Of a stretch of DNA of 56,154 bases, positions 1 to 56,154 are shown piece after piece. The position numbers and the translations under genes were made by a program. Each line of letters opens with the position of its first letter. Position 1 is the first letter of the stretch. A model generated the notes under the pieces. The model saw nothing but the letters and a program-made list of their open reading frames with translations. It had not been told where the DNA came from and did no database searches. The stretch covers positions 1 to 56,154 of the forward strand of contig JAGUXX010000225.1 of assembly GCA_020061585.1 (NCBI GenBank), in the 5' to 3' direction. This DNA is from Betaproteobacteria bacterium. GTDB taxonomy: Bacteria; Pseudomonadota; Gammaproteobacteria; Burkholderiales; Thiobacillaceae.

Positions 1-499
1 CGCGCGCGGCTGGCGCCGCCGCGCGGCGCAGCCAGGTGGCGAAATCCTCGATCTCGGCCACCGGCGGCAAGACATTGCGGCCGCACTGCTCGCAGGCGGC
101 GACGACAATGCCGCGCCAGTGACGCAGGCGCTTTTCGGCTTTGTCGCCGCTGAGTCTGACCACGCTGCGGCGCATCATCAACGGCTGGATGGCACTGACC
201 CCGAGTTCCACCGACTTCTGCAAGGTCAGGTCCATCCGATCGCCGCTGGAAATACCTTGCGCCAGTGTGATTCCCAGGTTCGACTCGCGCGTCGGCTCGG
301 CGCGCTCGCGCAATTTCACCGCCGCGCCCTTGCCCTGCAACAGCAGCGCGCCGTGATATTCCACGCCGTCGCCGTTGAACAGCGTCACGCCATCGCCGTC
401 ACGCAGGCGCAGCGCCCCGATCGCATGGCGGGCGGTGGCGGCCGGCAGTTCGATCAGGCGGCCGACGGCCAGTGGCGAGTCACAGTGAAAGCGGGGCAT
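1..499 (-). CDS. rsmE: 16S rRNA m3U1498 methyltransferase RsmE, C-terminus cut off by window edge
   Basis: The minus-strand frame starting at the ATG complementary to 497-499 stays open to the window edge, so only about 166 N-terminal residues are visible. The translation opens MPRFHCDSPL and contains LAQGISSGDRMDLTLQKSVE followed by LGVSAIQPLMMRRS and AACEQCGRNVLPP, the typical RsmE order (N-terminal PUA-like domain, then the start of the SPOUT methyltransferase fold). RsmE methylates N3 of U1498 in 16S rRNA of the assembled 30S subunit. It is divergent from the redoxin gene with 73 bp between the two starts. The SAM-binding knot is outside the window. Confidence 0.9.
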   Translation of the reverse strand, partial: MPRFHCDSPLAVGRLIELPAATARHAIGALRLRDGDGVTLFNGDGVEYHGALLLQGKGAAVKLRERAEPTRESNLGITLAQGISSGDRMDLTLQKSVELGVSAIQPLMMRRSVVRLSGDKAEKRLRHWRGIVVAACEQCGRNVLPPVAEIEDFATWLRRAAAPAAR

Positions 500-572
500 G
501 GAAGGTGGGGTGGGGGCGAGTTCGAGACGGGGTGATATTATCCCGCGCCTTGGCATTGCCGGAGTTGGCAAC

Positions 573-1127
573 ATGGTAAGCATGGAAACCCCGATCTGTG
601 ATTTCGGCTGGCGCGCCGTCGATTTTTGTTTGCCCGGCGTCGATGGCAAGACCCATGCGTTGCGCGATGTGGCCGGCCCCAACGGCTTGCTGGTGATGTT
701 CATCTGCAATCATTGCCCGTATGTCAAGGCGGTGATCGAGCGCATCGTGCGCGATGTCGCGGAATTGCGCGCGCTGGGCATCGGCGCGGTGGCGATCATG
801 TCCAACGACCCGGCCGAATACCCCGAGGACAGCTTCGACAACATGCGTCTGCTGTCCGAAAGACTGGCTTTGCCGATGCCCTATCTGCTGGATGCCTCGC
901 AGGACGTGGCCAAGGCTTACGGCGCGGTGTGCACGCCGGATTTCTTCGGTTTCAATCGCAACCTGGAATTGCAGTATCGCGGTCGCCTCGATGCGTCGCG
1001 CAAGGAAACCGCGCCGGCCGATGCGCGGCGCGATCTGTTCGAGGCGATGAAGCTGGTCGCCGAGACGCAACACGGCCCGGCGGAACAGATTCCGAGCATG
1101 GGTTGTTCGATCAAGTGGTCGAACTGA
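573..1127 (+). CDS. Thioredoxin-fold redoxin (AhpC/TSA family)
   Basis: A 184-residue thioredoxin-fold protein with no signal peptide, so probably cytosolic. The motif FICNHCPYVKA carries a CxxC pair at C45/C48, and a second region reads AYGAVCTPDFFGF. This combination is typical of the peroxiredoxin-like 'thioredoxin family protein' group with unknown physiological substrate. The ATG at 573 was chosen because GGAG lies at 561-564; the ATG at 582 is an alternative, and an open frame further upstream overlaps the rsmE start and is unlikely to be translated. The next gene starts 4 bp downstream, so the two are probably cotranscribed. Confidence 0.8.
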   Translation: MVSMETPICDFGWRAVDFCLPGVDGKTHALRDVAGPNGLLVMFICNHCPYVKAVIERIVRDVAELRALGIGAVAIMSNDPAEYPEDSFDNMRLLSERLALPMPYLLDASQDVAKAYGAVCTPDFFGFNRNLELQYRGRLDASRKETAPADARRDLFEAMKLVAETQHGPAEQIPSMGCSIKWSN

Positions 1128-1131
1128 CGCC

Positions 1132-1926
1132 ATGACCGATCCGGGCCTGCTGGTTGAACAGGTGATCGCCGCCTGCCGCGCGGTGGGACGGCAGGAAGTC
1201 ATGCCGCGTTATCTGAAGGTGGCGCATCAACGCAAGCTCGATGGCAGCCTGCTGACCGAGGCCGATCTGGCGGCGCAGGTCGCCCTGTTCAAGCACTTGC
1301 AAGCGATTGCCCCCTACCCGGTGATGGGCGAGGAAATGACCGAGGCCGAGCAGCAGGATGTCTGGGAACTCGGCAAAGAGGGATTCTGGTGTGTCGATCC
1401 GATCGACGGCACCAGCAACTTCGTCAATGGCCTGCCGTTTTTCGCCATTTCCGTGGCGCTGGTGCGCAACGGCAAAAGCGTGCTGGGGGTGGTCTACGAC
1501 CCTGGCGCCGATGAGGCGTTCTCCGCGGTGGAAGGGCGGGGCGCGTTCATGAACGGCGAACGCCTGCCGCTGAAAACACCGCCGGACGAGCTCAGCCGCT
1601 GCATGGCCGGCATCGAGTTGAAACGCATCGACCGCACGCTGGCCGGCCGACTGGCTTACGAACATCCATTCAGTTCTCAGCGCAATCTCGGCGCCAGCAC
1701 CTTGGACTGGTGCTACATCGCCGCCGGTCGCATGCACATCTATCTGCACGGCGGACAGAAACTGTGGGACTACGCCGCCGGCTGTCTGATCCTGAAAGAA
1801 GCCGGCGGCGCGGCCTGCGCGTTGAACGGCGCGGAATTCACCAGCGCCAGCCCCTGGTGTCGGTCGGTTCTGGCGGCGTTGACGCCGGATTTGCTGCGCC
1901 AATGGAAAACCTGGATCGGGGTATGA
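1132..1926 (+). CDS. Inositol monophosphatase-family phosphatase
   Basis: A 264-residue member of the Mg2+-dependent, Li+-sensitive phosphatase family. Metal-binding motifs are GEEMTE, then DPIDGTSNF, then WDYAAG near the C-terminal third, in the correct order for IMPase/CysQ/HisN-type enzymes. The substrate cannot be fixed from sequence: inositol-1-phosphate, 3'-phosphoadenosine 5'-phosphate and histidinol phosphate are all family substrates. The length is normal. It follows the redoxin gene by 4 bp. The next 294 bp (1927-2220) hold no gene. Confidence 0.8.
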   Translation: MTDPGLLVEQVIAACRAVGRQEVMPRYLKVAHQRKLDGSLLTEADLAAQVALFKHLQAIAPYPVMGEEMTEAEQQDVWELGKEGFWCVDPIDGTSNFVNGLPFFAISVALVRNGKSVLGVVYDPGADEAFSAVEGRGAFMNGERLPLKTPPDELSRCMAGIELKRIDRTLAGRLAYEHPFSSQRNLGASTLDWCYIAAGRMHIYLHGGQKLWDYAAGCLILKEAGGAACALNGAEFTSASPWCRSVLAALTPDLLRQWKTWIGV

Positions 1927-2132
1927 AATTCGCCCGGAAATCGGCGCTGTTTGAGGCTGTAATCCATTGCGCAGCGCAGCATTGGCGGCATCTATAAGCG
2001 TCTTGCTCTGGAATATAAAAATATTTTAATTTTCCTGCCCAAATGTGGCTCAACCCGCGACAAACAAGGCTGTCGGCATCTATCTCAACGGCTGGCAAAG
2101 CCGCGCGATGCCGATGCGGGCCCATGGTCGGC

Positions 2133-2162
2133 TTGCTCAGGGCCGATGGCCTGCGGGATAAT
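2133..2162 (+). promoter_or_regulatory. Candidate sigma-70 promoter for the tkt gene cluster
   Basis: TTGCTC (2133-2138) and GATAAT (2157-2162) are separated by 18 bp, about 58 bp upstream of the transketolase ATG. The -10 has one mismatch to consensus and the -35 only keeps TTG, so this is a weak assignment by eye. The rest of the 294 bp gap has an AT-rich patch around 2013-2032 but no other clear signal; a CbbR operator was not recognised. Confidence 0.3.
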
Positions 2163-2220
2163 CGTAGCTTTCCGCCCGATAGGGCCTAGATTTCGGTTTT
2201 TTCTTTGAGGAAACAAAGAC

Positions 2221-4209
2221 ATGGCAACACGTAACGACCTCGCGAACGCGATCCGCGCTCTGGCTATGGATGCTGTCGAGAAAGCCAAGTCCGGTCACCC
2301 GGGCGCCCCGATGGGCATGGCGGAAATCTCTGAAGTGCTGTGGAATCATCACCTGCGCCACAACCCGGCCAACCCGAAATGGGCGGATCGCGACCGTTTC
2401 ATCCTGTCCAACGGCCACGGTTCGATGTTGATCTACGCGCTGCTGCACCTGACCGGCTATGACGTCACCACCGATGACCTGAAGAACTTCCGTCAGCTGC
2501 ATTCGCGTACCCCGGGCCACCCCGAATACGGTTACACCGCCGGTGTCGAGACCACCACCGGGCCGCTGGGTCAGGGCATCACCAATGCCGTCGGTTTCGC
2601 GCTGGCTGAAAAGCTCATGGCGCACGAGTTCAACAAGCCCGGCCTCGATATCGTCAATCACCACACCTATGTGTTCATGGGCGACGGCTGCATGATGGAG
2701 GGCATCTCGCACGAAGCCTGCGCGCTAGCCGGCACTTGGCACCTGAACAAGCTGATTGCGTTCTGGGACGACAACGGCATCTCCATCGACGGCCACACCG
2801 AAGGCTGGTTCACCGACGATACCCCGAAGCGTTTCGAAGCCTATGGCTGGAACGTCATCGCCGGCGTCGATGGCCATGACTTCGCCGCTCTGGAAGCCGC
2901 CGTGCAGAAGGCCAAGCAATCCACCGACAAGCCGACGCTGATCTGTTGCAAGACCATCATCGGCAAGGGCGCGCCCAACAAGCAGGGTTCGCATGACGTC
3001 CACGGCGCAGCTCTCGGCCATGCTGAACTGGCGGCCGCCCGCGAGCACATGGGCTGGCACCATGAGCCGTTCGTGATTCCGCAGGATGTGTATGACGGCT
3101 GGGACGCCAAGACCAAGGGCGAAGGCCTGGAAAAGCTGTGGAACAACAAGTTTGCCGAGTATGCCGCGCAGTTCCCCGAACTGGCCGCCGAATTCACCCG
3201 CCGCATGAATGGCGATCTGCCGACAGACTGGGCCGGTCGCGTGCAGTCCGCGCTGGCCACGACGCTGGAAAAGGCCGAGACGGTCGCCACCCGCAAGGCG
3301 TCGCAACTGGCCATCGAGCGGCTGGTTTCGACGCTGCCCGAGCGCGTTGGCGGTTCCGCCGACCTGACCGGTTCAAACCTGACCAACTGGCCCGGCTGCC
3401 ATCCGCTGCACCGCAACCCGGGCGGCAACTACATTTCCTACGGCGTGCGCGAATTCGGCATGGCGCACATCATGAACGGCATGGCGCTGCATGGCGGCCT
3501 GTTCCCGTTCGGCGGCACTTTCCTGATGTTCTCGGAATATATGCGCAATGCCTTGCGCATGTCGGCGCTGATGAAGCAGCGCGTGGTCTATGTGTTCACT
3601 CATGACTCCATCGGTCTGGGCGAAGATGGCCCGACCCACCAGCCGGTCGAGCAGACCGCCACATTGCGCTTGATCCCCAACATGACCGTCTGGCGTCCGT
3701 GCGATACCACCGAGACCCTGGTCGCCTGGGCGGCCAGCGTCGAGAAGAAGGACGGCCCGAGCTGCCACATCCTGTCACGTCAGAACCTGCCGTTCGTCAA
3801 GCGGTCCGATGCGCAGATCGCCGATATCCGCAAGGGCGGCTATGTGTTGTCCGATTGCGAAGGCGCGGCCAAGGTGGTGATGATCGCCACCGGTTCGGAA
3901 GTCGAACTGGCGTTGAAAGCGCAGGAAATGTTGAAGGCCGAAGGTATCGCCGCCCGTGTCGTGTCGATGCCCTCCACCAACGAGTTCGACAAGCAGGACG
4001 CCGCCTACAAGGCCAGCGTGTTGCCGGCCGGCGTCAAGCGGGTGGCGATCGAAGCCGGCGTCACTGACGGCTGGTACAAGTACGTCGGCCTGGATGGCGC
4101 GGTGATCGGTCTGGACCGCTTTGGCGAATCCGCTCCGGCCCCGGCGCTGTTCAAGGAGTTCGGTTTTACTCCGGAGAACGTGTTCGCCAAGGTCAAGGGC
4201 ATACTGTAA
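2221..4209 (+). CDS. tkt: Transketolase
   Basis: A 662-residue full-length transketolase (TPP- and Mg2+-dependent), exchanging two-carbon ketol units in the Calvin cycle and pentose phosphate pathway. The N-terminal TPP domain shows [13 protein letters not shown], the SNGHGSML loop and [13 protein letters not shown] (the GDG...N-type diphosphate site). The middle pyrimidine-binding domain contains [19 protein letters not shown] with the catalytic-type GEDGPTHQP stretch, and the C-terminal domain begins near GYVLSDCEG. The start follows a TGAGGAAA ribosome-binding site. It leads a same-strand run with gap, pgk, pyk and fba, which is the arrangement of cbbT-cbbG-cbbK clusters of autotrophic betaproteobacteria. 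RuBisCO is not in this window. Confidence 0.96.
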
Positions 4210-4215
4210 TTCGGT

Positions 4216-4257
4216 GGCGGCGAGTGGCGACTCGCCACTCGCCGCCAGCGCTGTTTT
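4216..4257 (+). terminator. Strong hairpin plus T-run between tkt and gap
   Basis: The 15-base arms at 4216-4230 and 4232-4246 are perfect inverted repeats with a one-base centre, followed by AGCGCTGTTTTT. This fits an intrinsic terminator or attenuator just after the tkt stop. Because gap follows only 66 bp after tkt, it may set a tkt:gap expression ratio or stabilise the tkt 3' end rather than end the operon fully. Confidence 0.6.
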
Positions 4258-4266
4258 TCATCATAA

Positions 4267-5274
<1,008 letters not shown>

Positions 5275-5282
5275 TGCAATGC

Positions 5283-5385
5283 GTGAAATGTGAAAGGTGA
5301 CTCGCCGCTTTGCGGCTTAGGTGAAATGTGCAGCCCACTGGGTTTGCACGTTTCACCTTTCACTCTTCACGTTTCACATTTTCAC
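5283..5385. repeat. GTGAAA-type palindromic repeat block between gap and pgk
   Basis: 5283-5300 reads as tandem GTGAAAnGTGAAAG-type units, and 5351-5385 carries the complementary TTTCAC units (TTTCACCTTTCACTCTTCAC and onward), giving a long imperfect inverted repeat. A second small stem, CCGCTTTGCGG, lies in between. The same kind of block flanks the other side of pgk at 6629-6734, so it is a reiterated element and not a chance stem. It could act as a transcript-processing or attenuation structure. Confidence 0.6.
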
Positions 5386-5444
5386 TGAGTTGTAAGGCCT
5401 GAGCCCACTCAACCCTTACCGCTTAACTGAACAGGAGCACTCAA

Positions 5445-6632
5445 ATGGCCAAATTCCTCCGCATGACCGACCTCGACCTGAAAGGCAAGCGGGTGTTCAT
5501 CCGCGCCGACCTGAACGTGCCGGTCAAGGAAGGCAAAGTCACTTCCGACGCGCGCATCACCGCGTCCATGCCGACCATCGAGCATGCCGTCAAGGCCGGC
5601 GCGAAGGTCATGGTCACTTCGCACCTGGGCCGTCCCACCGAAGGCGAATGGACCGAGGAAGTCTCGCTCAAGCCGGTCGCCGATGTGATGGCCGCCAAGT
5701 TGGGCAAGCCGGTACGCCTGATCAAGGATTGGGTCGATGGCGGTTTCGATGTCGCCGAAGGCGAGGTCGTGCTGCTGGAAAACTGCCGGGTCAACAAGGG
5801 CGAAAAGAAGAATGTCGAGGACACCGCGCGCAAGTACGCCGCGCTGTGCGACGTGTTCGTCATGGATGCCTTCGGTACCGCGCACCGCGCCGAAGCTTCC
5901 ACCTACGGCATCGCCCAATACGCGCCTACCGCGTGCGCCGGCATGCTGGTTTCGGAAGAACTGCTGGCGCTGGACAAGGCCCTGGCCAACCCGGCGCGGC
6001 CGATGGTCGCCATCGTCGGCGGCTCCAAGGTGTCGACCAAACTGACCGTGCTGGAAGCGCTGTCCGAGAAGTGCGAGCAACTGGTGGTCGGCGGCGGCAT
6101 CGCCAACACCTTCCTGGCCGCCACCGGCAAGAATGTCGGCAAGTCATTGTGCGAGCACGATCTGGTGCCCACCGCTCAGGCGCTGATCACCAAGATGACG
6201 GCGCGCGGCGCCACCATCCCGATCGCCGTCGATGTGGTCTGCGGCAAGCAGTTCGACGCCAACGAACCGGCCGTCGCGAAGGCCGCCGACAGCGTCGCCG
6301 ATGACGACATGATCTTCGACATTGGTCCCAAGTCCGCTCAGGAACTGGTCGACATCATCATGAAGGCTGGAACCGTGGTGTGGAACGGCCCGGTCGGTGT
6401 GTTCGAGTTCGACCAGTTCGGCGAAGGCACCAAGGCCATCGCCATGGCCATCGCCAACACCCAGGCGTTCACCTTGGCTGGCGGCGGCGACACCATCGCC
6501 GCGATCCAGAAGTACGACATCTATGACAAGGTGTCGTACATTTCCACCGCCGGCGGCGCGTTCCTGGAATACCTGGAAGGCAAGGTGCTGCCCGCCGTGG
6601 ATATTCTGGAAAAACGGGCTGCGGAGCAGTGA
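5445..6632 (+). CDS. pgk: Phosphoglycerate kinase
   Basis: A 395-residue monomeric PGK interconverting 1,3-bisphosphoglycerate + ADP and 3-phosphoglycerate + ATP. The N-lobe opens with [15 protein letters not shown] (substrate-binding RxDxNVP), followed by [10 protein letters not shown] and [14 protein letters not shown]. The C-lobe ATP site contains [20 protein letters not shown] and the C-terminal AGGGDTIAA...STAGGAFLE. The length matches bacterial PGKs. An AGGAG site lies 8 bases before the ATG. Its stop codon falls inside the following GTGAAA repeat block. Confidence 0.97.
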
Positions 6633-6734
6633 AACGTGAAATGTGAAATGTGAAACGTAACCTTCACCGCCCGTCAGGGTGGTATGAAGCGCGAGTGGTC
6701 ATCACTTTTCACGATTCACTCTTCACGATTCACG
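6629..6734. repeat. Second GTGAAA-type palindromic repeat block, pgk-pyk
   Basis: 6629-6657 contains four GTGAAA units in tandem, beginning over the pgk stop codon, and 6702-6734 carries complementary TTCAC units (TTTTCACGATTCACTCTTCA and onward). The arms can pair across about 45 bp. It matches the block between gap and pgk in unit sequence and layout, but differs in the central loop. Confidence 0.6.
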
Positions 6735-6743
6735 AGGAATACC

Positions 6744-8177
6744 ATGTTACGTAGAACCAAGATTGTCGCAACCCTGGGTCCGGCTTGTTCGGACCCGAAA
6801 ATTCTGGACAAGATGATCGAAAGCGGGGTGGATGTCGTTCGCCTCAACTTCTCTCATGGTACGCCGGAGGAACATCAACAACGTTGCGAACTGGTGCGTT
6901 CGCTGGCCAAGACCCGCGGTCGAGCAGTCGGCGTGCTGGTCGATCTGCAGGGCCCGAAAATCCGCATCGGCAAATTCAAGGATGGCAAGATCACCCTGCA
7001 CCCGGGTGATCATTTCATACTGGATGCGGCTTGCGAACTTGGTGATCAAGCCCGCGTCGGCCTGGATTACAAGGAATTGATTCATGATGTGGCGCGTGGC
7101 GCCACCTTGCTGCTGGATGACGGCCGCATCGAAATGTGGGTCGAGGAAGTCCAGGGCGGCGAAATCCATTGCAAGGTCATGCAGGGTGGCGTGCTGTCCA
7201 ACAACAAGGGCATCAACCGCAAGGGCGGTGGTCTGTCCGCCGCCGCGCTGACCGAAAAGGACAAGGAGGACATCAAGACCGCCTCGATGATCAAGGCCGA
7301 CTATCTGGCCATCTCGTTTCCGCGTTCGGCGGCGGATGTCGAGCTGGCCCGCGAGTTGCTGCACGCGGCCGGCGGGCGGGCCTGGATCGTCGCCAAGATC
7401 GAACGCGCCGAAGCGATCGAAGCCCTGGAAGAGATCGTCGCCGCGTCGGACGCGATCATGGTGGCGCGCGGTGATCTCGGCGTGGAAGTCGGTGACGCCG
7501 CCGTGCCGGCTTTGCAGAAACGCATGATCCGCGCCGCGCGTGAGCAGAACAAGGTGGTGATTACCGCCACCCAGATGATGGAGTCGATGATTTCCAGCCC
7601 GATTCCGACCCGCGCGGAAGTGTCCGACGTCGCCAACGCCGTGCTGGATGGCACCGATGCGGTGATGTTGTCCGCCGAAACCGCCGCGGGTCTGTATCCG
7701 GTTGAAGCCATCTCGGCGATGAATCGGGTCTGTCTGGAAGCCGAAAAGGAGCTGGAGGCCACCTTCGGCAACCGCATGCTCGATCATGGCTTCCTGCGCG
7801 TCGACGAGGCAATCGCCATGTCGGCGGCGTTTACCGCGATGCATCTCAACATCAAGGCGATCGCCGCGATGACGCAGTCCGGCTCGACGGCGTTGTGGAT
7901 GTCGCGGATCAGCACGCATGTGCCGATCTATGCCTTGACGCCAGAAACCGAAACCCGTAGAAAAGTGACACTGTTCCGCGGCGTCTACCCGGTGAACTTC
8001 CGTCCTTCAACCAACGAGCGAGACCAATTGCTGTCCGAGGCCGAGGATGAACTTAGACGTCGGGGCGCGGTCCGAAACGGAGATCTGATACTGCTCACCA
8101 TTGGCGAGCCTATCGGCAAACCGGGCGGCACCAACACCATGAAGATCGTTCGCGTTGGCGAACACAAGAAAGCTTGA
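6744..8177 (+). CDS. pyk: Pyruvate kinase
   Basis: A 477-residue pyruvate kinase, producing ATP and pyruvate from phosphoenolpyruvate. The start [17 protein letters not shown] is canonical, with [12 protein letters not shown], the phosphate-site [10 protein letters not shown], and the catalytic-loop signature [17 protein letters not shown], then [11 protein letters not shown] and the K+/Mg2+ helix around ATQMMESMI. The ATG at 6744 was chosen over an in-frame ATG at 6684 because GAGGAA precedes it and the upstream codons fall in the repeat block. C-terminal allosteric domain is present. Its position between pgk and fba ties the Calvin cluster to lower glycolysis. Confidence 0.96.
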
Positions 8178-8208
8178 TTACTACACTCATTCATTAGGAG
8201 ATACCCAG

Positions 8209-9276
8209 ATGGCTCTGATTTCCCTGCGTCAACTGCTCGACCACGCTGCCGAAAATGGCTATGGCCTGCCGGCGTTCAACGTCAACAACATGGAACAAGT
8301 TCAGGCCATCATGCTGGCCGCCGACAAGACCAACAGCCCGGTGATTCTGCAAGGTTCCGCCGGCGCCCGTTCGTATGCCGGCGAGCCGTTTCTGCGCCAC
8401 CTGATCCTGGCCGCGATCGAGCAATATCCGCACATTCCGGTGTGCATGCACCAGGATCACGGCGCTTCGCCCAGCATTTGCTTCCGTTCCATCCAGTCCG
8501 GCTTCAGCTCGGTGATGATGGACGGTTCGCTGGGCACCGACGGCAAGACCCCGTCGACCTATGAATACAACGTCGATACCACTCGCCATGTCGTCGAACT
8601 GGCGCATGCCTGTGGCGTTTCCGTCGAAGGCGAGCTGGGTTGCCTGGGTTCCTTGGAAACCGGCAAGGCGGGCGAGGAAGACGGCCACGGCGCCGAGGGC
8701 GTGCTGGATCATTCGGCGCTGCTGACCGATCCCGATGAAGCCGCCGACTTTGTCAACAAGACCCATGTCGACGCCCTGGCCATCGCCATCGGCACCAGTC
8801 ACGGCGCCTACAAGTTCACCCAGAAGCCCACCGGCAAGGTGCTGCGTATCGACCGCGTGAAAGAAATCCACGCGCGCATCCCCAGCGTCCATCTGGTCAT
8901 GCACGGTTCCTCCTCGGTGCCGGAAGACTGGTTGGCGATCATCAACAGCTACGGCGGCGACATGGGCCAGACTTACGGCGTGCCGGTCTCCGAAATCGTC
9001 GAAGGCATCAAGAACGGCGTGCGCAAGGTCAATATCGACACCGACCTGCGCATGGCCTCGACCGGCTCGATCCGCAAGCATCTGGCGGAGAACAAGTCAA
9101 ACTTCGATCCGCGCAAGTTCCTCAAGGAAGCCACCAAGGCGATGAGCGGCATCTGCTCGGCGCGTTACGAAGCTTTCGGCGCCGCCGGCATGGCCGGCAA
9201 GATCACCAAGGTTTACAGCCTTGAAGCCATGCAGCAGCGCTACGACAAGGGCGAGCTGGACCCCAAGGTTCTCTAA
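8209..9276 (+). CDS. fba: Class II fructose-1,6-bisphosphate aldolase
   Basis: A 355-residue zinc-dependent aldolase of the class IIB/CbbA type. It catalyses reversible condensation of dihydroxyacetone phosphate with glyceraldehyde-3-phosphate (and with erythrose-4-phosphate in the Calvin cycle). Zinc and catalytic motifs are [40 protein letters not shown] and [15 protein letters not shown] at 8196-8200 fixes the ATG at 8209; longer in-frame starts overlap the pyk end. It closes the carbon-fixation run. Confidence 0.96.
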
Positions 9277-9300
9277 GGTAGCGCTGATTTAATCAAATTC

Positions 9301-9398
9301 CGTCATTCCACACCGGATAACCCTGCTTTGGGGTTACACCGATGCCGGGATCCAGTTAAATAATCTAACTGGACCCCGGCTTTCGCCGGGGTGACGAA
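9301..9398. repeat. Dispersed palindromic repeat after fba
   Basis: The segment begins CGTCATTCC and ends CGGGGTGACG, with inner arms GCCGGGATCCAGTTA (9344-9358) and TAACTGGACCCCGGC (9366-9380) that pair with one mismatch, and a further stem CCCCGGCTTTCGCCGGGG. This type of CGTCATTCC...GGGTGACG palindrome is common between genes in proteobacteria. It may end fba transcription. Confidence 0.6.
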
Positions 9399-9479
9399 TT
9401 GATCAGCGTGCTTACGCTTGTAGCTTGTGGCCGGTAGCGAGGAGACTTGCTGCCGGCTGTTGCTTTTTCAGGTGCCAGT

Positions 9480-10361
9480 ATGAACAGTCTTTACGAATCC
9501 TCCATCGTATCCTTGCCCTTGCTGCACAAAGGCAAGGTGCGCGACATCTATGCCGTGGACGATCAACGCATGTTGATCGTCACCACCGACCGTCTGTCGG
9601 CGTTCGATGTGGTGCTGCCCACGCCGATTCCGGACAAGGGCCGGGTGTTGACCGCCGTCGCCGATTTCTGGTTCGCCAAACTGGCGCATATCATGCCCAA
9701 CCAGTTGACCGGTGACACCCCGGAAAGCGTGGTCAGCGCGACGGAAAGGGATCAGGTCGCGGGGCGCGCGGTCGTCGTCAAGCGTCTCAAGGCGCTGCCG
9801 GTGGAAGCGATAGTGCGCGGATATCTGGTGGGTTCAGGCTGGGCCGAGTACCAGCAAACCGGCCAGGTTTGCGGTATTCCGCTGCCGGATCGCATGCAGT
9901 TGGCCGATCGTCTGCCGGAACCGATCTTCACCCCGTCCACCAAGGCGGCGGTCGGCGAGCACGATGAAAACATCGACTTCGAGCGTTGCCAGGCGCTGCT
10001 GGGCAAGACTGTCGCCGCGCAAGTCCGCGATGCCGCCATCGCGTTGTACAAGGAGGCGGCGGAATACGCCTTGACGCGCGGGATCATCATTGCCGATACC
10101 AAATTCGAGTTCGGTCTGGACCATCAAGGTACGCTGACCCTGATCGACGAAGTGCTGACCCCAGATTCTTCGCGTTTCTGGCCGCTGGACCAGTATCGGG
10201 TGGGAGAAAATCCGCCCAGCTACGACAAGCAATATGTACGCGACTGGCTGACCGCGTCCGGCTGGAACAAGCTGGCGCCGGGACCGGCGTTGCCAGCCGA
10301 TGTGGTGGCGCGCACCGCCGAGAAATACCGCGAAGCTTTGCGTCTGTTGACTCAGCCTTGA
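9480..10361 (+). CDS. purC: Phosphoribosylaminoimidazole-succinocarboxamide synthase (SAICAR synthetase)
   Basis: A 293-residue stand-alone PurC, the ATP-dependent ligase joining aspartate to CAIR in purine synthesis. The N-terminal HKGKVRDIY and [11 protein letters not shown], the [20 protein letters not shown] segment, [17 protein letters not shown] and [23 protein letters not shown] are the family signatures. It is the long (~295 aa) form common in betaproteobacteria and yeast rather than the short E. coli form. Its last codons and TGA lie inside the left terminal repeat of the downstream element (10351-10650), so the C-terminal tail may have been altered by that insertion. Confidence 0.95.
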
Positions 10362-10650
10362 AACAGCAGTTGAACCCGTCCGAGGGCGGGGTGGAGAAGC
10401 TGGCTGGCAAGGTAACGGAGTCGTAGCGCTTCAGCGCGTACGAATCCGGCATACCCCTTGCGGGTGCGCGACAACGAGTCATGCCGGGGCATGGCGAGGC
10501 GGAGCAACGCCGCCAGACGGTTTCTCCACCACGACAGCGGGCGGGTAGCGGGCTCCCTCAATGGGTGAGCGTCATCGAAGCGCAAAACATCAGCTAGCAT
10601 GAGGCCTCATGAGGGTCAAGGAGCGGTCAACTGCTGTTTCAAGGCCCAGT
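10351..10650. mobile_element. MITE-like element with terminal inverted repeats
   Basis: The termini are near-perfect inverted repeats: GCCTTGAAACAGCAGTTGA starts at 10355 and its complement ends at 10645, with ACT/AGT continuing outward to 10351 and 10650 across two mismatches. The interior has a second stem formed by GGTGGAGAA (10390-10398) and TTCTCCACC (10522-10530), with smaller hairpins inside such as GCGCTTCAGCGC. There is no ORF for a transposase, so it would be non-autonomous. No convincing target-site duplication was seen. It covers the whole gap between the convergent purC and prsR genes. Confidence 0.6.
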
Positions 10651-10653
10651 AAA

Positions 10654-12024
10654 TCACTTCAGACCGAAACGGTTCATCAGGTCGTATAGCGTCGGCCGCG
10701 ATACACCCAGCAGTTCGGCGGCCTGCGCGACGCTGCCGTTGCAGCGCGCCATCGCCTTGATCACCGCGCCGCGCTCGGCTTCATCGCGCACTTGCCGCAA
10801 ATTCAGCGGCTCGTTTTCGGCGCCGCCCTTCTGTGGCGCCAAACCCAAGTCGCCGACACTCACCTTCGGCCCGTCGGACATGATGACCGCGCGCTTGATG
10901 GTGTTTTCCATCTCGCGCACATTCCCCGGCCAGCGATGCGACTCGATGGCCTGCAAGGCTTCCGGAGCAAAGCCGCGCAACGGGCGCCCCTGGGTTTGCA
11001 CCATGCGTTCGAGAAACGCGTGCGCCAGCAACGAGCAATCACCCTGACGTTCGCGCAGCGGCGGAATATGCACGGAGATCTCGGACAGTCGATAAAACAG
11101 GTCTTCACGGAACTGCCCGGACTTGATTCGTTCGGCCAGATTTTGATGGGTTGCCGCCACCACCCGAACATCGACCGGAATTTCGCCACGTCCGCCAAGT
11201 CGTTCGATGACGCGCTCTTGCAGGAAGCGCAGCAATTTGGCCTGCAAGGGCATCGGCAGATCGCCGATTTCATCGAGGAACAAAGTACCGCGATTGGCGT
11301 ACTCGATTTTTCCCACGGTTTGTTTCGAGGCGCCGGTAAACGCGCCTTTTTCATAGCCGAACAGTTCCGATTCCAGCAGGTTGTCGGGGATCGCGGCGCA
11401 GTTGATGGCGACGAAGCGTTCCTTGACGCGTGGCGACAGTTCATGCAGACCGCGCGCCAACACTTCCTTGCCGGTGCCGGATTCACCCAGCAGCAGCACC
11501 GAAGCGTCGCTGGGCGCGACTTTCTCGATGGTGCGGCAGACCTGGAGCATTTGCGGGTCGCTGGTGATCAACCCTTGCAAGGGTTCGGATCGGGTGCGCT
11601 GCATCAAGGCGCGGTTTTCCTGTTCCAGTTCGTAGACCCGGAACGCCCGGGCAATCACCAGTTTGAGTATCTGCTCCTCGAACGGCTTGTGATAGAAATC
11701 GAAGGCGCCCAGGCTGATCGCCTGGATGGCGTTGCCGCGATCCTGATTGCCGGTGACGACGATGATTTTCGCGGTCGGGCAAAGTTGCAGGATCTGTTGC
11801 AGCGTGGCCAGTCCTTCCGTGGCGCCGTCCGGATCGGGCGGCAACCCCAAGTCGAGCAGCACCACCGCCGGTTCGAAACGACGCAGTTGCGCCAGAGCCG
11901 ACTCGCGATCGCCGCTGATCAGGATTTCGTACTCGTCCAGACTCCATTTGATCTGCTTTTGCAGCCCGATATCGTCCTCGACCAAAAGAATCCTGGGCGC
12001 TTTGTCGTTTGCTTTGTCATTCAT
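10654..12024 (-). CDS. prsR: PrsR-type sigma-54 response regulator (PEP-CTERM/exosortase system)
   Basis: A 456-residue three-domain activator. The receiver domain (about 1-125) has phospho-acceptor D58 in VVLLDLGLP. The AAA+ domain has Walker A GESGTGKE at 180-187 and the sigma-54-contacting GAFTGA at 227-232. The C-terminal Fis-type helix-turn-helix reads VAQAAELLGVSRPTLYDLMN. The order and sequence match PrsR, the regulator paired with PrsK in XrtA/PEP-CTERM organisms. The ATG at 12024 overlaps the prsK stop by four bases, indicating translational coupling; an upstream extension to 12132 would run through prsK and was rejected. It probably activates exopolysaccharide or PEP-CTERM genes from -24/-12 promoters. 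Confidence 0.88.
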   Translation of the reverse strand: MNDKANDKAPRILLVEDDIGLQKQIKWSLDEYEILISGDRESALAQLRRFEPAVVLLDLGLPPDPDGATEGLATLQQILQLCPTAKIIVVTGNQDRGNAIQAISLGAFDFYHKPFEEQILKLVIARAFRVYELEQENRALMQRTRSEPLQGLITSDPQMLQVCRTIEKVAPSDASVLLLGESGTGKEVLARGLHELSPRVKERFVAINCAAIPDNLLESELFGYEKGAFTGASKQTVGKIEYANRGTLFLDEIGDLPMPLQAKLLRFLQERVIERLGGRGEIPVDVRVVAATHQNLAERIKSGQFREDLFYRLSEISVHIPPLRERQGDCSLLAHAFLERMVQTQGRPLRGFAPEALQAIESHRWPGNVREMENTIKRAVIMSDGPKVSVGDLGLAPQKGGAENEPLNLRQVRDEAERGAVIKAMARCNGSVAQAAELLGVSRPTLYDLMNRFGLK

Positions 12025-14096
12025 GGCATGGGTTCTGAAATGAGCGGCAGGCGGACCGTAAACAGCGTGCCGCGTCCGGGGTTGCTGGAGACCTGAATAC
12101 TGCCGTTCAGATCTTGGACATATTCCTTGCATTCATAGGCGCCTATGCCCATGCCGGTCCCTTTCGTCGAGGTGAACGGGCGAAACAGTTTCTCGCGGAT
12201 GAAGGCGGCTTCCATGCCGGACCCGGAGTCTTCGACCGTCAATATTGCCCAGTTTTCGGATCGGTTCAGTTTAACACTCACATTTCCAGTGTAAGGCGTG
12301 GCTTCGATGGCGTTCTGCACCAGATGGCCGATGACCCGCACCAGCTTTTCGCGTTCGGCCTTGACCCGCATGCCGGAAGATTCGATAAATAGTTGCGGCT
12401 TCAGGCTGTAGGCGCTTTTGGACTGCATGACTTCTTGCAGAATGAGGCCCAAGTCGACCGTGCTGCGGTCGCCTGCTTCCGGCTCGTCGTTCAACTTCAA
12501 CAGCATCCGATTCATCCGCGCCACCGAGCTTTCGATGGTCGCCAACATGTCTTCCTGAAATTCCGGTTTGTGCTTGTGTTTCTCGGCATTGGCCAGCAGC
12601 AGCGAGAGTTGCGCGACCAGATTCTTGATGTCATGCACGACAAACGCCGCCGCCCGGTTGAACGATTCGAACTGCCGCGCCACGGTCAAGGCCTCGGCGG
12701 CCTGGGCCTGGGCCAGATGCGCGGCGGCTTGCCGCGCGGCGGTTTTCAGCAGGTCGTTGATTTCCCAATCCATGCCGGGCTGGCTCATGGATTTGGCCAG
12801 TACCACGAAGCCGGACAGATTGTCATGCCAGAACAGCGGAATCACCAGCCAGGCCTTTTCGCAGGTCAGCAGCCACGCGGGAAAATGCGCTTCGGCGAGC
12901 AGTTCGGGCTGTTCCTTGCAGTCTTTCAGATCCAGCACCCATTGCCGCGATTCCAGAAATGCGGGGAAGCCATGACCGGCTTGCAGTTGGCCGTCCAGTT
13001 CGGAAAAATTCCAATGCGCCACGCGGCGATACGAGGCGCGACCGCCGCCACCGTCCTGTTTCAGCCAGAGCGCCGCCGCCGGACTGTCAACCAGACGCGC
13101 CATGGCTTGCAGGCTGCGATCGTAGACCTGGGTGTCGGGTTCCCCCTCGGTCAGCATGGAGGTGAAGCGCAGCCATTCCTCGCGGTAATCATAGCGGTAG
13201 CGAAAAAAATGCTTGGCCAGGGATACCCTGAGCTTGGCCCGCACGGTGCTGGAAAATACCGCCATCAGCAGCACCAGAGCGGCGCCGAACAGGAAAACCG
13301 TTTGCAGGATCGCGCCCCATTCACCGCCGGCGTAGCGGATGTAGTACCCCGCCGCCGCCATCATCATCAGGTACAGGCCGGAGCCCATCAACGCCGCGCT
13401 GTGGAATGCCATGCGGTGCGAAATCGCCAGCTTCATGTCGGTATTGGCGCGGCGCCGCAGCGAGATCCACAGCAGCGGCACCAGCAAGGCATTCACCGCG
13501 CCGCGCGCGATCCAGCCATCCGGGGAGATGGTCGCCAACAGCATGGCTTCCGAATACAGGTAAAAGTCGAACACGAACACGCCGCCCAGCGCCAGGCACA
13601 GGTGCTTGACGCCCCAGCGCTCCTGAGCGCTGGAATTACGGTAGAACTGTTCGACCAGCACCATGCCGGCAACGGCGAACAAGGCCGGATAAACCGCGCC
13701 GATCCAGTAGCTCAAGCGCGCGGTGGGATAAATCAGCGCGACGATGTGGCTGAATGCCGCCAATACCGCCAGCCCGCCCAAACCCCGGCCGAGAAACGCC
13801 AGACTGTCGGCCGAATCGGATTTCGCGCGCAAGGCGCGCAAATTACGCCAGAGAAACCAGATCCAGACCAGGTTGCGGCCAAGCTCCGCGAGCGCCGCCA
13901 ATTCCTGGGCGGCGTGTGATAAGGCCTGCAAGGACAGAATGCCCGCCCAGAGAAAACTGGCGGCGGCCGGTACCGCCAGGCCGGGTACGCCGGGCGGCCC
14001 GTCGCGGCCGCGCGAGGTCAATGCCAGGACAGCGAATGCCAATGCCGCCAGGCCGTAGCTGATGGCGGCAATGCCGGCGGCTGTATCGAGCTGCAT
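12021..14096 (-). CDS. prsK: PrsK-type membrane histidine kinase (PEP-CTERM/exosortase system)
   Basis: A 691-residue sensor kinase. Roughly residues 1-290 are strongly hydrophobic, with about eight or nine predicted membrane segments starting at AGIAAISYGLAALAFAVLAL. A GAF-like domain follows (about 330-470, with WLVIPLFWHDNLSGFVVLAK). The kinase core has AAFVVHDIKNLVAQLSLLL as H-box and LTVEDSGSGM with GTGMGIGAYECKEY as ATP-binding G-boxes. The unusual HDIKNL H-box and the multi-TM input are characteristic of PrsK. It is cotranscribed with prsR. No PEP-CTERM target proteins or exosortase gene lie within the window. Confidence 0.87.
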   Translation of the reverse strand: MQLDTAAGIAAISYGLAALAFAVLALTSRGRDGPPGVPGLAVPAAASFLWAGILSLQALSHAAQELAALAELGRNLVWIWFLWRNLRALRAKSDSADSLAFLGRGLGGLAVLAAFSHIVALIYPTARLSYWIGAVYPALFAVAGMVLVEQFYRNSSAQERWGVKHLCLALGGVFVFDFYLYSEAMLLATISPDGWIARGAVNALLVPLLWISLRRRANTDMKLAISHRMAFHSAALMGSGLYLMMMAAAGYYIRYAGGEWGAILQTVFLFGAALVLLMAVFSSTVRAKLRVSLAKHFFRYRYDYREEWLRFTSMLTEGEPDTQVYDRSLQAMARLVDSPAAALWLKQDGGGGRASYRRVAHWNFSELDGQLQAGHGFPAFLESRQWVLDLKDCKEQPELLAEAHFPAWLLTCEKAWLVIPLFWHDNLSGFVVLAKSMSQPGMDWEINDLLKTAARQAAAHLAQAQAAEALTVARQFESFNRAAAFVVHDIKNLVAQLSLLLANAEKHKHKPEFQEDMLATIESSVARMNRMLLKLNDEPEAGDRSTVDLGLILQEVMQSKSAYSLKPQLFIESSGMRVKAEREKLVRVIGHLVQNAIEATPYTGNVSVKLNRSENWAILTVEDSGSGMEAAFIREKLFRPFTSTKGTGMGIGAYECKEYVQDLNGSIQVSSNPGRGTLFTVRLPLISEPMP

Positions 14097-14126
14097 GTCC
14101 GCGGTATCCGTCCGCCGGCTGGAGGG

Positions 14127-15515
14127 CTAACGAACTCCTTTGCCGAGCACGACGACCTGAGTGGTTTGCAGCAGGATCATCAGGTCGAGGAACAGACTGT
14201 GGTTCTTGACGTAGTACAGATCATATTGCAGCTTGTTCATCGCGTCTTCGACACTCGCGCCATAGGGAAATTTGACCTGCGCCCAGCCGGTAATGCCGGG
14301 TTTGACACTGTGACGGGCGTGGTAATAGGGAATTTGCGCGGCCAGTTCGTTGACGAAATAGGGCCGCTCCGGTCGTGGGCCGACAAAACTCATATGGCCC
14401 AGAAACACATTCAGAATCTGCGGCAGTTCGTCGATGCGGGTGCGTCTTATGACGCGCCCAACCCGCGTGGTCCGATCATCCTTGAGTCGCGCCCAGACCG
14501 GCAATCCATCTTTTTCGGCGTCGGTGAACATGCTGCGGAATTTGTAGATGGTGAACGGGTGTCCGAACTGGCCGATGCGTTCCTGGGTATAAAACACCGG
14601 CCCGCGACTTTCCAGGCGGATCAGCAGGCCGGCGATCAGCATGATCGGCAAGGCAATCAGAAGAAAGCTGCCGCTGACCAGCAGATCGAACAGCCGCTTC
14701 ACGACATCACGCGTCGAACCCTGGGTGAATCCCTCGGAAAAAATCATCCAACTGGCGTTGATGGCCTCAAGCGGCAATATGCCGGTCTGGCGTTCGAAGA
14801 ACGCCGGCAGATCCATGATGTTCATGCCCCGCAACTTGCATTCCAGCAGATCCGCCATCGGCAAGCCGCCGCCGCGTCGCTCGCGCACCGCCACGACGAT
14901 TTCAGTCACGCCCAGGTCGGTTGCCGTCTCGAACAGCGAGCCCGCGCCATCATCAAGCACGCGATTGTGCGGAACGTAATGATGCGAACTGCCCAACGGC
15001 ATATAGCCGACAATGCACAGTCCCTGGGCTTCGCCGGTAGCCGCCATGCTCTCGATCTTGGCCGCGCGACTGCCGGTGCCGAGCACCAGAATGCGTTTCT
15101 TGAACAGGTCGGTCTTGCCCCATTCCATGAACAACAGGCGAATCAGGACCGATGCGAGGCCGGCGACTATGATGCCGCCAAGGTATTCGGTGCCCAAGGG
15201 AAACACCTGAGGCAGGAATTGGCCGCCCAGCGCAAGCAAGGTCGCCGACACCAGGAAGCTGCCCCCTACCCGGGTCAGCAAGCTCATCAAGCCCTTGGTC
15301 CATTCCCAGTCATAGAGTCCGAAAGTCGAGTTGAGCAGCGTCAAGATCGCGGCGAACAGCCAGGGCTTGTAAGCGTCGGCCTCGCCTGGCGCCATGAAGC
15401 GCGGCGAGCCATAACGGTCCGCGAAGAACCCGCTGATATAGGCGAAAACCAGAAACTCGACGACGGTGAGCAGCAACATGCTCATCGGAATGTAATGACG
15501 GAAGAATCGGATCAT
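14127..15515 (-). CDS. EpsB-type undecaprenyl-phosphate sugar phosphotransferase
   Basis: A 462-residue polyisoprenyl-phosphate hexose-1-phosphate transferase that would start exopolysaccharide repeat-unit synthesis at the inner membrane. Four or five N-terminal membrane segments and a CoA-binding-like middle domain (KKRILVLGTGSRAAKIES) precede the C-terminal sugar transferase domain with RLFDLLVSGSFLLIALP, FTIYKFRSMFTDAEKD, RTRIDELPQILNVFLG and MSFVGPRPERP. This is the TIGR03013-like family that sits near XrtA/PEP-CTERM exopolysaccharide loci. It lies 30 bp upstream of prsK and is probably in the same operon. The donor sugar cannot be assigned. Confidence 0.85.
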   Translation of the reverse strand: MIRFFRHYIPMSMLLLTVVEFLVFAYISGFFADRYGSPRFMAPGEADAYKPWLFAAILTLLNSTFGLYDWEWTKGLMSLLTRVGGSFLVSATLLALGGQFLPQVFPLGTEYLGGIIVAGLASVLIRLLFMEWGKTDLFKKRILVLGTGSRAAKIESMAATGEAQGLCIVGYMPLGSSHHYVPHNRVLDDGAGSLFETATDLGVTEIVVAVRERRGGGLPMADLLECKLRGMNIMDLPAFFERQTGILPLEAINASWMIFSEGFTQGSTRDVVKRLFDLLVSGSFLLIALPIMLIAGLLIRLESRGPVFYTQERIGQFGHPFTIYKFRSMFTDAEKDGLPVWARLKDDRTTRVGRVIRRTRIDELPQILNVFLGHMSFVGPRPERPYFVNELAAQIPYYHARHSVKPGITGWAQVKFPYGASVEDAMNKLQYDLYYVKNHSLFLDLMILLQTTQVVVLGKGVR

Positions 15516-15567
15516 GGCTGCTCAGATGCGCGAAAACATGGGGTGAGGTGGCGCGCCGTATCAGGCT

Positions 15568-16167
15568 TCAAGGCTCGGGATTGTAACTTGCGGAATCCGA
15601 CAAGCCGGCGCTTGCCGAAGGCATCAGCTTTTGCAATTGGCGTAAATCGAGGCGGCTGCGCGGCGCGGTACCGCCGTGATGGGTTTCGCCGGGATTGATA
15701 CGCACCAGCACATCGGTAGGCTCGGAATAAATCAGATAGGCCATGCGGCCACCCTTGTCGCGGACCTTGAATTCGATGTTGCGGTTGATCAGAAACTGTT
15801 CGAAGTCCTTGCTCGAATCCGGCGCGATATCAAGTTCTATCAGGCTGTGATCAGATACCGCGCCGGACGCGACGGCGCCGGTCAGACTCGGCGCGAAGCT
15901 TTCGAAAACTCGCATCACCGCCAGCGCCTGCTGGCGCAGCGCCAACAACAAGGCAGCCTTTTCCTCGGGCTCGTAGAGCGACTGACGGTAAACCAGCGCG
16001 GCATCCACTTCGTCATTGCTGGGCAAGCCGTGACCATCGGGAAGGCCCAGGCTGCGCGCCGCCTTGCGCTTGGCCAGAGCATAGTCGCGGATGCCATGCT
16101 CGGCGATGAAGCGCGCCGCCAGTTCGGCGATGCGGGCGCGGTTCTGAATGATGTGAGTGTCGCGCAC
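15568..16167 (-). CDS. Conserved protein of unknown function upstream of prsK locus
   Basis: A 199-residue soluble protein with no signal peptide or membrane segment. The N-terminal half (IQNRARIAELAARFIAEHGI and DYALAKRKAARSLGLPD) is helical and resembles conserved proteins found beside PBP1A genes in betaproteobacteria, often labelled nucleotidyltransferase-like. The middle segment (ASGAVSDHSLIELDIAPDSSKDFEQFL) could be a divergent nucleotidyltransferase fold with an LxLD-type acid pair, but a complete GSxxx[D/E]xD motif is not present. It begins 3 bp after the mrcA stop, so it is almost certainly cotranscribed with mrcA. Function unknown. Confidence 0.7.
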   Translation of the reverse strand: MRDTHIIQNRARIAELAARFIAEHGIRDYALAKRKAARSLGLPDGHGLPSNDEVDAALVYRQSLYEPEEKAALLLALRQQALAVMRVFESFAPSLTGAVASGAVSDHSLIELDIAPDSSKDFEQFLINRNIEFKVRDKGGRMAYLIYSEPTDVLVRINPGETHHGGTAPRSRLDLRQLQKLMPSASAGLSDSASYNPEP

Positions 16168-16170
16168 GGG

Positions 16171-18504
16171 CTAGTTCTGAAACGAGAAAATGGCCGGTTC
16201 CGGCGTGGCTGGCTCTTCTTCGGTTGTTTCCAGCGCGCCGGGATTTTCCGTGATGATCGGCAGGCCGGGTGGAAATTCCTCGAAGAAATAGTCGATGACG
16301 CCGAGTTCGGTTTCGTCAGGCGCGCCGGTTACCGGATTGACGCGGGCGGTGATCACGCCTTCCGGTATGGCATAGGGCATTTCCGGCGTCTGGCGCAGCG
16401 CATCCTTCATGTAGCGCACCCAGATCGGCAAAGCCGTGCCGCCGCCGGTCTCGCCAGAACCCAGTGGCCGCGGCTTGTCGTATCCCATCCAGGCCACCGC
16501 CACACGCGTGGCCTGAAAACCGGCAAACCAGGCGTCGTGGTGATCGTTGGTCGTGCCGGTCTTGCCGGCGAGATCGGCGCGCCCCAGTTTCAACGCGGCG
16601 GTTGCCGTGCCGCGTCGGATCACGTCCTGCATCAGGCTGGTGGTAATGAAAGCATTGCGTGGGTCGATAGCCGGTTGCAATGGCGGCGCGGCAAAATCCT
16701 CCAGCACCCGCCCGGAGCTGTCGGTCACCCGCAGCAGATGCCAGGGAGTTACCGCATGGCCGCCATTGGCGAACACCGCGTAGGCGGCGGCCAGCGACAG
16801 CGGCGTGACTTCCCCGGCGCCCAAGGCCATGGTCATGTAAGGCGGGATGCGTGACATGTCGAAGCCGAAATTGGCAATGTGCTGCTGCGTGGATTGCATC
16901 CCCGCCGCGCTGAGGACGCGTATGGAAACCAGATTCTTCGACTTGGCCAGCGCGTTGCGCAGCGTCAGCGGGCCATCCATCGTGCCATCATAGTTTTTCG
17001 GCGACCAACTGATGCCGCCGGTTTCCGCCGCCGCGATTTCGATCGGCGCATCCTCGAACAGGCTGGCCGGGGTTATCCCGCGTTCCAGAGCGGCGGAGTA
17101 AATGAAGGGTTTGAAACTGGAGCCCGGCTGACGCCAGGCTTGCGTGACATGATTGAACTGATTTCGGCTGAAATCGAAGCCGCCCACCATCGCGCGCACC
17201 GCGCCATTGGCCGGCGCCAGCGCGATGAACGCGACTTCGACCTGCGGCAGATAACTGAGTTGCCAGGGCGCGTCCGGATCGATGCGCGCGACTCTGACGA
17301 TGCTGCCGCGGCTCAGGCGCTTGTCGAGCGCCATCTTCTCGGACAGAAAGCGTTGCGCATATTTGGCCTCGCTGGCGGCCAGTTCGACGTCGTCGCCATT
17401 GCGCAGCCGCACCTTGATGCGCGATTTGTTGATGCCCAGCACGACCGCCGGCAGCATGCCGCTTGACTCCTCCCGATCCAGCAAGGCGGTCTCGATGACT
17501 TTATCCGCTTCCTGATCGTCGGCCGGCAATTTGAGTTTGCCCTCCGGTCCGGCATAACCGCGCCGGCGGTGAAACTCCAGGACGCCTTGACGCACACCGT
17601 TGAGCGCGGCTTTCTGGTCATCCAGGCGCAGCGTGGTAAATACCTTCATGCCGCTGACGTAAATGTCCGCGCCATATTTCTCGAACATCCGCTGGCGTAC
17701 CAGTTCGGCCAGATGATGCGCGCCGACATCGAAACTCTGGGTTGAATGCTTGATCGGCAAGCGTTGCGTCTTGGCTTGCTGATAGGTGGTGTCGTTGATG
17801 TAGCCCAGCGTTTTCATGCGCCCCAGGACATAAAGCTGGCGCGACTTGGCGCGTGTCGGGTTGACCACCGGGTTATAGGCGGAAGGCGCTTTGGGCAAGC
17901 CGGCCAGCATCGCCGCCTCGGCGACATTGATCTTGGCCAGTGGTTTGCCGTAATAGATTTGTGCCGCCGCGGCAAAACCATAGGAACGCTGGCCGAGGTA
18001 GATGTGATTCAGGTACAGCTCGAGAATTTCGTCCTTGGTCAAGGCATGCTCGATTTTGATCGCCAGCAGCGCCTCGTTGATCTTCCGGGTAAACGTCTTT
18101 TCGGAACTGAGAAAGAAATTCCGCGCCACCTGCATGGTAATGGTCGAAGCGCCTTCCTTGACGCCGCGTGAGGACAGATTGGAAATCGCCGCCCGCAGCA
18201 CGCCCAGCGTATCGACTCCGCCATGGCTGTAGAAACGCTCGTCTTCGGCCGCCAATATGGCCTGAGTCAACGCTTTTGGGGTATCTTTTAGGCGCACGAC
18301 GGCACGCCGTTCCTCGCCAAATTCTCCAATCAACGCGCCATCTTCGGTATAAATGCGCAACGGCTGTTTTGGACGATAATCGGTAAGGGATTCAAGACTG
18401 GGAAGATTCGGGTAGATAATCGCGGCGGCCAGAGCGACGATTGCGCTTATTGCCACCGCGAGGCCGGCAATGATAGCCAGCAGAATTTGCCACCAACGGG
18501 TCAT
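16171..18504 (-). CDS. mrcA: Penicillin-binding protein 1A (bifunctional glycosyltransferase/transpeptidase)
   Basis: A 777-residue class A PBP. One N-terminal membrane anchor (about 8-30) is followed by the GT51 glycosyltransferase domain (AAEDERFYSHGGVD catalytic Glu motif, then GASTITMQVARN and KINEALLAIKIE). The transpeptidase domain contains SxxK as QPGSSFKPF, SKN in LAKSKNLVS, and KTG in LAGKTGTTND. An OB-like domain sits between them. The tail ends in a Glu/Pro-rich stretch. It polymerises and crosslinks peptidoglycan in the periplasm. It is divergent from pilMNOPQ, a conserved neighbourhood in beta- and gammaproteobacteria. Confidence 0.95.
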   Translation of the reverse strand: MTRWWQILLAIIAGLAVAISAIVALAAAIIYPNLPSLESLTDYRPKQPLRIYTEDGALIGEFGEERRAVVRLKDTPKALTQAILAAEDERFYSHGGVDTLGVLRAAISNLSSRGVKEGASTITMQVARNFFLSSEKTFTRKINEALLAIKIEHALTKDEILELYLNHIYLGQRSYGFAAAAQIYYGKPLAKINVAEAAMLAGLPKAPSAYNPVVNPTRAKSRQLYVLGRMKTLGYINDTTYQQAKTQRLPIKHSTQSFDVGAHHLAELVRQRMFEKYGADIYVSGMKVFTTLRLDDQKAALNGVRQGVLEFHRRRGYAGPEGKLKLPADDQEADKVIETALLDREESSGMLPAVVLGINKSRIKVRLRNGDDVELAASEAKYAQRFLSEKMALDKRLSRGSIVRVARIDPDAPWQLSYLPQVEVAFIALAPANGAVRAMVGGFDFSRNQFNHVTQAWRQPGSSFKPFIYSAALERGITPASLFEDAPIEIAAAETGGISWSPKNYDGTMDGPLTLRNALAKSKNLVSIRVLSAAGMQSTQQHIANFGFDMSRIPPYMTMALGAGEVTPLSLAAAYAVFANGGHAVTPWHLLRVTDSSGRVLEDFAAPPLQPAIDPRNAFITTSLMQDVIRRGTATAALKLGRADLAGKTGTTNDHHDAWFAGFQATRVAVAWMGYDKPRPLGSGETGGGTALPIWVRYMKDALRQTPEMPYAIPEGVITARVNPVTGAPDETELGVIDYFFEEFPPGLPIITENPGALETTEEEPATPEPAIFSFQN

Positions 18505-18620
18505 TTCGGGCTCGCAGGGAAACCAGGGGAAAAAAGTCTATCCAAGGGTAAAACCAAGGATGACCCCAAGGAAAGGTAAAGATAAAAGGAAAAACCTTGT
18601 AAAGATTAACAAGTTGTTGC

Positions 18621-18636
18621 TACGATCTAACGTAGA
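18621..18636. promoter_or_regulatory. Palindrome in the mrcA-pilM divergent promoter region
   Basis: CTACG-ATCTAA-CGTAG lies in an AT-rich patch (about 18600-18645) 47 bp upstream of the pilM start. The arms are perfect and the patch is the only AT-rich part of the 178 bp divergent gap, so it may be an operator or overlap the pil promoter. No consensus -35/-10 pair with good spacing was found by eye. Confidence 0.3.
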
Positions 18637-18682
18637 TTATTAAATAAGCGCCTGAAGCGGGTGTCTGTAAAGGGGAATTCGG

Positions 18683-19759
18683 TTGAAATTTGCTTTTTTT
18701 GGCCCGGGGTCACGACCTTTGATCGGCGTCGATGTTAGCTCATCGGCGGTGAAAATGCTTGAGCTGGCCGATAGCGGCAAGGGCATGCGGCGGGTGGAGC
18801 GGTATTCCATTACGCCATTGCCGCGAGACGCTGTGCAGGATGGCGCGATCGCCAAGACCGAGATCGTCGAGGCCGCCATGCGTGAGGCATGGAAGGCGCT
18901 CGATACGCGCACCCGCGATGTGGCGATGGCCCTGCCGGCTTCCTCGGTGATCACCAAGAAGATCATGTTGCCGAACACCGCGACCGAGGCGGAAATCGAG
19001 ACGCAAGTCACCGCCGAGGCCAACCAGGTGGCGTCGTTCCCGCTCGGCGATATCAGCCTCGACTATCAAATCATCGGCCCCAGCCCCAAGAACCCCAACG
19101 AGAACGACGCTTTGCTGGTCCTGGCTCGGCGCGAACGCGTCGAGGAACGGGTCGCGCTGGCCGAATCGGTCGGCCTGAAAGTCGTGGTCATGGACGTCGA
19201 TGCCTTCGCGACGCTGACCGCGTACGAGCAGATGGCCTTTCAACTGCCGGAAAACGGCAAGGGTCAGACCATCGCCGTGATCGACATCGGCGCCCACACC
19301 ACCCATGTCAATGTGCTGCACGACAACCAGACCGTATACCAGCGCGAACATGCGCTCGGCGGCAGCGCCCTGACCAATGAAATCAGTCGGCGCTTCGACC
19401 TGCCGGCGGAAGAGGCGGAAGACGCGAAACGCAAGGGTCTGTTGCCCGACAGCTACGAATCGGAAGTGCTGCAGCCATTTCTTGACTCCGTGGCCCAGGA
19501 AATCGGCCGCGCACTGCAATTGTTCTTCTCGGCGACCTCGTTCCACAGCGTCGACCATATCCTCCTCGCCGGCGGTTGCGCCGCCATTCCCGGCCTGGAC
19601 GATGTGGTGCACAGCCGTATGCAGACCAGCACGCTGATCGCCAACCCGTTCGCCAAGATGGCGGTTTCCAGCCACGTCAAGGCACGTCAATTGGCTTCCG
19701 AGGCGCCAGCCTTGTTTGTCGCGTGCGGCCTTGCTCTGCGCAGGTTCGATCCAGCATGA
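18683..19759 (+). CDS. pilM: Type IV pilus inner-membrane assembly protein PilM
   Basis: A 358-residue actin/FtsA-like cytosolic ATPase-fold protein that docks on PilN at the inner membrane. Family motifs include LIGVDVSSSAVKMLEL near the N-terminus, AVIDIGAHTTHVNVLHD (phosphate-2-like loop), and the C-terminal ILLAGGCAAIPGLDD. The start appears to be TTG at 18683, because AAGGGG sits at 18670-18675 and the translation from there matches the usual PilM N-terminus; no ATG is suitably placed. It leads pilMNOPQ, with a four-base overlap into pilN. Confidence 0.94.
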   Translation: MKFAFFGPGSRPLIGVDVSSSAVKMLELADSGKGMRRVERYSITPLPRDAVQDGAIAKTEIVEAAMREAWKALDTRTRDVAMALPASSVITKKIMLPNTATEAEIETQVTAEANQVASFPLGDISLDYQIIGPSPKNPNENDALLVLARRERVEERVALAESVGLKVVVMDVDAFATLTAYEQMAFQLPENGKGQTIAVIDIGAHTTHVNVLHDNQTVYQREHALGGSALTNEISRRFDLPAEEAEDAKRKGLLPDSYESEVLQPFLDSVAQEIGRALQLFFSATSFHSVDHILLAGGCAAIPGLDDVVHSRMQTSTLIANPFAKMAVSSHVKARQLASEAPALFVACGLALRRFDPA

Positions 19760-20337
19760 CGCCCATACGCATCAACCTCCTCCCGCACCGCCAGCTCCGC
19801 AAAGCGCGCCAGCAGCGCTGGTTCGCGATACTCGCCGCAGCCGTGGTCGGCATCGGTCTGGCGGTGGTCGCCGGTGGTCAGGCCTTTCTAGCCAATGCCA
19901 AATCCAACCAGGATGCGCGCAATGCCTTCCTCAAGGCGGAAATCGCCAAACTGGATGTGCAGATCGCCGAGATCGCCGTTCTCAAAGAGAAAACCAACGA
20001 CCTTCTGGAACGCAAGAAAGTCGTCGAATCCCTGCAGAACAATCGCGGTGAAGCGGTACTGATGTTCGATGAACTGATGCGTCAGATACCTGAAGGGCTG
20101 TATCTGAAAAGCGTCAAGCAAACCGGTGGCGCGCTGGTGCTGGCCGGTTATGCGCAATCCAGCGCGCGGGTTTCGACCTTCATGCGCTCGCTGGCGGCAA
20201 CCGAACTGTTTGACGAGCCGGTACTGGTCGAAGTGAAATCGACCATGGTCGGACCGGTGCGCAGCAACGAATTTTCGCTGAACGTAAAAATCGCCCGACT
20301 CTCGCCAGAGAACCAGAACAGGGGCGCGAAACCATGA
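19756..20337 (+). CDS. pilN: Type IV pilus assembly protein PilN
   Basis: A 193-residue bitopic inner-membrane protein. The N-terminus MTPIRINLLPHR carries the INLLP motif that binds PilM, followed by a single membrane segment (about 22-45: WFAILAAAVVGIGLAVVAGG), a coiled coil and a periplasmic ferredoxin-like fold. The start was set to the ATG at 19756, which overlaps the pilM stop; a longer frame upstream is out of register with family length. PilN and PilO form the alignment subcomplex of the pilus machine. Confidence 0.93.
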   Translation: MTPIRINLLPHRQLRKARQQRWFAILAAAVVGIGLAVVAGGQAFLANAKSNQDARNAFLKAEIAKLDVQIAEIAVLKEKTNDLLERKKVVESLQNNRGEAVLMFDELMRQIPEGLYLKSVKQTGGALVLAGYAQSSARVSTFMRSLAATELFDEPVLVEVKSTMVGPVRSNEFSLNVKIARLSPENQNRGAKP

Positions 20338-20960
20338 ACCTCGCCGATATCAACAACCTGGATCTGAAAGACATTACCAGCGCGCCGGCGCCGGTGCGCG
20401 CCATCGTGCTGGCATTCCTGTTCCTCGCCATCGTTGCCGGCGGCTGGTATCTGGTCTGGTCTGACGCCAAAATTGCCCTGAATGCCGCGCGGCAAGAGGA
20501 GCAAACCTTGCGCGCCAGTTACACGGTCAAAAAAGGCGAGGTCTATCACTACGAGGCGTATCAGCGTCGTTTGGTGGAAGTGGAGCAATCCCTCGCGGCG
20601 ATGCTGCGGCAACTGCCGGATCGTTCGCAAATGGACGCGTTGCTGACCGATATCAATCAGGTCGGCGTCGGTCGCGGTCTGGAGTTCAACCTGTTTCGTC
20701 CCGGTGGCGAATCGCTCGCCGATTTCTACGCCACCTTGCCGGTATCGATCAAGGTCAGCGGCAGCTATCACGATATCGGCGGCTTCGTCAGCGATCTGGC
20801 CAGGATGCCGCGCATCGTGACCTTGCACGACGTGATTCTGAGCCCGGACAAGGAAAGTTTGCTGAACATGGAGGCGCGGGTGCAGACCTACCGCTACCTC
20901 GACGAAAACGAGCTGGCGACGGTGCGCAGGCAGAAAACCGCCGGAGGTGCAAAAAAATGA
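20334..20960 (+). CDS. pilO: Type IV pilus assembly protein PilO
   Basis: A 208-residue inner-membrane protein with one membrane segment at about 24-42 (AIVLAFLFLAIVAGGWYLVW), a coiled coil with EEQTLRASYTVKKGE, and a C-terminal periplasmic domain (FYATLPVSIKVSGSYHDIGG and FVSDLARMPRIVTLHD) typical of PilO. The start overlaps the pilN stop by four bases and the stop overlaps the pilP start by four bases. It partners PilN and connects to PilP. Confidence 0.94.
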   Translation: MNLADINNLDLKDITSAPAPVRAIVLAFLFLAIVAGGWYLVWSDAKIALNAARQEEQTLRASYTVKKGEVYHYEAYQRRLVEVEQSLAAMLRQLPDRSQMDALLTDINQVGVGRGLEFNLFRPGGESLADFYATLPVSIKVSGSYHDIGGFVSDLARMPRIVTLHDVILSPDKESLLNMEARVQTYRYLDENELATVRRQKTAGGAKK

Positions 20961-21484
20961 CGCGACCCCGCTTGTTGATGGGTTGTACGCGGCGAGTCAT
21001 ACCGCTGGCCTTGGTGTTGCTTGCCGGCTGCGCCCAAGACGAATTCTCCGATCTGCGTGAATTCATGGCCAGTACTGGCGTGGCCTCTCAACCGCCGCTG
21101 GAATCCTTGCCGGCGGTCATGCCGCAGGAAGTCTTCATCTACGATCCGGGCGAGCATCCCGACCCGTTCAAGCCGCGCAGCCTCAAGCCGACCAAGAGTG
21201 GTGGCGAATTCCAGCCCGATCTGAGTCGCCCCAAAGGCCCGTTGGAGCAGTTTCCGCTTGACGGCTTGCGCATGGTCGGCACCATCAGCAAGGGCGGGCA
21301 GCAGTACGCGCTGGTGCGCTCACCGGAAAACACGCTGTTCCGCATCAAGAAGGGGGATTACATGGGTCTCAATTTCGGCCTGGTGATCGACATTACCGAA
21401 GCGAGTATCGAACTCAGGGAAACCGTCCAGGATGGCGTAGGCGACTGGACTGAAACGAAGGCCACTTTGGCACTTCAGGAGTAG
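20957..21484 (+). CDS. pilP: Type IV pilus lipoprotein PilP
   Basis: A 175-residue inner-membrane lipoprotein. The lipobox LLAGC follows a short hydrophobic signal, and the region EFMASTGVASQPPLESLPAV is the extended segment that runs along PilN/PilO. The C-terminal beta domain (PLEQFPLDGLRMVGTISKGG onward, with DYMGLNFGLVIDITEA) binds the N-terminal part of PilQ. It overlaps pilO by four bases and is followed by pilQ after 5 bp. Confidence 0.93.
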   Translation: MTRPRLLMGCTRRVIPLALVLLAGCAQDEFSDLREFMASTGVASQPPLESLPAVMPQEVFIYDPGEHPDPFKPRSLKPTKSGGEFQPDLSRPKGPLEQFPLDGLRMVGTISKGGQQYALVRSPENTLFRIKKGDYMGLNFGLVIDITEASIELRETVQDGVGDWTETKATLALQE

Positions 21485-21489
21485 GCGCA

Positions 21490-23721
21490 ATGAAAACCAA
21501 GCAAATCCAACGCAACAAGGCGCTGTTCTGGCCCGCTCTCATGGCAAGCCTCGCCTTGCTGACGGCTTGGCCGAGTTTCGCCGGCAACGTGTTGAACACG
21601 ATTACCCTGGCGGAAGGCGCCAACGAATCTCAGGTGATCAAGATCGGCCTGAGGGATCCGATCGACGAGATGCCGGTTTCGTTCGCCACCAGCAATCCGC
21701 ATCGTCTGGTGCTCGACTTCGCCAACACCAGCAACAGCATCGGCCGCGCCTTGCAGTCGCTGAACAGCGCCACGATCAAGAACTATCAGGTTGTTCAGGC
21801 CGGAGAACGCACCCGCGTGGTATTCAACCTCAACGTGCCGGCCAGCCACGAACTGCGCAAGGATCGCAATCAGATACTGGTGGTGCTGCAAGGCGCGCTC
21901 CCGGTTCAGGCAGCCGGCGCCCCGGCCAGCGCGCCGGCGCACTTCGCGGATGCCGGCACGAAACGTGAATACGCGATCCGCGATGTCGATTTTCGACGTG
22001 GCGGCGGCGGCGAGGGGCGCATCACCATCGGCTTGAGTGACCCGGGTGTCGGCATCGACATCCAGCACAAGGGCCGCGCCATTCAGGTCGACTTCCTCAA
22101 CACCAGCCTGCCTACCGCATTGCAGCGGCGTCTGGATGTCGCCGATTTCGCCACCCCGACACAGATCATCGAAACCTTCGAGCAAGGCAAGAATGTCCGC
22201 ATGCTGATCACCCCGAAAGGCAAATGGGACTATTCGGCGCACCAGACCGGCACGCAGTTCGTGCTCGACGTGCGCTCGCTCGACGACCCCAACCTGGCAA
22301 AGGGCGACAAACCGCAATACAGCGGCGAAAAACTCACCCTCAACTTCCAGAATGTGGAAGTTCGCTCGGTACTGCAAGTCATCGCCGACTTCACCGGTCT
22401 CAACATCATCGCCAGCGACACCGTCAGCGGCAACGTCACGCTGCGCCTGAAAGACGTGCCCTGGGATCAGGCGCTGGACATCATCATGCGCGCCAAGGGT
22501 CTCGACAAGCGTTCCAGCGGCAGCGTGATCTGGGTCGCCCCGCGCGACGAACTCGCCGCCAAGGAAAAGCAGGAACTGGAAGCCAAGAAATCGATGGCTG
22601 AACTGGAGTCGCTGGTGACCCGCAGTTATCGACTCAATTACTTGCGCGCGGATGAGGCGATGGCCGTGGTGTCGGGTGATTCCCGTTCTATCAACGCCAA
22701 CCAGGAAGCGGCGACCTGTTCGCCAAGTTCAACAGGTATCAAGGCGGATGTCTCTACCGGCGGGGCCAGTGGTTCCAGTTCCTCGACAACGACTCGTTCG
22801 GATGGATCCTCCGCATCCACTTCCTACAACGTAAACCGGGTGTTGTCGCAACGCGGCGGCGCGTCGCATGACCTGACCACCAATACGCTGGTTGTCACCG
22901 ATACGCTTGAACGGCATCTTGCTGTCGAGGAAGTTCTTAAAACGGTGGATCTGCCGTCCAAGCAAGTGATGATCGAGGCGCGCATCGTGCTGGCGGACGA
23001 CACCTTCAGCCGCGACCTGGGTGCCCGACTCGGTTTCCGCGGCAGCGGCAAGAGCGGCAGCACCAATTTTGGCGCAGGCACCTATGAAAGCTCGGCGATC
23101 GATGCCACCACCGCCTTCGGCACCACCGCGCCCACCGCCAACGTCAATCTCGGCGTGGCCGGCGCGCCCAGCCTCGGGTTCACCATCTTCAATGCCAATA
23201 CCGCCGCAATGCTGAGCCTGGAACTGCAGGCGCTGGAAGTCGACAATCGCGGCAAGATCGTCTCCAACCCGCGCGTGGTCACCACCAATCTGCGACCGGC
23301 GGTGATTCTGCAAGGCACGCAGATCCCCTACCAGACCACCAGCGGCACGCAGGGTACGCAAACCTCGTTCAAGGACGCCTTGCTGTGTCTGCTGGTATCG
23401 CCGCAAGTGCTCAACAACGACTCGATCATCCTCAACGTCGAAGTCACCAAGGATGCCCAGGGCGCCAACACCGATGCCGGCCCGGCGATCAACGTCCGCC
23501 GGGTCAAGACCCAGGTTCGGGTAAACAACGGCGAAACCGCCGTGCTCGGCGGCGTGTTCGAACAGACGGTGCGCAACGACACCGACAAAGTGCCGTTCCT
23601 CGGCGATCTGCCGGTGATCGGCAATCTGTTCAAGACCAACAACAAGTCCGACGCCAAATCCGAAATGCTGATTTTCCTGACGCCGAGAATCTTGCAGGAT
23701 GATCTGCTGTCGAGTCGCTAG
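21490..23721 (+). CDS. pilQ: Type IV pilus outer-membrane secretin PilQ
   Basis: A 743-residue secretin. An N-terminal signal peptide (hydrophobic ALFWPALMASLALLTAWPSF, cleavage probably after the following Ala) is followed by two AMIN domains (about 30-260), an N0/N1 domain from KLTLNFQNVEVRSVLQVIAD, and the secretin core with VMIEARIVLADDTFSRDLGA, VDNRGKIVSNPRVVT and the C-terminal VPFLGDLPVIGNLFK signature. A Ser/Thr/Gly-rich insertion (about 415-455, TGGASGSSSSTTTRSDGSS) interrupts the N1-secretin junction and is longer than usual. It forms the channel through which the pilus passes. Confidence 0.95.
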   Translation: MKTKQIQRNKALFWPALMASLALLTAWPSFAGNVLNTITLAEGANESQVIKIGLRDPIDEMPVSFATSNPHRLVLDFANTSNSIGRALQSLNSATIKNYQVVQAGERTRVVFNLNVPASHELRKDRNQILVVLQGALPVQAAGAPASAPAHFADAGTKREYAIRDVDFRRGGGGEGRITIGLSDPGVGIDIQHKGRAIQVDFLNTSLPTALQRRLDVADFATPTQIIETFEQGKNVRMLITPKGKWDYSAHQTGTQFVLDVRSLDDPNLAKGDKPQYSGEKLTLNFQNVEVRSVLQVIADFTGLNIIASDTVSGNVTLRLKDVPWDQALDIIMRAKGLDKRSSGSVIWVAPRDELAAKEKQELEAKKSMAELESLVTRSYRLNYLRADEAMAVVSGDSRSINANQEAATCSPSSTGIKADVSTGGASGSSSSTTTRSDGSSASTSYNVNRVLSQRGGASHDLTTNTLVVTDTLERHLAVEEVLKTVDLPSKQVMIEARIVLADDTFSRDLGARLGFRGSGKSGSTNFGAGTYESSAIDATTAFGTTAPTANVNLGVAGAPSLGFTIFNANTAAMLSLELQALEVDNRGKIVSNPRVVTTNLRPAVILQGTQIPYQTTSGTQGTQTSFKDALLCLLVSPQVLNNDSIILNVEVTKDAQGANTDAGPAINVRRVKTQVRVNNGETAVLGGVFEQTVRNDTDKVPFLGDLPVIGNLFKTNNKSDAKSEMLIFLTPRILQDDLLSSR

Positions 23722-23818
23722 ATGTGAAATCACCTCCATCGAGACAATCAGAACGGATTGCTTGAGTTAAAGCCAATTTAATTGCTACACCAGCCGCAAC
23801 AGAAATGGGGAATCAACG

Positions 23819-25780
23819 ATGTACGACATGAAAACAATTAAAGGTCTGCTCCTGGCCGGGGTGTTCGGACTTGCCGGTCTGTTGGCGGGCTGTGGTGGGG
23901 GCGGGGCGTCGGGAAGTTCTGACGATACAGATGGAAGCGGGGGGGGAAGTTCGGCCGAGGCAAGCTTGACTCTGACCATGACTGACCCTTCCACTGGCAA
24001 TGAAAGCAATTCCCTGGCATCAGGGTCGCCGCTGACTTTGACCGCTTTGGTGCGAGACTCGGATGGGGCCGTTGTTCCGAACGCCGTAGTCACGTTCACG
24101 ACCGATGCTGAATACGGCGTTTTCAGCCCGTCATCGGGAACCGCGCTCACGAATGCCAGCGGTATAGCCAGTCTGACGCTGAGCGCTGGCGTGAATACCG
24201 GGGCGGCGACGGTTACCGCCACGGCGACAGCAGGAACGGAAGCCGTCAGCCAAAATGCCGGCTATAGCGTCAATGTCGCGGCCCTGGGTTTGAGTTCGCT
24301 GACGTTCGGTGCAAGTCCACTGTCCGCCTATGGCACAACCAGCGTTACCGTCAACGTGACCAGTGGTGGCGCTCCATATACGACGCCGGTCGATGTATTC
24401 TTTACCTCGACATGCGCGGCATCAACGCCGAGCAAGGCAGAACTCCCCGCCAGCGTGAGATCCGTAAATGGTGTCGCCACGGCCTCCTATCGTGATCTTG
24501 GTTGCGGGGCGAATGACGTTGTTACCGCCTCTTTGTCTGGAGGCGCTTCAAGTAATGCAACCTTGGTGGTGAGTTCGCCCAGTTTGAGTTCCATTCGGTT
24601 TGTCTCCGCCGATCCGACCAGTATCAGCGTTCAAGGCATGGGCGGTACCGAGGTTTCGACTGTCAAGTTCGAGGTGCTTGACAGTGGTGGCACCCCCATC
24701 AGCGGTCAAGAAGTCGAGTTCTCGTTGAATACAACTGTTGGCGGCCTAGATCTGACTGCCGATACGGCGGTATCGAATGCTTTGGGCGAGGTTGTAACGC
24801 TGGTCGTCTCCGGTACTGTGCCGACACCGGTCAGAGTAACCGCAAGTACGACCGGCGCAACTGTGGTAACCAGCCAATCCAGCCAACTTTATGTATCTAC
24901 CATGATTCCCGACCAGTCACATTTTTCGCTCAGCGCGGAGAAGTTGTATCTGGAGGCGTTGAACACGGATGGTGTGACCACCTCAGTGACGGCCCGGCTC
25001 GCCGATCGCGCCGGCAACCCGGTACCTGACAACACGGCTGTGGTGTTCACAACCGAGGGTGGGTCCATCGTATCAGGTTGCCTGACGACGAATGGGGTAT
25101 GCACCGTTACCTGGACCAGCCAGAATCCGCGTCCCTCGAATGGCCGGTCTACCGTTTTGGCCTATGCGGTGGGTGAAGAGTCATATACCGATCTGAACGG
25201 CAATGGGCGCTATGATGCTGGCGAACCCTTCGGCGATCTCGGTGAGGCTTTCCGCGATGATGACGAAGATGGCATTCGCGATGCGGGTAGCGAGATCTTC
25301 GTGGATTTCAATTCGAACGGCAGCTACAGCGCTGCGGGTGATGCGGCGTTTACTGGCGTGCTGTGCAATTCGGGCTGTAGCGTCTCGGCAAACAATGTAA
25401 ATGTTCGCGATTCCTTGGTGCTGACCTTTTCCGGGTCAACGCCGATTTTGCCGATCATCAGCCCAGGATCTATCGACTTGGGTGGCTGTGGCGCAGGCGC
25501 TCCAGGGAGCATACATTCCGCCACGCTTACCGTTGTGGATGTAAACGGCAATTCCTTGCCGTCTGGAACCACGATAAGCGCTACAACCACCAACGGGGTA
25601 CTAGTCGGGGTGTCTTCATTCACTGTGCCCGCGACCGGGGCTACCTCATTCACGGTAAACATCCAGAATGATTCAACTGGCACGCCATGCGCGGATTCAA
25701 CACCATCTGGAACGCTTACCGTAACAACGAGTACGCCAGCCAGTATTGTTACCAGTGATGTCATACCGGTCAGTAATTGA
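23819..25780 (+). CDS. Ig-like (Big_1/invasin-type) repeat lipoprotein
   Basis: A 653-residue predicted lipoprotein: signal KTIKGLLLAGVFGLAGLL ends in the lipobox LAGC, followed by a Gly/Ser/Asp-rich linker. The body holds several bacterial Ig-like domains; repeats with the pattern 'DSDGAVVPNAVVTFTT', 'DSGGTPISGQEVEFSL', 'DRAGNPVPDNTAVVFTT' and 'DVNGNSLPSGTTISAT' mark at least four. Between two of them, DLNGNGRYDAGEPFGDLGEA, DDDEDGIRDAG and DFNSNGSYSAAGD resemble calcium-binding dockerin/EF-hand-like loops. Base composition is visibly less GC-rich at third positions than in pilQ. It starts 97 bp after pilQ. It may be a surface adhesin or pilus-associated factor; the role is not established. 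Confidence 0.8.
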   Translation: MYDMKTIKGLLLAGVFGLAGLLAGCGGGGASGSSDDTDGSGGGSSAEASLTLTMTDPSTGNESNSLASGSPLTLTALVRDSDGAVVPNAVVTFTTDAEYGVFSPSSGTALTNASGIASLTLSAGVNTGAATVTATATAGTEAVSQNAGYSVNVAALGLSSLTFGASPLSAYGTTSVTVNVTSGGAPYTTPVDVFFTSTCAASTPSKAELPASVRSVNGVATASYRDLGCGANDVVTASLSGGASSNATLVVSSPSLSSIRFVSADPTSISVQGMGGTEVSTVKFEVLDSGGTPISGQEVEFSLNTTVGGLDLTADTAVSNALGEVVTLVVSGTVPTPVRVTASTTGATVVTSQSSQLYVSTMIPDQSHFSLSAEKLYLEALNTDGVTTSVTARLADRAGNPVPDNTAVVFTTEGGSIVSGCLTTNGVCTVTWTSQNPRPSNGRSTVLAYAVGEESYTDLNGNGRYDAGEPFGDLGEAFRDDDEDGIRDAGSEIFVDFNSNGSYSAAGDAAFTGVLCNSGCSVSANNVNVRDSLVLTFSGSTPILPIISPGSIDLGGCGAGAPGSIHSATLTVVDVNGNSLPSGTTISATTTNGVLVGVSSFTVPATGATSFTVNIQNDSTGTPCADSTPSGTLTVTTSTPASIVTSDVIPVSN

Positions 25781-25790
25781 ATCCTGTCGG

Positions 25791-25828
25791 GAATCCCGGT
25801 TCGTTCATCATGAATTCCGCCGGGATTC
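25791..25828 (+). terminator. Inverted repeat after the Ig-like lipoprotein gene
   Basis: GAATCCCGG (25791-25799) pairs with CCGGGATTC (25820-25828), and the loop contains a second palindrome TTCATCATGAA. It starts 10 bp after the stop and has no T-run, so it is either a rho-dependent type 3' structure or a small repeat element. The following gap to 26232 (about 400 bp) holds no gene I can support; it contains a few short stems but nothing recognisable. Confidence 0.4.
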
Positions 25829-26232
25829 AGCAGGTTATGATTGCTGTCGCTTATTGCTCACCTTGAGCGGCTGGGTACACTTCGGCGAGCATTTTGCTTG
25901 TAGGAAAGTACGTCGCTGCCCTTTCAAGACAAGCAGGGTATGAATAGGGTGGCTTGAGTTCTGAGGCCGCGGCCCTTGGTCAGCGTTAGCCGCGCTTCAA
26001 GTCGCTTGGAGCGCTGGCTTGAGAAGTGGGCAAGCACAGCGGTAACAGATTGGCGGCGACGCTTGCGCTCTGAATTTAAACGCAGGTTTCGCCCAACTGC
26101 CTTTTAGCCTGAGAAGCGTTGCACGCATCCGCGCGGGAAATGTTTCCGATAGGCTCCCAGGGTTATAAGTCCCATACGACGACTGGCGTTGCACTAGGAC
26201 TACCCGCCGTCGGCTGGTATGCGGTGTGTTGG

Positions 26233-27606
<1,374 letters not shown>

Positions 27607-27669
27607 GGGCTAGTTCGATTGGTGAAGGGAATGACGGAGGGTAGTCGCCGCGGTCGTGGTGTCATGGGG

Positions 27670-29100
27670 TTAAGCCGCCGGTAGCCGGATGCGAAATTCC
27701 GCGCCGCCTTCGGGGCGATTGGTGACGCCGATGCAGCCGCCGTGTTCTTCGATGATCTCGAAGGCGATGAACAGCCCGAGTCCGCTGCCTTGGCCGACCG
27801 CCTTGGTGGTGTAGAACGGGTCGAACACCCGTTCCTGGTGCTCGGCCGGAATGCCGGGGCCAGTGTCGCCGAGCAGCAGATCGACGACCGCGTTGCCGGG
27901 GCGACATTGGCCGGTCAACCCAGGCAGCAGATCATATTTACCGACCACCCCGGCCTGCGCGGCGATGCTTAGAACGCCCCGCGCGCCCATGGCGTCGTAG
28001 GCATTGACGATCAGATTCAGCAGCACCTGTTGCAGGCGCGGGCGGTCGCCGCTGACCGTAAGAGCCGCCGCGATGTCGACGCGCACCTCGACGCCGGGCG
28101 GCCGTTTGGCTTTCAGAAAACGCAGGGTTTCCTCGACCAACTCGGCCAGCGGTACCGGCGCGGGCTTGAATTCACGGTCGCCGGCATAGTCCAGCAGGGC
28201 GCGCACAATGCGCCGGGCGCGCAGGGTTTCGGCATCGATGTCAGCGATCAGTTGCTGCTGAAATGTCGGATCGATGCCGGCGTCTTCCCGCAGGATCTGC
28301 GCCGAAGAAGAAATATTCGATAACGGGTTGTTCAACTCGTGCGCCACGCCCGACAGCAATGTGCCCAGCGATGCCAGCTTTTCAGCGCGCACCAGAGTGT
28401 GTTGACGGCGCTCCAGTTCGTCCAGAACATGGTTGAAAGCGGCGGCCAGCGACACCAGTTCGCGTTCCCGGCTGTCCAGCGCCAGCCGGGTGAGCTGGCC
28501 GCTGGCCACCGCTTCCATGCGCGCCTCCATGGCCTGCAACGGGCGCGCGACCTGGCGCGCCAGCACAATGCCGGTCAGGGTCAGCAAGGCCGCCACCACC
28601 GCCAGCCAGATCAGCAGACTGCGCCGATGCGCGGTCAACGCCGCATTCAGCGAGTCGCGCTCCAGCGCCGCCAGTTGCTCGCCGACGGTGACCAGGCGAT
28701 TGCCCAACATGCGCGCCGCATTGGCCAGGGCTTCGTCGAGCGGCTGCTCGGCATGCGCCTGCATCGCCGCGACATAGCGATCGAGATCGGCGATCAGTCG
28801 ACCCGCGCTGCCGCGGCCGGCCAGCGTGTCGAGTCCAGTCGCGTCGCGCAGCAGGATTTCCCGGGCGCGCTGGGCGTAGCGGGCGTGATCCGCCAGGTCG
28901 CCGGCCTGTTGGTAAAGGAAATGGTTTTTTTCGAACCGCCGCATTTCCAGCGTCGCGTCGACCAGTTCCGCCACCTTGCTGCCTTCGCGCGCCTTGTCGG
29001 CGATGCGGTCGAGTTCGATCAGCGCCCCCGCCGACAGGCCGATGATCAGCGCGGCGAGGGCGAGATAGACGAAAACAATCTTGGCTTGCAGGGAATGCAT
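27670..29100 (-). CDS. Membrane-bound sensor histidine kinase
   Basis: A 476-residue kinase with a membrane segment at about 8-28 (IVFVYLALAALIIGLSAGAL), a roughly 130-residue helical periplasmic domain, a second membrane segment (SLLIWLAVVAALLTLTGIVL), then a HAMP domain. The HisKA H-box is SGVAHELNNPLSNISSSAQI, and the ATPase domain has LNLIVNAYDAMG (N-box), LLGDTGPGIP (G1) and GSGLGLFIAFEIIEEHGG (G2). This architecture resembles NtrB/ZraS-type partners of NtrC-family activators. It is transcribed away from the SulP/hydrogenase-like operon, and its start is only 10 bp from the palindrome at 29110. Confidence 0.9.
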   Translation of the reverse strand: MHSLQAKIVFVYLALAALIIGLSAGALIELDRIADKAREGSKVAELVDATLEMRRFEKNHFLYQQAGDLADHARYAQRAREILLRDATGLDTLAGRGSAGRLIADLDRYVAAMQAHAEQPLDEALANAARMLGNRLVTVGEQLAALERDSLNAALTAHRRSLLIWLAVVAALLTLTGIVLARQVARPLQAMEARMEAVASGQLTRLALDSRERELVSLAAAFNHVLDELERRQHTLVRAEKLASLGTLLSGVAHELNNPLSNISSSAQILREDAGIDPTFQQQLIADIDAETLRARRIVRALLDYAGDREFKPAPVPLAELVEETLRFLKAKRPPGVEVRVDIAAALTVSGDRPRLQQVLLNLIVNAYDAMGARGVLSIAAQAGVVGKYDLLPGLTGQCRPGNAVVDLLLGDTGPGIPAEHQERVFDPFYTTKAVGQGSGLGLFIAFEIIEEHGGCIGVTNRPEGGAEFRIRLPAA

Positions 29101-29109
29101 GCGGCGGAG

Positions 29110-29127
29110 TGTAACAGCGGTGTTGCA
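29110..29127. promoter_or_regulatory. Candidate upstream activator site (palindrome) for the sigma-54 regulator
   Basis: TGTAACA-GCGG-TGTTGCA is an imperfect inverted repeat with 7-base arms (one mismatched pair). It is centred about 107 bp upstream of the start site implied by the -24/-12 element at 29200, the distance usual for NtrC-family enhancer sites. It also lies just before the kinase start, so it could serve both directions. A second palindrome, TTGAT-N7-ATCAA (29161-29177), sits nearer the promoter. Confidence 0.5.
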
Positions 29128-29199
29128 ATATGAAACGTATGAATTTCGAGTTCTGTAAGATTGATATTTATAATCAACAAGTTAACGAATTATTTTGAA

Positions 29200-29215
29200 T
29201 GGCACGATTGCTGCT
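29200..29215 (+). promoter_or_regulatory. Sigma-54 (-24/-12) promoter of the SulP/hydrogenase-like operon
   Basis: TGGCACG-ATTG-CTGCT matches the sigma-54 consensus TGGCACG-N4-TTGCW at every fixed position but one (C for the first T of TTGC). GG (29201-29202) and GC (29213-29214) have the required 10-base spacing. The start site would fall near 29226. The adjacent divergent gene pair encodes a GAFTGA-containing activator and its kinase. Confidence 0.75.
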
Positions 29216-29249
29216 AATGATAAAGGGTCGTCATTTACGCCCTATCGCC

Positions 29250-29420
29250 ATGCGTGCCACGCCCGAACAAACCTACCTAGCCGAACGTCTGCAATCCGCC
29301 CGAGGGTTGGGCTGGCCGGTCGACACCGGCGCCAAGCCGCCGGCGGCGACTTCGTTCTGGCAAGCCATACGCGATGTGCCGCGGCGCCTGCTGACGATCT
29401 GCTTGCGCTTCGCCCGCTGA
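29250..29420 (+). CDS. Small ORF, first of the sigma-54 operon (unknown)
   Basis: A 56-residue basic peptide, starting MRATPEQTYLAERLQSARGL and ending in the amphipathic RRLLTICLRFAR. An in-frame ATG at 29199 overlaps the -24 element and would lie upstream of the predicted start site, so the ATG at 29250 is preferred. There is no strong ribosome-binding site. It is followed after 7 bp by the Usp-like gene. I recognise no family; the AT-to-GC shift at its start and its codon usage look coding, but this is a moderate-confidence call. Confidence 0.45.
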   Translation: MRATPEQTYLAERLQSARGLGWPVDTGAKPPAATSFWQAIRDVPRRLLTICLRFAR

Positions 29421-29427
29421 AGCGAGC

Positions 29428-29802
29428 ATGAGACGTCGCATCGTCGTCGCGCTGCGGCCGGTGTCGCCGGTGGAGCGCCTGCTGAAAGTCGGCGCCGCGC
29501 TGTGTCGTCGCCTGGAAGCCGAACTGGAAGTGCTGGCCGACCCGACGCGGCCGGATTGGGCGGACATCGAAGCGCGTCTCGCCGCGCTGGAAGCCGATGG
29601 CGTCGACTGCCGCCTGACACCGGCGGCGGGGCTGGACGCGAAGCGGGTCGTCGAGCACGCGCGCAGCCATGAATGCGTGACTTCCGTGGTGGTCGGGCGT
29701 CCCGCCGCCTGGGCCGGCGACAGCCACGGCGATCCCTGGAGCAAGCTGGAATGTCCGCTGGTGGCGGCATCCGATTCCCCCGATTTACCCGAAGAAAACT
29801 GA
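29428..29802 (+). CDS. Usp-like small protein
   Basis: A 124-residue soluble protein. It starts MRRRIVVALRPVSPVERLLK and has the alternating strand-helix layout of universal stress proteins: VALRP strand, GAALCRRLEAELEVLAD helix/strand, AKRVVEHARSHECVTSVVVG, then LECPLVAAS, which mirrors the usual final 'hadcPVLvV' strand. The ATP-binding G-x2-G-x9-G-S/T motif is not intact, so nucleotide binding is doubtful. It ends 3 bp before the SulP gene, suggesting translational coupling and a regulatory role toward the transporter or the downstream complex. Family assignment is by fold pattern only. Confidence 0.55.
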   Translation: MRRRIVVALRPVSPVERLLKVGAALCRRLEAELEVLADPTRPDWADIEARLAALEADGVDCRLTPAAGLDAKRVVEHARSHECVTSVVVGRPAAWAGDSHGDPWSKLECPLVAASDSPDLPEEN

Positions 29803-29805
29803 GCC

Positions 29806-31530
29806 ATGCAAAAAATTGCCCGATTTCTCCCCTTCCTGCGCTGGTTTCCGATGCAGGGCGATACCGTCAAGGCCGATTTCATGGCCGGCATCACCGTCGC
29901 CCTGGTGCTGATTCCGCAGTCCATGGCCTATGCGCAACTGGCTGGCCTGCCGGCCTATTACGGCTTGTACGCGGCATTTCTGCCGGTGGCGGTGGCGGCG
30001 TTGTGGGGCTCGTCGAATCAGTTGGGCACCGGTCCGGTGGCGGTGGTGTCGTTGTTGACCGCGTCCAGTCTGGCGACCTTGGCCGCGCCCGGCTCCGAGG
30101 CCTTCGTCGCGCTGGCGATACTGCTGGCGTTGCTGGTCGGCGTGATTCAGTTGCTGCTTGGGGTGTTCAAGCTGGGCATTATCGTCAACTTTTTGTCGCA
30201 CCCGGTCATCGTCGGCTTCACCAACGCGGCGGCGATCATCATCGCGCTGTCGCAGGTGTCCAAGCTGTTCGGACTGTCGATGGGGCGCAGCGAGCATTTC
30301 GTCAATGACATCCTGGTGATGTTCGGCAAACTCGGTGACACCCATTTGCCAACGCTGGCGATGGGCGTGCTGGCCATCGCGATGATGTGGAGCGTCAAGA
30401 AATTTCGTCCGAAATGGCCGGGTGTGCTGATCGCCGTGGCAGTCACCACGGTGCTGTCGTGGGCGCTGAAGTTCAATGTCGAGCTGGGCGGCGCCGTGGT
30501 CGGCGAGATTCCACAGGGCTTGCCCAGCGTCGCCTTGCCTACCTGGGACCAGGCCAATATCGGCGTGCTGTTTTCGTCCGCGCTGGTGATTTCGCTGGTC
30601 GGCTTCATGGAGGCGATTTCGATCGCCAAGGCGATCGCCGCCAAGACCAAGCAACGCCTGGACCCGAACCAGGAATTGATCGGCCAGGGTTTGTCGAATA
30701 TCGTCGGGTCGATGACCCAATCGTTCCCGGTTTCCGGCTCCTTCTCGCGCTCGGCGGTGAATCAGGGCGCCGGCGCCAAGACCGGCATGAGCTCGGTGTA
30801 CACCGCCATCTTCGTGCTGATCACGCTGCTGTTCCTGACCCCCTTGCTGTATCACCTGCCGCAGGCGGTGCTGGCGGCGATCATCATCATGGCGGTGATC
30901 GGACTGGTCAATTTCGGCGCGGTGAAGCACGCCTGGCAGGCCAACAAGCACGACGGCATGGCCTCCATCGTCACCTTTTTCGCCACCATGGCGTTCGCGC
31001 CGCATCTGGACAACGGCATCATGGTCGGCGCCGGTTTGGCGTTGATCCTGTTCCTGATGCGCACCATGAAGCCGCGCGTCGCGCAGCTCGGCCGCTACAA
31101 GGATGGCACGCTGCGCGACATCAAGGTCAACCCGGACCTGCCGACCAGCGAGCATGTGGTGGCGATGCGTTTCGATGGCCAGTTGTATTTCGGCAATGTG
31201 TCGTTCTTCGAGGACACCGTGCTGGCGGTGCTGGCGGATAACCCGAAGGCGAAATATTTCCTGGTGGTCGGCGATGGTATCAACCAGCTCGACGCCTCCG
31301 GCGAGGAAGTCATCCACCATCTGGTCAGCCGACTCAAGGAAGCCGGCGTCGAACTGGTGTTTTCCGGCCTGAAAAAGCAGGTGCTGGATGTGATGCGCGC
31401 CACCGGTCTGTTCGAGGCGATCGGCCATCACAACATCTTCGCCACCGAGGATCAGGCCATTACCGCGATCTACGAACGCCTGGGCGAAGCGGCGCAGGAT
31501 GATCTGTTTTGCATGCTGAAACCGGCGTGA
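29806..31530 (+). CDS. SulP-family anion transporter with STAS domain
   Basis: A 574-residue membrane transporter. The N-terminal signature DFMAGITVALVLIPQSMAYAQ with LAGLPAYYGLYAAF and GTGPVAVVSLLTAS are SulP hallmarks, with about 11-14 membrane segments up to residue ~430 and SGSFSRSAVNQGAGAKTGMSS in the core. A cytoplasmic STAS domain (about 440-560; YFLVVGDGINQLDASGEEV and GVELVFSGLKKQVLDVMRATGL) completes it. SulP members carry sulfate, bicarbonate (BicA) or other anions; the substrate here cannot be read from sequence. It sits inside a sigma-54 operon with a hydrogenase-like complex in a strain with Calvin-cycle genes, so bicarbonate is a reasonable hypothesis. Confidence 0.92.
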   Translation: MQKIARFLPFLRWFPMQGDTVKADFMAGITVALVLIPQSMAYAQLAGLPAYYGLYAAFLPVAVAALWGSSNQLGTGPVAVVSLLTASSLATLAAPGSEAFVALAILLALLVGVIQLLLGVFKLGIIVNFLSHPVIVGFTNAAAIIIALSQVSKLFGLSMGRSEHFVNDILVMFGKLGDTHLPTLAMGVLAIAMMWSVKKFRPKWPGVLIAVAVTTVLSWALKFNVELGGAVVGEIPQGLPSVALPTWDQANIGVLFSSALVISLVGFMEAISIAKAIAAKTKQRLDPNQELIGQGLSNIVGSMTQSFPVSGSFSRSAVNQGAGAKTGMSSVYTAIFVLITLLFLTPLLYHLPQAVLAAIIIMAVIGLVNFGAVKHAWQANKHDGMASIVTFFATMAFAPHLDNGIMVGAGLALILFLMRTMKPRVAQLGRYKDGTLRDIKVNPDLPTSEHVVAMRFDGQLYFGNVSFFEDTVLAVLADNPKAKYFLVVGDGINQLDASGEEVIHHLVSRLKEAGVELVFSGLKKQVLDVMRATGLFEAIGHHNIFATEDQAITAIYERLGEAAQDDLFCMLKPA

Positions 31531-31582
31531 CCAGCGTGATAATTCATCCCATCATAGCCCCTGACGCCCACGACTCAGACTC

Positions 31583-33607
31583 ATGACCGAAACGCTGAAC
31601 TTACCCGACTTGGTGCACTGGGCCTGGGCCGGGGTGCTGTACTGGCTGATCCTCGGGTTTTCCGCGCTGTTGCTGCAAAGCCGGCGGCGGCTGCTGACCC
31701 GCGTGATATTCCCGCTTGGCGCGCTGGGCGCGTTGTTCATCGCCGGCGTCGGCGCGGCGGGTCTGGTTGCGCCGACCTCGGCCATCATACTGCCGATCGG
31801 CCTGCCGGACCTGCCGTTCCATCTGCGCCTGGATGCGCTGTCCGCGTTTTTCCTGGTGTTGCTCGGCGGCGCGGCGTTCGGCGTGACGGTCTACGCCGCC
31901 GGCTATTTCCGCAATATGCGCGCCGGACCGCTGGGCTTGCTGGCGCTGTGGTACCACCTGTTTCTGGCCGGCATGGTCACCGTGCTGCTGGCCGACGACG
32001 CCTATGCCTTCATGGTGGCCTGGGAAGTCATGGCGCTGTCGTCGTATTTCCTGGTCACCACCGATCACAAGATTCCCGAAATCCGCCGCGCCGGTTTTCT
32101 CTATCTGCTGATCGCCCATGTCGGCGCGGTCTCCCTGTTGTTGTGTTTCGGTGTATTGCAGGGCGGCGAGGGCGATTACACCTTCAACACCATGCGTCTG
32201 GCCGAGATCGCGCCGTTCTGGGCGTCGGTCGCCTATCTGCTGGCGTTGTTCGGCTTCGGCGCCAAGGCCGGACTGGTGCCGATGCATGTCTGGCTGCCGG
32301 AAGCGCATCCGGCCGCGCCGTCGCCGGTGTCGGCGCTGATGTCCGGGGTGATGCTGAAAACCGCGATTTACGGGCTGCTGCGGGTCACCTTCGATCTGCT
32401 CAACGTGCAACTCGGCTGGTGGGGCACGCTGGCGTTGGCGCTGGGCCTGCTGACCGCGATATACGGCGTGATCTTCGCGGCGGTGCAGTCGGACATGAAA
32501 CGCCTGCTGGCCTGGTCGTCGATCGAGAACATCGGCATCATTCTGGCCGCCTTCGGCCTGACGCTGATTTTCTACACCGACGGCAAGGGCGCGTTGGCGG
32601 CGTTGACCATGACCGCGCTGCTGTATCACGCGATCAATCACGCCTTCTTCAAGGGCCTGCTGTTCATCGGTACCGGTTCGGTGCTGCATGCCACCGGCGA
32701 ACGGCGCATGGGCCATCTGGGCGGGTTGATCCGCTTCATGCCGTGGACCGCCTGGCTGACGCTGATCGGCGCGCTGGCCATCGCCGGATTGCCGCCGCTG
32801 AACGGCTTCGTCTCGGAATGGCTGTTGTTGCAGGCGTTTCTGTTGTCGCCCGGGCTGTCGCAACCCTATCTGAACATGGTGATTCCGGTCGCCGCCGCGT
32901 CGGTCGCGCTGGCGGCGGCGTTGGCGGCCTATGTCATGGTCAAGTTCTTCGGCGTGGTGTTTCTCGGTCAGCCGCGCGATCCGGCCTTGCATCATGCCCA
33001 CGAAGCCAGTTGGGCCGAACGTCTGGGCATGATCTGGCTGGCCGCCGGCTGTGTGTTGCTCGGGCTGCTGCCGTCGCAGGTGATCGGCTGGCTGGCGCCG
33101 GTGGTGACGCAACTCACCGGCCAGGCCTTGATCAACGACGCGCCGTCGGCCAGCGCCTGGCTGATGTTGGCGCCGGTGTCGGCGGAGCGCGCCAGCTACG
33201 CGCCGCTGGTGTTTCTGGCGGTGGTGCTGACCACGCTGTTGCTGGTGTACATCTGGGTGCGCCGGGTCTACCACGGTCGGGTGCGGCGCGCCGACGCCTG
33301 GGATTGCGGTTACCCGGAACAGGACGCGCGCATGCAGGACACCGCCGAAGGTTTCGGCCAGCCGATCCGGCAGATCTTCGAGATGTTCATGCGCGTGGAA
33401 CGCGAGCGGCCGGATCCGTTCGACCGCCATCCGCGCTATACCGGCGCCTCGCACGACAAGCTCTGGTTCATCGTCTACGAACCCATCGCCAAGATTGTCG
33501 GCTGGCTGTCCGATCAGGCCGGCAAGCTGCAACACGGGCGCATCCAGTGGTATCTGATCTACAGCTTCGCGACACTGATTTTCTTGCTTGTTTTTGTGAC
33601 ACGGTGA
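31583..33607 (+). CDS. HyfB/NuoL-like antiporter subunit of hydrogenase-4-like complex
   Basis: A 674-residue polytopic protein, close in length to E. coli HyfB. It has the Mrp/NuoL proton-translocating core: the TM5 glutamate in VAWEVMALSSYFLV, the broken-helix lysine segment FGAKAGLVPMHVWLPEAHPA with APSPVSALMSGVMLK, and WSSIENIGIIL. These residues suggest ion pumping is retained. The C-terminal segment (RADAWDCGYPEQDARMQDTA) matches HyfB-type extensions rather than Nuo subunits. The gene follows SulP by 52 bp. It would form one of two antiporter-like arms with the subunit at 35309. Confidence 0.9.
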   Translation: MTETLNLPDLVHWAWAGVLYWLILGFSALLLQSRRRLLTRVIFPLGALGALFIAGVGAAGLVAPTSAIILPIGLPDLPFHLRLDALSAFFLVLLGGAAFGVTVYAAGYFRNMRAGPLGLLALWYHLFLAGMVTVLLADDAYAFMVAWEVMALSSYFLVTTDHKIPEIRRAGFLYLLIAHVGAVSLLLCFGVLQGGEGDYTFNTMRLAEIAPFWASVAYLLALFGFGAKAGLVPMHVWLPEAHPAAPSPVSALMSGVMLKTAIYGLLRVTFDLLNVQLGWWGTLALALGLLTAIYGVIFAAVQSDMKRLLAWSSIENIGIILAAFGLTLIFYTDGKGALAALTMTALLYHAINHAFFKGLLFIGTGSVLHATGERRMGHLGGLIRFMPWTAWLTLIGALAIAGLPPLNGFVSEWLLLQAFLLSPGLSQPYLNMVIPVAAASVALAAALAAYVMVKFFGVVFLGQPRDPALHHAHEASWAERLGMIWLAAGCVLLGLLPSQVIGWLAPVVTQLTGQALINDAPSASAWLMLAPVSAERASYAPLVFLAVVLTTLLLVYIWVRRVYHGRVRRADAWDCGYPEQDARMQDTAEGFGQPIRQIFEMFMRVERERPDPFDRHPRYTGASHDKLWFIVYEPIAKIVGWLSDQAGKLQHGRIQWYLIYSFATLIFLLVFVTR

Positions 33608-33612
33608 ACGCC

Positions 33613-33702
33613 ATGAGTATCAACGTCCCTTGCGCGGGGTGCGTCCTGCGCACCGTCAACCGGAGCGGCGCGCATGGCGCGCCCTGCGAGTGCAATCCAT
33701 GA
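33613..33702 (+). CDS. 29-codon cysteine-rich mini-ORF between the hyfB- and hyfC-like genes
   Basis: ATG at 33613 opens a 29-codon frame, MSINVPCAGCVLRTVNRSGA followed by HGAPCECNP, with a CxxC and a CxC pair, and its TGA overlaps the ATG of the next gene (ATGA). The stop-start overlap is the kind used for translational coupling. The ribosome-binding site is poor, and the underlying DNA holds GC-rich stems, so it may only be a spacer. Confidence 0.25.
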   Translation: MSINVPCAGCVLRTVNRSGAHGAPCECNP

Positions 33703-34643
33703 CCACCGGCATCCTCCTCCAGATCGCCCAGACCCTGGCCGCCATCCTGCTGGCGCCGTTGCTGATGGGCTGGGTCAATCAATGTCGCGCCTGGTTGCAG
33801 GGCCGTAGCGCGCCGCCGATCACCCAGCCGTATCGCACCTTGCGCAAGCTGTTCCACAAGGACGCGGTGATCGCGCACAACGCCAGCCCGCTGTTCCGCT
33901 TCGCGCCATACATGATCTTCGCCTGCATGGCGCTGGCCGCCGGCATCGTGCCGACCATCGCCAACGACCTGCCGTTCTCGCCGGCGGCCGATGTCATCGC
34001 GCTGGTCGGCATCTTCGCGCTGGCGCGGGTGTTTCTGGCGCTGGCGGCGATGGACATTGGCACTTCCTTTGGCAGCCTCGGCGCGCGGCGCGAGATGCTG
34101 GTGTCGTTCCTGGCCGAGCCGGCGCTGCTGATGGTGTTCTTCACCGCCAGTTTCATCTCGCAATCGACCGAGCTGCCGATCATCGTGCAGGCCCTGGCGC
34201 ACAAGGAATTCGTCATCTATCCCAGCATGGCCTTCGCGGCGGTGGCGTTCTGGATGATCTCGGTGGCGGAGAACGCGCGGATTCCGGTGGACAACCCGAC
34301 CACCCATCTGGAACTGACGATGATCCACGAGGCGATGATCCTGGAATATTCCGCCCGCCATCTGGCGCTGATCGAGTGGGCGGTGGCGCTCAAGCTGTTC
34401 ACTTATTCGGCGCTGGGCATCGCCTTGTTCCTGCCCTGGGGCATCGCGCCGCAGGGCGATCCGAGCGCCTTGCCGCTGGCCTTGTTGGCCATGCTGCTGA
34501 AGATGGCGATCGGCGGCGCGGCGTTGTCGTTGATGGAAGCCATATCCGCCAAGCTGCGGCTGTTCCGCGCCCCGGAATTCCTCGGCACCGCCTTTCTGCT
34601 CGGCGTGCTGGGCATGCTGATTCATTTTCTGCTGGAGGTATGA
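33699..34643 (+). CDS. HyfC/HycD/NuoH-like membrane subunit
   Basis: A 314-residue protein with about eight membrane segments. NuoH/HycD family features include PYRTLRKLFHKDAVI in the first cytoplasmic loop, FGSLGARREMLVSFLAEPAL, the acidic loop AENARIPVDNPTTHLELTMIHE (corresponding to the quinone/proton-channel E-rich loop of NuoH) and LEYSARHLALIEWAVALK. In energy-converting hydrogenases and complex I this subunit links the redox module to the membrane arm. The start at 33699 fits the family; an upstream extension is not supported. Confidence 0.9.
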   Translation: MTTGILLQIAQTLAAILLAPLLMGWVNQCRAWLQGRSAPPITQPYRTLRKLFHKDAVIAHNASPLFRFAPYMIFACMALAAGIVPTIANDLPFSPAADVIALVGIFALARVFLALAAMDIGTSFGSLGARREMLVSFLAEPALLMVFFTASFISQSTELPIIVQALAHKEFVIYPSMAFAAVAFWMISVAENARIPVDNPTTHLELTMIHEAMILEYSARHLALIEWAVALKLFTYSALGIALFLPWGIAPQGDPSALPLALLAMLLKMAIGGAALSLMEAISAKLRLFRAPEFLGTAFLLGVLGMLIHFLLEV

Positions 34644-34644
34644 G

Positions 34645-35307
34645 ATGTCGCTGACCTACCACCTGCAAATCGTCAACCTGCTCGCCGCGCTGCTGTTGCT
34701 GATCTCGTTCGCGATGCTGTCGCAGCGCCGCATCGTCGGACTGATCACGCTGTTCGCCTGGCAGGGCGCGGCGCTGACTTTGTCGACCGGGTTGATCGCC
34801 TGGTCCACCGGCCAGCACCACCTTTACTACTCGGCCGGCCTGACCCTGCTGCTGAAGGTCATCGGCATACCCTGGTTCTTCTTTCGCCTGGTCAAGAAGC
34901 TGGATGTCGACCGCGACGTCGAACCGATGATCAACATCCCCACCACCATGCTGATCGGCATCGTGCTGGTGATCTTCGCCTTCAACCTGGCGCTGCCGAT
35001 CTCGCAGATGTCCGGCACGGTGATGCGTTCGACGCTGGGCATCGCCATGGCCTGCGTGCTGCTGGCGTTCCTGATGATGATCACCCGCAGCAAGGCGATC
35101 CCGCAGATCATCGGCTTCCTGTCGATCGAAAACGGTCTGTTCTTCGCCGCCACCAGCGCCACCTACGGCATGCCGCTGGTGGTCGAACTGGGCGTCGCCC
35201 TGGATGTGATGGTGGCCTTGTTCGTGCTGGGCATCATGTCGTTCCAGATTCGCGAGTCGTTCGATTCGATGGACCTGAAACATATGGAAAAACTGAAAGA
35301 GCGCTGA
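34645..35307 (+). CDS. HyfE-like (NuoK-containing) membrane subunit
   Basis: A 220-residue hydrophobic protein with about six or seven membrane segments. The second half (GIAMACVLLAFLMMITRSKA and IPQIIGFLSIENGLFFAATS) carries the NuoK-like helix with a conserved membrane glutamate (LSIENG). The length and layout match E. coli HyfE (about 216 aa), which is found in hydrogenase-4-type and related complexes and not in hydrogenase 3. It starts 1 bp after the preceding stop. Confidence 0.88.
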   Translation: MSLTYHLQIVNLLAALLLLISFAMLSQRRIVGLITLFAWQGAALTLSTGLIAWSTGQHHLYYSAGLTLLLKVIGIPWFFFRLVKKLDVDRDVEPMINIPTTMLIGIVLVIFAFNLALPISQMSGTVMRSTLGIAMACVLLAFLMMITRSKAIPQIIGFLSIENGLFFAATSATYGMPLVVELGVALDVMVALFVLGIMSFQIRESFDSMDLKHMEKLKER

Positions 35308-35308
35308 G

Positions 35309-36763
35309 ATGGAAATTTACTGGTTACTCGGCATCCCCGTCGCCGGCGGGATCTTCCTGGCGCTGTGGGGCTGTCGTCGCAACGCCCCGGAAATCAATGC
35401 GCTGTTCAGTTTTCTGACGCTGCTGGCGGCGGCCGCGCTGACCGCCCGGATCGTCGAGCACGGCCCGCTGCTGGTCGGCGGGCAGGGCTGGTTCTTCATC
35501 GACTCGTTCAACGTGTTCCTGGTCGCCTTGACCGCTTTCGTGGCGTTCACCACCTCGCTGTTCTCGCGACCCTACATGCGCATCGAGAAGGAACACGGCC
35601 GGCTCAACGACAAGCGTCTGCGTCTGTACCACAGCAGCTATCAGATCTTCATCGCCGCCATGCTGCTGGCGCTGACCACCAACAACATGGGCATCCTGTG
35701 GGTGTCGATGGAAGCCGCCACCCTGGCCACCGTGCTGCTGGTGTCGCTGTATCGCACCCCGGCCTCGCTGGAGGCGGCCTGGAAGTACTTCATCCTGTGC
35801 GGCGTCGGCATCGCCTTGGCGCTGTTCGGCACCATCCTGCTGTATTTCGCGGCGGAAAAGATCCTCGGCTCCGGCGGTACCGCGCTGCTGTGGACGCATC
35901 TCAACGGCGTCAAGGCGCAACTGGAACCCACCGTGCTGCAACTGGCGTTCGTGTTTCTGCTGGTCGGCTACGGCACCAAGGTCGGCCTGGCGCCGCTGCA
36001 CAGCTGGTTGCCGGACGCCCACGCCGAAGGTCCGACACCGGTGTCGGCGGTGCTCTCCGGGCTGCTGCTGAATGTCGCGCTGTATGCGGTGATGCGCTCC
36101 AAGGTGCTGGTCGACGGCGCGCTCGGCAATGACATGGCGGGCAATCTGATGATGGGCTTCGGCTTGTTCAGCGTGGTGCTGGCGGCGTTTCTGATCAAGC
36201 GCCAGACCGACGTCAAGCGCATGTTCGCCTACTCGTCGATCGAACACATGGGCCTGATCACCTTCGCTTTCGGCATGGGCGGCCCGGTCGCCAACTTCGC
36301 GGCGTTGCTGCACATGACCATGCACAGCCTGACCAAATCGGCGATCTTCTTCGCCGTGGGGCATGCCACGCAGAGCGCCGGCACGCAATTGATGGACGGC
36401 ATTCGCGGCCTGATCAAGACCAATCCGACCATCGGCTGGGGCCTGATGCTGGGCACGGTGGCGATCCTCGGCGTGCCGCCGTTCGGCGTGTTCGCCAGCG
36501 AATTCCTGATCATCACCACCGCCATGCACGAACATCCCTGGGCGACGCCGTTCCTGCTGCTGGCGCTGGGCGTGGCCTTCGCGGCGATTTTCGGCAAGGT
36601 GCAGCCGATGGTGTTCGGCGAGACCGAATTGCCGAAACTGCCGTATCAGCCGGCGCTGACCCCGGTGTTCATGCACCTCGGTCTGGTGTTGATGCTGGGC
36701 CTGTTCATTCCGCCCTACCTCGCGGCCTGGTACCGGCAGGCGGCGCAACTGCTGGGAGGCTGA
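35309..36763 (+). CDS. HyfF/NuoN-like antiporter subunit
   Basis: A 484-residue polytopic subunit, second Mrp-like arm of the complex. Key residues are preserved: LWVSMEAATLATVLLVSLYR (TM5 Glu), VGYGTKVGLAPLHSWLPDAH followed by AEGPTPVSAVLSGLLLN (Lys broken helix), and FAYSSIEHMGLITFAFGMG. HyfF of E. coli is longer (526 aa), but the core is complete. It starts 1 bp after the hyfE-like stop, consistent with a tight operon. Confidence 0.9.
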   Translation: MEIYWLLGIPVAGGIFLALWGCRRNAPEINALFSFLTLLAAAALTARIVEHGPLLVGGQGWFFIDSFNVFLVALTAFVAFTTSLFSRPYMRIEKEHGRLNDKRLRLYHSSYQIFIAAMLLALTTNNMGILWVSMEAATLATVLLVSLYRTPASLEAAWKYFILCGVGIALALFGTILLYFAAEKILGSGGTALLWTHLNGVKAQLEPTVLQLAFVFLLVGYGTKVGLAPLHSWLPDAHAEGPTPVSAVLSGLLLNVALYAVMRSKVLVDGALGNDMAGNLMMGFGLFSVVLAAFLIKRQTDVKRMFAYSSIEHMGLITFAFGMGGPVANFAALLHMTMHSLTKSAIFFAVGHATQSAGTQLMDGIRGLIKTNPTIGWGLMLGTVAILGVPPFGVFASEFLIITTAMHEHPWATPFLLLALGVAFAAIFGKVQPMVFGETELPKLPYQPALTPVFMHLGLVLMLGLFIPPYLAAWYRQAAQLLGG

Positions 36764-36764
36764 C

Positions 36765-38318
36765 ATGCATATCGGCGAACAAGACTGGCATCTGAATCCG
36801 CTCGGCACGCATATCTGGCGCGGTGTCTTCGAACCCGGCCAATTGCTGGCCCTGGCGCGCGGCGTCAAGGACGCGGGCGGACAGCTGCTCGCCCTGTGGG
36901 GCTCGGACGACCGGCATCTCGCTGGCGGTTTCAGCGTGCATGTCGTGCTGCTCACCAGCCAGGGACTGGCCTGGGCCAGTTGCGCGCTGGACGCCGAGAC
37001 GCCGAGCTATCCCGATCTGGCGCACATCTTTCCGCAGGCCGACCGCATGCAGCGCGCCGCCTTCGACTTGCTCGGCATCCGCGCCGAGGGCGCGGTGGAC
37101 GAGCGCAAATGGCTGCGCCACAACGCCTGGTCGGCCGAGGTGTTTCCGCTGCGCAAGGATTTCGTTGCGCCCGTCGCGGGCCGCGAGTCGTCCCTCGCCG
37201 CGGTGGACGGCTATCCGTTCATCCGCGTCGAAGGCGACGGCGTGCACGAAATACCGGTCGGGCCGATCCACGCCGGCACCATCGAGCCGGGGCATTTCCG
37301 CTTCTCGATCATCGGCGACCGCATCCTGCGCCTGGAACAGCGGCTCGGCTACACCCATCAGGGCGTCGAAAAGCGCTTCGAAGGCATGGACCTCGAAGCC
37401 GGCGCCAAGCTGGCCGGCCGCGTCTCCGGCGATACCCATATCGGTTTTGCCTGGGCCTACAGCATGGCCGTGGAGACCGCCACGACCAGCGTCATTCCGC
37501 CGCGCGCCGCCTGGCTGCGCGCCTTGTTCCTGGAGATCGAGCGGATCGCCAATCATCTCGGTGATCTCGGCTATCTCGCCAACGACGTGGCGCTGAGTTT
37601 CGGCTTCATGCAGTTCTGGCGTCTGAAGGAAGACTGGCTGCGGCTGTGCGCCGAGCTGTTCGGCCATCGCTATCTGTTCGATTGCATCGTGCCGGGTGGC
37701 GTCGGCGTCGATCTGTCCGCAGAGGGCGGCAGGCAATTGGTGGCGCTGGCGCGGCGCATCGAAGCGGAAACCCGCGAACTGAAGGCCATCTACGACGAAC
37801 ACGCCACCTTGCAGGACCGCTTCGCCAATACCGGCATCTGCAAGCCGGAGATGGCCGCGCGCCTCGGCCTCACCGGTTTGCCCGGCCGCGCCAGCGCCCA
37901 GGCCTGGGATGCGCGCGCGCAGTTCCCGCAGACACCTTACGAGCAGTTGCAGGTGAATATGGCGACGCAGCGCAAGGGCGATGTGCTGGCGCGCGCCGAA
38001 GTGCGCTTCGCCGAGGTCTACGAGTCGCTGCGCCTGCTGCGCGAGATCGTCGAACGCTTGCCGGCCGGCGCGATCCACACCCCCCTGGCGCCGGTCGAGC
38101 GGGTCTGCGAGGGTCTCGGCTGGGTCGAGGGTTGGCGCGGCGAGGTCCTGGTGGCGGTGCGTATCGGCGCCGACGGCCGACTCGATCGGGTGCATCCGCA
38201 CGATCCGTCCTGGCAGAATTGGCCGCTGCTGGAAGTCGGCGTGCTGGGCAACATCGTTCCGGATTTCCCGCTGATCAACAAATCGTTCAACCTGAGTTAC
38301 TCGGGGCAGGACCTCTGA
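36765..38318 (+). CDS. Hydrogenase-4 large-subunit-like protein lacking the nickel ligands (NuoCD-like)
   Basis: A 517-residue fusion of a NuoC-like domain (about 1-130, ending HNAWSAEVFPLRKDF) with a NuoD/[NiFe]-hydrogenase large-subunit domain (VGPIHAGTIEPGHFRFSIIG, LEQRLGYTHQGVEKRFEG). In active HycE/HyfG, nickel is held by an N-terminal RxCGxC and a C-terminal DPCxxC. Here the first site reads R219-V-S-G-D-T-H225 and the second reads D480-P-S-W-Q-N485, so all four cysteines are absent. The protein should therefore not bind a NiFe centre; it belongs with hydrogenase-related (Ehr) or complex-I-like subunits. Fold otherwise looks intact and under selection. Confidence 0.9.
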   Translation: MHIGEQDWHLNPLGTHIWRGVFEPGQLLALARGVKDAGGQLLALWGSDDRHLAGGFSVHVVLLTSQGLAWASCALDAETPSYPDLAHIFPQADRMQRAAFDLLGIRAEGAVDERKWLRHNAWSAEVFPLRKDFVAPVAGRESSLAAVDGYPFIRVEGDGVHEIPVGPIHAGTIEPGHFRFSIIGDRILRLEQRLGYTHQGVEKRFEGMDLEAGAKLAGRVSGDTHIGFAWAYSMAVETATTSVIPPRAAWLRALFLEIERIANHLGDLGYLANDVALSFGFMQFWRLKEDWLRLCAELFGHRYLFDCIVPGGVGVDLSAEGGRQLVALARRIEAETRELKAIYDEHATLQDRFANTGICKPEMAARLGLTGLPGRASAQAWDARAQFPQTPYEQLQVNMATQRKGDVLARAEVRFAEVYESLRLLREIVERLPAGAIHTPLAPVERVCEGLGWVEGWRGEVLVAVRIGADGRLDRVHPHDPSWQNWPLLEVGVLGNIVPDFPLINKSFNLSYSGQDL

Positions 38319-38319
38319 T

Positions 38320-38868
38320 ATGGCCACCCACCTCATCCTCAAGAAAATCTTCAAAACCGGCTTCGTCTCGGAACCGGCGCCGGCGCCGGATCTGACCATG
38401 CTGACCGCCGATCAGGCGACGCATGAGCAAAACCAGTTGCACGCCGATATCCTCAAGGTGTTCGGCCAGGCGGTGACCATACGCCACGTCGATGCCGGTT
38501 CCTGCAACGGCTGCGAACTGGAAATCCACGCCCTCGGCGGGCCGCATTACAACATCGAGGGGCTGGGCATCAAGTTCGCCGCCAGCCCGCGCCATGTCGA
38601 TGTGTTGCTGGTCACCGGACCGGTATCGCGCAATCTGGAAGTGGCGCTGCAACGCACTTACGACGCCACGCCGGAACCGAAATGGGTAGTGGCGATGGGC
38701 GATTGCGCCGGCGGCTGCGGCATGGCCGGGGCGATGTTCGGCGAGAACTATGCTTCATGCGGCAAGATTTCCAACGTCATCCCGGTCGATGTCGAAGTGC
38801 CGGGTTGCCCGCCAACGCCGACCGCCCTGTTGCGGGGCATCCTGGCGGCGGTGAGCCGGCCGAAATAG
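38320..38868 (+). CDS. HyfI/HycG/NuoB-like iron-sulfur subunit
   Basis: A 182-residue small subunit. Cluster ligands for one [4Fe-4S] centre are conserved: GSCNGCELEIHALGGPHYNI (C62, C65), MGDCA (C129) and PGCPPTPTALLRGI (C163). Extra cysteines lie at C133 and C147. So the electron-transfer cluster nearest to the large subunit is kept although the nickel site is gone. No HyfA- or HyfH-like ferredoxin subunit is encoded nearby, so the electron donor or acceptor must be another protein or a quinone. Confidence 0.92.
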   Translation: MATHLILKKIFKTGFVSEPAPAPDLTMLTADQATHEQNQLHADILKVFGQAVTIRHVDAGSCNGCELEIHALGGPHYNIEGLGIKFAASPRHVDVLLVTGPVSRNLEVALQRTYDATPEPKWVVAMGDCAGGCGMAGAMFGENYASCGKISNVIPVDVEVPGCPPTPTALLRGILAAVSRPK

Positions 38869-38882
38869 AACGGGCCGAACCA

Positions 38883-39746
38883 ATGCCGGACATGCCGCTG
38901 CTCGAACTGTCCGGCAAGCTGCTCGGCGAACGCGGCCGCGTGCGCGTGCTCGAATCGCCGCAATGCGACGCGCGCTGGCTGATGGCCCGCATCCTCAGCG
39001 GCCGTTACGGCAAGCCGTTCATCATCGAAGACGGCCGCACCCGACGGCTGTATTTCAATCTGCGCGCGGTGCAGAGCGCCATGCGCTTCGACGACCCGTT
39101 CGCCCTGGATTTTGCCTACACGCGCAAGATGATGGCGTTTCTGCTGTTCGTGCCGGACCCCGCTGATGTGCTGATGGTCGGTCTGGGCGGCGGCTCGCTG
39201 GCCAAGTTCTGCCACCGCCATTTGCCGCGCGCGCGGCTGACGGTGGTCGAGGTGAATCCCGATGTCATCGCGCTGCGGCATGAATTCTGCATTCCCGATG
39301 ATCCGCGTCTGCGCATCGTCCAGGCCGATGCCGTCGATTTTCTGCCGCAAGCCGAAGCCGATACCGATGTGCTGCTGCTGGATGGTTTCGATGGCGATGG
39401 CATCGCGCCGGCGTTTCTCGATCCCGCCTTCTACCAGGCGGCGCGGCGCCGGCTGCGGCCGGAGGGGGTGCTGGCCGCCAACTTCGCCGGCCCGGAGAGC
39501 GCTTGGCTGTCGCACTACAGCTTGCTGAGCGAGGCCTTTGCCGGCCGGGTCCATCTCGGCTGTGTCGCCGGTGGGGAAAACCGCATCGCCTTCGCCTTCG
39601 CCGATTCCGGTTACCCGCTCGACTGGGCAGGTTTGCACGCTCAGGCGAGCGGGCTGAGCGGACGTCTGCCGCTGGATTTTTCGGTGCTGGTGGAAAGGCT
39701 GCGAGATGGCGCGGAACTGCGCCGAGCGCTGGCCGGCGGTTGCTGA
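38883..39746 (+). CDS. Spermidine synthase-like methyltransferase-fold protein
   Basis: A 287-residue protein with the spermidine synthase/SAM-binding Rossmann fold: VLMVGLGGGSLAKFCHRHLP (motif I), LTVVEVNPDVIALRHEF (acidic end of strand 2), IVQADAVDFLP, and DVLLLDGFDGDGIAPAF in place of the catalytic YDVIIxDxxDP. The catalytic Asp pattern is partly changed, and such proteins are common in proteobacteria without proven polyamine activity. ATG at 38883 chosen by length, with a 14 bp gap after the iron-sulfur subunit; it may be cotranscribed with the hydrogenase-like complex. Confidence 0.75.
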   Translation: MPDMPLLELSGKLLGERGRVRVLESPQCDARWLMARILSGRYGKPFIIEDGRTRRLYFNLRAVQSAMRFDDPFALDFAYTRKMMAFLLFVPDPADVLMVGLGGGSLAKFCHRHLPRARLTVVEVNPDVIALRHEFCIPDDPRLRIVQADAVDFLPQAEADTDVLLLDGFDGDGIAPAFLDPAFYQAARRRLRPEGVLAANFAGPESAWLSHYSLLSEAFAGRVHLGCVAGGENRIAFAFADSGYPLDWAGLHAQASGLSGRLPLDFSVLVERLRDGAELRRALAGGC

Positions 39747-39868
39747 GCGGCCTGTCTGGGTCGACGGAATTTTGCCGATCGACGCGGCAGTGCCTAAAGT
39801 TTTTTTATCGTCTGCCGTTGAGTGGCCTCCCGGGCGAGATATCCCGCCGGACAACCAAGGAGATACTC

Positions 39869-40318
39869 ATGAACATTCGCAGCCTTTTCAGCCTCGTATT
39901 CGCCGGTTCCATGGCATTCGCGCCCGGTTTCGCTTTGGCGGTCGAGGAGACCCCGCAAGCCATACCCGGCGGCAAGATGGTCGACGTGGCGCAAGCCAAG
40001 GCCTTGTTCGACAAGGGCGCGGTTTTCGTCGATTCGCGGGTTGCCGCCGAATACGCCGAGAAGCACATCAAGGGTGCGCTCGGCATCGTGTACAAAGAGA
40101 CGCACAAGAAGGTCGGCAAACTGGATCCGAAGGACTCGATGGACATGACCAAGCTGCCGGCCGACAAGAACAAGGCATTGGTGTTCTATTGCAACGGCTC
40201 GCCCTGCTGGCGCGGTTACAAGGGCGCGGATGCCGCCATCAAGGCCGGCTACAAACAGGTGAACTGGTTCCGCGACGGTTTGCCGGCGTGGGAAAGCAAG
40301 GGCTATCCCACCGAGTAA
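39869..40318 (+). CDS. Periplasmic rhodanese-like sulfurtransferase
   Basis: A 149-residue single-domain rhodanese with a signal peptide (hydrophobic [20 protein letters not shown], cleavage probably after A24). The rhodanese core has [20 protein letters not shown] and the active-site loop [16 protein letters not shown], with C108 as the likely persulfide cysteine and a second cysteine C113 in the loop. AAGGAG precedes the ATG. It would act in the periplasm, possibly in sulfur oxidation or cyanide/sulfite handling, which fits the dsrA gene in the same window. Confidence 0.88.
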
Positions 40319-40352
40319 AGCACCAGCAATCGATTTCAACAGGGGGATGGTC

Positions 40353-41975
40353 ATGATTCACACCTTGCGCGGCATGCTGATTCTTTTGGCGGCGGCGAGT
40401 TTATTGTCGCTGCTCGCGCTGGGTGGCATGGCCATCCACGCCGCGAAAAGCGGCGCGGAACAGTTGAGCGCGGCGAACGATCAGGCGGTGGTGCCGCTGA
40501 CGGTATTGCAGTCGGTGGAACGGCGCTTGAAGGAAGTTCGCTTTCGGATCGCCGGGGTCGCCCTGGAACAGTTGCCGACCGTCGGGTCGGCGAATCACCT
40601 GAAGGAGTCGCAGGAAATCCTGCCGAAAGAATGGGCGGATTTTCGGCGTATGGCCGCCGCTCAATCTTTGCCGGAGGAAGAGGTCGCGCGTCTGGACAGC
40701 ATCGACCAGGGCATGGTCGGCCTTAATGCTCTGATGGCGCGCCTGCTGACCGCCTATCAGGAAGATGATATCGATGTCATCAAAAGCATCTTGGAAGACG
40801 ATTGGCCGGTCGTGCATGGCAGCGTGATCAAGCCGCTGGAACAGTTCATGCCGTATTTCCAGGGGGTGGTGAGCAACTCGTTCGACACCGCGAAACGCGG
40901 CGCGGCGCGCATGACCTGGATGGTCACGCTGCTGTTCGGCGGGGTGCTGCTGCTGGTCGGCGGCACGATCTGGCTGATGCTGCAACGCTTGAGCAGGCAA
41001 CTCACGGCCGCGAAAACCGCGGTCGAGGCGGTGGCCGGTTTCGACCTCACGCGCGCCATCGACGCCTCCGGCCGCGACGAGATCAGCGATCTGCTGAAGA
41101 GCCTTTCCGGCATGCGCGATCATCTGCGCGAGGTGGTGACTCAGGTTCGCGACGGCGCCCATGCCCTGGAACAGATGTCCGCCGAATTGGCCACCGCCAG
41201 CGCCGAGGTGGCCGGCGCCAGCAACCAGCAGGCGGAGTCGGCTTCCGGCATGGCGGCGTCGATGGAACAGTTGTCGGTGTCGATCGATCAGGTGCATGAG
41301 CACGCGACGATTTCCCATGATCTGGCGTCGCGTTCCGGCGAAGCTTCACGCCAGGGACGCGAGGTGACGCTGAACGCGGCCAGCGAAATGGCGTCGATCG
41401 CCGAGGGCGCCCGCCAGTCGTCGGCGATCGTCGCGGAACTGGGCGGCTTGACCGCGGAAATCACCAGCATCGTCAATGTCATCAAGGAAATCGCCGACCA
41501 GACCAATCTGCTGGCGCTGAATGCCGCCATCGAGGCGGCCCGAGCCGGCGAGCAGGGGCGCGGCTTCGCGGTGGTGGCGGATGAGGTGCGCAAGCTCGCC
41601 GAGCGTACGTCTTCGTCCACCCGCCAGATCGGTGACATGATCGAGCGTATCCAGAGCGGCACCCGGCGCACCATGCAGGCCATGGAAAACGATGTGTCGC
41701 GCGCCAATCAGGGCGAGGAACTGGCCCGGCAGGCGGGGCAGTCCATCGATCAGATCGAACAGCGCGCCGGCGATGTGGTGCGGGCGGTGAACGAGATCCA
41801 TCTGTCGCTGCGCGAACAGAGCGCCGCCGCCAAGGAGGTGGCGGTGCGTGTCGAGCAGATCGCCCAGATGACCGAGACCAATGCCGGCGCCAGTCGCCAG
41901 ACCAGTCATAATGCCGGCCAGGTATCCGGCTTGGCCGGGCGGCTCAACGAGTTGGTCGCGGGATTTCGAGTTTGA
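40353..41975 (+). CDS. Methyl-accepting chemotaxis protein
   Basis: A 540-residue chemoreceptor with an N-terminal membrane segment ([20 protein letters not shown]), a four-helix-bundle-type periplasmic sensor (about 35-190), a second segment ([21 protein letters not shown]), HAMP, and a cytoplasmic signalling domain with the hairpin tip [20 protein letters not shown] and [26 protein letters not shown] ends 6 bases before the ATG at 40353, so that start is preferred to the ATG at 40347. It starts 34 bp after the rhodanese gene. Its ligand is unknown. Confidence 0.92.
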
Positions 41976-42085
41976 CCTGAACCCCGGCTTGCACCGGGGG
42001 GCTACATCAGGGTTTGGCGGAGGTCACGCCGCAATGACCGGGCGGGATGCTCTATCATCGCGCGGCGCCAATATCCCGCTTAGCC

Positions 42086-42442
42086 ATGCACCCTCTGCTC
42101 AATACCACGGTCCTGCAGACCGTGATTCTTCTGGTCCTGTCCAACCTGTTCATGACGGTGGCGTGGTACGCCCACCTCAAGCATCTGAATGCCTATCCCT
42201 GGTGGATCGCGGCTTTCGCCAGTTGGGGCGTGGCCTTGTTCGAATATCTGTTGCAGGTGCCGGCCAACCGCATCGGCTACACCCTGCTGAGCCTGGCGCA
42301 GTTGAAGATCATCCAGGAAGTCATCACCTTGGCGGTATTCGTGCCGTTCGCGGTGTTCTACATGAAGGAGCCGATGACCTGGAATTACTTCTGGGCCGGC
42401 TGCTGCCTGCTGGGCGCGGTGTATTTCATTTTCAGGAACTGA
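42086..42442 (+). CDS. DUF486-family small membrane protein
   Basis: A 118-residue protein with four membrane segments (VLQTVILLVLSNLFMTVAWY, WWIAAFASWGVALFEYLLQV, QLKIIQEVITLAVFVPFAVF and the last AGCCLLGAVYFIF). The pattern LLNTTVLQTVILLVLSNLFMT and QVPANRIGYTLLSLAQLKII match DUF486 family members, which resemble the DMT transporter half-fold. The ATG at 42086 gives the family length. Its function is unknown. It converges with the GGDEF-EAL gene with 6 bp between the stops. Confidence 0.8.
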   Translation: MHPLLNTTVLQTVILLVLSNLFMTVAWYAHLKHLNAYPWWIAAFASWGVALFEYLLQVPANRIGYTLLSLAQLKIIQEVITLAVFVPFAVFYMKEPMTWNYFWAGCCLLGAVYFIFRN

Positions 42443-42448
42443 CCCCAC

Positions 42449-44929
42449 TCAGCGGCGTCGGGTTTCGGCATTCGCGTCGCTCATGAACGGGATGGCGAGA
42501 TCCGCCGGTAACGGCTGGCTCAGGTAATAGCCCTGTATCAGGTCGCAATCGTGGGCGCGCAGAAACGCATACTGTTCCCGGGTTTCGACGCCTTCGGCCA
42601 GCACTTCCAGGCCCAGTTTGTGTCCCAGCGAGATGCTCGCTTCGGTGATCGAGGCGTCATCGGCGTCCAGCGGCAGGTTGCGGATGAAGCTGGCGTCGAT
42701 CTTCAGGCAGTCGAGCGGAAAATGCTTCAGGTAGGCCAGCGAGGAATAACCGGTGCCGAAGTCGTCCACCGCCAGGCGCACCCCCAGGGCGGCCAGCGCG
42801 GCCAGGGTTTCGCCGGCCTGCGCCGGGTCCTGCATGACGGTGGATTCGGTGATCTCGATCTCCAGGGCGCCGCGTTGCATCGCCTCGTCGCGCAGCACCC
42901 GGGCGACCATGTCGACCAGGCCGCGATCGCTGAATTGGCGCGCCGAGACATTCACCGCGATGCGCCGCGGCGCGGCTCCGGAAGCGCGGTAGGCGCGCCA
43001 CTGGGCGCAGGCATTGCGCAACACCCATTCACCCACCGGCAGGATCAAACCGGTTTCTTCCAGCATCCAGATGAACTCCGCCGGCGGGGTCAGTTGCTGG
43101 TTGCCGGGGCGTTGCCAGCGCAACAGCGCTTCGCTGCCGATGATGCGGCCGCTGCGCAGATCCAGTTGCGGCTGATAGTGGATCTGCAGTTCGCCGCGCT
43201 CCAGCGCCCGTCGCAGGCCGGTTTCGGTATCCAGCAGTTCGCGACTGCGCGCGTTCATGTCGCTGGCATAGAAGCGGAACTGGCCTTGACCGGCATCCTT
43301 GGCGCGGAACATCGCGGTATCGGCGTTCTTCAACAGGGTTTCCGCGTCCTGGCCGTCGGCCGGGTAGAGCGCGATACCGGCGCTGAAGGTGATGAAGATC
43401 TCGCGCTCCCGCACACGCAGGGGGGTCTCGAAGGCGGCGCGCAGCTTGTTGACCACCACCAGCACATGCTCGATGCTGACCAGATCGCCGCCGACCACGA
43501 CGAACTCGTCGCCGCCGTAACGGGCGATGGTGTCGTTGGGTCGCATGGCGTCGCGCAAGCGGGCCGAGAATTGCTTGAGCAGCTCGTCGCCGGCGGGATG
43601 TCCGAGGCTGTCGTTGACCCGCTTGAAATTGTCCAGATCGAGGAAGATCAGCGCGAAACGTCGGTGCTGGCGGATGGCGCGCTGGATTTCCGCGCCGAGG
43701 CGGTCATCCAGCAGGGTGCGGTTGGGCAACCCGGTCAACTTGTCGTGGGTGGCCTGATGGCGCAGTTCCGCCTCATATTGTTTGCGCTCGGAGATGTCGC
43801 GCGCGATCGTCGAATAAAACGCGATTTCGCCGCTTTCGTCGCGCTGGGCGAGCAGTACCTGCGACACGCTGATGTCGTTGTCGGCGGCGCCGCGCAACGC
43901 GCTTTCGCCTTCCCAGACGCCATCGCGCGCGGCGCTCGGCAGCGCCACCCGCCGCAATTGCTGGGCGCCCCATTCCGAATGGCAGTCGCTCAAACGCATG
44001 CCGCTGATGTCGTGTTGCGGGCCCAGTCCGAGCATCCGGCGGCCGGCCTGATTGAGAAACAGCAGACGTGCTTCGGCATCGGTGGTGGCGACGAAATCGG
44101 GCGTCGCTTCGAGGATGGTGACCAGCCGCGTACGCGCCTCCTCGCCGCGCACCCAGTCGGTGACATCATGGCCGGTGGACACGAAATGGGTGATCCGGCC
44201 GTCATCCTCGGTCAGCGGCGTGATGGTCTTTTCCTCGTAGAACAGTTCGCCGTTCTTGCGCCGGTTGACCATGATGTCGCGGAACGTCTCGCCACCCAGC
44301 AGGGTGCCCCACATGCGCTGGAAGTACGCCGCGTCGTTGCGATCCGACTTGAACAGCGCCGGGGTCTGGCCCAGCGCTTCGCGGGGGGTGTAGCCGGACA
44401 GATGCTGGAAAGCCGGGTTGACGTACTCGATGCGGCCTTGCAGATCGGTGATGAACACGCTGTCGGCGGTCTGTCGCACCGCCTGGGACAGCTTGCGCAG
44501 TTCCTGTTCGGCGCGTCGCTGTTCGCGCCGCGCCTGAGCCTCCTTCAGTTCGCGCAGCACCGCCGGCGCCAGCCGCGACAGATCGTGCTTCATCACGTAG
44601 TCCTGCGCGCCGGCCTTCATGGCGGCGACGGCGGCGGCTTCACCGATGGTGCCGGAGACGAAGATGAAGGGCAGATCCGGGTCGTGGTCGCGAGTGATTT
44701 CCAGCGCCCGATCGCCGCGAAAACGCGGCATGGTGTAGTCGGAAAACACGATGTCCCAGCGTTGCGTCGTCAGCGCCGCGCTCATCGCCTCGGCGTTGTC
44801 GACCCGCTGCCAGCGGACCTGGAAGCCGGATCGGTCGAGCTGGTCGAGCAGCAACAGGCAATCGTCCTCGGAGTCCTCCACCAGCAGTGCCAGCAAGGGA
44901 TACGGGCGGGATGCAGCAGACCGGAGCAT
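42449..44929 (-). CDS. Response regulator with PAS-GGDEF-EAL output
   Basis: An 826-residue cyclic-di-GMP signalling protein. Order: receiver domain (about 1-125; FSDYTMPRF carries the phospho-Asp), two PAS domains (VFITDLQGRIEYVNPAFQHL and VATTDAEARLLFLNQAGRRM), then GGDEF with an intact YGGDEFVVVGG motif and EAL with GSEALLRWQRP. Both catalytic signatures are present, so it could make and break c-di-GMP, with net activity set by the receiver and PAS inputs. The start at 44929 follows the preceding regulator's stop directly, so it is the last gene of a kinase-receiver-effector operon. Confidence 0.9.
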   Translation of the reverse strand: MLRSAASRPYPLLALLVEDSEDDCLLLLDQLDRSGFQVRWQRVDNAEAMSAALTTQRWDIVFSDYTMPRFRGDRALEITRDHDPDLPFIFVSGTIGEAAAVAAMKAGAQDYVMKHDLSRLAPAVLRELKEAQARREQRRAEQELRKLSQAVRQTADSVFITDLQGRIEYVNPAFQHLSGYTPREALGQTPALFKSDRNDAAYFQRMWGTLLGGETFRDIMVNRRKNGELFYEEKTITPLTEDDGRITHFVSTGHDVTDWVRGEEARTRLVTILEATPDFVATTDAEARLLFLNQAGRRMLGLGPQHDISGMRLSDCHSEWGAQQLRRVALPSAARDGVWEGESALRGAADNDISVSQVLLAQRDESGEIAFYSTIARDISERKQYEAELRHQATHDKLTGLPNRTLLDDRLGAEIQRAIRQHRRFALIFLDLDNFKRVNDSLGHPAGDELLKQFSARLRDAMRPNDTIARYGGDEFVVVGGDLVSIEHVLVVVNKLRAAFETPLRVREREIFITFSAGIALYPADGQDAETLLKNADTAMFRAKDAGQGQFRFYASDMNARSRELLDTETGLRRALERGELQIHYQPQLDLRSGRIIGSEALLRWQRPGNQQLTPPAEFIWMLEETGLILPVGEWVLRNACAQWRAYRASGAAPRRIAVNVSARQFSDRGLVDMVARVLRDEAMQRGALEIEITESTVMQDPAQAGETLAALAALGVRLAVDDFGTGYSSLAYLKHFPLDCLKIDASFIRNLPLDADDASITEASISLGHKLGLEVLAEGVETREQYAFLRAHDCDLIQGYYLSQPLPADLAIPFMSDANAETRRR

Positions 44930-44930
44930 G

Positions 44931-45374
44931 TCAATCCTTGGCGGGTTCATTGAGCAATAGCCAATACAGTCCGAGCTGGCCGGCGGCATGCACGAAGTCG
45001 TCGAAATCCACCGGTTTGCGGACATAGCTGTTGGCGCCCAGACGGTAGCCGCGCAGGCGGTCTTCCTCTTCGTTGGAGGAGGTCAGCAGCACCACCGGCA
45101 ACAGTTGCGTGCGCGGATCGGCGCGTAACCGACGCAGCACTTCCAGACCGTCGATCTTGGGCAGCTTCAGGTCGAGCAGTACCACGGCCGGCAGAGGCTC
45201 CGGATTGCGGCCGGAATGGACGCCGGTACCGAACAGATAATCCAGCGCCTCGACACCGTTGCGGGCGACGAAGACCTGATTGCTGATCTTGTGGGCGGCC
45301 AGGGCGTGCAAAGTCAAGGCTTCGTCGTCCGGGTTGTCTTCCACCAGCAGTATGGTTTTGTCGCGCGGGCTCAT
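44931..45374 (-). CDS. Single-domain response regulator (Rcp1-like)
   Basis: A 147-residue stand-alone receiver. The phospho-acceptor is D68 in AVVLLDLKLPKIDGL, acidic pocket VEDNPDDE, conserved VLLTSSNEEED and the lysine in YVRKPVDF. The loop insertion (TGVHSGRNPEPLP) is typical of Rcp1-type regulators that partner phytochrome-like kinases. Its start overlaps the upstream kinase stop by four bases and its stop touches the GGDEF-EAL start, indicating a coupled three-gene phosphorelay. Confidence 0.9.
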   Translation of the reverse strand: MSPRDKTILLVEDNPDDEALTLHALAAHKISNQVFVARNGVEALDYLFGTGVHSGRNPEPLPAVVLLDLKLPKIDGLEVLRRLRADPRTQLLPVVLLTSSNEEEDRLRGYRLGANSYVRKPVDFDDFVHAAGQLGLYWLLLNEPAKD

Positions 45375-46525
45375 TCGTTCGTCTCCTGTCTCGGCAAGGT
45401 GAACATGAATCGGGCGCCGGCATTCACCGCCGCTTCCGCCCAGATGCGCCCGCCATGTTTGTGGATGATGCGTTGCGTGGTAGCCAGACCGATGCCGGTG
45501 CCGGGGAACTCGTGGGTGTCATGCAGGCGCTGGAACGCGCCGAACAGTTTGTCGGCGTAGGCCATGTCGAACCCGGCGCCGTTGTCGGCGACGAAATAGA
45601 TGGTTTCGCCGTTTTCAACGCGCATGCCGAATTCGACACACGCGTCTTCGCGCTGTCCGCTGAACTTGCAGGCATTGCCGAGCAGGTTGTCCAGGGCGAT
45701 GCGCAACAGCCGCGCGTCGCCGCGCACCAACAGTTGCCTGGCACAGATGAAACACACCGAGCGGTCCGGCGCCTGTAGCCGCTGGGCTTCCATCGCGTCG
45801 CTGGCCAGTTGCGCCAGGTCCACCGTCTCGAACTGGAGATCGGCGCGGGTCACCCGCGACAGCTTGAGCAGATCGTCGATCAGATTGCCCATGTGCTGCG
45901 CCGCGCGACGCACCCGTTCAAGCAGATTGCGTGCGCCCGCGTCGAGTTTTTCGGCCTGTTCCTGCAGCAGGATGCGGCTGAAACCGTCGATGGCGCGCAG
46001 CGGCGCGCGCAGATCGTGCGACACCGAATAGCTGAAGGCTTCCAGTTCCTGATTGACGGCCTGGAGTTCGGCGTTCTGTTGCGCCAGACGTGTGTTGAGT
46101 TGGTGGATGCGTTGCTCGGTTTGGCGCTGCTCGGTGATGTCGCGGATGGCGCTGAAAATGCTCAGACCGCTTTCGCCGCGGATCGGGCTGAGGCTGATCA
46201 GTACCGGGATTTCGCCGCCGTCCTTGCGCAGGGCGTACAACTCGAGGCCGGCGCCCATTGGTCGAGTGCGCGGGTCGCTGGTATAGCCGAGGCGTTTTTC
46301 CATGTGACCCGGGCGATAACGCGGCGGCAGCAGGATTTCCACCGTCTGACCGATCAGTTCCTCGCGCCGGTAACCGAACAAGGCTTCGGTCTGCGCGTTG
46401 ATCAGTTCGATGCGGCCTTCCGGATCGGTGATGACGATGGCGTCCGGGGCCAGTTCCAGCAACGCGCGGAAGTGCGCTTCGCTGTCGCGCGTCTGACTTG
46501 TCATGGAGGGATTGTCTGTCGCCAT
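45371..46525 (-). CDS. PAS-domain sensor histidine kinase (Cph1/bacteriophytochrome-type core)
   Basis: A 384-residue soluble kinase. A PAS domain occupies roughly 15-145 (IVITDPEGRIELINAQTEAL, RRKDGGE-like LRKDGGEIPVLISLSPI). The H-box is AFSYSVSHDLRAPLRAIDGF, the N-box LDNLLGNACKFSG, G1 FVADNGAGFDM and G2 PGTGIGLATTQRIIHKHGG; this H-box/N-box style is that of phytochrome-type kinases, but there is no chromophore domain. The start at 46525 has GGGGA 6 bases upstream; a second in-frame ATG lies at 46504. It should phosphorylate the adjacent Rcp1-like regulator. Confidence 0.88.
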   Translation of the reverse strand: MATDNPSMTSQTRDSEAHFRALLELAPDAIVITDPEGRIELINAQTEALFGYRREELIGQTVEILLPPRYRPGHMEKRLGYTSDPRTRPMGAGLELYALRKDGGEIPVLISLSPIRGESGLSIFSAIRDITEQRQTEQRIHQLNTRLAQQNAELQAVNQELEAFSYSVSHDLRAPLRAIDGFSRILLQEQAEKLDAGARNLLERVRRAAQHMGNLIDDLLKLSRVTRADLQFETVDLAQLASDAMEAQRLQAPDRSVCFICARQLLVRGDARLLRIALDNLLGNACKFSGQREDACVEFGMRVENGETIYFVADNGAGFDMAYADKLFGAFQRLHDTHEFPGTGIGLATTQRIIHKHGGRIWAEAAVNAGARFMFTLPRQETNE

Positions 46526-46711
46526 GTCTATTCCCCGGTGTATTCGGTATAGGCCGAATGCGGACTCAAGCTTATCCGAATTCGGCGGTTTGCCCGAGTA
46601 AAATTGTCAACTACTGGCGGCCTGTCCGATGCCGCTCCGGCATGCGTGGCGATGCCCCCGCCGGTATCGGCAAACCACGGAAAATTTTGCGCCACTACCG
46701 ACCTATCGGCT

Positions 46712-46882
46712 CCCAGGAGCCTGTCGGACTTTGGTCGTCGATAGCGAAAAACGGCCCCGCCGAGGTCGTTTTTTGACGGTTTCGCCGCCGCATGGTTGTT
46801 CCATGGGGCAAGAAACCGGCAAAAAAGGGGCCGGCGCGGTCGTTTTGCAGCCGACGATTCCAAAGTCCGACAGGCTCCTGGG
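46712..46882. mobile_element. 171 bp palindromic (MITE-like) element at the dsrA 3' end
   Basis: The outer arms 46712-46740 and 46852-46882 are complementary apart from a two-base bulge: the left reads CCCAGGAGCCTGTCGGACTT and on, the right ends AAGTCCGACAGGCTCCTGGG. The interior continues as an imperfect palindrome (AAAAAA/TTTTTT tracts and a CATGGTTGTTCCATGG centre), so the whole unit folds on itself. There is no ORF. The right end lies 9 bp from the dsrA stop codon. It could terminate dsrA or be a non-autonomous transposon. Confidence 0.65.
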
Positions 46883-46891
46883 TTTGCGAGT

Positions 46892-48220
46892 TCATGCCGC
46901 CCGCCGCTGAGCGGTTTCGGCTTGCCGGGCCTCGGCCTGGCGCGCAAACCATTTCTCGGCCTCCGCGTCCCAGTCGTCGGTACGGATGTAGGGGTTGGTG
47001 CGCGGATGGATGATCATGTTCGGGTCGATCTCCACGCCGATGCCTTCCAGGAAGTTGACCAGGCCGATGCGCTCGATCATCTCGCCGGTGCGTTCGTGCT
47101 CCAGTGCGTTCTCGGCGAAGAAGTCGAGCACGCCGCGCGCCAGATCGTTGAGTTTTTCGAAGTCCGCGTCGGATTCCAGCTTCATGAACGGGATGATCAC
47201 CGTGCCCATGGTGGCGCCGATCTTCAGCACGCCCTTGCCGCCGATCAGGATGGTGACGCCCTTGTCCTTGCCCGGCAGCAAGGCGCCCGGCATGACGTTG
47301 AGACAATGCATGCAGCGCACGCAGTTGTGGTTGTCAATCGCCATTTCGGTATCCAGGCCGATGCGCAACACCGATTCGTGTTGCTTCGCCGGCGTACCGA
47401 ACTCGCGCAGCGTGATCGCCTTGGTCGGGCACAGGCTGACCACCATGTTGACCACGTCGTTGATCGAGTGGCTGTCCATCCATTCCTTGGCGACCGATTC
47501 GTTGGTCTGGATGTTGTCGCGCCAGGTGCCGATGGTCGCCATGTCGGAACGCTGGATGGCGTTGACGCAATCGTTCGGGCAACCGGAAAACTTGAACTTG
47601 AATTTGTACGGCAGGCTGGGCCGATGCATGTCGTCGATGTTGTTGTTGATCACCGTGCGCAGGGCGCGCGCCTCGTCGTAATTGGACATCTCGCAACGCG
47701 CCGCGCCGACGCAGGACATCGAAGTACGCAGCGCCGGGCCGGCGCCGCCCATGTCGAATCCCAGCGCATTGAGGTTGTCGAACGCCTTCTGCACGTTCTC
47801 GCTCTTGATGCCCTGGAACATGATGTCGCCGGACTGGCCGTGGAAGGCGATCAGTCCGGAGCCGCCGGATTCGACCCAGGTATCCGCCAACTTGCGCAGC
47901 AGGTCGGAGCTGTAATGCATGCCGGCCGGCGGTTGCACGCGCAGGGTATGGAATTCCGCCGCTTCGGGAAACAGCGGCTTGCCGTTGGCGTCCTTGAGTT
48001 CGGTAAAACGCGGAATGATGCCGCCGCCATAACCGATGACGCCGACCGTGCCGCCTTTCCAATAACCGATTTTGGTCCGATACGAGGTTTCCAGTTGACC
48101 GAGCAGGTCGCCCATCATCGGGTGGCCCTCGGCGAGGCGCTTGAGACCGGTAACGAACGACGGCCACGGGCCGGATTCGAGTTGATCGAGCATGGGCGTG
48201 TCGGGCAGGGTGTTCATCAT
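46892..48220 (-). CDS. dsrA: Dissimilatory sulfite reductase alpha subunit (DsrA), without dsrB
   Basis: A 442-residue DsrA. Siroheme-[4Fe-4S] ligands are C170 and C176 (SMSCVGAARCEMS) and C214 and C218 (FSGCPNDCVNAI), matching the C-x5-C and C-x3-C pattern of the alpha subunit. A ferredoxin domain has C264 (SLCPTKAI) and C300, C303, C306 (NCVRCMHCLN). In sulfur oxidisers the reverse DsrAB oxidises sulfane sulfur to sulfite in the cytoplasm. The usual partner dsrB and the dsrEFHCMKLJOPN genes are not adjacent: a palindromic element and a kinase operon follow. Two adjacent ATGs (48220, 48217) fit AGGAGG. It is divergent from the SUF operon. Confidence 0.9.
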   Translation of the reverse strand: MMNTLPDTPMLDQLESGPWPSFVTGLKRLAEGHPMMGDLLGQLETSYRTKIGYWKGGTVGVIGYGGGIIPRFTELKDANGKPLFPEAAEFHTLRVQPPAGMHYSSDLLRKLADTWVESGGSGLIAFHGQSGDIMFQGIKSENVQKAFDNLNALGFDMGGAGPALRTSMSCVGAARCEMSNYDEARALRTVINNNIDDMHRPSLPYKFKFKFSGCPNDCVNAIQRSDMATIGTWRDNIQTNESVAKEWMDSHSINDVVNMVVSLCPTKAITLREFGTPAKQHESVLRIGLDTEMAIDNHNCVRCMHCLNVMPGALLPGKDKGVTILIGGKGVLKIGATMGTVIIPFMKLESDADFEKLNDLARGVLDFFAENALEHERTGEMIERIGLVNFLEGIGVEIDPNMIIHPRTNPYIRTDDWDAEAEKWFARQAEARQAETAQRRAA

Positions 48221-48255
48221 GCGTCCTCCTGGTGCTTGAATGGCTGATCTGGCTA

Positions 48256-48280
48256 TTAGTTTAGTAATTCAGTCGGGAAT
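48256..48280. promoter_or_regulatory. IscR type 1-like operator between dsrA and the SUF operon
   Basis: This 25-base site agrees with the E. coli IscR type 1 consensus, as I recall it, at 21 of 25 positions; the core AATTCAGTCGGG contains the well-conserved right half YAGTCRR. It is 36 bp from the dsrA start and 90 bp from the Rrf2 regulator start. As the next gene encodes an IscR-family (Rrf2) regulator, it is a credible autoregulatory operator that could also control dsrA. Confidence 0.55.
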
Positions 48281-48369
48281 TCAAAGCAGGAATTTCTTTA
48301 GGAACGGTATGTCGGCCGCGGAACTAAACAGGACTGTATTGATCCTATATGGCAAAAACTGGAGGCCGC

Positions 48370-48858
48370 ATGTTACGCATCGCCAAACTCACTGATTACG
48401 CCGTTGGCTTGACGACCCGCATGGCGGCCATGCCGGAAACGCGGATCAGCGCCCAGCAACTGGCCGGCGAACTTGGTTTGCCGGCGCCGACGGTAGCCGC
48501 GCTGCTGAAGAAGCTGAGCCGCGCCGGACTGGTGGTCAGCCTGCGTGGCGTCGATGGCGGTTACCTGTTGGCGCGGCCGGCGCGGTCGATCTCGGTGGCC
48601 GACATTATCGCCGCCATCGAGGGTCCGGTGGCGTTGACCGAATGCGCGTTGCGCGCCGGCGTATGCGGACTGGAGGCGGCCTGCGCCACCCGCGACAACT
48701 GGCGCCTGATCAGCCGCGCGGTGCGGGTGGCGCTGGAGGCGGTCAGCCTGGCCGATATGGCAGGAGATATGACCAGCCATCCTGCCTTGCCGAAGGCGTC
48801 GGCCGGGGATGCGCGGCTGCTGTATTGCGCGGCGCCGCAACCGACGCCGCCCGACTAG
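48370..48858 (+). CDS. Rrf2-family SUF operon regulator
   Basis: A 162-residue winged-helix repressor of the Rrf2/IscR family, of the type found at the head of SUF operons in Xanthomonas and betaproteobacteria. The HTH is [24 protein letters not shown], followed by the wing [15 protein letters not shown] and the sensing region with [16 protein letters not shown], where three cysteines (as in IscR) can hold an Fe-S cluster. GGAGG is at 48361-48365, fixing the ATG at 48370 over one at 48349. It precedes sufB by 8 bp. Confidence 0.9.
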
Positions 48859-48866
48859 GAGCGATC

Positions 48867-50315
<1,449 letters not shown>

Positions 50316-50339
50316 GTTGTGTCGAAGAAGGAGCAAGTC

Positions 50340-51107
50340 ATGCTGCAAATCCGCAATCTGCATGTCGCCATCGGCGGCAAACCCATACTCAACGGCATCG
50401 ACCTGACCATTCATCCCGGCGAAGTGCATGCCATCATGGGCCCGAATGGCTCGGGAAAAAGCACGCTGGCGCAGGTCCTGGCCGGGCGCGACGGTTATGA
50501 CATCAGCGCCGGCAGCGTGCATTACCTGGATAAAGACCTGCTGCCGCTGACGCCGGAACAACGCGCCCGCGCCGGCATCTTCCTGGCCTTTCAGTACCCG
50601 TTGGAGATTCCCGGCGTCGCCAACGTGCAATTGCTGCGCACCGCCCTCAACGGCCAGCGCCGCGCGCGCGGCGAAGCCGAGATGGACGCCATCGATTTCC
50701 TCGAATACGTGAAGGACAAACTGGTCCTGCTCGGCATGGACGACAGCTTCCTGTATCGCTCGGTCAACGAAGGTTTTTCCGGCGGCGAGAAGAAGCGCAA
50801 CGAGATACTGCAGATGGCGGTGCTGGAGCCGCGTCTGGCGATTCTCGACGAAACCGATTCGGGGCTGGATATCGACGCGCTACAGGTCGTCGCGCATGGC
50901 GTCAACAGCCTGCGCGGCCCGGAGCGGGCGATTGTTCTGGTGACCCACTACCAACGCCTGTTGAACTACATCGTGCCGGACCAGGTGCATGTCCTGGCCG
51001 GCGGCCGCATCGTCCGCTCCGGCGGCCGTGAACTGGCCGAAGAGCTGGACAGCAAAGGCTATGCCTGGCTGGACGACAAGGCCGAATTCATCGAGGCCAG
51101 CCCATGA
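50340..51107 (+). CDS. sufC: Fe-S assembly ATPase SufC
   Basis: A 255-residue ABC-type ATPase that binds SufB and SufD. Walker A GPNGSGKST is at 34-42, the signature is FSGGEKKRNEILQM, and the Walker B region AILDETDSGLDIDAL has the conserved SufC 'ETDSGLDID' pattern; the H-loop is VTHYQRLL. ATG at 50340 has AAGGAG 6-7 bases upstream and replaces a less likely GTG frame from 50319. It overlaps sufD by four bases. Confidence 0.96.
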   Translation: MLQIRNLHVAIGGKPILNGIDLTIHPGEVHAIMGPNGSGKSTLAQVLAGRDGYDISAGSVHYLDKDLLPLTPEQRARAGIFLAFQYPLEIPGVANVQLLRTALNGQRRARGEAEMDAIDFLEYVKDKLVLLGMDDSFLYRSVNEGFSGGEKKRNEILQMAVLEPRLAILDETDSGLDIDALQVVAHGVNSLRGPERAIVLVTHYQRLLNYIVPDQVHVLAGGRIVRSGGRELAEELDSKGYAWLDDKAEFIEASP

Positions 51108-52375
51108 TCACGCCCACTGCCTATCGCGAGGCGCTGTCCCGCATTGACGCACCCGGCAAGTTTGCCGCCGCGCGTCAGTCAGCGCTGGAAAAATTCCTGC
51201 AAGCCGGCCTGCCCGACAGCCACCTGGAAGACTGGCGCTATATCTCGCTGGAGCATCTGGAGCGCATGCCGCTGCATGCCCCGGCGGATCCGCCGCTGGC
51301 ATTGCCGGCCCTGGAGGACTATCCAGGCGCTGTGCTGGCCTATCTGGATGACCGTCTGGTCTGGCGGGACACCACGTTGCCGGCAACCATGCTGGGGACG
51401 CTGGCGGACGCCATCGGCGGCGCAGCGGCAACATCGACGCCGGTGGCCTTCGGCAGTCTTGCCGGCAACGCTTCACTCACCCAGCTCAACGCCGCGCTCT
51501 GGCGCGAAGGCGCTTGCCTGCGCGTGCCGGCCGGAGAGCGCCTGCGCCAGCCGGTGTTCCTCCGTTTCGCCGCCGCCGAAGCCGATGCGATGCTGTATCC
51601 GCGCGTCTTCGTCCACATGGCCGTGGGCTCGGACGCCATCCTGGTGGAACATTTTGTCGGCGATCCCGACATCGAATACTGGCAAAACCCGGTCACGGAA
51701 ATCGTCCTGGAAGCCGGTGCGCGGCTGACCCATCTGCGCATCATCGAAGACAGCAAGCTGGCCACCCACACTGGTCTCACCGCCGTGCATCAGGCCAGCG
51801 ACAGCAGCTACCGCGCGCTCAACCTGACGCTGGGCGGGCAGGTCGCCCGCCACGAACTCAATCTTGTACTGGGGGAAAGCGGCGCGGAAGCCAGGCTCGA
51901 CGGAGTTTTCATTGCCGCCGGCCGCAGCCGCACCGAGCAGCATCTGCGCATCACCCACCAGGCGCCGCGCGGCAACAGCCGCACGCTCTACCGCGGCTTG
52001 GCCGACGCGCGTGGACGTGGTGTGTTCGACGGTCGCGTCGAAGTGCGGCCACACGCCGACGCCAGCGACGCCCAGCAATCCAGCCGCAATCTGCTGCTGT
52101 CGCCGCATGCCGAGATCGACGCCAAGCCGCAACTTGAGATCTACGCCGACGATGTCCGATGCAGCCACGCCGCCACGGTCGGCAGCCTGGACGAAGACGC
52201 CCTGTTCTACCTGAGCAGCCGCGGCATCGATGCCGACACCGCGCGGCGCTTGTTGCTGGAAGCCTTCATCGACGAGGCGCTGGGCCTGCTCGACGACACC
52301 GGATTGCGCGACTGGTTGATGCCTCGGCTGCGCGCCAGCCTGCCACGCGGCCAGGCAATGGAGCCGCTGTCATGA
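51104..52375 (+). CDS. sufD: Fe-S assembly protein SufD
   Basis: A 423-residue SufD, heterodimer partner of SufB in the scaffold. The N-terminal helical region (REALSRIDAPGKFAAARQSA) is followed by the right-handed beta-helix core (LTHLRIIEDSKLATHTGLTA, GRSRTEQHLRITHQAPRGNS) and the conserved SufBD C-terminus QLEIYADDVRCSHAATVGSL with EDALFYLSSRGID. Overlaps sufC upstream and sufU downstream by four bases each. Confidence 0.95.
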   Translation: MITPTAYREALSRIDAPGKFAAARQSALEKFLQAGLPDSHLEDWRYISLEHLERMPLHAPADPPLALPALEDYPGAVLAYLDDRLVWRDTTLPATMLGTLADAIGGAAATSTPVAFGSLAGNASLTQLNAALWREGACLRVPAGERLRQPVFLRFAAAEADAMLYPRVFVHMAVGSDAILVEHFVGDPDIEYWQNPVTEIVLEAGARLTHLRIIEDSKLATHTGLTAVHQASDSSYRALNLTLGGQVARHELNLVLGESGAEARLDGVFIAAGRSRTEQHLRITHQAPRGNSRTLYRGLADARGRGVFDGRVEVRPHADASDAQQSSRNLLLSPHAEIDAKPQLEIYADDVRCSHAATVGSLDEDALFYLSSRGIDADTARRLLLEAFIDEALGLLDDTGLRDWLMPRLRASLPRGQAMEPLS

Positions 52376-52860
52376 ACGCGCCGTTGTCAGCCGAGATGCG
52401 CGAGCTCTACGAACAAGTGATCCTGGAACACAACCGCCACCCGCGGCATTACCCGGAGAATCCGCCGGGCAGCAACCATCATGCGCACGGCTTCAATCCC
52501 TTGTGCAATGACGAAATCAACCTGCACCTCAGGGTCGAGGACGGCGTGATCCAGGCCGTGGGCTTCGAAGGCGCCGGCTGCGCCGTGTCGATCGCCTCCG
52601 CCTCGATGATGACCGAGGCGGTGCGGGGCAAGACCCTGGCTGAGGTACACAGCCTGTTCGGCAAGGTCCACGCCATGCTGGCCGAGGACGGTCCGCTGGA
52701 AGAGGTGGGCAAGCTCAAGGTGCTGGCCGGTGTTACGGCATTTCCGATGCGGGTGAAGTGCGCCACGTTGGCCTGGCACACGCTGCAAGCCGCGCTGGAG
52801 AACCGCGCCGACACCGTCAGCACGGAAGAACCCGCGCCATCCTGCCCACAACCCGCATGA
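52372..52860 (+). CDS. sufU: SufU/IscU-type Fe-S scaffold or sulfur-transfer protein
   Basis: A 162-residue member of the NifU N-domain/SufU family. Metal-binding residues are all present: C45 and D47 (NPLCND), C70 (GAGCAVSIASAS) and C130 (RVKCATLAW), and the C-terminal tail ends in EEPAPSCPQPA. SufU proteins normally take sulfur from SufS; the sufS gene that usually lies between sufD and sufU in such operons is not here, as the sufU ATG overlaps the sufD stop. The length and ASASMM spacing suit SufU rather than IscU. Confidence 0.9.
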   Translation: MNAPLSAEMRELYEQVILEHNRHPRHYPENPPGSNHHAHGFNPLCNDEINLHLRVEDGVIQAVGFEGAGCAVSIASASMMTEAVRGKTLAEVHSLFGKVHAMLAEDGPLEEVGKLKVLAGVTAFPMRVKCATLAWHTLQAALENRADTVSTEEPAPSCPQPA

Positions 52861-52867
52861 GCTTGCC

Positions 52868-53209
52868 ATGAACATCCTGCAACGGCTCGGTCGCAAACTC
52901 GTCGAACAGGGGCTGCGCGAGCGGGTCATCGAAGCCCTGCGCGAGATCCGCGATCCCGAGATACCGATCAATATCTACGACCTGGGCCTGATCTATGGCC
53001 TCGACATCGACGCCATGGGTCGGGTCGACATCCGCATGACCCTGACCGCCCCAGCCTGCCCGGTCGCCCAGTCCTTTCCGGCCCAGGTCGAAGCCGCCGT
53101 GGCGGCGGTATACGGCGTCAGCCGGGCGCATGTCGAGCTGGTCTGGGAACCGGCCTGGGACAACAGCCGCCTGAACGAAGCGGCGCGGCTGCAACTGGGG
53201 CTGGTCTGA
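52868..53209 (+). CDS. sufT: SufT (MIP18/DUF59) Fe-S maturation factor
   Basis: A 113-residue DUF59 protein. The family motif REIRDPEIPINIYDLGLIYG includes the DPE(I/V)xxxIxxLGLI core, followed by MTLTAPACPVAQSFPAQVEA with the family cysteine, and ELVWEPAWDNSRLNEAARLQ. SufT proteins help load Fe-S clusters onto client enzymes. Start follows 7 bp after sufU; the stop overlaps the next ATG. Confidence 0.9.
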   Translation: MNILQRLGRKLVEQGLRERVIEALREIRDPEIPINIYDLGLIYGLDIDAMGRVDIRMTLTAPACPVAQSFPAQVEAAVAAVYGVSRAHVELVWEPAWDNSRLNEAARLQLGLV

Positions 53210-53529
53210 TGTCCACCTGGGTCGACGTGGCGCTGGTGGCCGATTTCCCCGCCGGCACGCGACGGGTGATCGACGTGGATGGGGCGCGCGTGGTCGTGTT
53301 CCATCTGGACGATGGCTATTACGCCATCGAGGATGTCTGCACGCATGACGGCGGTGAACTCGCCGGCGGCGAACTGGTCGGCCGTGAAATCGTCTGTCCG
53401 CGCCACGGCGCCCGTTTCGACCTGAAAACCGGCGCGGTTACCGCGCCACCCGCCTGCGAGGCGGTGGCGGTGCTGCCGCTCAAGGTCGACGACGGCTGGC
53501 TACGGGTGCGCGACGACCGCTGGGATTGA
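53209..53529 (+). CDS. Rieske-type [2Fe-2S] ferredoxin
   Basis: A 106-residue soluble Rieske protein. Ligands are C44-T-H46 and C63-P-R-H66, separated as in dioxygenase-type ferredoxins. Such proteins end SUF operons in several betaproteobacteria and are usually assigned a general electron-transfer role. The last 50 bp overlap the 3' end of the convergent response-regulator gene, which is unusual for such GC-rich genes. It overlaps sufT by one base. Confidence 0.9.
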   Translation: MSTWVDVALVADFPAGTRRVIDVDGARVVVFHLDDGYYAIEDVCTHDGGELAGGELVGREIVCPRHGARFDLKTGAVTAPPACEAVAVLPLKVDDGWLRVRDDRWD

Positions 53530-54166
53530 TGCCGACCAAACCCAGCGACCGCGCGTGCAGGGCCGCTTCGGCGCGGCTGCCGATATTCAGTTTGCGGTAG
53601 ATGTTTTTCACGTGATCGCCCACGGTATGCCGCGAAATATCCAGTTCGACGGCGATATCCGCAATGCGGATGCCCTGCGCCAGCAGACCCAGCACCTCGC
53701 GCTCGCGGGCGCTGAGTTCGATCGCGCCGATCGGGTTGGCGTCGGGCGGCGCCTGAAAATGCCGCAGCAATTTCCGCGCGATGGCCGGCGACAGCGGCGG
53801 CTGGCCGTCGACGATGCCGCGCAACTGCCGGGTCAGCCAGTCGACCGGGTGATCCTTCAGCAGATAACCTTGAGCGCCGGCCTGCAAGGCCTGGAACAGA
53901 TGCTCGTCATCGTCATAGATGCTCGCCACCACCACGGCGCAGTGCGGCTGCCGCTCACTCAGGCAGGTAATGACTTCGAGGCCGCTGCCGTCGGGCAGGC
54001 CGAGGTCGACCAGCGCCAGGTCGAAGCATTCGGCGGACAGCGTCCGTCTGGCCTCCGCGACGCTCGCGGCGCGCACGCAACGCGCCGCCGGGAAGGCGCC
54101 GAGCACGGCATTTTCCAGGATGGCCAGAGCCTCGGGCAGATCGTCGACCAGCAGCACATTGTTCAT
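53480..54166 (-). CDS. NarL/LuxR-type response regulator
   Basis: A 228-residue two-domain regulator. The receiver has D54 in LALVDLGLPDG, and the LuxR-type HTH is IELSAREREVLGLLAQGIRI with AVELDISRHTVGDHVKNIYR. A start at 54550 is too long; ATG at 54166 overlaps the kinase stop by four bases. The C-terminal tail (PSGRRAPVASRRRP) extends about 14 residues past the usual family end and is the part that overlaps the Rieske gene; so the tail may be a stop-codon loss. Confidence 0.9.
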   Translation of the reverse strand: MNNVLLVDDLPEALAILENAVLGAFPAARCVRAASVAEARRTLSAECFDLALVDLGLPDGSGLEVITCLSERQPHCAVVVASIYDDDEHLFQALQAGAQGYLLKDHPVDWLTRQLRGIVDGQPPLSPAIARKLLRHFQAPPDANPIGAIELSAREREVLGLLAQGIRIADIAVELDISRHTVGDHVKNIYRKLNIGSRAEAALHARSLGLVGINPSGRRAPVASRRRP

Positions 54167-56154
54167 GGTTGTACCTCGCGCGGCAGGGGCAAGCGGATCG
54201 ATACATGCGTGCCGCCCTCGGGGCGCGCCTGGATATCCAGGCTGCCGCCATATTCCGCCAGGCGCAACCGCATGCCGCGCAGACCGCGTCCTTCCCGCCA
54301 AGCGTCGACGGCAGTCGGCGGGCCGTCGTTCAACAAGTTGAGATCCAGAGCCTGTGCGTACTGAGTGATATGCACATCGATGCAGGTCGGTCCGGCATGT
54401 TTCAAGGCATTGCTGAGGCTCTCGCGCAGGGCGCGCTCGATCAGGATTTTTTGCCGTGAACCGAGCCGGCGATCGGCTTGCTCGACATGCGTCCGCCAGG
54501 CCAGTTCGACGTTGGCCGCCTCGCAGCGGCTGGTCGCCTCGGCGCGCCAATCGGCCAGCGCTTCCGCCATCGGCACCGGCTCGGCATCCAGCGCGGCCAA
54601 CGCGGCGCGCAGATCATTCATCGCGGCGCGCGCCAGTTCCGCCATGGCTGGCGTGTGGGCATGGTGGATCAACATCAGCAGCCGGGCGCCGACATCGTCG
54701 TGCATGTCGCGGGCGATGCGCCGGCGCTCTTCCAGCGCGCCGCGCTGTTGCGCCTCGCGGCCGGTCTCGGCCTGATGCATCAATTGGATCAGGGCGTCCA
54801 TGAACGAGGCGTCCTCGGAGGAAAACAGGCGCCCGCCGTTATCGGGGTGACGCAGATAACGTGCGCCGACACCGACGCAAGCCGGTACCGAGAGCGCCAG
54901 TCCCTCTTCCTCGATGCGCGTCGCGAGAGGCTCGGCGGGCATGATGGCAAGTTCCAGCGGCGCATATAGCCGCCGCAACAAGCTGTCCCATAAGGGCTCT
55001 CGCTCGGCGGGCGAAGCTTGCAGCGCGATGCCCACCACATCCGGCAGCAGTTCATGCAGTTGCAGGCGTGGCCGATGGGTAAAGCGATGCCATAGCCAAT
55101 GTCGCAGCGGCAGATACAACAAACCGACGATCCACACCGAAGCCAGCAGCGCCTGCGTGGTGGTCCATTGCAGCGTCAGGAAAAACAAGGCATCCAGCCC
55201 GACGATCGCCAACGCGCCACCCAGCCAGATCAGCAGTCGATACGCCCAGACATCCAGTTCGAACAGGCGGTAGCGACCCAGACCCAGGCCGATGCCAATG
55301 TAGATGAACAGAAAGAACCCGAACGCGTAGCCCTGCGGCAACGGCGGCAGCCAGCCCAGGCTGACGGTCGCGACGCTGCTCAGGATGAACAGTCCGCTGC
55401 CCAGCAACAACGACAGCATGAACCAGCGCAAGGCGGCGCGATTCGCCGGTTCGCCCTTGCTGCGCCGCCATTGCGCGATGCCCAGCAGCAAGGCCAGCAA
55501 CATCGCGCTCATCACCGCGTAACGATGCCCCCAGTCCAGATCCGGCGCCAGCCGCAAGGCTTCGATCAGCCACCACAGCGTGTAGAACCCGAACAGCGCG
55601 GCCAGGTAGCGCGGGCGCAGCATCGGTTTCGGGTAGCACAGAAAAGTGCCGACCAGCGCCGCGCCGAACATCAGCGCGCCGAAGTGGTTGAGCGCGCTCA
55701 AGCCCTGGAACAGACTTCCGTCGATGGCAATCTCGCGTGTGCTGTAGACCGCCGCCGGCAGGGCGAATACCGGAAAGCTCAGACCGGTAATGGCGAACAT
55801 CCGCGCCCCCCAGTCGCCTGGCCGCAAAGCCCAGACCCAGCCGGCGATCAGACAGCCGCTGGCCGCGACCGCCAGTTGGAACCAGAATGCGCCCGGCAGC
55901 GCCGACCATGGCCGCGCCAGCGGCTCGACCGGAGTGGCGACGCGCGTCGTATCGGCGGATTGCCATTCCATAAGCACCTGTCGCGCATTCAGCGTCGCGG
56001 CAAGCGCGGTCTGGCGGACGAAAAAAGCGTCCATTTCGACATAGTTCGCGACGACATCCGGTTCCTCCAGCAAATCGCCGGCATTGACCGGCAGCGTATC
56101 GCCGCCGCCGGCGGCGCGCAGGCCGAGCAGGCGCGCGCCGGCGGGAATGTCGGC
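54163..56154 (-). CDS. Multi-TM sensor histidine kinase (NarX-type core), N-terminus cut off by window edge
   Basis: The frame remains open to the window edge (at least 663 residues); the codon at 56071-56073 is an internal TTG, not necessarily the start. The visible protein has an N-terminal region with about eight membrane segments (from FQLAVAASGCLIAGWVWALR to WIVGLLYLPL), a coiled-coil linker with GALEERRRIARDMHDDVGAR as the HisKA_3 H-box and a HATPase domain with ALRESLSNALKHAG (N-box), GRGLRGMRLRLAEYGG and the final SIRLPLPRE. It partners the overlapping NarL-type regulator. The extreme N-terminal piece (ADIPAGARLLGLRAAGGGDT) resembles a PDZ-like fold. Confidence 0.88.
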   Translation of the reverse strand, partial: ADIPAGARLLGLRAAGGGDTLPVNAGDLLEEPDVVANYVEMDAFFVRQTALAATLNARQVLMEWQSADTTRVATPVEPLARPWSALPGAFWFQLAVAASGCLIAGWVWALRPGDWGARMFAITGLSFPVFALPAAVYSTREIAIDGSLFQGLSALNHFGALMFGAALVGTFLCYPKPMLRPRYLAALFGFYTLWWLIEALRLAPDLDWGHRYAVMSAMLLALLLGIAQWRRSKGEPANRAALRWFMLSLLLGSGLFILSSVATVSLGWLPPLPQGYAFGFFLFIYIGIGLGLGRYRLFELDVWAYRLLIWLGGALAIVGLDALFFLTLQWTTTQALLASVWIVGLLYLPLRHWLWHRFTHRPRLQLHELLPDVVGIALQASPAEREPLWDSLLRRLYAPLELAIMPAEPLATRIEEEGLALSVPACVGVGARYLRHPDNGGRLFSSEDASFMDALIQLMHQAETGREAQQRGALEERRRIARDMHDDVGARLLMLIHHAHTPAMAELARAAMNDLRAALAALDAEPVPMAEALADWRAEATSRCEAANVELAWRTHVEQADRRLGSRQKILIERALRESLSNALKHAGPTCIDVHITQYAQALDLNLLNDGPPTAVDAWREGRGLRGMRLRLAEYGGSLDIQARPEGGTHVSIRLPLPREVQP

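Follow-up and report, generated by a model that had tools for sequence, protein, structure and literature searches.

A SulP transporter gene beside a nickel-less hydrogenase-like membrane complex in an apparent sigma-54 operon of a betaproteobacterium

The Ehr complexes combine homologues of the large and small subunits of group 4 hydrogenases, the large one lacking the nickel-iron ligands, with antiporter-like membrane subunits, and are described, in the excerpt considered here, as of unknown function (PMC10284858). In the relevant passages on Acidithiobacillus, a hyf/mhy cluster encodes the nickel-less motifs SGD[TS].. and NLSYSGHDL (PMC6002666) and is termed non-hydrogenase in A. ferrooxidans (PMC7735108). 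This cluster adjoins formate dehydrogenase genes or, in one A. caldus copy, a gene for a beta-carbonic anhydrase (beta-CA) (PMC6002666, PMC3826726), and the passages of PMC6002666, PMC7735108 and PMC3826726 drawn on here state no link to SulP. In A. ferrooxidans, can2 beside sulP decreases with CO2, according to an excerpt of PMC6458275. The accessible portions of the open-licence PMC literature yielded no description of a SulP transporter with a nickel-less hyf complex.

Such a combination is present in the window, by which we mean the whole stretch of 56,154 nucleotides analysed, where the SulP gene and hyfBCEFGI follow one another in series as first described (Table 1). The successive gaps from the small ORF to HyfI are 7, 3, 52, 91, 1, 1, 1 and 1 bp; the spacing of mostly 1-7 bp given in the preliminary description thus holds for six of the eight, whereas those between SulP and HyfB and between HyfB and HyfC are wider. 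The near-perfect -24/-12 promoter match is borne out, with 10 of 11 letters agreeing with the sigma-54 consensus. Since the site shares letters with the ATG at 29199, formerly read as the start of the small ORF, the ATG at 29250 is preferred and is probably the true start; homology to the longer version is seen in 3 of 80 loci (L024, L030 and L033). Of 25 related loci that were scanned, 24 have sigma-54-like sites agreeing in at least 9 letters. A divergently oriented kinase/NtrC pair lies upstream of the operon, and a regulator or kinase accompanies 23 of 40 linked named loci versus none of the 19 other named loci. Between 29000 and 39000, terminator-like sites number 8 versus 8.0 in shuffles, with none at the SulP-hyfB gap, and sigma-70-like sites 4 versus 2.1, one of them at 31516-31543. 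Judged by layout, the genes form an apparent operon and are presumably co-transcribed, and the spermidine-synthase-like gene about 15 bp past HyfI may belong to the same transcript.

Table 1. Features of the SulP-hyf locus, in positions of the window
Feature	Position	Strand	Basis
NtrC-type response regulator, sigma-54 activation domain	26233..27606	-	PF00072, PF00158 E 2e-62, PF02954
Sensor histidine kinase, divergent	27670..29100	-	HAMP, HisKA, HATPase_c
-24/-12 (sigma-54) promoter-like site TGGCACGATTGCTGC	29200..29214	+	10/11 consensus letters
Small ORF, re-started	29250..29420	+	Read from sequence
Conserved small protein, formerly "Usp-like"	29428..29802	+	Homologues precede SulP in relatives
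SulP anion transporter with STAS	29806..31530	+	PF00916 E 4e-108, PF01740, TIGR00815 445 bits (cut-off 380)
HyfB, antiporter-like subunit	31583..33607	+	PF00361; NF005086 895 bits (cut-off 667)
HyfC, NuoH-like subunit	33699..34643	+	PF00146 E 7e-33
HyfE, membrane subunit	34645..35307	+	NF008556 E 2e-24, below cut-off; position conserved
HyfF, antiporter-like subunit	35309..36763	+	PF00361; NF005045 862 bits (cut-off 543)
HyfG, large subunit (30 kDa + 49 kDa)	36765..38318	+	PF00329, PF00346; alignment with E. coli subunits
HyfI, small subunit, Fe-S Cys 62, 65, 129, 163	38320..38868	+	PF01058
Spermidine-synthase-like gene	38883..39746	+	PF01564 E 4e-9 (longer ORF from 38682); start by coding score

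The protein encoded between the small ORF and SulP had been called Usp-like, a label without family support: it has no Pfam or NCBIfam match at E 0.001, and the window protein and three relatives fail to match Usp (PF00582) in Pfam even at E 10, so that its identity as a universal stress protein is not supported. Its homologues are nonetheless kept in place among relatives; a genuine Usp is present in one locus (L022).

The six Hyf subunits agree with the Ehr definition wherever it was tested, as the nickel-less complex of the preliminary description would have it. HyfG, whose best solved match is HycE of E. coli (E 2e-61), lacks both CxxC nickel motifs that mark [NiFe] hydrogenase group 4 and hydrogenase-4: RVSGDT and NLSYSG replace RVCGIC and DPCYSC, and the four nickel cysteines are replaced by S221, T224, S511 and G514. 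This unusual motif is not new, having already been published for Acidithiobacillus. Among 143 distinct HyfG rows, cysteine occurs at the four positions 4, 1, 0 and 0 times and never at two positions of the same row, the two C-terminal positions being free of it throughout. S221, D223, K506, N509, S511 and Y512 of HyfG are invariant. Because these ligands are missing, a hydrogenase function is rejected. The four Fe-S cysteines of HyfI, which matches MbhJ and HycG, are in contrast kept in all 148 aligned rows. Residues of HyfB and HyfF with roles presumably of the ion-channel type are at least 97% conserved, and both subunits score above the cut-offs of NCBIfam models named "hydrogenase 4", whereas HyfE falls below its own and the only matches of HyfG and HyfI, to models of complex I or of hydrogenases, are all below cut-off. 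A complex-I-type quinone site was also considered and rejected: NuoD H38 and Y87, which we take to be its key residues, align with I173 and G222 of HyfG (counted by hand on an ungapped alignment), the site not being conserved. Within the gene string of the operon, hyfA and hyfH are absent, as had been reported, and so are two further genes of E. coli hyf, hyfD and hyfJ. The kept Fe-S cysteines of HyfI are no more than consistent with the redox reaction coupled to ion translocation that is expected of an Ehr complex.

Among the kin of the window, SulP stays beside this complex. In 40 of 59 usable named relatives a gene for SulP or for a gamma-carbonic anhydrase (gamma-CA) precedes hyfB in the same orientation; gamma-CA lies upstream in 12 of the 59, and cbb genes are neighbours in 14. 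The prospect raised in the preliminary description, that SulP might not be conserved beside the complex in related genomes, is thus not realised there. The gamma-CA of relatives matches Cam and dGCA1 and retains three aligned zinc histidines in 23 of 23 sequences, and in 5 of 22 loci its stop lies -11 to +21 bp from the hyfB start. As a general partner, however, SulP fails in the class and order samples: it is found among up to six upstream genes in none of 32 hyf regions from other class genomes, and in the order sample neither SulP nor gamma-CA lies upstream in 30 of the 47 usable hyf genomes, 15 of these 30 being RuBisCO-positive. A SulP-hyf partnership for the whole family is therefore rejected. 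An obligate partnership of hyf with a CsoSCA-like protein (cluster c20, P0011) is likewise rejected: this protein is encoded 41 bp past hyfI in locus L134 and near hyfI in several further loci, but at E 1e-10 it is found in 3 of 229 class genomes, of which one only (G082) has a HyfB over cut-off.

In a sample taken evenly across the order, where linked means SulP or gamma-CA upstream of hyfB, linkage is seen in 17 of 32 hyf genomes with RuBisCO and in none of the 15 that lack it (p 0.0002). Tested by family the difference has p 0.06, and the independent pairs, 1-2 one way and 0 the other, are not significant. The co-occurrence of the complex itself with RuBisCO, a check proposed earlier, came out positive (38 of 55 hyf genomes versus 35 of 145 others in the order sample, p 8e-9), and of the 28 class genomes whose HyfB passes the cut-off, 18 by hand count contain a RuBisCO match at E 1e-80 or better. 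The accompanying idea that other carbon-concentrating systems would be absent held in part: among RuBisCO-positive genomes DabA is rarer with hyf (7 of 38) than without (15 of 35, p 0.04), but exclusion within families reaches p 0.125, and 2 of the 17 linked genomes have DabA. The genome of the window has RuBisCO and carboxysome genes: a single contig encodes cbbLSQO, CsoS2, gamma-CA and a second SulP, this paralogue lying beside gamma-CA and away from hyf. The genome has no match to DabA (PF10070) at E 1e-20.

The earlier proposal that an ion-coupled redox complex may energise or be coupled to anion movement is supported in part, by the fit to nickel-less Ehr complexes, the linkage among kin and the inorganic-carbon neighbours, though not with SulP as a general partner; that the complex energises SulP, and that SulP carries bicarbonate and not sulfate, are suppositions. 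In what we tentatively consider the best explanation, at a little under an even chance, the operon encodes a sigma-54-controlled accessory module for inorganic-carbon uptake in which SulP imports bicarbonate and the Ehr-type complex sustains proton or redox balance. The host would be an autotroph near the Thiobacillus-type betaproteobacteria, in which the NtrC-type two-component system would turn the operon on through sigma-54. SulP would bring in bicarbonate as a secondary transporter, while HyfBCEFGI, with its proton-channel-like membrane subunits and one Fe-S cluster but no nickel site, would translocate protons in step with some redox reaction. We infer such proton pumping from subunit composition, and propose that it maintains the ion force and pH balance needed for bicarbonate import and dehydration, SulP and the complex being presumably coupled via the bulk gradient and not by contact. 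In some relatives the module would take in the gamma-CA of the same gene string.

A rather unlikely alternative is that two separate neighbours share a promoter, HyfBCEFGI serving general lithotroph energy metabolism and SulP acting independently. The complex might, for instance, use the proton force to push electrons in reverse onto a low-potential carrier, or oxidise formate together with a separate dehydrogenase. The unlinked hyf cores of the class and order samples favour a split into two functions, as do the 17 hyf genomes, among 55 in the order, that have no RuBisCO match, the occurrence of SulP without hyf, and, in the portions cited, the fdh genes accompanying the Acidithiobacillus cluster (PMC6002666) and the formate roles proposed there (PMC7735108). 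Against it stand the conserved linkage, the shared regulators and the gamma-CA within a few bp of hyfB, and no fdh gene was recognised beside hyf in the window. The accessory uptake module also has a bolder version, clearly unlikely, in which the proton-coupled redox work of the nickel-less Ehr complex would itself power the build-up of bicarbonate, SulP being the import arm and gamma-CA, as in mitochondrial complex I, the hydration arm. Such a module would replace DAB in some carbon-fixing betaproteobacteria, as a third membrane-powered accumulator of inorganic carbon besides cyanobacterial NDH-1MS and DAB.

The substrate of SulP bears on a further alternative. The transporter belongs to the SulP family by PF00916, STAS and TIGR00815 and falls short of the BicA equivalog NF050096 (150 bits, cut-off 880); that it may carry bicarbonate is suggested by genomic context. 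Among solved proteins it is closest to the Arabidopsis sulfate transporter SULTR4;1 (E 1.5e-103), of which Y42, E269, S314 and R315, presumably the sulfate/proton residues, are kept in the window SulP (positions counted by hand). Excerpts of PMC12628692 point both ways: a SulP encoded close to carboxysome genes transports inorganic carbon in E. coli, and another, in T. pelophila, did not. It is quite improbable, all told, that SulP moves sulfate, either taking it up or exporting it as the final product of sulfur oxidation, with the complex providing proton force; many hosts look like sulfur oxidisers by record name, but iron oxidisers such as Gallionella (again by record name) also carry linked loci, gamma-CA is present in the same string, and linkage in the order sample is confined to RuBisCO-positive genomes. 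The last of these points also makes highly improbable a pH-homeostasis device in which the complex, together with bicarbonate movement, would serve to buffer the cytoplasm, with carbon supply as a side effect (no linkage in the 15 RuBisCO-negative hyf genomes), even though, in the passages cited, the A. caldus hyfBCEFG adjoining beta-CA is suggested to take part in pH and CO2 homeostasis (PMC3826726), and SulP/Can2 likewise (PMC6458275).

Several known systems resemble parts of this locus. Hydrogenase-4 (hyf) of E. coli has homologous B, C, E, F, G and I subunits but also hyfA, D, H and J and all four nickel cysteines, and it falls short of the NF005086 cut-off that the HyfB of the window passes; the name "hydrogenase 4" carried by that model need not imply hydrogen metabolism in these bacteria. 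In DAB/DAC a complex-I-like proton subunit likewise serves inorganic carbon, as cited from a portion of PMC13144422, whereas the complex of the window has other subunits and an Fe-S cluster, in a genome in which DabA is unmatched at E 1e-20. The part of the family that lies with SulP, gamma-CA and RuBisCO suggests a way in which some DAB-less carbon-fixing proteobacteria might power inorganic-carbon uptake. The can2-sulP pairs link SulP to a carbonic anhydrase and are CO2-responsive (PMC6458275, in part), but with beta-CA and no hyf, in contrast to the hyf genes, with gamma-CA in relatives, found here. Mitochondrial complex I is a complex-I-like membrane machine with gamma-CA subunits, and such chains are among the matches of the bacterial gamma-CA, which is nevertheless closer to Cam; the operon of the window itself has no gamma-CA. 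Compared with Ehr complexes in general, the string consists of Hyf-type B, C, E, F, G and I alone, adjoined in part of the family by SulP, gamma-CA and sigma-54 regulators. This subset, found with SulP, gamma-CA and RuBisCO genomes, provides a concrete and testable setting for one Ehr complex.

The SulP gene and six hydrogenase-4-like genes form one co-directional series in the window (see table), as the preliminary description proposed, and the near-perfect -24/-12 promoter placed upstream of them was confirmed as a sigma-54-like site, TGGCACGATTGCTGC, at 29200, with 10 of 11 consensus letters. Because this site overlaps the ATG previously chosen for the small ORF, ATG 29250 is the likelier start; no Usp model matched the protein that had been called Usp-like. 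From the small ORF to HyfI the genes are separated by 7, 3, 52, 91, 1, 1, 1, and 1 bp, so that the described spacing of mostly 1-7 bp holds except at the third and fourth gaps. Directly upstream of the string, two genes run in the opposite direction, one for a histidine kinase and one for an NtrC-type regulator that has a sigma-54 activation domain. Some 15 bp 3' of HyfI lies a spermidine-synthase-like gene, and the rhodanese-like, chemotaxis receptor, and small membrane protein genes at 38883-42442 recur 3' of hyfI in L022, L024, or L034, loci of relatives.

Genes of the SulP-hyf string in the window, and a CsoSCA-like protein encoded in loci of relatives (L-numbers)
Feature	Position	Strand	Context
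SulP	29806-31530	+	same direction as hyf genes
HyfB	31583-33607	+	hydrogenase-4-like, same string as SulP
HyfC	33699-34643	+	hydrogenase-4-like, same string as SulP
HyfE	34645-35307	+	hydrogenase-4-like, same string as SulP
HyfF	35309-36763	+	hydrogenase-4-like, same string as SulP
HyfG	36765-38318	+	hydrogenase-4-like, same string as SulP
HyfI	38320-38868	+	hydrogenase-4-like, same string as SulP
CsoSCA-like, 351-365 aa	L017:2408-3463	-	beside hyfI
CsoSCA-like, 351-365 aa	L134:14373-15470		beside hyfI
CsoSCA-like, 351-365 aa	L160		beside hyfI
CsoSCA-like, 351-365 aa	L161		beside hyfI

The association of SulP with hyf is real and conserved in the window's kin. A HyfG search of genome contigs yielded at least 584 relatives, the best 80 of which were taken as named loci; 11 of these are without HyfB and 10 have less than 4 kb upstream of hyfB, leaving 59 usable. 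Among these 59 (from the best 80 of at least 584), SulP lies on the same strand about 5 kb or less upstream of hyfB in 37, a gamma-carbonic anhydrase (gamma-CA) within about 5 kb in 12, and one or the other in 40; an NtrC or kinase gene accompanies 23 of these 40 linked loci versus none of the other 19. All 25 loci scanned (about 21 distinct genomes, since L032/L185, L051/L167, L056/L160, and L071/L155 are same-genome pairs) have a sigma-54-like site between the kinase and the next gene, matching at least 9 of 11 letters in 24 (each p at most 0.04 against its own single-base shuffles) and 8 of 11 in L048 (p 0.08). One hyf locus, L026, comes from a metagenome bin labelled Bordetella parapertussis, a label that looks wrong, judged from the locus alone. 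The expected synteny did not extend to the wider class. In an even draw of 229 class genomes, HyfB exceeded the cut-off of the NCBIfam model NF005086 in 28, and the E. coli control fell below it. Across 32 regions (the 27 over-cut-off hits besides the window's own, plus 5 weaker ones), the six core genes were recognised in the order B-C-E-F-G-I in 22, and SulP was found among up to six upstream genes in none, several of these contigs ending within a few kb. SulP is therefore no general component of the complex.

At the level of the order, hyf co-occurs with RuBisCO: of 200 evenly drawn genomes, 55 have HyfB at E 1e-150 or better (53 of them over the cut-off), 73 have the RuBisCO large subunit at E 1e-80 or better, and 38 have both (Fisher p 8e-9). 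At least 5 kb upstream was available in 47 of the 55 (G423, G349, G308, G348, G258, G300, G357, and G234 were dropped), and linkage, read by hand, meant a same-strand SulP or gamma-CA gene no more than about 7 kb upstream. Linked loci occur in 17/32 RuBisCO-positive versus 0/15 RuBisCO-negative hyf genomes (p 0.0002), but counted by family in 6/14 versus 0/7 (p 0.06). On a 53-row tree from HyfB, C, F, and G, the linked label changes 7 times, at least 5 of them forced by starred branches, and the independent pairs, 1 or 2 pointing the same way and 0 the other, are too few for significance. The association with RuBisCO, which the preliminary description proposed to test, is suggestive rather than proven. 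The same description proposed testing for absence of other carbon-concentrating systems. Among RuBisCO-positive order genomes, DabA, a DAB/DAC subunit, is found in 7/38 with hyf versus 15/35 without (p 0.04), but p rises to 0.125 when hyf labels are permuted within families; with linked hyf the figures are 2/17 versus 20/56 (p 0.07). Within the family of the window, linked hyf without DabA is seen in three genomes and DabA without hyf in two; the window's own genome has no DabA match at E 1e-20. DabA goes with carboxysomes (17/21 versus 5/52), and CsoS2 showed no association with hyf in the RuBisCO-positive order genomes (9/21 versus 29/52, p 0.44).

The neighbouring genes also point to inorganic carbon. 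Cluster c9 is a gamma-CA by its matches to dGCA1 (E 2e-30) and Cam (E 1e-26); in its rows, some from genomes entered twice, three His aligned with what we take to be the zinc ligands of Cam are kept in 23/23, R44 and D46 in 22/22 with a letter, and Q66 in 23/23. Of the 22 loci that have this gene as well as hyfB, 5 (L024, L022, L018, L182, and L198) place its stop -11 to +21 bp relative to the estimated start of hyfB. Thiobacillus-type loci encode CbbL, CbbS, CbbQ, a CbbO-like protein with a VWA domain, and a LysR-type regulator; cbb genes occur in 14 of the 59 usable loci (best 80 of at least 584), 12 of the 14 being linked. In the window's own genome, a gamma-CA with 84% identity to the query shares contig C192 with a second SulP, cbbLSQO, and CsoS2, apart from hyf on C242. 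A protein adjoining hyfI in several loci weakly matches the catalytic domain of CsoSCA, has CMDGR, YHF, and GCA motifs, and is possibly a stand-alone carbonic anhydrase.

The nearest solved relative of the window's SulP is Arabidopsis SULTR4;1, and by hand count it keeps Y42, E269, S314, and R315, which we take to match the substrate and coupling residues of SULTR4;1. Similar residues are also present in bicarbonate-carrying SLC26 proteins, so these do not decide the substrate; the protein falls far under the BicA model cut-off. SulP-family matches on five other contigs of the genome (C77, C191, C192, C260, and C103) make it one of several paralogues. Many hyf-linked orthologues are about 707 aa rather than 574 aa (e.g., L009:762-2867, L016, L021), with an insert of about 130 aa, coiled-coil by eye, before the VVG.IP.GLPS stretch. 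According to excerpts of the respective papers, a T. pelophila SulP near carboxysome genes allowed low-CO2 growth of carbonic anhydrase-free E. coli and another SulP failed (PMC12628692), and transcripts of can2, the neighbour of sulP in A. ferrooxidans, fall with CO2 (PMC6458275).

A carbon-related role is better supported than could have been known from the preliminary description. The favoured, though tentative, reading of the operon is an inducible module for inorganic-carbon uptake, with chances a little short of even. SulP would import bicarbonate driven by an ion gradient, and the Ehr (energy-converting hydrogenase-related) complex, through its proton-channel-like subunits and single Fe-S site, might support that gradient or the proton balance; electrons may come from a soluble carrier that docks at HyfI and would pass to an acceptor at the altered HyfG site. 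As SulP without hyf and hyf without SulP both occur, any coupling is more probably by way of the bulk gradient than within a physical complex of SulP and Hyf. That hyf-SulP and gamma-CA constitute a third powered inorganic-carbon accumulator, with gamma-CA as an arm, we consider unlikely.

The complex was correctly described as nickel-less. In an alignment with HyfG and HycE of E. coli, the window's HyfG has S221, T224, S511, and G514 in place of the nickel cysteines, and Cys occurs at these four positions in 4, 1, 0, and 0 of 143 distinct rows (151 in all, some genomes entered twice), never two per row. An iron-sulfur site has been retained: the four HyfI cysteines common to E. coli HyfI are kept in 148/148 rows, and HyfB E148, K228, K259, and E412 and HyfF E135, K224, and E398, presumably proton-channel residues, are at least 97% conserved. 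Tandem second hyf copies (L066:374-11849, L156), 46-64% identical to the window subunits, precede or follow the first, and L018:12820-21499 holds more antiporter-like genes 3' of the hyf operon (26-31% to HyfB or HyfF). The nickel-less state is not new, as excerpts of earlier papers give the motif for Acidithiobacillus in 2018 (PMC6002666) and term the A. ferrooxidans cluster non-hydrogenase in 2020 (PMC7735108); it is the association of SulP and gamma-CA with this known kind of complex that we did not find described in the open-licence literature searched. The E. coli hydrogenase-4 operon has hyfA, hyfD, hyfH, and hyfJ, whereas the window's string is without all four, hyfA and hyfH having already been reported missing, and its complex fits the Ehr definition as printed in excerpts of PMC6349859 and PMC10284858.
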